IMG/VR virus record: IMGVR_UViG_3300035184_000862
Location: 1-22,152 of that record
DNA: 22,152 nt
Strand: one strand, 5' to 3'
DNA from: a virus
Shown: positions 1 through 22,152 of the stretch, one piece after another
How the letters are laid out: each line of letters begins with the position of its first letter
How positions within the stretch are numbered: the first letter of the stretch is position 1
Translations under genes and position numbers: made by a program
Notes under the pieces: generated by a model
Told to the model about the DNA's origin: nothing
The model's database searches: none
What the model saw: only the letters and a program-made list of their open reading frames with translations

Positions 1-1001
1 CTGCAATAGGCCTTAATGATGGCGGCAGTGCTGATCCTGCATCAAATGAAGGTGATGTTCCGATAGTAGCATTAGAAGCAGTAGTTTCTAATCCAGCAAC
101 TGATCCTGAACCAGCAACGCCAGTAGTTCCTTTAGAGCTAGTTACACTTCCTTACATTTTACCCGGCGCACAAACTGCTGTAGAATTTGAAAGTATATTA
201 ACAAGAGCACCGCAACACGAACCGTGGCCACATCATGAAAATGCAAATCCGTACGCATTTAAGCCAGAAGAAACTGATAGAGAAATGCCAGGACATCTTC
301 CTTTAAATGACCGGGTACTTACTGTTGATACATTTAGAAAAAATATGGACGGCGTTGCAACTAGTAACTATGTAACTAGTAACGCATATAGTCAAGGGTC
401 ATTTACTGGCTCAACAGGCGACGGTTATATTGTTCAAGATACAGCACGTGGTTCGACTACAACTACTGCACCAGTGTATAATTCAAATGGCACCGACGGT
501 CCGCTAAAAGAAATTAGAACTAGTATAAATGGAATAACTGCTCAAGTAGCTGAAGTATTTGCAGAAGATTATCAAGGATTTATTGATGAGTTAGAAGCAG
601 CTGGATACGAAATTAAAAAACTAGGCGGATATAGTAAGCGTAGAACAGTGTCAGGTACACGTTGGTCAGTACATGCCTCTGGCGGAGCAATTGATATCAA
701 CTGGCCTGCTCAAGTTATGGGCGGCCGTCCAAATGGATTCTTCAAACCGCGACCTGCTAATGCCCCAATTACAGATATGCCAGTAGATATTGTAAGAGCA
801 TTATGTAGCAAATACGGCTTAGGCTGGGGCGGCGACTGGCGCTCACTTGATGATGCAATGCACTTTAGTAAAGCTAAAAACGAAGGCGGAGCAGTTGATG
901 GTCTGCGTGATGGAAAAATACCAATGCCAGTAGCAACTATTCAACCGCATCAAGGTCAATCTCAAGACGTAGATGCCGGCGGATATGGCAATCAAGAGTA
1001 A
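1..1001 (+). CDS. 5: Baseplate hub/tail spike (gp5-like) with C-terminal M15-type peptidase, 5' partial
   Basis: The frame is open from base 3 and has no stop before TAA at 999-1001, so the gene starts upstream of the window. The ATG at 285 is internal. The first ~95 visible residues are Pro/Ala-rich, followed by RAPQHEPWPHHENANP (about 210-260), a signature I associate with gp5-like hub proteins of marine T4-like phages. The C-terminal domain has the metal-binding pattern of M15 (VanY/L-Ala-D-Glu endolysin-like) peptidases: SVHASGGAIDI, with His at 672-674 and Asp at 693-695, and DDAMHF, with His at 861-863. Inferred role: the tail tip that cuts cell-wall peptide cross-links during injection. 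T4 gp5 instead carries a glycosidase lysozyme and a VxGxxxxx beta-helix, neither of which is seen here. The 17-base gap to the gp25 gene indicates co-transcription. The peptidase domain is well supported; the gp5 assignment rests on context plus the linker motif. Confidence 0.82.
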   Translation, partial: AIGLNDGGSADPASNEGDVPIVALEAVVSNPATDPEPATPVVPLELVTLPYILPGAQTAVEFESILTRAPQHEPWPHHENANPYAFKPEETDREMPGHLPLNDRVLTVDTFRKNMDGVATSNYVTSNAYSQGSFTGSTGDGYIVQDTARGSTTTTAPVYNSNGTDGPLKEIRTSINGITAQVAEVFAEDYQGFIDELEAAGYEIKKLGGYSKRRTVSGTRWSVHASGGAIDINWPAQVMGGRPNGFFKPRPANAPITDMPVDIVRALCSKYGLGWGGDWRSLDDAMHFSKAKNEGGAVDGLRDGKIPMPVATIQPHQGQSQDVDAGGYGNQE

Positions 1002-1018
1002 ACTAAGGTAAATATAGT

Positions 1019-1456
1019 ATGAGCACTTTAGAAAAGAATCTATATAAAAGAGTTACAGTATCCAGCGGCCCACAACAGGCTACTAATGGAAGATCCTACA
1101 GAGGATTTTCTACAGTAAACCAAAATACCGAAGGGTTTGCTCTCTACGACTTTGAACTAATTAAACAAGATATTATTAATCATTTTCATATCCGTCAAGG
1201 AGAAAAATTATCAGATCCTACTTTTGGAACTATTATATGGGACTTACTATTTGAACCCTTTACTGATAACATTAAAGATGCAATTATTAAAAATGTTACA
1301 GATATTGTAAACTTTGATCCTAGAGTAAGTGTTGAATCAATTTTAGTTGACACATATGAGTCTGGAATCACAATAGACTGTACAATTTCCTACCTTCCTT
1401 ATAACATATCTGAGCAACTTTTGTTCCGTTTTGACCAGGCTTCTGGCATTAGTTAA
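1019..1456 (+). CDS. 25: Baseplate wedge / sheath initiator gp25
   Basis: This 145-residue protein (T4 gp25 has 132) belongs to the GPW/gp25 family. After ~40 variable N-terminal residues comes the family core: DFELIKQDIINHFHIRQGEK (about 44-63), then FGTIIWDLLFEPFTDNIKDA, with the family's WDLLFEP-type segment at residues 74-80, and a C-terminal beta part containing FDPRVSVESI. In T4, gp25 sits in the baseplate wedge with gp6 and gp53, and its fold resembles the sheath handshake domain from which sheath assembly starts. The ATG at 1019 has an AAGG Shine-Dalgarno (1005-1008) about 10 bases upstream. It lies between the spike/lysozyme gene and gp6, an order like P2 V-W-J rather than T4, where gene 25 is elsewhere. 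Family assignment is firm. Confidence 0.94.
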   Translation: MSTLEKNLYKRVTVSSGPQQATNGRSYRGFSTVNQNTEGFALYDFELIKQDIINHFHIRQGEKLSDPTFGTIIWDLLFEPFTDNIKDAIIKNVTDIVNFDPRVSVESILVDTYESGITIDCTISYLPYNISEQLLFRFDQASGIS

Positions 1457-1473
1457 TTAAGTTAGCACTTAAT
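1457..1473 (+). other. Short AT-rich hairpin after the gp25 stop codon
   Basis: TTAAGT (1457-1462) and ACTTAA (1467-1472) form a perfect 6-bp inverted repeat around a TAGC loop. One more A-T pair is possible using the last base of the stop codon (1456) with 1473. The hairpin lies directly after the gp25 TAA and 8 bases before the late promoter octamer. It is not followed by a T-run, so it is not a classical intrinsic terminator. It could be an RNA-processing or stabilising element, or chance in AT-rich DNA. Confidence 0.3.
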
Positions 1474-1480
1474 CAAAACG

Positions 1481-1488
1481 GATAAATA
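1481..1488 (+). promoter_or_regulatory. T4-like late promoter octamer (GATAAATA) before gp6
   Basis: GATAAATA matches the late promoter octamer of T4 (TATAAATA) and the relaxed NATAAATA form described for cyanophages. That octamer is read by a gp55-type late sigma factor with the sliding clamp. It lies in the longest intergenic gap (1457-1512) and ends 24 bases before the gp6 ATG, leaving room for a short leader with the ribosome binding site. A second near match, TATAAATG at 1494-1501, fails at the last base. Confidence 0.62.
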
Positions 1489-1500
1489 TATTATATAAAT

Positions 1501-1508
1501 GAGGAAAC
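1501..1508 (+). promoter_or_regulatory. Ribosome binding site GAGGAAAC for gp6
   Basis: GAGGA (1501-1505) lies 7 bases before the ATG at 1513 and fixes that start. The same GGAAAC context appears as TAGGAAAC before the GTG at 20362. Both late promoter octamers are thus followed by a nearly identical leader element. Confidence 0.7.
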
Positions 1509-1512
1509 GTAC

Positions 1513-4500
1513 ATGTCATCCACGGACCGGCAATCAAGACTTTTAGCAACTGAAGATTGGAAAACAATATACCAATCTTTCCGTAATGCAGACTTCCAAA
1601 GCTACGACTTTGACAATCTTCGTCGTACAATGATTAATTATTTGCGCCAAAATTACCCAGAAGATTTTAACGATTATATTGAATCTACTGAATACCTAGC
1701 ACTGATTGATCTTATTGCATTCCTCGGCCAAAACTTGTCATTCCGTATTGATTTAAATGCTCGCGAAAACTTCCTCGAAACAGCAGAGCGTAGAGAATCA
1801 ATATTACGCTTGGCAAGATTGTTGTCGTACAATGTTACTAGAAATCAAGCAGCAAACGGCTTATTAAAAATAGATACTATTAAAACTACAGAATCTGTTA
1901 TTGATAGTACTGGCTTAAATTTAGCCGGTATTACCGTGCGCTGGAATGACAGATCTAATACAAATTACTTTGAACAATTTATTAAAACAATAAATGCTGC
2001 ACTTCCGGTAAACGGTGCATTTGGTCGCCCAGTTACATCAGAAACAATATCAGGTGTATCGACAGATGTTTATAGATTCAATGCAGTAAACACAGATGTT
2101 CCGATATTTCCGTTTACTAAAAATGTAGAAGGCGTAAGTACTCGATTTGAAATTGTAAGTTCTAATATTGAAAACGGAAGTATTGTAGAAGAGCCTCCGT
2201 TGCCTGGAAATAATCCTGCATTTTTATACAGAGATAGCGGCCAAGGCGCCGGTAGTACAAACACTGGGTTCTTTATGAATTTCCGCCAAGGAAGACTAGA
2301 CACTGGAAACTTTGGCGTAGACAATCCAACTCCGAATCAAACAATCGCAATTGATAGTGTTAATATTAATAATTCAGACGTATGGTTATACAGCACAGAT
2401 AGTAATGGCTTTGAAAGCTCACTTTGGAACAAGCTTGATGCAGTAGAAGGCAACAATATTATTTACAATAGTCTTTTTAAAGGTGTAAGAAATGTATACG
2501 CTGTTACTTCACGCATTGAAGACAGAATTAATCTTGTGTTTAGTGATGGAGTATTTGGTAATTTACCAACTGGAAACTTTAAAGTATATTACAGAACTAG
2601 TGATAACAGAAATATTGTAATAAATCCTAGTGCATTAAATAATATTAATATTGAAATTCCTTATCTAAGCAGAAACAATACTAGGGAAACATTAACACTT
2701 GGGTTAAGTCTAAAGTATACTGTCAATAACGGTAGCACTTCAGAATCTGATCAAGATATTAAAACAAATGCACCTGCAACTTATTATACACAAAACAGAT
2801 TAATTACAGCTGAAGATTATAACATTGGTCCTTTAGGGATTAGCCAAGACATTATTAAAACTAAATCAGTAAATAGAATTGCAAGTGGCATAAGCCGGTA
2901 TTATGATTTAAAAGACCCTAGTGGAAAGTATTCTAATACTAGCTTATTTGCAGATGACGGCATTTTGTTTAAAGAAGAATTTTCAAATAAAACAAGTTTT
3001 AGTTTTTCAACACAAAGTGATATCGAAGGTACAATATATAATACTGTTGAGCCATTACTTGCTACTACTAGTACTATGAATTTTTACTTAGAAAAGTATA
3101 ATAGGATATTAGTATCTGATCTTAATATTAACTGGCAGTTAATTAAAACTGCAACTAATAGAAGTTCTGGATATTTCATAGACACTGATAGTGTTAAAAT
3201 TAAAATAGGCACGTATACTGCATCTACATTAAGAATGTTAGAACCTGGAGCAATGTGTAAATTTACTGCTCCGCTAAACGGCGCAGGCGTACAGCAGTAT
3301 TTTAAAGAAGACGGCACTTATACAACTGATGCATCTTTGTTAGGCATTAGCACATATAAATGGACAAAGATAGTAAGTGTGTACAGTGACGGAACGCAGT
3401 TACAAACAACCGGTGATGGCCCAATTGTTTTTAACGACTATATTCCACTTAATGCAAAGATAACAGAAGTTATACCAAAGTTATCAAGAGTTTTAATTGA
3501 CGACACTAAAGCACAAATTATTGATCGAGTATTTGCTTATAGAGATTTTGCATTAAGATACGATCAAACTACTCGTCAGTGGAAACTAATTACAGCAGAA
3601 AATATTAATACTGTTAATGATTTTAGTACGGGTAAAACTGGCGATGTATCTGGACAAAACTTAGACTCAAGTTGGTTGTTGTATTTTAAGACAGACGGCG
3701 AAACTTATACAATTACATACCGTGCATTACGATATGTATTCGAAAGTGCAGGCGAAGTAAGATTCTTCTTTGATAGTGCAGATAAAATATATGATCCTAA
3801 AACAGGACAGCTCAATAAAGACAAAATACAAATATTAAACATTAATAGAAAACCTGATAGCTTAAATCCGTTGACTAAAGATTATACTTGGTCAATATCA
3901 GATGCGTATAGAGACGCCGACGGGTATGTTGACAGTAAGAAAATACAAGTTCAATTCTTTGATAGAGATAATGACGGTGTTTTAGATGATCCAGAATTGT
4001 TTAATGAACTTGTTGCTCCAACTGTTAATCCAATGACAAAGTATGTATTCCAACAACGGTATATTACTAGCGACGGTGTTGAAGATTATAAGTATTTTGA
4101 TAATTCTAACAGTACCATAATTATAAAAGCCAACGAAGATGCTATAGGAGCATATAGCAGTTATGAAAATGACGGCCAAGTATTTTACTTAGTAACCGAA
4201 GGCGTTTTTAAAACAATAGATAAGGTTGCTAACACTAGTGCTATTACAAGCAATTATAAAGCAAACATTGGCCGCGCAGGTATTAAATTCCACTACATTC
4301 ATGTTGCTGATAGTAACTATAGAATTGACCCAGGCTCGTCAAATATTATAGATTCTTACTTATTAATTAAGAATTATGATACAGAATTTAGAAAGTATTT
4401 AAACGGTGCTAGTGCTACTAAACCATTACCTCCTAGTTCAGATGAGTTATTCCGTAACTATGGTGCAGACATTGCAAAGATTAAATCAATAAGCGACGAA

Positions 4501-4962
4501 GTAGTATATCATCCGGTTAAGTACAAGATGGTATTTGGAAGTAAAGCAAGCGAAGATCTACAAGTAACATTTAAAATAGTTAAAAATTCAGGATTAACTA
4601 TTAATAATAATGAACTTAAAGCAAATGTTATTGACTCGATTAATAAATTCTTTAGTATAGAATATTGGAATTTTGGAGATACATTTTATTTCCAAGAGCT
4701 TAGTGCATATGTTATGAATAACTTATCACCAGAATTAGTTAGTATTGTAATTGTTCCAAAACAAGCTAGTCAAACTTTCGGAAGTCTGTTTGAAATAAAA
4801 TCTGAATCAGACGAAATTTTTATTAATGCTGCGCAAGTTAGTGATGTTGAAATCATTGACGAAATTACAGCAAGTAACTTACAAGCCTCGGGCAATGTAA
4901 TTACAAGTGTATTGAATACTAGCACCACAGGCATACAAAGTGCTGCTAACGGAGGTTACTAA
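1513..4962 (+). CDS. 6: Baseplate wedge protein gp6 (baseplate J-like), enlarged
   Basis: This 1149-residue protein is much longer than T4 gp6 (660). The N-terminus is typical: DFDNLRRTMINYLRQNYPED (about 32-51), then STEYLALIDLIAFLGQNLSF and NARENFLETAERRESILRLA, corresponding to the T4 gp6 segment that defines the wedge core. The middle holds FSDGVFGNLPTGN (about 344) and the ITAEDYN segment (431-437), the counterpart of T4 'VTATDYD'. The C-terminal baseplate-J-like domain starts near YHPVKYKMVFGSK (about 999). Between about 440 and 995 lies an insertion relative to T4, including an EF-hand-like acidic loop (residues 817-826). In T4, gp6 dimers form the inner ring of the baseplate and join the wedges. 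The last codons carry the ribosome binding site of the next gene, so the two are probably translationally linked. The gene is preceded by its own late promoter. Confidence 0.93.
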   Translation: MSSTDRQSRLLATEDWKTIYQSFRNADFQSYDFDNLRRTMINYLRQNYPEDFNDYIESTEYLALIDLIAFLGQNLSFRIDLNARENFLETAERRESILRLARLLSYNVTRNQAANGLLKIDTIKTTESVIDSTGLNLAGITVRWNDRSNTNYFEQFIKTINAALPVNGAFGRPVTSETISGVSTDVYRFNAVNTDVPIFPFTKNVEGVSTRFEIVSSNIENGSIVEEPPLPGNNPAFLYRDSGQGAGSTNTGFFMNFRQGRLDTGNFGVDNPTPNQTIAIDSVNINNSDVWLYSTDSNGFESSLWNKLDAVEGNNIIYNSLFKGVRNVYAVTSRIEDRINLVFSDGVFGNLPTGNFKVYYRTSDNRNIVINPSALNNINIEIPYLSRNNTRETLTLGLSLKYTVNNGSTSESDQDIKTNAPATYYTQNRLITAEDYNIGPLGISQDIIKTKSVNRIASGISRYYDLKDPSGKYSNTSLFADDGILFKEEFSNKTSFSFSTQSDIEGTIYNTVEPLLATTSTMNFYLEKYNRILVSDLNINWQLIKTATNRSSGYFIDTDSVKIKIGTYTASTLRMLEPGAMCKFTAPLNGAGVQQYFKEDGTYTTDASLLGISTYKWTKIVSVYSDGTQLQTTGDGPIVFNDYIPLNAKITEVIPKLSRVLIDDTKAQIIDRVFAYRDFALRYDQTTRQWKLITAENINTVNDFSTGKTGDVSGQNLDSSWLLYFKTDGETYTITYRALRYVFESAGEVRFFFDSADKIYDPKTGQLNKDKIQILNINRKPDSLNPLTKDYTWSISDAYRDADGYVDSKKIQVQFFDRDNDGVLDDPELFNELVAPTVNPMTKYVFQQRYITSDGVEDYKYFDNSNSTIIIKANEDAIGAYSSYENDGQVFYLVTEGVFKTIDKVANTSAITSNYKANIGRAGIKFHYIHVADSNYRIDPGSSNIIDSYLLIKNYDTEFRKYLNGASATKPLPPSSDELFRNYGADIAKIKSISDEVVYHPVKYKMVFGSKASEDLQVTFKIVKNSGLTINNNELKANVIDSINKFFSIEYWNFGDTFYFQELSAYVMNNLSPELVSIVIVPKQASQTFGSLFEIKSESDEIFINAAQVSDVEIIDEITASNLQASGNVITSVLNTSTTGIQSAANGGY
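3961..3999 (+). other. EF-hand-like Ca-binding loop encoded within gp6
   Basis: Codons 817-829 encode DRDNDGVLDDPEL, an acidic D-x-D-x-D-G loop like the EF-hand/thrombospondin-3 type of calcium site. A related acidic stretch, DAYRDADGYVDS, lies just before it. It falls in the part of gp6 that T4 lacks. Calcium binding is inferred from the motif only. Confidence 0.5.
4951..4955 (+). promoter_or_regulatory. Shine-Dalgarno GGAGG inside the end of gp6
   Basis: GGAGG is encoded by the final Gly-Gly codons of gp6, 12 bases before the ATG at 4968. Only 5 bases separate the gp6 stop from the next start. Ribosomes finishing gp6 would uncover or re-use this site, consistent with translational coupling. 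No promoter motif is seen here, so the giant gene depends on transcription from upstream. Confidence 0.65.
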
Positions 4963-4967
4963 ACACC

Positions 4968-7900
4968 ATGGCTACAAACAATCAAAACGAATCAGCTCTT
5001 CCAACTCCAAATGATGATAGAAGATCTGCATCTGATTTATTGCCACGCTTCTTTAGAACAGAAGCTAATAAAAAGTTTTTACAATCAACCCTTGATCAGT
5101 TAATTCAACCAGGCGTTGCTGAAAAAATTAATAGTTACTATGGAAGAAAAACAGCAAAGGCATTTAAATCAATCGACAACTATGTCGGCGATGTATCTGC
5201 TGACAGAGAAAACTACCAGTTAGAGCCTGCCACTGTAATTAAAGATGATTTAGATAATGTAACTTTTTATAAAGATTACAATGATTATATAAACCAACTG
5301 TCCAATTTTGGAGCTAATACCGATAACCATAGTGTACTAAACAGCCAAGATAGTTATCCTTGGTCTCCTCACATTAACTGGGACAAGTTTGTTAACTTCC
5401 GTGAATATTACTGGGCACCACAAGGTCCTCTTCCAGTTCCGGTAACCGGTCAATCTAGAGATGTTGTTAGTACGTATACTGTTTCATTAGTTGATAATGA
5501 CGGCGATATTTCTTACTTATTTTCTCCAGACGGTAAAACACCTAATCCTAGTTTAAAATTATACAGAGGACAGAAATATCGTTTTGAAATAGATACTCCT
5601 GGACATCCAATGGCATTTTCTATCTCAAGATCATTTACTCCTGGAAACACTATTATTGTTTCAGGCAGAGAAGGAATTAAATCACCTGGACTATTTGATG
5701 CAACATTATACGGCACCGAATTTGATGCTGGAGAATATATTGTACTACCAAACTCTGGTTCAGTAACCTTTGATACTTCTGATAATGTTTCTACAATATA
5801 CCCTGATGGTATTCGTAAATTAGGTGAGGCTGGCGAAGAAGTTGCAAATGTTTATATTGACAAAGGTGTAGTAGAATTTACTATTCCTGATAATGCGCCT
5901 GATAACTTATTTTATATTAGTAAACACAATGTTGATGTTAGTGGCAAAGTTAGAATATACGATATTGAAGAAAATTCATTGTTAAATATTAATAATGACA
6001 TTATAGGAAAGAAAACATATTTAAGTGCAAATGGTATTGAATTATCAAACGGAATGAAATTATTCTTCCGCGGAGATACAATACCAGTTAACTACCAAAC
6101 TGGATTATACTATGTTGAAGGCGTCGGCTCTGAAATTAAATTAATTAAAGAAGACGATTTAATTATTACAGCAGCTTACACTGAAGATAATTTTATTCCT
6201 TATGATTCGGATGAGTTCGATAGACTGCCATTTTCAAATGCAAGTGCATATGCTGCAACAAAGGATTATGTAATTGTTAACCGAGCAAGTAATGATAAAA
6301 ATGCTTGGGCTAGGTATAATAAATGGTTTCATAAAGATGTACTAGCACACAGTTTTACATTTAATAATGTACCTGTTAACATTGACGAAACATTCCGCGC
6401 CAAGAGACCTATTATTGAATTTGATGCAGGATTAAAACTAGACAACTTTGGATCATTTGCAAAACAAGACGTTGACTTGATTGATACATTTACTGCTGAT
6501 GTGTTTAGTAATATTGAAGGTCAACTAGGATATATTGTTGATGGAATTAGTCTAGCGCCAAATATGCGTGTGTTATTTGCTAATGATAATGACACATTAG
6601 TTAATAGTAAAATTTACACTGTTAAGTTTGTTACTATTAAAAATGACACTAGGATTAGCTTAATCGAAACTATTGATACTACTCCTTTAGATTTAGAAAC
6701 AGTATTTGTAACTAAAGGAACTATTAATGCAGGTAAGACTTTCCATTATCACGGTAATGCGTGGGTACTAGCTCAGGAAAAATTAACAGTAAATCAATCA
6801 CCATTATTTGAATTGTTTGATGCAGAAGGTATAAGCTATAATGACACTACTGTTTATAGTTCAGTAGCGTATGCCGGAAATAAATTGTTTAGTTTTAAAC
6901 AAGGAACTGGCACTAATGATTCTGAATTAGGGTTTCCTTTAAGTTATAAGAACTTAGCAAACAGCGGCGATATAGTATTTGAATTTAATTTGTTAACAGA
7001 TACTTTTGCTAACGGCACAGAAACAATTAAAACAGATACTTCATTTATTAAACAATACACAACTAAAGATAACTTTGTTTATAAAAATGGGTGGTCTAGT
7101 ACTCCTGCTAAATCTATGCAAAAGGTAATACAACAGTTTGTAGTAGACGAAACTTCATTAACTGATTTTGCAATTAATGTATATGATAACTCTGCAACTT
7201 TAACAGACTTGTCTACATTTGTTTATGTAAATCGTACATTTAAAATTGTTAACACTGATTATACTATAGTTTCAGATGCAGCTAATAATGCATATGTTAG
7301 GTTTAACAATGAATTATCTATTGATGATATTGTATTAATTAAAACAACTAGTGCAACTCCTAAAAATCTAAATGGGCATTATGAAATACCTATTAACCTA
7401 GAAAGAAATCCGTTAAATGATGACGTTAGTGAATTTACACTAGGTGAAGTAATTGATCATGTTAGCACAATTATTGAAGACCTTCCTAAATTTACTGGAT
7501 TGTATCCAGGTAGCACTAACATGCGAGATTTAGGCGACATAGATACATACGGTAAGCGATTTATAAAACATAGTGGTCCTATTAATTTACCACTTTACCA
7601 TATTACGAATAAAGACTATAATATTATTTCAGCAATAGAATACAGCAGAGATGAGTATTCGAGATTCAAAAGAAACTTTGTTGAAATTGCATCTAATTTA
7701 GGTTTCGACGGCCCAGTAAAATTACATGTTGATAAAGTATTGTATGAACTAAACAAAGACAAAGTTAAAACCCAACCGTTTTACTTTTCTGACATGCTTG
7801 CATCAGGCACACCAAATAGAATTGAATACAATGTATTAGATGTACGTACTTTATATTATGCATTATCAAATAATTTTAATTTAACTACTTTATCTCCAGA

Positions 7901-10900
7901 AAGTGTATTAATATATTTAAATGGAACACAGTTAACGCATGAAGTTGATTATACATTTGATAATCAAGGATTTGTATTAATAGACAGTTATCAATCAGTC
8001 GGCGACACAATTGAAATTTATGAATACGAAACTACTGATGGTAGTTATGTTCCGTCAACTCCGACAAAACTAGGAATGTTACCTAAGTATGCACCTGAAC
8101 TAACAATTGACACAACTTATATTTCAACTACTACTGTTAATGGTGCAGGTCCATTTAAGATCTATGGAGAAGTTGATACATTCAATGCGTTAGCTAGGCG
8201 CCGCGGATGGTTTTATCCAGTGTATACAAGTAAGCATCAAGCTGAACTAGCAGACTCTAGTTCTAGCTCAACTAAGCTCCAATTTAAAGGTCTTAGTACT
8301 ATATTTTACGCTCCTACTAATGGCGGTTCTTTTGGTGAACAAGACAATTCAGAAAACCCTGAATACCCAATTGGCGTAGCAATGATACAAGGACATGACG
8401 GAAGTCTTGTTAAAGCGTTTAAAGACTATCGTGATGAATTAATATTAGATGTTGAAAATAGAATTTTTAATAATATTAAATCCACCTACGATAATACTTT
8501 ATTAAACGTTGATAAATTTGTTCCAGGCACTCACAGAAAAACAGAGTATAGTAAACTACAAGTTGACAGTACAACACTAAAAGATTTTATTCAATGGTTA
8601 AGATTTGTTGATACTGATTATACTATTAATGATTTCTACGATAGAAATAACACATTTACATTTAATTATTCAAGTATGACTAGTATTGTAAACGGTAACC
8701 AACTTCCAGGATTTTGGAGAGGAGTATATAAAGAATTACTTGATACAGATCGTCCTCACTCACACCCTTGGGAAATACTTGGATTTAGAATTAAACCAAA
8801 TTGGTGGAATGAAGTATACGGTCCAGCACCTTACACTAAAAATAATTTAAACTTATGGCAAGATCTCGAAAACGGATTTGTTAAAGAACCTAAAAAACCA
8901 TTAGTTGTACTAACTGATTATGTAAGACCTGGATTAATAAATCACATCCCAGTTGACGAGCAAGGAAATTTAATATCTCCAGTATTATCAAATTATGCAC
9001 AAAATGTATCTTTTAGATCTGCATCTAACGGATTTACTTTCGGTGACCATAGTCCTGTAGAAACCGCTTGGAGACGCAGCAGTGAACAACCTTTTGCATT
9101 GCTAAAGTCTTGGATGCTTAATAAGCCAGCACAATTTCTTAGTGTAGGATTTGATAAATCTAGAATTAAGAAAAACCTTGCAGGACAGTTTGTATATACT
9201 ACTACTAACAAGCACATAAGATTGAAAGATATTGAACTACCAAATACAACTAGTGACAACTCGAGAGTAAGTACTTCAGGAGTTGTTAATTACATTTACA
9301 ATCTTATAGCAAGTAATGTATTAACTGTTTATAGCGACTATAAAACAAACTTAGCAAGTATAAACAATCAGCTAGGAATTAAAATTGGCGGCTTTACAGA
9401 CAAAACTAAATTTAAACTTATTCTGGATAGTCGGGCGCCAATTACTACACAAGAAAATAGTATATACGTTCCGGATGAAAATTATAAAATCTTCCTAAAC
9501 ACTAGTTCTCCACTAAAGACGTTGTCATACAGCGGAATAGTTATTGAAAAATCATCGAATGGATTTAGTGTTATAGGATATGATGAAACTAATCCGTTCT
9601 TTAATTATTATAGTACTAACGCTGCATCTTCAGATCCTGTTATAAGTGTTGGCGGAGTAAGCGAATCGACAACGCAATGGCGAGCAGGAAAATCATATGT
9701 TCGTGGCCAAATACTTGAAGAAAACTTTAAGTTCTTTAGGGTTACTAAAAACTTCACTAGTGGAGACACATTTGATAAAACTAATTTAGCAGCACTTGGC
9801 GAACTTCCAATTGTTGGCGGAAAGCAAGCAACGTTTGCTAGATCTTTTGATAAAAGCGTAATTAAAAAATTACCATACGGTACAAGACTATCTTCCTCAC
9901 AAGAAATAGTAGACTTTATATTAGGTTATAATGCTTACTTGTCAGATATTGGTTTTGAATTTGAATTCTTTAATGTTGAAACCCAGTATGTTGAAAATTG
10001 GGATCATGCAGCTAGAGAGTTTCTATTCTGGACAACACAAGGATGGGCGTCAGGAACTACTATATCTTTAAGTCCTGGAGCTAAGGATCTTGTATTAAAT
10101 TCTTCATATTCAGTAGTTGATAATATATTTGATGATTTTTATAATTATGGAGTATTAAAAGAAGACGGTCAGCCATTGGACAAGCAGAATATATCTATAT
10201 ACAGAGATAAAAATACTTTCCAAATTCAATCTAAGAATACAGATAACGGATTATACAACGTAGCACTTCCGTTAGTTCAGAAAGAACATGTTATTCTTAT
10301 TGATAATACAACAGTGTTTAACGATTTAATATATCAACCATCTACTGGTTATAGACAAGAAAGAATTAAGGTACTAGGATATCGTTCGGATGACTGGAAC
10401 GGTAGTTTAGATATTCCAGGATTTGTTTACGATGATGCAAAAGTAACACAATGGGTATCGTGGAAAGATTATAACATCGGCGATCTTATAAAATACAAAC
10501 AATTCTTTTATGTCGCATTACGCCCAGTTGCTGGATCAAAAGAATTTAATAACAGTCTTTGGTATAGACTAAATGAAAAACCTGAATCAAAATTGTATAC
10601 TAACTTTGATTATAAAATTAATCAATTTGCAGATTTTTATGACCTGGATAGTGATAACTTTGACGCCGAACAACAGCGTATGGCGCAGCACTTAATTGGT
10701 TATCAGAAACGTAATTATCTATCTAATATTATTAACGATGATGTTAGTCAATATAAATTCTATCAAGGATTTATACAAGACAAAGGTACTAAGAACGCAA
10801 TTACTAAACTATTTGATCCGTTAAGTACTGCGATTAATAATAGCATTGATTTTTATGAAGACTGGGCTATACAAGTTGGTCGATACGGAGCAACTAATGA

Positions 10901-13900
10901 TATTGAGCAAGTTGAGTACATAATTGATGAAGAAAAAATAAAAGAATCTCCACAATCAATTGAACTTGTTGATACAATACCTACTGACATAATATACGAT
11001 AAAATTTATAGAATATTACCCAGTGAAGCATATGATAAGCCTGAAAACTATAATCATAAACCGTTTCCTACTACTACACTTAATGAATATGTAATGAGCG
11101 GCGGCTATGTACACGAAGACGATGTAACTTATAAAGCTGGATCAACAATAGACTTAGGTCAAGGTGATATTAATCAACTTTCGTTAGGTGATTATATATG
11201 GTTGACTCGCACTGATAGCGACGACTGGCAAGTTTATCAAGTATCAGAAAGTGTAGCTAGAGTAACTACATTAGTTGATAATAAAATAACTTCAGATGCA
11301 AATAATCCGTTATTTACACTCACTTTAGATAAGTGGGCTGCACCTATCTTAAATGCAACTGATATTGTTGCAATTAAAGGCGCACAAGACTTTAGTATTA
11401 ACGGCATGTACAATATTAATCTTGTTTCTGGCAATACTATTAGAATTGAATTGCCAGTAGACAATACAGCAATCGAGTTTGCTGAAGAAAGCTTTACATT
11501 AATTAAACTGCGTAAAGTTAGAGCTGACAACTTATCCATGCTTAATAGCATTGTACAAGAAAATGTATATGAAGGACAAACAGTCTGGGTAGACGACTAT
11601 AGTAGCAACGGTTCTAATACATGGGGTGTATATAAAAATACTCCAGTATATACTGAGCAACAGACTATTACAAATCCTGCTGTAGACGATGGAGATTCAC
11701 ACAAATTCACTAACTCAATGAGTGCAACTGATGATAACTTAGATTTGTTTGTAAGTGCAGCAGAAAATGGCAACGGGTCTGTGTACCATTATACAGATAA
11801 TGTAGATAGCAGTAATTTAGTACAACAGACTGAAATAACTGCTCCGGAAAATTTATTCGATATCACTGAAGCTAAATTTGGTGAAAGTGTTAGTGCTGCG
11901 CCAGACGGCGAATATCTTGCTGTTGGTATACCAGAGGCAAGCAATGTTAAAACAAAATTTAAAGGTGAATTTAATGAGTTTGGACCAAGTGGCACTAGTG
12001 AGTCACCAGCTAGTTATACCAAATATGATATAATACGCTATAGAGAAAGTGTGTGGCAAGCAAACAGAGAAATTCTTCCTAAGATCGGAAGTCAGCCTTT
12101 CTCAACATTTGATACGTATGTAAATATTGCTAATGCAGCAGATGCAGATTCGACTACTGTTAAATTATTAGTTGCAGGAAATCCTGGATTAACAGTTGAT
12201 GCTACTCATATGCTAGTTAGAGCTCCTAAAGATATGTACTTAGGTACTAAAGCCGGAGACAGAATTAAGCTTAATTGGAATAACCGTAGCTTTACGTTTC
12301 CTACATTAGATAATTATTTTCCATTCGATAATACTATTCCGGAATTAGATGCTGATTTTATTACCGGGCTGCACGAAATTGATGCTAAGATTGATAGTGT
12401 ATTCTTAATACCTGCCTATGTAGCACTTCCTAGTATTGGCGACTTTGTATCATCAGATACTGGTAGCGGTTTAGTTCATTATGTACAGGCAGATGGCGAC
12501 ACGGCAGTAGTATATGTAAAAGACATTACAGGAATATTTGCACTATCCGGCGAAATGTATATTGGCAATGAGTTTATTGGTTTATACACTGAAGAGGATA
12601 CTTATAACTTATCTGATGCACTTGGCGGCTACTGGTTAATTACAGCACCACTGCACAATAATAACGGAAATAGTTTTGATATTGGCCGCGGCTTAGTTTA
12701 TGTTGATGTATTAAGAGATGTAATCGACGATGGAAGAACCCCATACGAGTACGATAACATTCAGTCAACAGTTGGACTTATTGGTACGTATATTAAAAAC
12801 TCCAATCAAGCAAGCTTTATTACAAATCTAAGCTATTATGGCGATAATGGAGGAGTTGAACAAAAGTATGAAACTAATAAGTGGGTAGTACGTGTTTCAG
12901 ACGCATTTACTACTAATGTAGAATCATCAGGGTTGAGCTCAATTGACTTCCGCTTGTATGATTTAGATAATAGAGATATTGACATCGAAACCGCAGGGTT
13001 TACCATTGATATATTAAATAAACGTCAAACTATTGTTGATAAATGGGACGGATATATTGATTTTGATTTTACTCGATTCGACTTTAATGGTAATGTATTT
13101 GAGCCACTTATTGGTGATATTATTGAAGATATACAAACACCATTTAACGAGTTCGGCGGCTTTGCACTAACTAGTATCACAACTAGTACTGCCGAAGTTG
13201 TATACTATCAGAGAAACTTTAACTCAATTAGAGTATATGTTAAAAACATTACAGGTAATTGGGAACCATTAAACAATATAGGAAAGTATGAACTAAGACG
13301 TAAGGCAAATTCTGCACTTGCACCAACAGGAAGAGGCACCAGCGATGTTGATCGCACAATAGGAACTATACAAGATTTTGATAATGATGTTGTTTTAGGA
13401 TCTAAAGGTAACAGCTTGATTGGTAAGTTGTTTGTATTTGAAGCAGATGCAAATTTTACAGTTACTACTGAAACTTGGGAACAAGTTGCATCAATTATAG
13501 ACGAAGAATATTTCTTCTTTGATGAACAATTTAACGTTGCTGGAGCATCAAGAGAAGCAAATCCACCAAACAAATTAAACAAAGATTATACACAGATTTA
13601 TAACATACCGGCATCTACAATTGGCACTAGTAGTGAACTAGCTAATGAAGGAGCAGTTGCACTTTATAAAAAAGTAATAACAGACGATACATACTCTTAT
13701 TCATTAGTAGATATAATTGTTAGTGAATATACTGCTGAAAATAGAAAGTTTGGTAAAAAAGTTAAGCTTATTAAACACAATAATCTTTATACATTGTTAA
13801 TTTCAAGCCAAGGTGATACAACAAGAGAAAACCCCGGAACAATTGAAATATTCAAGCACGGTTATACTACAGCTGATGATTATGCCGGTATTTGGAATAT

Positions 13901-16900
13901 CAATAGTACATACTTGTTTAATCAAATAGTTTTACACGAAGGGGACTATTTCCGCGCAGTAAAAAATGTTAACACACAGGTTGCTTCTAGTATAATTAAT
14001 CCAATCCTTTGGAATAAAATTAGTTGGAAAACTAGTAAAGATGAAAACTACCGCGGCGTACTGGATACAACATATCCGTATGCTAAAAATTCTGTAGTTT
14101 CGATTAGCGGCAGACTGTATCGAGCAAAGACTAATATTGCCGCAGGCGCAGTAATATCGTTAAATGACTGGTTACTGATCACAGACGGTTTAGATTATGT
14201 AGGATTATTACCAAATCTTACAGGAAATGCATTTTATGACGAAACACTTTATGATCCAGCAGATGATATACATCAGTTTAGTAAAGACTTTGATGTAAGT
14301 ATAGACGGATCAATTTTAGCAGTAGTTAGTGAAGCAAGTATAAACGATAGTAGTGTTGACAACTCTGGAAGAAAGCAAGTTGTAATTTATCGACTAGTTG
14401 ATAACAAATATTCTGTAAGTCAAATTATAGATGGTGTTGATAATATTGATGGATTTGCAAACAGTATTGCTGTTAGTCCGTCAGGAACTACTATAGCAAT
14501 TACCGAACCATTTAATGATGACGAAAAGATTAACCAAGGTAAAGTCTACATTTATAAGCAACAAAGTGGATCGTTTAGTTACGCCCAAACATTAGAATCA
14601 CCGCAAAATGAAGAAAGTGAAATGTTTGGATTTAGTGTTAGCTTTAGCGCAGATAACCTTATAGTGTCAAGTATAAATGGAGATATGAAATTACCAACTA
14701 CGTTTGATGTAGCTGCTAATATTGATACTACTTTTGACATGGAGTTCACTCAGTTTAGTAATATATTATTAGATACTGGAGTAGTGTACATATACGAGCA
14801 TATTGAAAATAGTTTAGTATTTTCGGAATCAATTCGTTATGATTTAGCTAACTCGTACTTTGGCGAAAACTTATATGCTAATAATAACGTTCTTTATATT
14901 GGTATGCCTAATAAAAATATTGGCGGTCACGAAGGAACTTTATTAAAATATATTAAGCCTGAAAACACATTAGCATGGACTAGGACAAGAAATTTAATTA
15001 AGCCAGTTGATGTATCTAAATTGAGAGGAGCATTTCTTTATAATAAGAGGCAAAATCAAATTATTACTTACTTGGATTATATTGATCCAATACAAGGAAA
15101 GATTGCAGGTCCTGCAGAACAAGAACTTACGTATAAAGTAGGATATGATCCAGCAACATATAATGTAAGTTTATATTCCGGCTTAGACACTGATGTATTT
15201 TGGGCAGAAGAACATGTTGGACAAACATGGTGGAACTTACGTACTGCTAGATTTGTATATCCGTACCAAGGAGACATTCAGTATCAGAAGGCACACTGGA
15301 ACGAATTGCAACCGGGTTCGACAATTGATGTATACGAGTGGGTAGAAAGTGACTTCTTGCCAAGCAACTGGGATGGAATAGCCGACACTGATACAGGATT
15401 AGTTACAGGCATTAGTGGCACTAGTGTTTATGGTGATTCGCAGTACAGCACAAAGTTTGCATACGATAATATATCACAGACATTTAAAACAAAGTACTAT
15501 TTCTGGGTAGAAAGAAAGTTAACTATTCCTGCTGTAGAAAACAGATCTTTAAGTGTATTTGATATTGCAAGATTAATTGCTCAACCAAGAGAGCAGGGCT
15601 ATCGTTATATTAGTTTTGCTGCTAACAATAGACTAATACTTAATAATTGTGACAGCCTAATTTACAACGATGATGTTGTATTAAACATTCGTTATTCTAC
15701 TAGCGACACAATTAAAGAGCAAAATGTACACAGTGCATACTATCTTATGTCAGACGGATTGGATACAAGTAATATACATCCGGAAATAGAACGTAAATGG
15801 TTTGATAGTTTAATTGGTTCTGATAGTAAACTAAGACCGGTGCCGAATACTAATTTGACTGTCAAACAGAAATACGGAGTACAAACTAATCCTCGTCAGA
15901 GCATGTTTGTAAACCGTGTAGAGGCATTAAAGCAAGTAATTGAGCGCATTAATATTGTTTTATCTAGCAACATTATTGTAGATGAATATGATATATCAAA
16001 ATTGTTGGAAAAAGACAAATCTCCATCAGCAGTAACAAGACGTTTTGATGTTACAGTTGATACTGTTGATGAATTAGCAACCGTTAGTACAAATAAAGTT
16101 ACTCCTGCTATAATAACACCTATTGTAGTAAATGGAAAATTAACAAACGTAATGATATCGTCAGCAGGTAGAGGGTATAAAGTTGCACCGTCTGTTGTTA
16201 TTACAGGTGCAGGCACAGGCGCTGAAATTAACACAGTTATTAACAACCTAGGACAAGTTATTAGTGCTACTGTAACAAGCAGAGGCACAGATTATGATGA
16301 TAATACTATTATTACTGTTAGAAAATATTCAACACTTGTTAATGCAGATTCTTCTGTAAACGGCAATTGGGCAATATATGAATATAATGATGTTACAAAG
16401 GCTTGGTCTAGAACAGCAACGCAGCAATATGATATAAGCACATGCTGGAAATATACAGATTGGTATGATACTACTGTTAATGAATTTACTATTCCGACAT
16501 ATACTATTGAACAGTCTAGTGATTTAACATCTCTTAATGATACATTAAATGATATTGTAAAAATTAAAAATGTAGGAACAGGCGGCTGGTTACTTCTTGA
16601 AAAAGAAGCAAACGAAATTACTGAAGATTATACTATTAACTACAAAACTATTGGAAGACAAAACGGTACAATACAGTTATTAGACACGTTATACACAAGC
16701 ACTAATACAGAAAAAGAATTAAGAATTATACTTAATGCAATTAAAGATAATATCTTTATTAATACACTAAAAGTAGAATATAATCAGTTATTCTTTGCCT
16801 CATTGCGTTATATTTTGTCAGAGCAAAGTTATGTAGATTGGTTATTTAAAACTAGTTTTGTTAAAGCCCGTCATAATCTTGGATTGTTACAACAGGATGT

Positions 16901-19900
16901 AACATTTAATACAGACACATTAAGCAGTTATAATTCTTACATTGAAGAAGTTAAACCTTATAAAACTGTAGTCAGAGAATATGTAAGTGCATATGATGCA
17001 TTAGATAATACAAATAGTTCAGTAAGCGACTTTGATTTGCCAGCTGGATTTGACACGTACTATCAGCAAATTCGTCCTTCGAGTGCAATTATTTCAGAAG
17101 ATACAATTTATAACACTAGCGACAATACATCTTTGTACCCACGTAAGTCATGGTTAGAAAATAGTAGCTACACAGTTAAAAGTATTGCAGTTACTAATGC
17201 TGGAAACGGATATACATATACACCAATAATAACAATTACAGGTGGAGGCGGAACTGGTGCAACAGCTGAGGCGTATTTAGGCTACGGAAAAATTACTAAA
17301 ATTAAAGTAACTAATCCCGGAACAGGTTATTATAGTGCGCCGACTGTTACTATTGAAGGCTCAATTGGACAAGCCGGAACACCAGCAAGGGCAAGTGCAA
17401 TTATTGGCAACGGCGTAGTAAGAACACCAACTATTGGCGTTAAGTTTGACAGACTGTCTAAAACTTATACAGTTACTACACTAGCTGAAATTGAAACCTT
17501 CACTGGAACTAGTGTAAATTCTAAGTTTACTTTAGAATGGCCAATGAATTCAAATAATACTAAAGTTAGCATTACTATCAATGACGTCGAACAATTAAAA
17601 AGTGCATATACTTATGCAAATATTACTAATATTACTGCTGGCTACACAAGAGAACAAGGTCAAATTACATTTGCTATTGCGCCTAAACTAAACGATACTA
17701 TAATAGTTAATTATGAAAAGCCGTTGTCAATGCTAGATGCATCAGACAGAATTAATCATGGCTACTCTCCAACAACAACGATGACAGGCAAAGATTTAGC
17801 ACAGCTAATGACAGGCGTAGATTACGGTGGAGTAGAAGTTACTAGCTTTGATTTATCAGGTCCTGCAGGATGGGAAAGCCAAGGATGGTTTACTGATAGC
17901 TGGGATACATTTGATAATAGTTACGAAGATGAAATATTTGTATTAGACGGGTCAACTGTAGCAGTAGAACTAAGTGCAGCACTTGAAGCCGGCACGACTT
18001 ATAATCTTTATAAGAATGGTGTAAGAATTGATGCTCCTGATTTTGTAGCAGGAACAGATGAAGTTCCGGGATCGTCTGCTACTAATATAAACGCTATTAC
18101 ATCTAGTATCATAGGTGACGGTGTTACTGAGGTAATATTTGTACAAGATCTAGGTATAGAGTTAGCAGACAACGATGTATTTGTTGTTAGAAAAAACACT
18201 AGCGATGGTAGCTTTATTCCAGATCCAGAAAGCTATGATACTGCATTGAGCGGCGGCGACTTATCTTATAGTACAGCCCGCGGCGTTAATGCAGAAGAAA
18301 TTACTGTTGACGGCGATGGCTTTAATACACCGACAACTAGTGCCGGACCTGAAGAACTTGTACCGGGACAAGTGCTAGATACATTAGATATTAAAGTATT
18401 TACAAGAGACAGTGGCGGCACTGGTGCAATACATAGCCAAAGTTATGTAACAGACAGCACAGGTCCATCACAGCTAACATATAATTTAGGCGCAGTGCCT
18501 GGAAGTAATCCATCAGTTATTGTTAAAGTGTCAAATGTAATTTTAGCAGACTCGGAATACACAATTGATTGGGGAGCAAATACTGTCACTATTAGTAACC
18601 CAAGTGACAATACCGAGCTTAATATTACTACAGTTGAAAGAACTGGTCAAAACATATTAGACTTTGGAACATTAGTTGCTGATGGGTCATCAGCAACATA
18701 CGAAACAACTGTTGAATATGTTAACAATATGTCAATACATGTAACACTTGACGGAAGTAAAACAGATGTAACTATTTTAAACGTTAATAATAGAGCAGCT
18801 ATTAGGTTTGATGTTACACCTGCTGAGGATATTGTAATACATTATACAGCATTTACTAATAATGTACAAGTAAATTATAGTCAAATTACTAAAGATTCGT
18901 TTACTGCTTCAGGAGTAACAAATACATTTGTTCTTAGCGAAGCACCGTTCTATAGTTTACCAACAGCATATAATATTTTAGTAAAAGTTGATAATAAAAT
19001 ATTAAATGCAGGGTATAACATACAATTTAATATAACAGATTCTAATAGACAGTATAAGCTCGAATCATTCCAGCAACCAGGCAACGCATTACAAGCTAGT
19101 GATGTAAAAGTGTTCTTAAATGGTACAGAAATTACTACTCCTACGCAGTGGAGATTTGATATTTTTACAAGTAGTATTAATCTTTCCGACGGTGTTGGCG
19201 AAGTTGGTGACATACTTGAAGTATATGTTATTACTGACGGTGATTACCAACTTGATGGAACAACGTTAACTTTAGATACTACTCCTACAGCAGATTCTGT
19301 AGTAGAAATATTTAATTTTAGTAACCATAATATTCTTGGCATAGAAAGAATAAATTACGATGTAGTGTCAAGAGATACATTACTTACTGAAGATATACAG
19401 TATGTAACTTATAACCGACTAACTGTAGGTGAAATTACTTTACGTAAGCCTGCACACAGTACTGAGTATGTTTGGGTAACAGTTAACAGCGAACTACTAT
19501 CGCCAAGTATTGACTATTATCTAACTGATAGTAAAACAAAAGTAGTGTTAAATAAAAGGCCTGCTGCTAACGATATAATAGAAGTTATACATTTTGCAGC
19601 AGATATAAATGTACCTAAATTTGCATACAGACAGTTTAAAGACATTCTTAATAGAACACACTTTAAACGCCTTGATATTGAAGAAACAAAATTAGCTAAA
19701 GATTTACGCTATTTTGACTTAAGAATTGAAGTTGTTGATGCTAGTAAATTACCAGAACCAAATAAGTATGCAAATGTTCCAGGTGTAGTGTTTATTGCAG
19801 GTGAGCGCATTGAGTATTTTGTAAAAGAAGGCAACTTACTACGTCAACTTCGTAGAGGTACACTTGGCACAGGTGTAAAAGATATTAATGTTACAGGAAC

Positions 19901-20342
19901 AGGCGTACATGACCAAGGTCCTTCTAAAACTATTCCTTATAAAGATGTAACACAAGTGCAAGAAGTAACAGTTCCTGATAGTCCGTCAGCAACTATTCTT
20001 CTTAACTTTAAAGCAAGTAGTGTTAATGACTTTGAAATATTTGTAGCAGGAAAAAGACTGCGCAAAACAACTTTAGAATCATTTAATCCAGTATTAGCAC
20101 TTGATAGTCCTGAAGGTGACTCTACTTTAGCAGCAGAATTTACGTTATTAAATACATATGATGGAAGTAATAATATTCTTACTAGTTCAGTAGTACTTTT
20201 AGATACTCCTGTAGCTAATCAAAAGATATCAATTATGCGTAAAATAGGAAGACCATGGACGGACTTAGGCGTTTCGTTAGGCGAAACACAAACTGATATC
20301 GGATATTTCTTAAGAGCAGGAACATCGGCGCTACCAGAATAA
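4968..20342 (+). CDS. Giant modular tail/baseplate structural protein (5124 aa), in the gp7/gpI position
   Basis: One uninterrupted frame of 5124 codons (roughly 560 kDa). It follows gp6 by 5 bases and precedes small structural and fibre genes, so its role in the tail/baseplate is strongly implied. Visible parts in order: wedge-like N-terminus (about 20-110); PWSPHINWDKFVNFREYYW (about 132-150); cupredoxin-like domain (about 165-335); NRASNDKNAWARYNKWFH (about 438-455) and RPIIEF (480); an LNG/DY beta repeat (978-1021); RPHSHPWEILGF (1262); AWRRSS (1367); five CBM5/12-like modules; AQHLIGYQKR (about 1906); a split FG-GAP-like propeller (2245-2330 and 3102-3335); a tryptophan-rich region with VGQTWW (about 3421) and NPRQSMF (3641); two glycine-rich GxGY blocks; VDWLFKTSF (3956) and EVKPYKT (3994); at least six more LNG/DY repeats; and a C-terminal segment with GVVFIAGERIEYF and GTLGTG (about 4885-4991), ending with an FLRAGTSALPE tail. 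Many of these motifs recur in large, poorly characterised tail proteins of marine T4-like phages, some annotated as VrlC-like; I cannot test this. There are no transmembrane segments or signal peptide. Confidence 0.9.
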   Translation: MATNNQNESALPTPNDDRRSASDLLPRFFRTEANKKFLQSTLDQLIQPGVAEKINSYYGRKTAKAFKSIDNYVGDVSADRENYQLEPATVIKDDLDNVTFYKDYNDYINQLSNFGANTDNHSVLNSQDSYPWSPHINWDKFVNFREYYWAPQGPLPVPVTGQSRDVVSTYTVSLVDNDGDISYLFSPDGKTPNPSLKLYRGQKYRFEIDTPGHPMAFSISRSFTPGNTIIVSGREGIKSPGLFDATLYGTEFDAGEYIVLPNSGSVTFDTSDNVSTIYPDGIRKLGEAGEEVANVYIDKGVVEFTIPDNAPDNLFYISKHNVDVSGKVRIYDIEENSLLNINNDIIGKKTYLSANGIELSNGMKLFFRGDTIPVNYQTGLYYVEGVGSEIKLIKEDDLIITAAYTEDNFIPYDSDEFDRLPFSNASAYAATKDYVIVNRASNDKNAWARYNKWFHKDVLAHSFTFNNVPVNIDETFRAKRPIIEFDAGLKLDNFGSFAKQDVDLIDTFTADVFSNIEGQLGYIVDGISLAPNMRVLFANDNDTLVNSKIYTVKFVTIKNDTRISLIETIDTTPLDLETVFVTKGTINAGKTFHYHGNAWVLAQEKLTVNQSPLFELFDAEGISYNDTTVYSSVAYAGNKLFSFKQGTGTNDSELGFPLSYKNLANSGDIVFEFNLLTDTFANGTETIKTDTSFIKQYTTKDNFVYKNGWSSTPAKSMQKVIQQFVVDETSLTDFAINVYDNSATLTDLSTFVYVNRTFKIVNTDYTIVSDAANNAYVRFNNELSIDDIVLIKTTSATPKNLNGHYEIPINLERNPLNDDVSEFTLGEVIDHVSTIIEDLPKFTGLYPGSTNMRDLGDIDTYGKRFIKHSGPINLPLYHITNKDYNIISAIEYSRDEYSRFKRNFVEIASNLGFDGPVKLHVDKVLYELNKDKVKTQPFYFSDMLASGTPNRIEYNVLDVRTLYYALSNNFNLTTLSPESVLIYLNGTQLTHEVDYTFDNQGFVLIDSYQSVGDTIEIYEYETTDGSYVPSTPTKLGMLPKYAPELTIDTTYISTTTVNGAGPFKIYGEVDTFNALARRRGWFYPVYTSKHQAELADSSSSSTKLQFKGLSTIFYAPTNGGSFGEQDNSENPEYPIGVAMIQGHDGSLVKAFKDYRDELILDVENRIFNNIKSTYDNTLLNVDKFVPGTHRKTEYSKLQVDSTTLKDFIQWLRFVDTDYTINDFYDRNNTFTFNYSSMTSIVNGNQLPGFWRGVYKELLDTDRPHSHPWEILGFRIKPNWWNEVYGPAPYTKNNLNLWQDLENGFVKEPKKPLVVLTDYVRPGLINHIPVDEQGNLISPVLSNYAQNVSFRSASNGFTFGDHSPVETAWRRSSEQPFALLKSWMLNKPAQFLSVGFDKSRIKKNLAGQFVYTTTNKHIRLKDIELPNTTSDNSRVSTSGVVNYIYNLIASNVLTVYSDYKTNLASINNQLGIKIGGFTDKTKFKLILDSRAPITTQENSIYVPDENYKIFLNTSSPLKTLSYSGIVIEKSSNGFSVIGYDETNPFFNYYSTNAASSDPVISVGGVSESTTQWRAGKSYVRGQILEENFKFFRVTKNFTSGDTFDKTNLAALGELPIVGGKQATFARSFDKSVIKKLPYGTRLSSSQEIVDFILGYNAYLSDIGFEFEFFNVETQYVENWDHAAREFLFWTTQGWASGTTISLSPGAKDLVLNSSYSVVDNIFDDFYNYGVLKEDGQPLDKQNISIYRDKNTFQIQSKNTDNGLYNVALPLVQKEHVILIDNTTVFNDLIYQPSTGYRQERIKVLGYRSDDWNGSLDIPGFVYDDAKVTQWVSWKDYNIGDLIKYKQFFYVALRPVAGSKEFNNSLWYRLNEKPESKLYTNFDYKINQFADFYDLDSDNFDAEQQRMAQHLIGYQKRNYLSNIINDDVSQYKFYQGFIQDKGTKNAITKLFDPLSTAINNSIDFYEDWAIQVGRYGATNDIEQVEYIIDEEKIKESPQSIELVDTIPTDIIYDKIYRILPSEAYDKPENYNHKPFPTTTLNEYVMSGGYVHEDDVTYKAGSTIDLGQGDINQLSLGDYIWLTRTDSDDWQVYQVSESVARVTTLVDNKITSDANNPLFTLTLDKWAAPILNATDIVAIKGAQDFSINGMYNINLVSGNTIRIELPVDNTAIEFAEESFTLIKLRKVRADNLSMLNSIVQENVYEGQTVWVDDYSSNGSNTWGVYKNTPVYTEQQTITNPAVDDGDSHKFTNSMSATDDNLDLFVSAAENGNGSVYHYTDNVDSSNLVQQTEITAPENLFDITEAKFGESVSAAPDGEYLAVGIPEASNVKTKFKGEFNEFGPSGTSESPASYTKYDIIRYRESVWQANREILPKIGSQPFSTFDTYVNIANAADADSTTVKLLVAGNPGLTVDATHMLVRAPKDMYLGTKAGDRIKLNWNNRSFTFPTLDNYFPFDNTIPELDADFITGLHEIDAKIDSVFLIPAYVALPSIGDFVSSDTGSGLVHYVQADGDTAVVYVKDITGIFALSGEMYIGNEFIGLYTEEDTYNLSDALGGYWLITAPLHNNNGNSFDIGRGLVYVDVLRDVIDDGRTPYEYDNIQSTVGLIGTYIKNSNQASFITNLSYYGDNGGVEQKYETNKWVVRVSDAFTTNVESSGLSSIDFRLYDLDNRDIDIETAGFTIDILNKRQTIVDKWDGYIDFDFTRFDFNGNVFEPLIGDIIEDIQTPFNEFGGFALTSITTSTAEVVYYQRNFNSIRVYVKNITGNWEPLNNIGKYELRRKANSALAPTGRGTSDVDRTIGTIQDFDNDVVLGSKGNSLIGKLFVFEADANFTVTTETWEQVASIIDEEYFFFDEQFNVAGASREANPPNKLNKDYTQIYNIPASTIGTSSELANEGAVALYKKVITDDTYSYSLVDIIVSEYTAENRKFGKKVKLIKHNNLYTLLISSQGDTTRENPGTIEIFKHGYTTADDYAGIWNINSTYLFNQIVLHEGDYFRAVKNVNTQVASSIINPILWNKISWKTSKDENYRGVLDTTYPYAKNSVVSISGRLYRAKTNIAAGAVISLNDWLLITDGLDYVGLLPNLTGNAFYDETLYDPADDIHQFSKDFDVSIDGSILAVVSEASINDSSVDNSGRKQVVIYRLVDNKYSVSQIIDGVDNIDGFANSIAVSPSGTTIAITEPFNDDEKINQGKVYIYKQQSGSFSYAQTLESPQNEESEMFGFSVSFSADNLIVSSINGDMKLPTTFDVAANIDTTFDMEFTQFSNILLDTGVVYIYEHIENSLVFSESIRYDLANSYFGENLYANNNVLYIGMPNKNIGGHEGTLLKYIKPENTLAWTRTRNLIKPVDVSKLRGAFLYNKRQNQIITYLDYIDPIQGKIAGPAEQELTYKVGYDPATYNVSLYSGLDTDVFWAEEHVGQTWWNLRTARFVYPYQGDIQYQKAHWNELQPGSTIDVYEWVESDFLPSNWDGIADTDTGLVTGISGTSVYGDSQYSTKFAYDNISQTFKTKYYFWVERKLTIPAVENRSLSVFDIARLIAQPREQGYRYISFAANNRLILNNCDSLIYNDDVVLNIRYSTSDTIKEQNVHSAYYLMSDGLDTSNIHPEIERKWFDSLIGSDSKLRPVPNTNLTVKQKYGVQTNPRQSMFVNRVEALKQVIERINIVLSSNIIVDEYDISKLLEKDKSPSAVTRRFDVTVDTVDELATVSTNKVTPAIITPIVVNGKLTNVMISSAGRGYKVAPSVVITGAGTGAEINTVINNLGQVISATVTSRGTDYDDNTIITVRKYSTLVNADSSVNGNWAIYEYNDVTKAWSRTATQQYDISTCWKYTDWYDTTVNEFTIPTYTIEQSSDLTSLNDTLNDIVKIKNVGTGGWLLLEKEANEITEDYTINYKTIGRQNGTIQLLDTLYTSTNTEKELRIILNAIKDNIFINTLKVEYNQLFFASLRYILSEQSYVDWLFKTSFVKARHNLGLLQQDVTFNTDTLSSYNSYIEEVKPYKTVVREYVSAYDALDNTNSSVSDFDLPAGFDTYYQQIRPSSAIISEDTIYNTSDNTSLYPRKSWLENSSYTVKSIAVTNAGNGYTYTPIITITGGGGTGATAEAYLGYGKITKIKVTNPGTGYYSAPTVTIEGSIGQAGTPARASAIIGNGVVRTPTIGVKFDRLSKTYTVTTLAEIETFTGTSVNSKFTLEWPMNSNNTKVSITINDVEQLKSAYTYANITNITAGYTREQGQITFAIAPKLNDTIIVNYEKPLSMLDASDRINHGYSPTTTMTGKDLAQLMTGVDYGGVEVTSFDLSGPAGWESQGWFTDSWDTFDNSYEDEIFVLDGSTVAVELSAALEAGTTYNLYKNGVRIDAPDFVAGTDEVPGSSATNINAITSSIIGDGVTEVIFVQDLGIELADNDVFVVRKNTSDGSFIPDPESYDTALSGGDLSYSTARGVNAEEITVDGDGFNTPTTSAGPEELVPGQVLDTLDIKVFTRDSGGTGAIHSQSYVTDSTGPSQLTYNLGAVPGSNPSVIVKVSNVILADSEYTIDWGANTVTISNPSDNTELNITTVERTGQNILDFGTLVADGSSATYETTVEYVNNMSIHVTLDGSKTDVTILNVNNRAAIRFDVTPAEDIVIHYTAFTNNVQVNYSQITKDSFTASGVTNTFVLSEAPFYSLPTAYNILVKVDNKILNAGYNIQFNITDSNRQYKLESFQQPGNALQASDVKVFLNGTEITTPTQWRFDIFTSSINLSDGVGEVGDILEVYVITDGDYQLDGTTLTLDTTPTADSVVEIFNFSNHNILGIERINYDVVSRDTLLTEDIQYVTYNRLTVGEITLRKPAHSTEYVWVTVNSELLSPSIDYYLTDSKTKVVLNKRPAANDIIEVIHFAADINVPKFAYRQFKDILNRTHFKRLDIEETKLAKDLRYFDLRIEVVDASKLPEPNKYANVPGVVFIAGERIEYFVKEGNLLRQLRRGTLGTGVKDINVTGTGVHDQGPSKTIPYKDVTQVQEVTVPDSPSATILLNFKASSVNDFEIFVAGKRLRKTTLESFNPVLALDSPEGDSTLAAEFTLLNTYDGSNNILTSSVVLLDTPVANQKISIMRKIGRPWTDLGVSLGETQTDIGYFLRAGTSALPE
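5025..5297 (+). other. N-terminal wedge-anchor-like domain of the giant protein
   Basis: Residues about 20-110 include DLLPRFFRTEANKKFLQSTL and QLIQPG, a helical segment, then an acidic stretch. Starts of the form 'LLP..F......F...LDQL' recall gpI/gp7-type proteins, which bind the J/gp6 wedge dimer. The domain is immediately downstream of gp6, where that partner is expected. The homology is inferred from gene order and weak pattern similarity, not from a clear family signature. Confidence 0.4.
5460..5972 (+). other. Cupredoxin-like beta domain, metal site degenerate
   Basis: Residues about 165-335 contain LKLYRGQKYRFEIDTPGHPM, then FTIPDNAPDNLFYISKHN and a SGKVRIYDI end. This is the layout of cupredoxin-like domains in marine phage and secreted proteins: 'YRGxxYxFxxxxxGHPxxF ... 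FTVPxxAPxxLYYxCxxHxxMxG'. His213 (GHP) and His320 (KHN) are present, but the position that usually holds Cys is Ser318 and the final Met position is Val. The fold is probably kept, but type-1 copper binding is unlikely. Confidence 0.55.
7899..8030 (+). repeat. Fibre-type LNG...DY beta repeat, isolated N-proximal copy
   Basis: Residues 978-1021 read SVLIYLNGTQLTHEVDYTF, then a beta segment and VGDTIEIYEYE. This is the same 40-50-residue beta module that is repeated near the C-terminus (4197-5095). Similar units are common in tail fibres. This copy stands about 3200 residues away from the others. Confidence 0.55.
9678..9812 (+). repeat. CBM5/12-like module 1 in the giant protein
   Basis: Residues about 1571-1615: W, then KSYVRGQILEENFKFFRVTK and GDTFDKTNLAALGEL. 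This fits the CBM5/12 (ChiC-type) pattern W...Y..G..V...(x)(Y/F)(Y/F).(A/V)....G......W/L. The closing tryptophan is replaced by Leu, so this copy is the most degenerate. In the family, the exposed aromatic residues bind chitin or other beta-glycans. Confidence 0.45.
10452..10583 (+). repeat. CBM5/12-like module 2 in the giant protein
   Basis: Residues about 1829-1872: WVSWKDYNIGDLIKYKQFFY, then VALRPVAGSKEF and SLWYRL. All key positions of the CBM5/12 pattern are present: first Trp, Y-x-x-G-D, the paired aromatics FFY, a small residue, and the final Trp. It is the clearest of the five copies. Confidence 0.6.
11700..11957 (+). repeat. FG-GAP-like propeller blades 1-2 (first half)
   Basis: Residues 2245-2330 hold two units: HKFTNSMSATDDNLDLFVSA followed by NGSVYHY, and KFGESVSAAPDGEYLAVGIP. 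This is the FG-GAP/integrin-alpha-type blade pattern: FG.S.....DG..L.VG.P ... G.VY.Y. The remaining blades appear about 770 residues later. The second blade lacks its last strand (the GxVYxY element) at this point, as expected if an insertion interrupts the propeller. Confidence 0.6.
12009..12137 (+). repeat. CBM5/12-like module 3, in the propeller insertion
   Basis: Residues about 2348-2390: SYTKYDIIRYRESVWQANRE, then ILPKIGSQPFSTFDTYVNI. The pattern Y.KYDIIRYR.SVWQA matches the core of CBM5/12, 'Y..GD.V.Y.G..Y.A'. It opens the insertion directly after blade 2 of the propeller. Confidence 0.5.
12432..12539 (+). repeat. Internal 'GD...VYVKxITG' repeat, copy 1
   Basis: Residues about 2489-2524: SIGDFVSSDTGSGLVHYVQA, then VVYVKDITGIF. 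It is similar to 13110-13262 in the same insertion (IGDII, a GGFALTS-type turn, then RVYVKNITGNW). It is a small beta unit of unknown function, seen by internal comparison only. Confidence 0.45.
13110..13262 (+). repeat. Internal 'GD...VYVKxITG' repeat, copy 2
   Basis: Residues about 2715-2765: IGDIIEDIQTPFNEFGGFAL, then STAEVVYYQ and SIRVYVKNITGNWEPL. Compared with copy 1 it has about 15 extra residues in the middle. The two copies are about 190 residues apart, consistent with an old duplication within the propeller insertion. Confidence 0.45.
13893..14021 (+). repeat. CBM5/12-like module 4, in the propeller insertion
   Basis: Residues about 2976-3018: WNINSTYLFNQIVLHEGDYF, then RAVKNVNTQVASS and NPILWNKIS. 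It has the first Trp, the Y-x-x-x-x-x-V segment, the paired aromatics YF followed by RA, and the closing Trp. It is separated by ~15 residues from module 5, so the two form a tandem pair. Confidence 0.55.
14064..14180 (+). repeat. CBM5/12-like module 5, in the propeller insertion
   Basis: Residues about 3033-3071: TTYPYAKNSVVSISGRLYRA, then KTNIAAGAVISLNDWLLIT. It matches Y.YAK.SVV...GRLYRAK....G.......W of the CBM5/12 pattern. It is in tandem with module 4 and lies about 30 residues before the propeller resumes. Confidence 0.55.
14271..14972 (+). repeat. FG-GAP-like propeller blades 3-6 (second half)
   Basis: Residues 3102-3335 hold four units. Blade 3: HQFSKDFDVSIDGSILAVVS ... RKQVVIYRL. 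Blade 4: GFANSIAVSPSGTTIAITEP ... QGKVYIYKQ. Blade 5: MFGFSVSFSADNLIVSSING ... TGVVYIYEH. Blade 6: YFGENLYANNNVLYIGMP ... EGTLLKYIKP. All share F(G/A).S......(G/N)..(L/I).(V/I)... followed by G.V.IY. With the two blades at 2245-2330 this makes at least six, a complete propeller if the insertion loops out. Such propellers are usually binding platforms. Confidence 0.65.
16128..16322 (+). repeat. Glycine-rich GxGY beta repeats, block 1
   Basis: Residues 3721-3785: LTNVMISSAGRGYKVAPSVV, then ITGAGTGAEINTVI, then VISATVTSRGTDYDDNTIIT. Each unit has the form V..(V/A).(V/I)...G.GY...P.V.I.G.G.GA. It is a recurrent beta element in marine phage structural proteins and may act as a rigid spacer. The second GxGY is altered to GTDY. 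Confidence 0.6.
17175..17420 (+). repeat. Glycine-rich GxGY beta repeats, block 2
   Basis: Residues 4070-4151: VKSIAVTNAGNGYTYTPIIT, then ITGGGGTGATAEAYL, then ITKIKVTNPGTGYYSAPTVT and a GxAxxAxASA ending. The units are very close to those at 3721-3785, with better kept GNGY/GTGY turns. The blocks are separated by about 285 residues that contain the helical VDWLFKTSF and EVKPYKT segments. Confidence 0.7.
17556..20253 (+). repeat. C-terminal array of fibre-type LNG/DY beta repeats
   Basis: Between residues 4197 and 5095 at least six diverged copies of one beta module occur: about 4197-4252 (KVSITINDVEQLKSAYTY), 4515-4558 (VIVKVSNVILADSEYTI), 4589-4629 (IHVTLDG), 4668-4757 (ILVKVDNKILNAGYNI and VKVFLNGTEITTPTQW), 4834-4876 (VWVTVNSELLSPSIDYYL) and 5020-5095 (FEIFVAGKRLRKT). 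Each is followed by a 'D-x-I-x-V' strand (for example NDIIEVIHF, GDILEVYVI). The form 'hxVxVxGxxLxxxxDY ... GDxIxVxxY' is usual in phage fibres. Conserved spacer motifs, MTGKDLAQLMTGVDYGGVEV (about 4272) and the 4885-4991 segment, interrupt the array. Confidence 0.6.
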
Positions 20343-20345
20343 ATA
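20338..20345 (+). promoter_or_regulatory. T4-like late promoter octamer (AATAAATA) overlapping the giant gene's stop
   Basis: AATAAATA fits the NATAAATA late promoter form and includes the TAA stop codon (20340-20342) of the giant gene. It ends 16 bases before the GTG at 20362 and so gives a short leader carrying TAGGAAAC. A promoter here would let the two distal genes be expressed independently of the 15-kb gene in front. Confidence 0.6.
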
Positions 20346-20350
20346 CAGTG

Positions 20351-20358
20351 TAGGAAAC
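20351..20358 (+). promoter_or_regulatory. Ribosome binding site TAGGAAAC supporting a GTG start
   Basis: AGGA (20352-20355) lies 6 bases before GTG at 20362 and 21 bases before the first in-frame ATG at 20377. The spacing favours GTG. The element resembles GAGGAAAC before gp6. Confidence 0.6.
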
Positions 20359-20361
20359 AAA

Positions 20362-20967
20362 GTGAGCGAAAATATTATGCAAGATACAAACGGAGTAGTA
20401 GTTACAGGACACATTAAGATAAGTGATCCTAAAACTAAAGAAATATATGTAGACAAGCGAAATGCTATTCATTATGAAAATATGAGTATTGCACTAGCTG
20501 AGAGTTTATCAAATGCAGGTCAAGGATTTGTGTATGAAATGAGCTTTGGAAACGGCGGCACAAGTGTTGACCCTTCTGGGATTATTACATACCTAACACC
20601 TAACAGCACAGGAACAAATGCTACATTATACAATCAAACATTTACTAAGGTTGTAGATGATCGCAGTGTTAATAACAATGACCCTTCTCGTAACTACATA
20701 GAGACACGTCATGTAAGCGGCACTAATTACACTGATGTTATTGTTAGTTGTTTGTTAGACTACGGTGAACCAAACGGTCAAGATGCGTTTGACACAGCAA
20801 CAGATTATAATAATGCTTTTGTGTTTGATGAATTAGGATTGCGTAGTTATAATACAGCAGGAACAGGCAGATTAATTACTCATGTAATTTTTCATCCAGT
20901 ACAGAAGTCTTTAAACAGACTTATTCAAATAGATTACACTGTACGCATACAAAGTTTAGCAGGGTAA
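20362..20967 (+). CDS. Small virion structural protein of unknown role (201 aa)
   Basis: The protein has 201 residues from GTG; the alternative ATG would remove five. I recognise no named family. Visible features: TGHIKISDPKTKEIYVDKRN (about 15-34), then AIHYENMSIALAESL, a short helix, then MSFGNGGTSVDPSGIITYL and several beta-type segments ending in RLIQIDYTVRIQSLAG. The 'KRNAIHYENMS ... FGNGG' pattern resembles small proteins encoded beside fibre genes in marine T4-like phages; this is memory and is not verified. Position between the giant tail protein and a fibre gene suggests a fibre connector or baseplate-peripheral subunit. It has no signal peptide or membrane segment. It lies 19 bases after the giant gene and 12 bases before the fibre gene, behind its own late promoter motif. 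Confidence 0.85.
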   Translation: MSENIMQDTNGVVVTGHIKISDPKTKEIYVDKRNAIHYENMSIALAESLSNAGQGFVYEMSFGNGGTSVDPSGIITYLTPNSTGTNATLYNQTFTKVVDDRSVNNNDPSRNYIETRHVSGTNYTDVIVSCLLDYGEPNGQDAFDTATDYNNAFVFDELGLRSYNTAGTGRLITHVIFHPVQKSLNRLIQIDYTVRIQSLAG

Positions 20968-20971
20968 GGAG
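20968..20971 (+). promoter_or_regulatory. Shine-Dalgarno GGAG abutting the upstream stop codon
   Basis: TAAGGAG combines the stop codon of the 201-aa gene (20965-20967) with the ribosome binding site of the fibre gene, 8 bases before the ATG at 20980. This packing implies coupled translation of the two proteins. Confidence 0.65.
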
Positions 20972-20979
20972 TTATATAA

Positions 20980-22152
20980 ATGGCATATCAAGTTCGTTAC
21001 ACTGACAATATTAATAAAGGTAATATTGTTGTCGAAGATTTAACAATCAATACCGACACTAGTCTAAGTTTCCCAGGCAAGAATTCAACTTCTTACGGTA
21101 CTGTAGTAGCAGAAAATTTCCTACACTTGCTCGAAAATTTTGCAAACATATCAGCTCCGTCACGTCCAGTTGAAGGCCAACTATGGTACGATAATACCGA
21201 TGGTGTTGATCAGCTTAAAGTTTATGATGGAACAACATGGGGCGCAGCCGGCGGTCTAAAAAAAGCAACTAATCAACCAGCTGTTGCAAATTCTGTTGCA
21301 GGTGACTTGTGGGTTAATACTGAGAGTCAGCAGCTTTACTTATTTACAGGCAGCGCCTGGGTACTAGTTGGACCAAGCTTCTCTGATGGACTTCTTACTG
21401 GAGCACAATCAGAAGCAATAGTTGGGTCTGATGACGTAACATATAATGTACTAGTTATAAAAATTGAAAATGAACCAGCAGCTATTATTAGTAAGCAGGC
21501 ATTTATTCCTAAAACAGCAATTACTGGATTTACAGCAGGTATTAAAGCTGGATACAATCTAACTACAACTCCATTAGTTGACTTAGAAGTATTAAAGTAT
21601 TGGGGTACAGCAGAAAAAGCAGAATCATTAGTAGTTTCCGGAACTACAGTTCTTGCAAGTAATTTTTTAAGAGGCGACAGTGCATCAACTAGCAACTTCC
21701 AATTAAAAGTTAAATCAGACGACGGCGTACAACTAGGTACTAGTAGTAATTTTAATATCTACGTAGCTAACAACGGATCGTCAGCAGTTATTGAAAATAG
21801 ATCAAGCGGTTCTAGCATTGATTTTAACTTAGTACAAGGTGCAGATACAAATACTGTAATGCGCATTGATAGTACTCAGAGAGTAGGTATTAATAATACA
21901 GCACCAGATGAAGAATTGGACGTTGTAGGAAATGTGCAAATAAGTCCAAAAGCAGGAGATGCAACTACTGGAATTTTAAAGGTTGAAAGCACAGTTAATG
22001 CTATTGACTCAGGAACAGGATCTGCTATTATTAAAGGCGGCGCCAGTATTGCGCAAAATTTATATATAGCAGGTGATCTTGTAATGAAACAAGGCGCTGA
22101 CAATGCTGGATCAATAACAACTGGAACAGTTGGACCGGATCGAAATGCGTTA
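20980..22152 (+). CDS. Tail fibre protein, 3' partial
   Basis: The frame opens at ATG 20980 after TAAGGAG and continues for 391 codons to the window edge without a stop. The N-terminus, MAYQVRYTDNINKGNIVVED, is followed by VVAENFLHLLENFANISAPS. Two copies of a tail-fibre unit then follow: GQLWYDNTDGVDQLKVYDGT (from residue 66) and GDLWVNTESQQLYLFTGSAW (from 108), the latter ending in VGP (131-133). After a beta-rich stretch comes RVGINNTAPDEELDVVG (301-317), the VGIxxxxPxxxLDVxG motif found in many fibres, often ahead of a C-terminal trimer/chaperone (S74-type) domain. That part lies beyond the window. Likely role: a distal receptor-binding or short tail fibre that attaches near the baseplate. 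The fibre class is well supported; which fibre is not known. Confidence 0.87.
   Translation, partial: MAYQVRYTDNINKGNIVVEDLTINTDTSLSFPGKNSTSYGTVVAENFLHLLENFANISAPSRPVEGQLWYDNTDGVDQLKVYDGTTWGAAGGLKKATNQPAVANSVAGDLWVNTESQQLYLFTGSAWVLVGPSFSDGLLTGAQSEAIVGSDDVTYNVLVIKIENEPAAIISKQAFIPKTAITGFTAGIKAGYNLTTTPLVDLEVLKYWGTAEKAESLVVSGTTVLASNFLRGDSASTSNFQLKVKSDDGVQLGTSSNFNIYVANNGSSAVIENRSSGSSIDFNLVQGADTNTVMRIDSTQRVGINNTAPDEELDVVGNVQISPKAGDATTGILKVESTVNAIDSGTGSAIIKGGASIAQNLYIAGDLVMKQGADNAGSITTGTVGPDRNAL
21175..21375 (+). repeat. Tandem G(Q/D)LW...G..W fibre repeats
   Basis: Two diverged units, residues 66-107 and 108-132 onward, share P...G(Q/D)LW(Y/V)(D/N)T....QL(K/Y)(V/L)(Y/F)(D/T)G..W. Each is a small beta hairpin with fixed Trp and Gly positions. 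The repeat is common in fibres of marine T4-like phages and probably forms a trimeric shaft. Confidence 0.65.

Follow-up and report, generated by a model that had tools for sequence, protein, structure and literature searches.

Giant proteins in the gp25-gp6 slot are already known, because gp7 of the cyanophage P-SSM2 has 5195 aa and the gp7 proteins of cyanophages overall range from 3045 to 6167 aa (S-CAM8, 6167 aa; Sf-CH5, 4878 aa; Bellamy, 4067 aa). These cyanophage giants, annotated in several cases as gp7 or baseplate wedge initiator, follow gp25 and gp6 in P-SSM2 and gp6 in the others. T4 gp7 likewise lies after gp6, but has 1032 aa, and in T4 gp8, gp9 and gp10 are encoded by separate genes; P-SSM2 retains a separate gp8.

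Jumbo phages carry giants of their own, which are gathered in PHROG 10938: PA5oct gp355 (3857 aa), Atu_ph07 gp180 (4449 aa), AP-J-162 ORF58 (4455 aa), 121Q gp582 (3323 aa) and RaK2 gp465 (3326 aa), together with CBB_236, phAPEC6 gp245 and SCTP-2 gp140. Published mass spectrometry identifies orthologues as virion proteins: the record of PA5oct gp355 notes ESI-MS/MS detection, the 381.9-kDa phAPEC6 gp245 was found in virions with 17 peptides and 7.6% coverage (PMC7247149), and CBB_236 with 21 peptides and 7.7% coverage (PMC5259590), a coverage of about 8% that does not suffice to demonstrate a chain without cleavage.

We analysed a stretch of 22,152 bases (the window), a marine-type jumbo-phage fragment which is an entire IMG/VR record and is dominated by one giant gene. 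The gene is a long additional member of the known jumbo-phage family, and is neither a size record nor a new system, its size and position both being known already. Like the PHROG 10938 giants, with which it is homologous in both conserved cores, it is a single gene after gp25-gp6 (as most of them are); its product is about 700-1800 aa longer, the difference being mainly an insert at residues 2080-3350, with a split propeller and modules resembling carbohydrate-binding modules (CBM), and a longer C-terminal arm. A preliminary description of the window had presented the protein as exceptional in size and among the largest virion proteins. The second claim is right in comparison with T4 gp7 but fails in comparison with cyanophage gp7, which reaches 6167 aa, and the first does not stand, as relatives have 3323-5624 aa.

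Gene integrity and gene order

The window holds, in order, a cut M15-peptidase-type protein, gp25, gp6, the giant gene, a phrog_11259 gene and a gene for a fibre-like protein:

1019..1456, + strand: gp25 baseplate wedge protein (Pfam GPW_gp25, 5e-8; phrog_261, 1e-18)
1513..4962, + strand: gp6-type baseplate wedge protein, 1149 aa (phrog_10646, 7e-294; phrog_219, 3.5e-23)
4951..4956, + strand: GGAGGT, ribosome binding site 11 nt upstream of the giant-gene ATG
4968..20342, + strand: giant virion structural protein gene, one ORF of 5124 codons/aa, 573 kDa, PHROG 10938 family
20362..20967, + strand: phrog_11259 neighbour, 201 aa (PHROG profile match)
20980..22152, + strand: fibre-like virion protein, truncated where the window ends (weak phrog matches)

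The giant gene is real and intact. Its frame runs from an ATG to a TAA with no internal stop and takes up 69.4% of the window, in agreement with the earlier figure of about 69%; at the base composition of the window a stop-free run of 5124 codons has a chance of about 1e-180. The computed mass of the protein is 572,955 Da (pI 4.65), which bears out the giant size and corrects the earlier estimate of about 560 kDa. In comparison with an 80%-identical relative, dN/dS was 0.08-0.23 in each 300-codon block of residues 1-4082, which marks the frame as protein-coding; because it lay near 0.1 in nearly every block, we conclude that the insert region (2080-3350) is kept as protein too.

Three overlapping contigs are identical to the window at 99.88-99.98%, one (L003) spanning the 5' flank and the start of the giant gene and two (L083 and L084) the remainder. 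In all 30 further IMG/VR records that span the gene, the frame stays open for 4639-5626 codons without a stop, and re-reading 20 of them gave giant proteins of 4638-5624 aa. The preliminary description was therefore right in reading one intact tail protein, and relatives encode one protein, not several independent ones. Stops were found in two loci: L084 has one TAT to TAA change at giant-gene codon ~4851 (L084:~12050), and L120, a distant relative, has an in-frame stop near the same place (L120:~6037), codons 4851-4866 bracketing both. In each, an ORF comes after the single stop and encodes the C-terminal part of the protein, ~265 and ~222 residues, respectively. In all other loci the giant frame is read through as far as the locus extends.

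The gene lies after gp6, as first described; it stands directly behind gp25-gp6, as gp7 does in P-SSM2 and, after gp6, in T4. The same gp25-gp6-giant block is present in PA5oct, Atu_ph07, 121Q, RaK2, CBB and XacN1, and PA5oct has a similar-sized gene (gp357, 201 aa) directly after the giant gene. Adjacency of gp6 and the giant gene is not universal, because SCTP-2 keeps the two about 90 kb apart.

Directly before gp25, the cut protein (3-1001) ends in a Peptidase_M15_4 domain of the D-Ala-D-Ala carboxypeptidase type and is probably a tail-tip cell-wall enzyme. The sequence TAAATA(T/C)A, which resembles T4-type late promoter boxes, occurs on the + strand at 1009, 1483 and 20340, just 5' of gp25, gp6 and the phrog_11259 gene; three of its four + strand copies in the window lie no more than 31 bases from a gene start. 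Rfam and tRNA scans found nothing, and Phage_sheath_1 had no match in the window or in metagenome-assembled genome (MAG) contigs bearing relatives.

Family and distribution

The PHROG 10938 profile matched successive pieces of the giant protein at E 5.5e-142 (residues 1-1333), 5.9e-97 and 4.1e-68, together covering residues 1-3999, with no match on the C-terminal piece beyond. This match over most of its length, from a single gene beside gp25 and gp6, places the protein in the family. A tblastn search with it returned 57 phage records, all of them jumbo phages or pieces thereof, including PA5oct relatives, Atu_ph07, Sinorhizobium Phosso, SCTP-2, RaK2/K64-1, 121Q/PBECO4, GAP32 and CBB; the significant relatives of gp6 are likewise jumbo phages such as PA5oct, Atu_ph07, RaK2, 121Q, CBB and SCTP-2, with uncultured huge-phage records in addition. 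XacN1 ORF325 (3313 aa), encoded behind gp6, is distantly homologous over the full core. An affiliation with pelagimyophages or cyanophages, implied earlier, is not supported: among cultured phages, the giant protein and gp6 have significant relatives in jumbo phages only, and neither half of the giant protein nor gp6 had a tblastn match in pelagimyophages or cyanophages.

With one N-terminal query we found at least 561 related stretches in IMG/VR, which links an abundant environmental group with PA5oct/RaK2/Atu_ph07-type jumbo phages; searches that started from PA5oct and L147 added none or two further relatives. Among the MAG contigs that carry a relative, the best have lengths of 335 kb (PBPT01000016.1) and 153 kb (PBPT01000082.1), and two contigs of the same assembly carry a T4 Gp23-type capsid gene. 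Because of these contig sizes and capsid genes, the relatives of the window family are probably jumbo phages with T4-type capsids. These apparent jumbo-phage contigs with the giant gene sit in a Neomarinimicrobiota MAG, likely as binning contamination.

PHROG files this giant baseplate-region family under head and packaging, and PHROG 460 labels the GxGY repeat head closure Hc2. Both labels look misleading; we read the PHROG 460 matches as the common GxGY repeat and reject a head closure role.

Domain architecture

We aligned 26 full-length giant proteins to define conserved and variable regions, and placed domains, most of them of beta type, by profile matches and by AF2 models of residues 1-890 and 880-2075:

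4968..11207, + strand: conserved core 1, residues 1-2080 (alignment; PHROG 10938), the N-terminal 160 residues among the most conserved
5457..5975, + strand: cupredoxin-like domain, residues ~164-336 (AF2 model aligned to laccases, nitrite reductases and cupredoxins)
7809..8033, + strand: fibre-adaptor beta domain like the T7 gp17 N-terminus, residues ~948-1022 (AF2, pLDDT ~90)
9669..9803, + strand: CBM5/12-like module a, residues 1568-1612 (aligned to CBMs of chitin-oligosaccharide deacetylase, Z up to 6.9 at 1.3 A)
10437..10577, + strand: CBM5/12-like module b, residues 1824-1870 (aligned to modules of the Milano baseplate complex, Z 6.8, and of 7-7-1 fibres, Z 6.3)
10758..10823, + strand: conserved helical motif FYQGFIQDKGTKNAITKLFDPL, a suggestive candidate gp7-core motif (conservation; weak profile alignment)
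11205..15017, + strand: lineage-specific insert, residues 2080-3350, largely absent from PA5oct, 121Q, RaK2 and SCTP-2
11715..14957, + strand: FG-GAP beta-propeller of ~7 blade-like repeats, residues 2250-2330, 2928-2964 and 3108-3330, split by inserts (positions by eye)
12015..14147, + strand: CBM5/12-like modules c-e, residues 2350-2369, 2974-3000 and 3030-3060, within the propeller inserts (positions by eye)
14985..17057, + strand: conserved core 2, residues 3340-4030, with GxGY repeat 1 and an EVKPYxTxxRE motif
16965..20339, + strand: variable C-terminal arm, residues 4000-5124, with GxGY repeats, tandem beta domains and a GERIEY/LRRGTLGTG motif

The model of residues 1-890 (mean pLDDT 63.8) yields the cupredoxin-like domain, with a best Z of 8.2 over 100-111 residues; a related segment is present in P-SSM2_028 (E 4e-20). 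Because its copper ligands look lost (YISKHNVDVSG region, by eye), this predicted domain is probably structural. The model of residues 880-2075 (pLDDT 77) yields the T7-gp17-N-like domain and two CBM5/12-like modules. The former aligns at Z 7.5-9.0 to the cyanophage A4 tail protein, CBA120 TSP4 and the T7 gp17 N-domain, and at Z 5.9 to chain A of the T4 baseplate structure 5iv5. Pfam CBM_5_12 matches weakly at module b in the window and is found within region 880-2090 in 17 of the 26 family members. Pfam FG-GAP_2 matches the propeller of the window protein at 5.8e-7; of 22 relatives, 18 match as well, the best at 4e-32, and a profile self-match reached 7e-13.

The repeats of the C-terminal arm resemble fibre adaptors. 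In this arm, Phage_T7_tail matches in 7 and DUF2460 in 9 of the 26 family members, and some relatives have extra YHYH or coiled-coil inserts; in one, a coiled-coil stretch of ~280 residues is inserted in an otherwise beta-type arm (L148:14246-18514).

Neither AF2 model had a Foldseek match in the PDB at E 0.001, and a sequence search of solved structures with five family profiles turned up nothing beyond chance or module matches (CBM5/12, propeller-like, antibody-like). VIA-align 2 gave matches at domain level only; gp7 was absent among the matches listed, an absence that does not count against it.

Tape measure proteins are likewise very long tail proteins. The preliminary description had called the protein beta-rich and unlike a tape measure, and our results agree: the AF2-modelled parts (within residues 1-2075) are mainly beta, there is no long coiled coil and no match to a coiled-coil family, and the gene position is wrong.

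Relation to gp7 and to gp8-gp10

Gene order points to gp7; sequence does not. The gene directly follows gp6, which is the gp7 slot of T4 and P-SSM2, and the comparison of gene order with cyanophages proposed earlier matched at the gp25-gp6-giant slot but revealed no significant full-length similarity. We found no significant homology to T4 gp6-gp12 by single-sequence hhalign or by hmmsearch, and profile comparison with gp7 of T4 and of cyanophages gave nothing significant beyond common modules of the GxGY, YHYH and GERIEY types. GxGY repeats are common to the window protein and cyanophage gp7, and a YHYH module to P-SSM2 gp7 and one relative (L147). The gp7 Pfam domain is absent from the window, and gp7 domain V was not detected in seven jumbo relatives.

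The remaining link is a FY..KGT..xLF motif (residues 1931-1952), which aligns with the KGT motif of the gp7 core, weakly, at a profile E of 0.003-0.02 over ~170 comparisons; residues ~891-933 align weakly upstream, in the same order as in the cyanophage gp7 core. These collinear matches are suggestive at the level of sequence. By hmmsearch, the best i-E for the KGT comparison was 0.25-0.5 against 0.7 for reversed controls, and the KGT helical region is modelled at pLDDT <50. Because the KGT matches are nearly at control level, we do not file the protein as gp7. The N-terminal core of cyanophage gp7, in contrast, is recognisable from T4 gp7 (residues 724-813, E 5e-7).

It is possible, but unproven, that the giant protein replaces gp8-gp10; the earlier suggestion that it stands in for gp7, gp8, gp9 and gp10 together is likewise unproven. 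Pfam PF09215 (gp8) and PF07880 (gp9/10) match in none of seven jumbo relatives and are present in T4, although PF07880 also misses P-SSM2, and the window covers a fragment of its genome. Downstream in PA5oct, gp358 is annotated as T4-gp10-like. A bolder scenario, which we regard as doubtful, is that the jumbo-phage family and cyanophage gp7 are unrelated lineages that separately grew past 5000 residues in the same slot from a common pool of beta modules, and that the one-polypeptide wedge of jumbo phages took the roles of gp7, gp8, gp9 and gp10.

Proposed role

We suggest, with reasonable confidence, that the giant protein is a modular arm of the baseplate wedge that occupies the gp7 position in a contractile-tailed jumbo phage and connects the gp6 core with fibres and with sugars of the cell surface. 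The ORF would yield one structural protein, uncleaved and located in the baseplate wedge, and present, by analogy with T4 gp7, in one copy per wedge and six per baseplate. Cores 1-2080 and 3340-4030 would hold it on the gp6/gp25 wedge ring, and the beta domains on these cores would form a long peripheral arm. This arm may dock tail fibres via the T7-gp17-N-like and fibre-adaptor-like domains, and the CBM5/12-like modules and FG-GAP propeller may make weak surface contacts; when the phage adsorbs, movement of the fibres would be relayed through the arm to the wedge, helping to trigger sheath contraction. These domain-level functions we infer by reasoning from modules known from other phage tails, such as the T7-gp17-N-like domain (Z 7.5-9) and the CBM5/12 modules of Milano and 7-7-1. 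Against a wedge arm stand the separation of gp6 and the giant gene in SCTP-2, the mass spectrometry coverage of ~8%, the lack of a significant match to the gp7 core, and the low AF2 pLDDT of the N-terminal model (63.8) and of the KGT helical region (<50).

Within this reading, the protein could descend from gp7 as a true orthologue of the T4 and cyanophage proteins, its core greatly expanded by inserted modules, a version to which we give somewhat less than an even chance. It would explain the common slot after gp6 and the alignment of the KGT motif and residues ~891-933 in gp7-core order, with a cyanophage core that itself matches T4 gp7, and cyanophage gp7 shows that growth past 5000 aa is possible; but profile E values of 0.003-0.02 over ~170 comparisons are at chance level, hmmsearch scores lie near those of reversed controls, and gp7 domains are missing both from the window and, for domain V, from seven relatives. 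Orthologous or not, the protein probably works like a gp7-type wedge arm.

Rather unlikely, in our judgement, is a primary tail-fibre or adhesin platform on the baseplate rim that is dispensable for wedge assembly, like gp306 of Klebsiella phage phiKp24, the proposed anchor fibre (PMC9700779). The CBM-like, FG-GAP, cupredoxin and adaptor domains are indeed adhesin- or fibre-like, the variable parts are the C-terminal arm and the insert, and a fibre-like gene lies downstream. The cores are nevertheless the most conserved parts, and in most relatives the gene is tied to gp25/gp6 and not to variable fibre genes.

We consider it very improbable that the gene encodes a precursor that is cleaved into several proteins, the single polypeptide being absent from virions. 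Published peptide coverage is low, and the stops in L084 and L120 would split off the last ~265 and ~222 residues, but each stop is a single change confined to one contig, the giant gene has no known cleavage site or protease, and the papers on phAPEC6 and CBB each record a single protein from it (PMC7247149, PMC5259590).

An assembly error or frameshift artefact joining separate genes is ruled out for practical purposes by the near-identical overlapping contigs, the 30 open spanning relatives and the same gene in isolate genomes.

The analysis maps the domains of a protein that ranks among the largest uncharacterised ones in phage virions. With the gp25-gp6-giant slot filled by giants in both jumbo phages and cyanophages, it becomes a testable question how the wedge grows and comes to carry fibre-docking and carbohydrate-binding modules. 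In the giant protein of L147 (~3446-3572), a segment of the YHYH region is 42% identical to residues 1233-1366 of P-SSM2 gp7 (E 1e-24), a sequence likeness that points to module exchange between the giant wedge proteins of jumbo phages and cyanophages.
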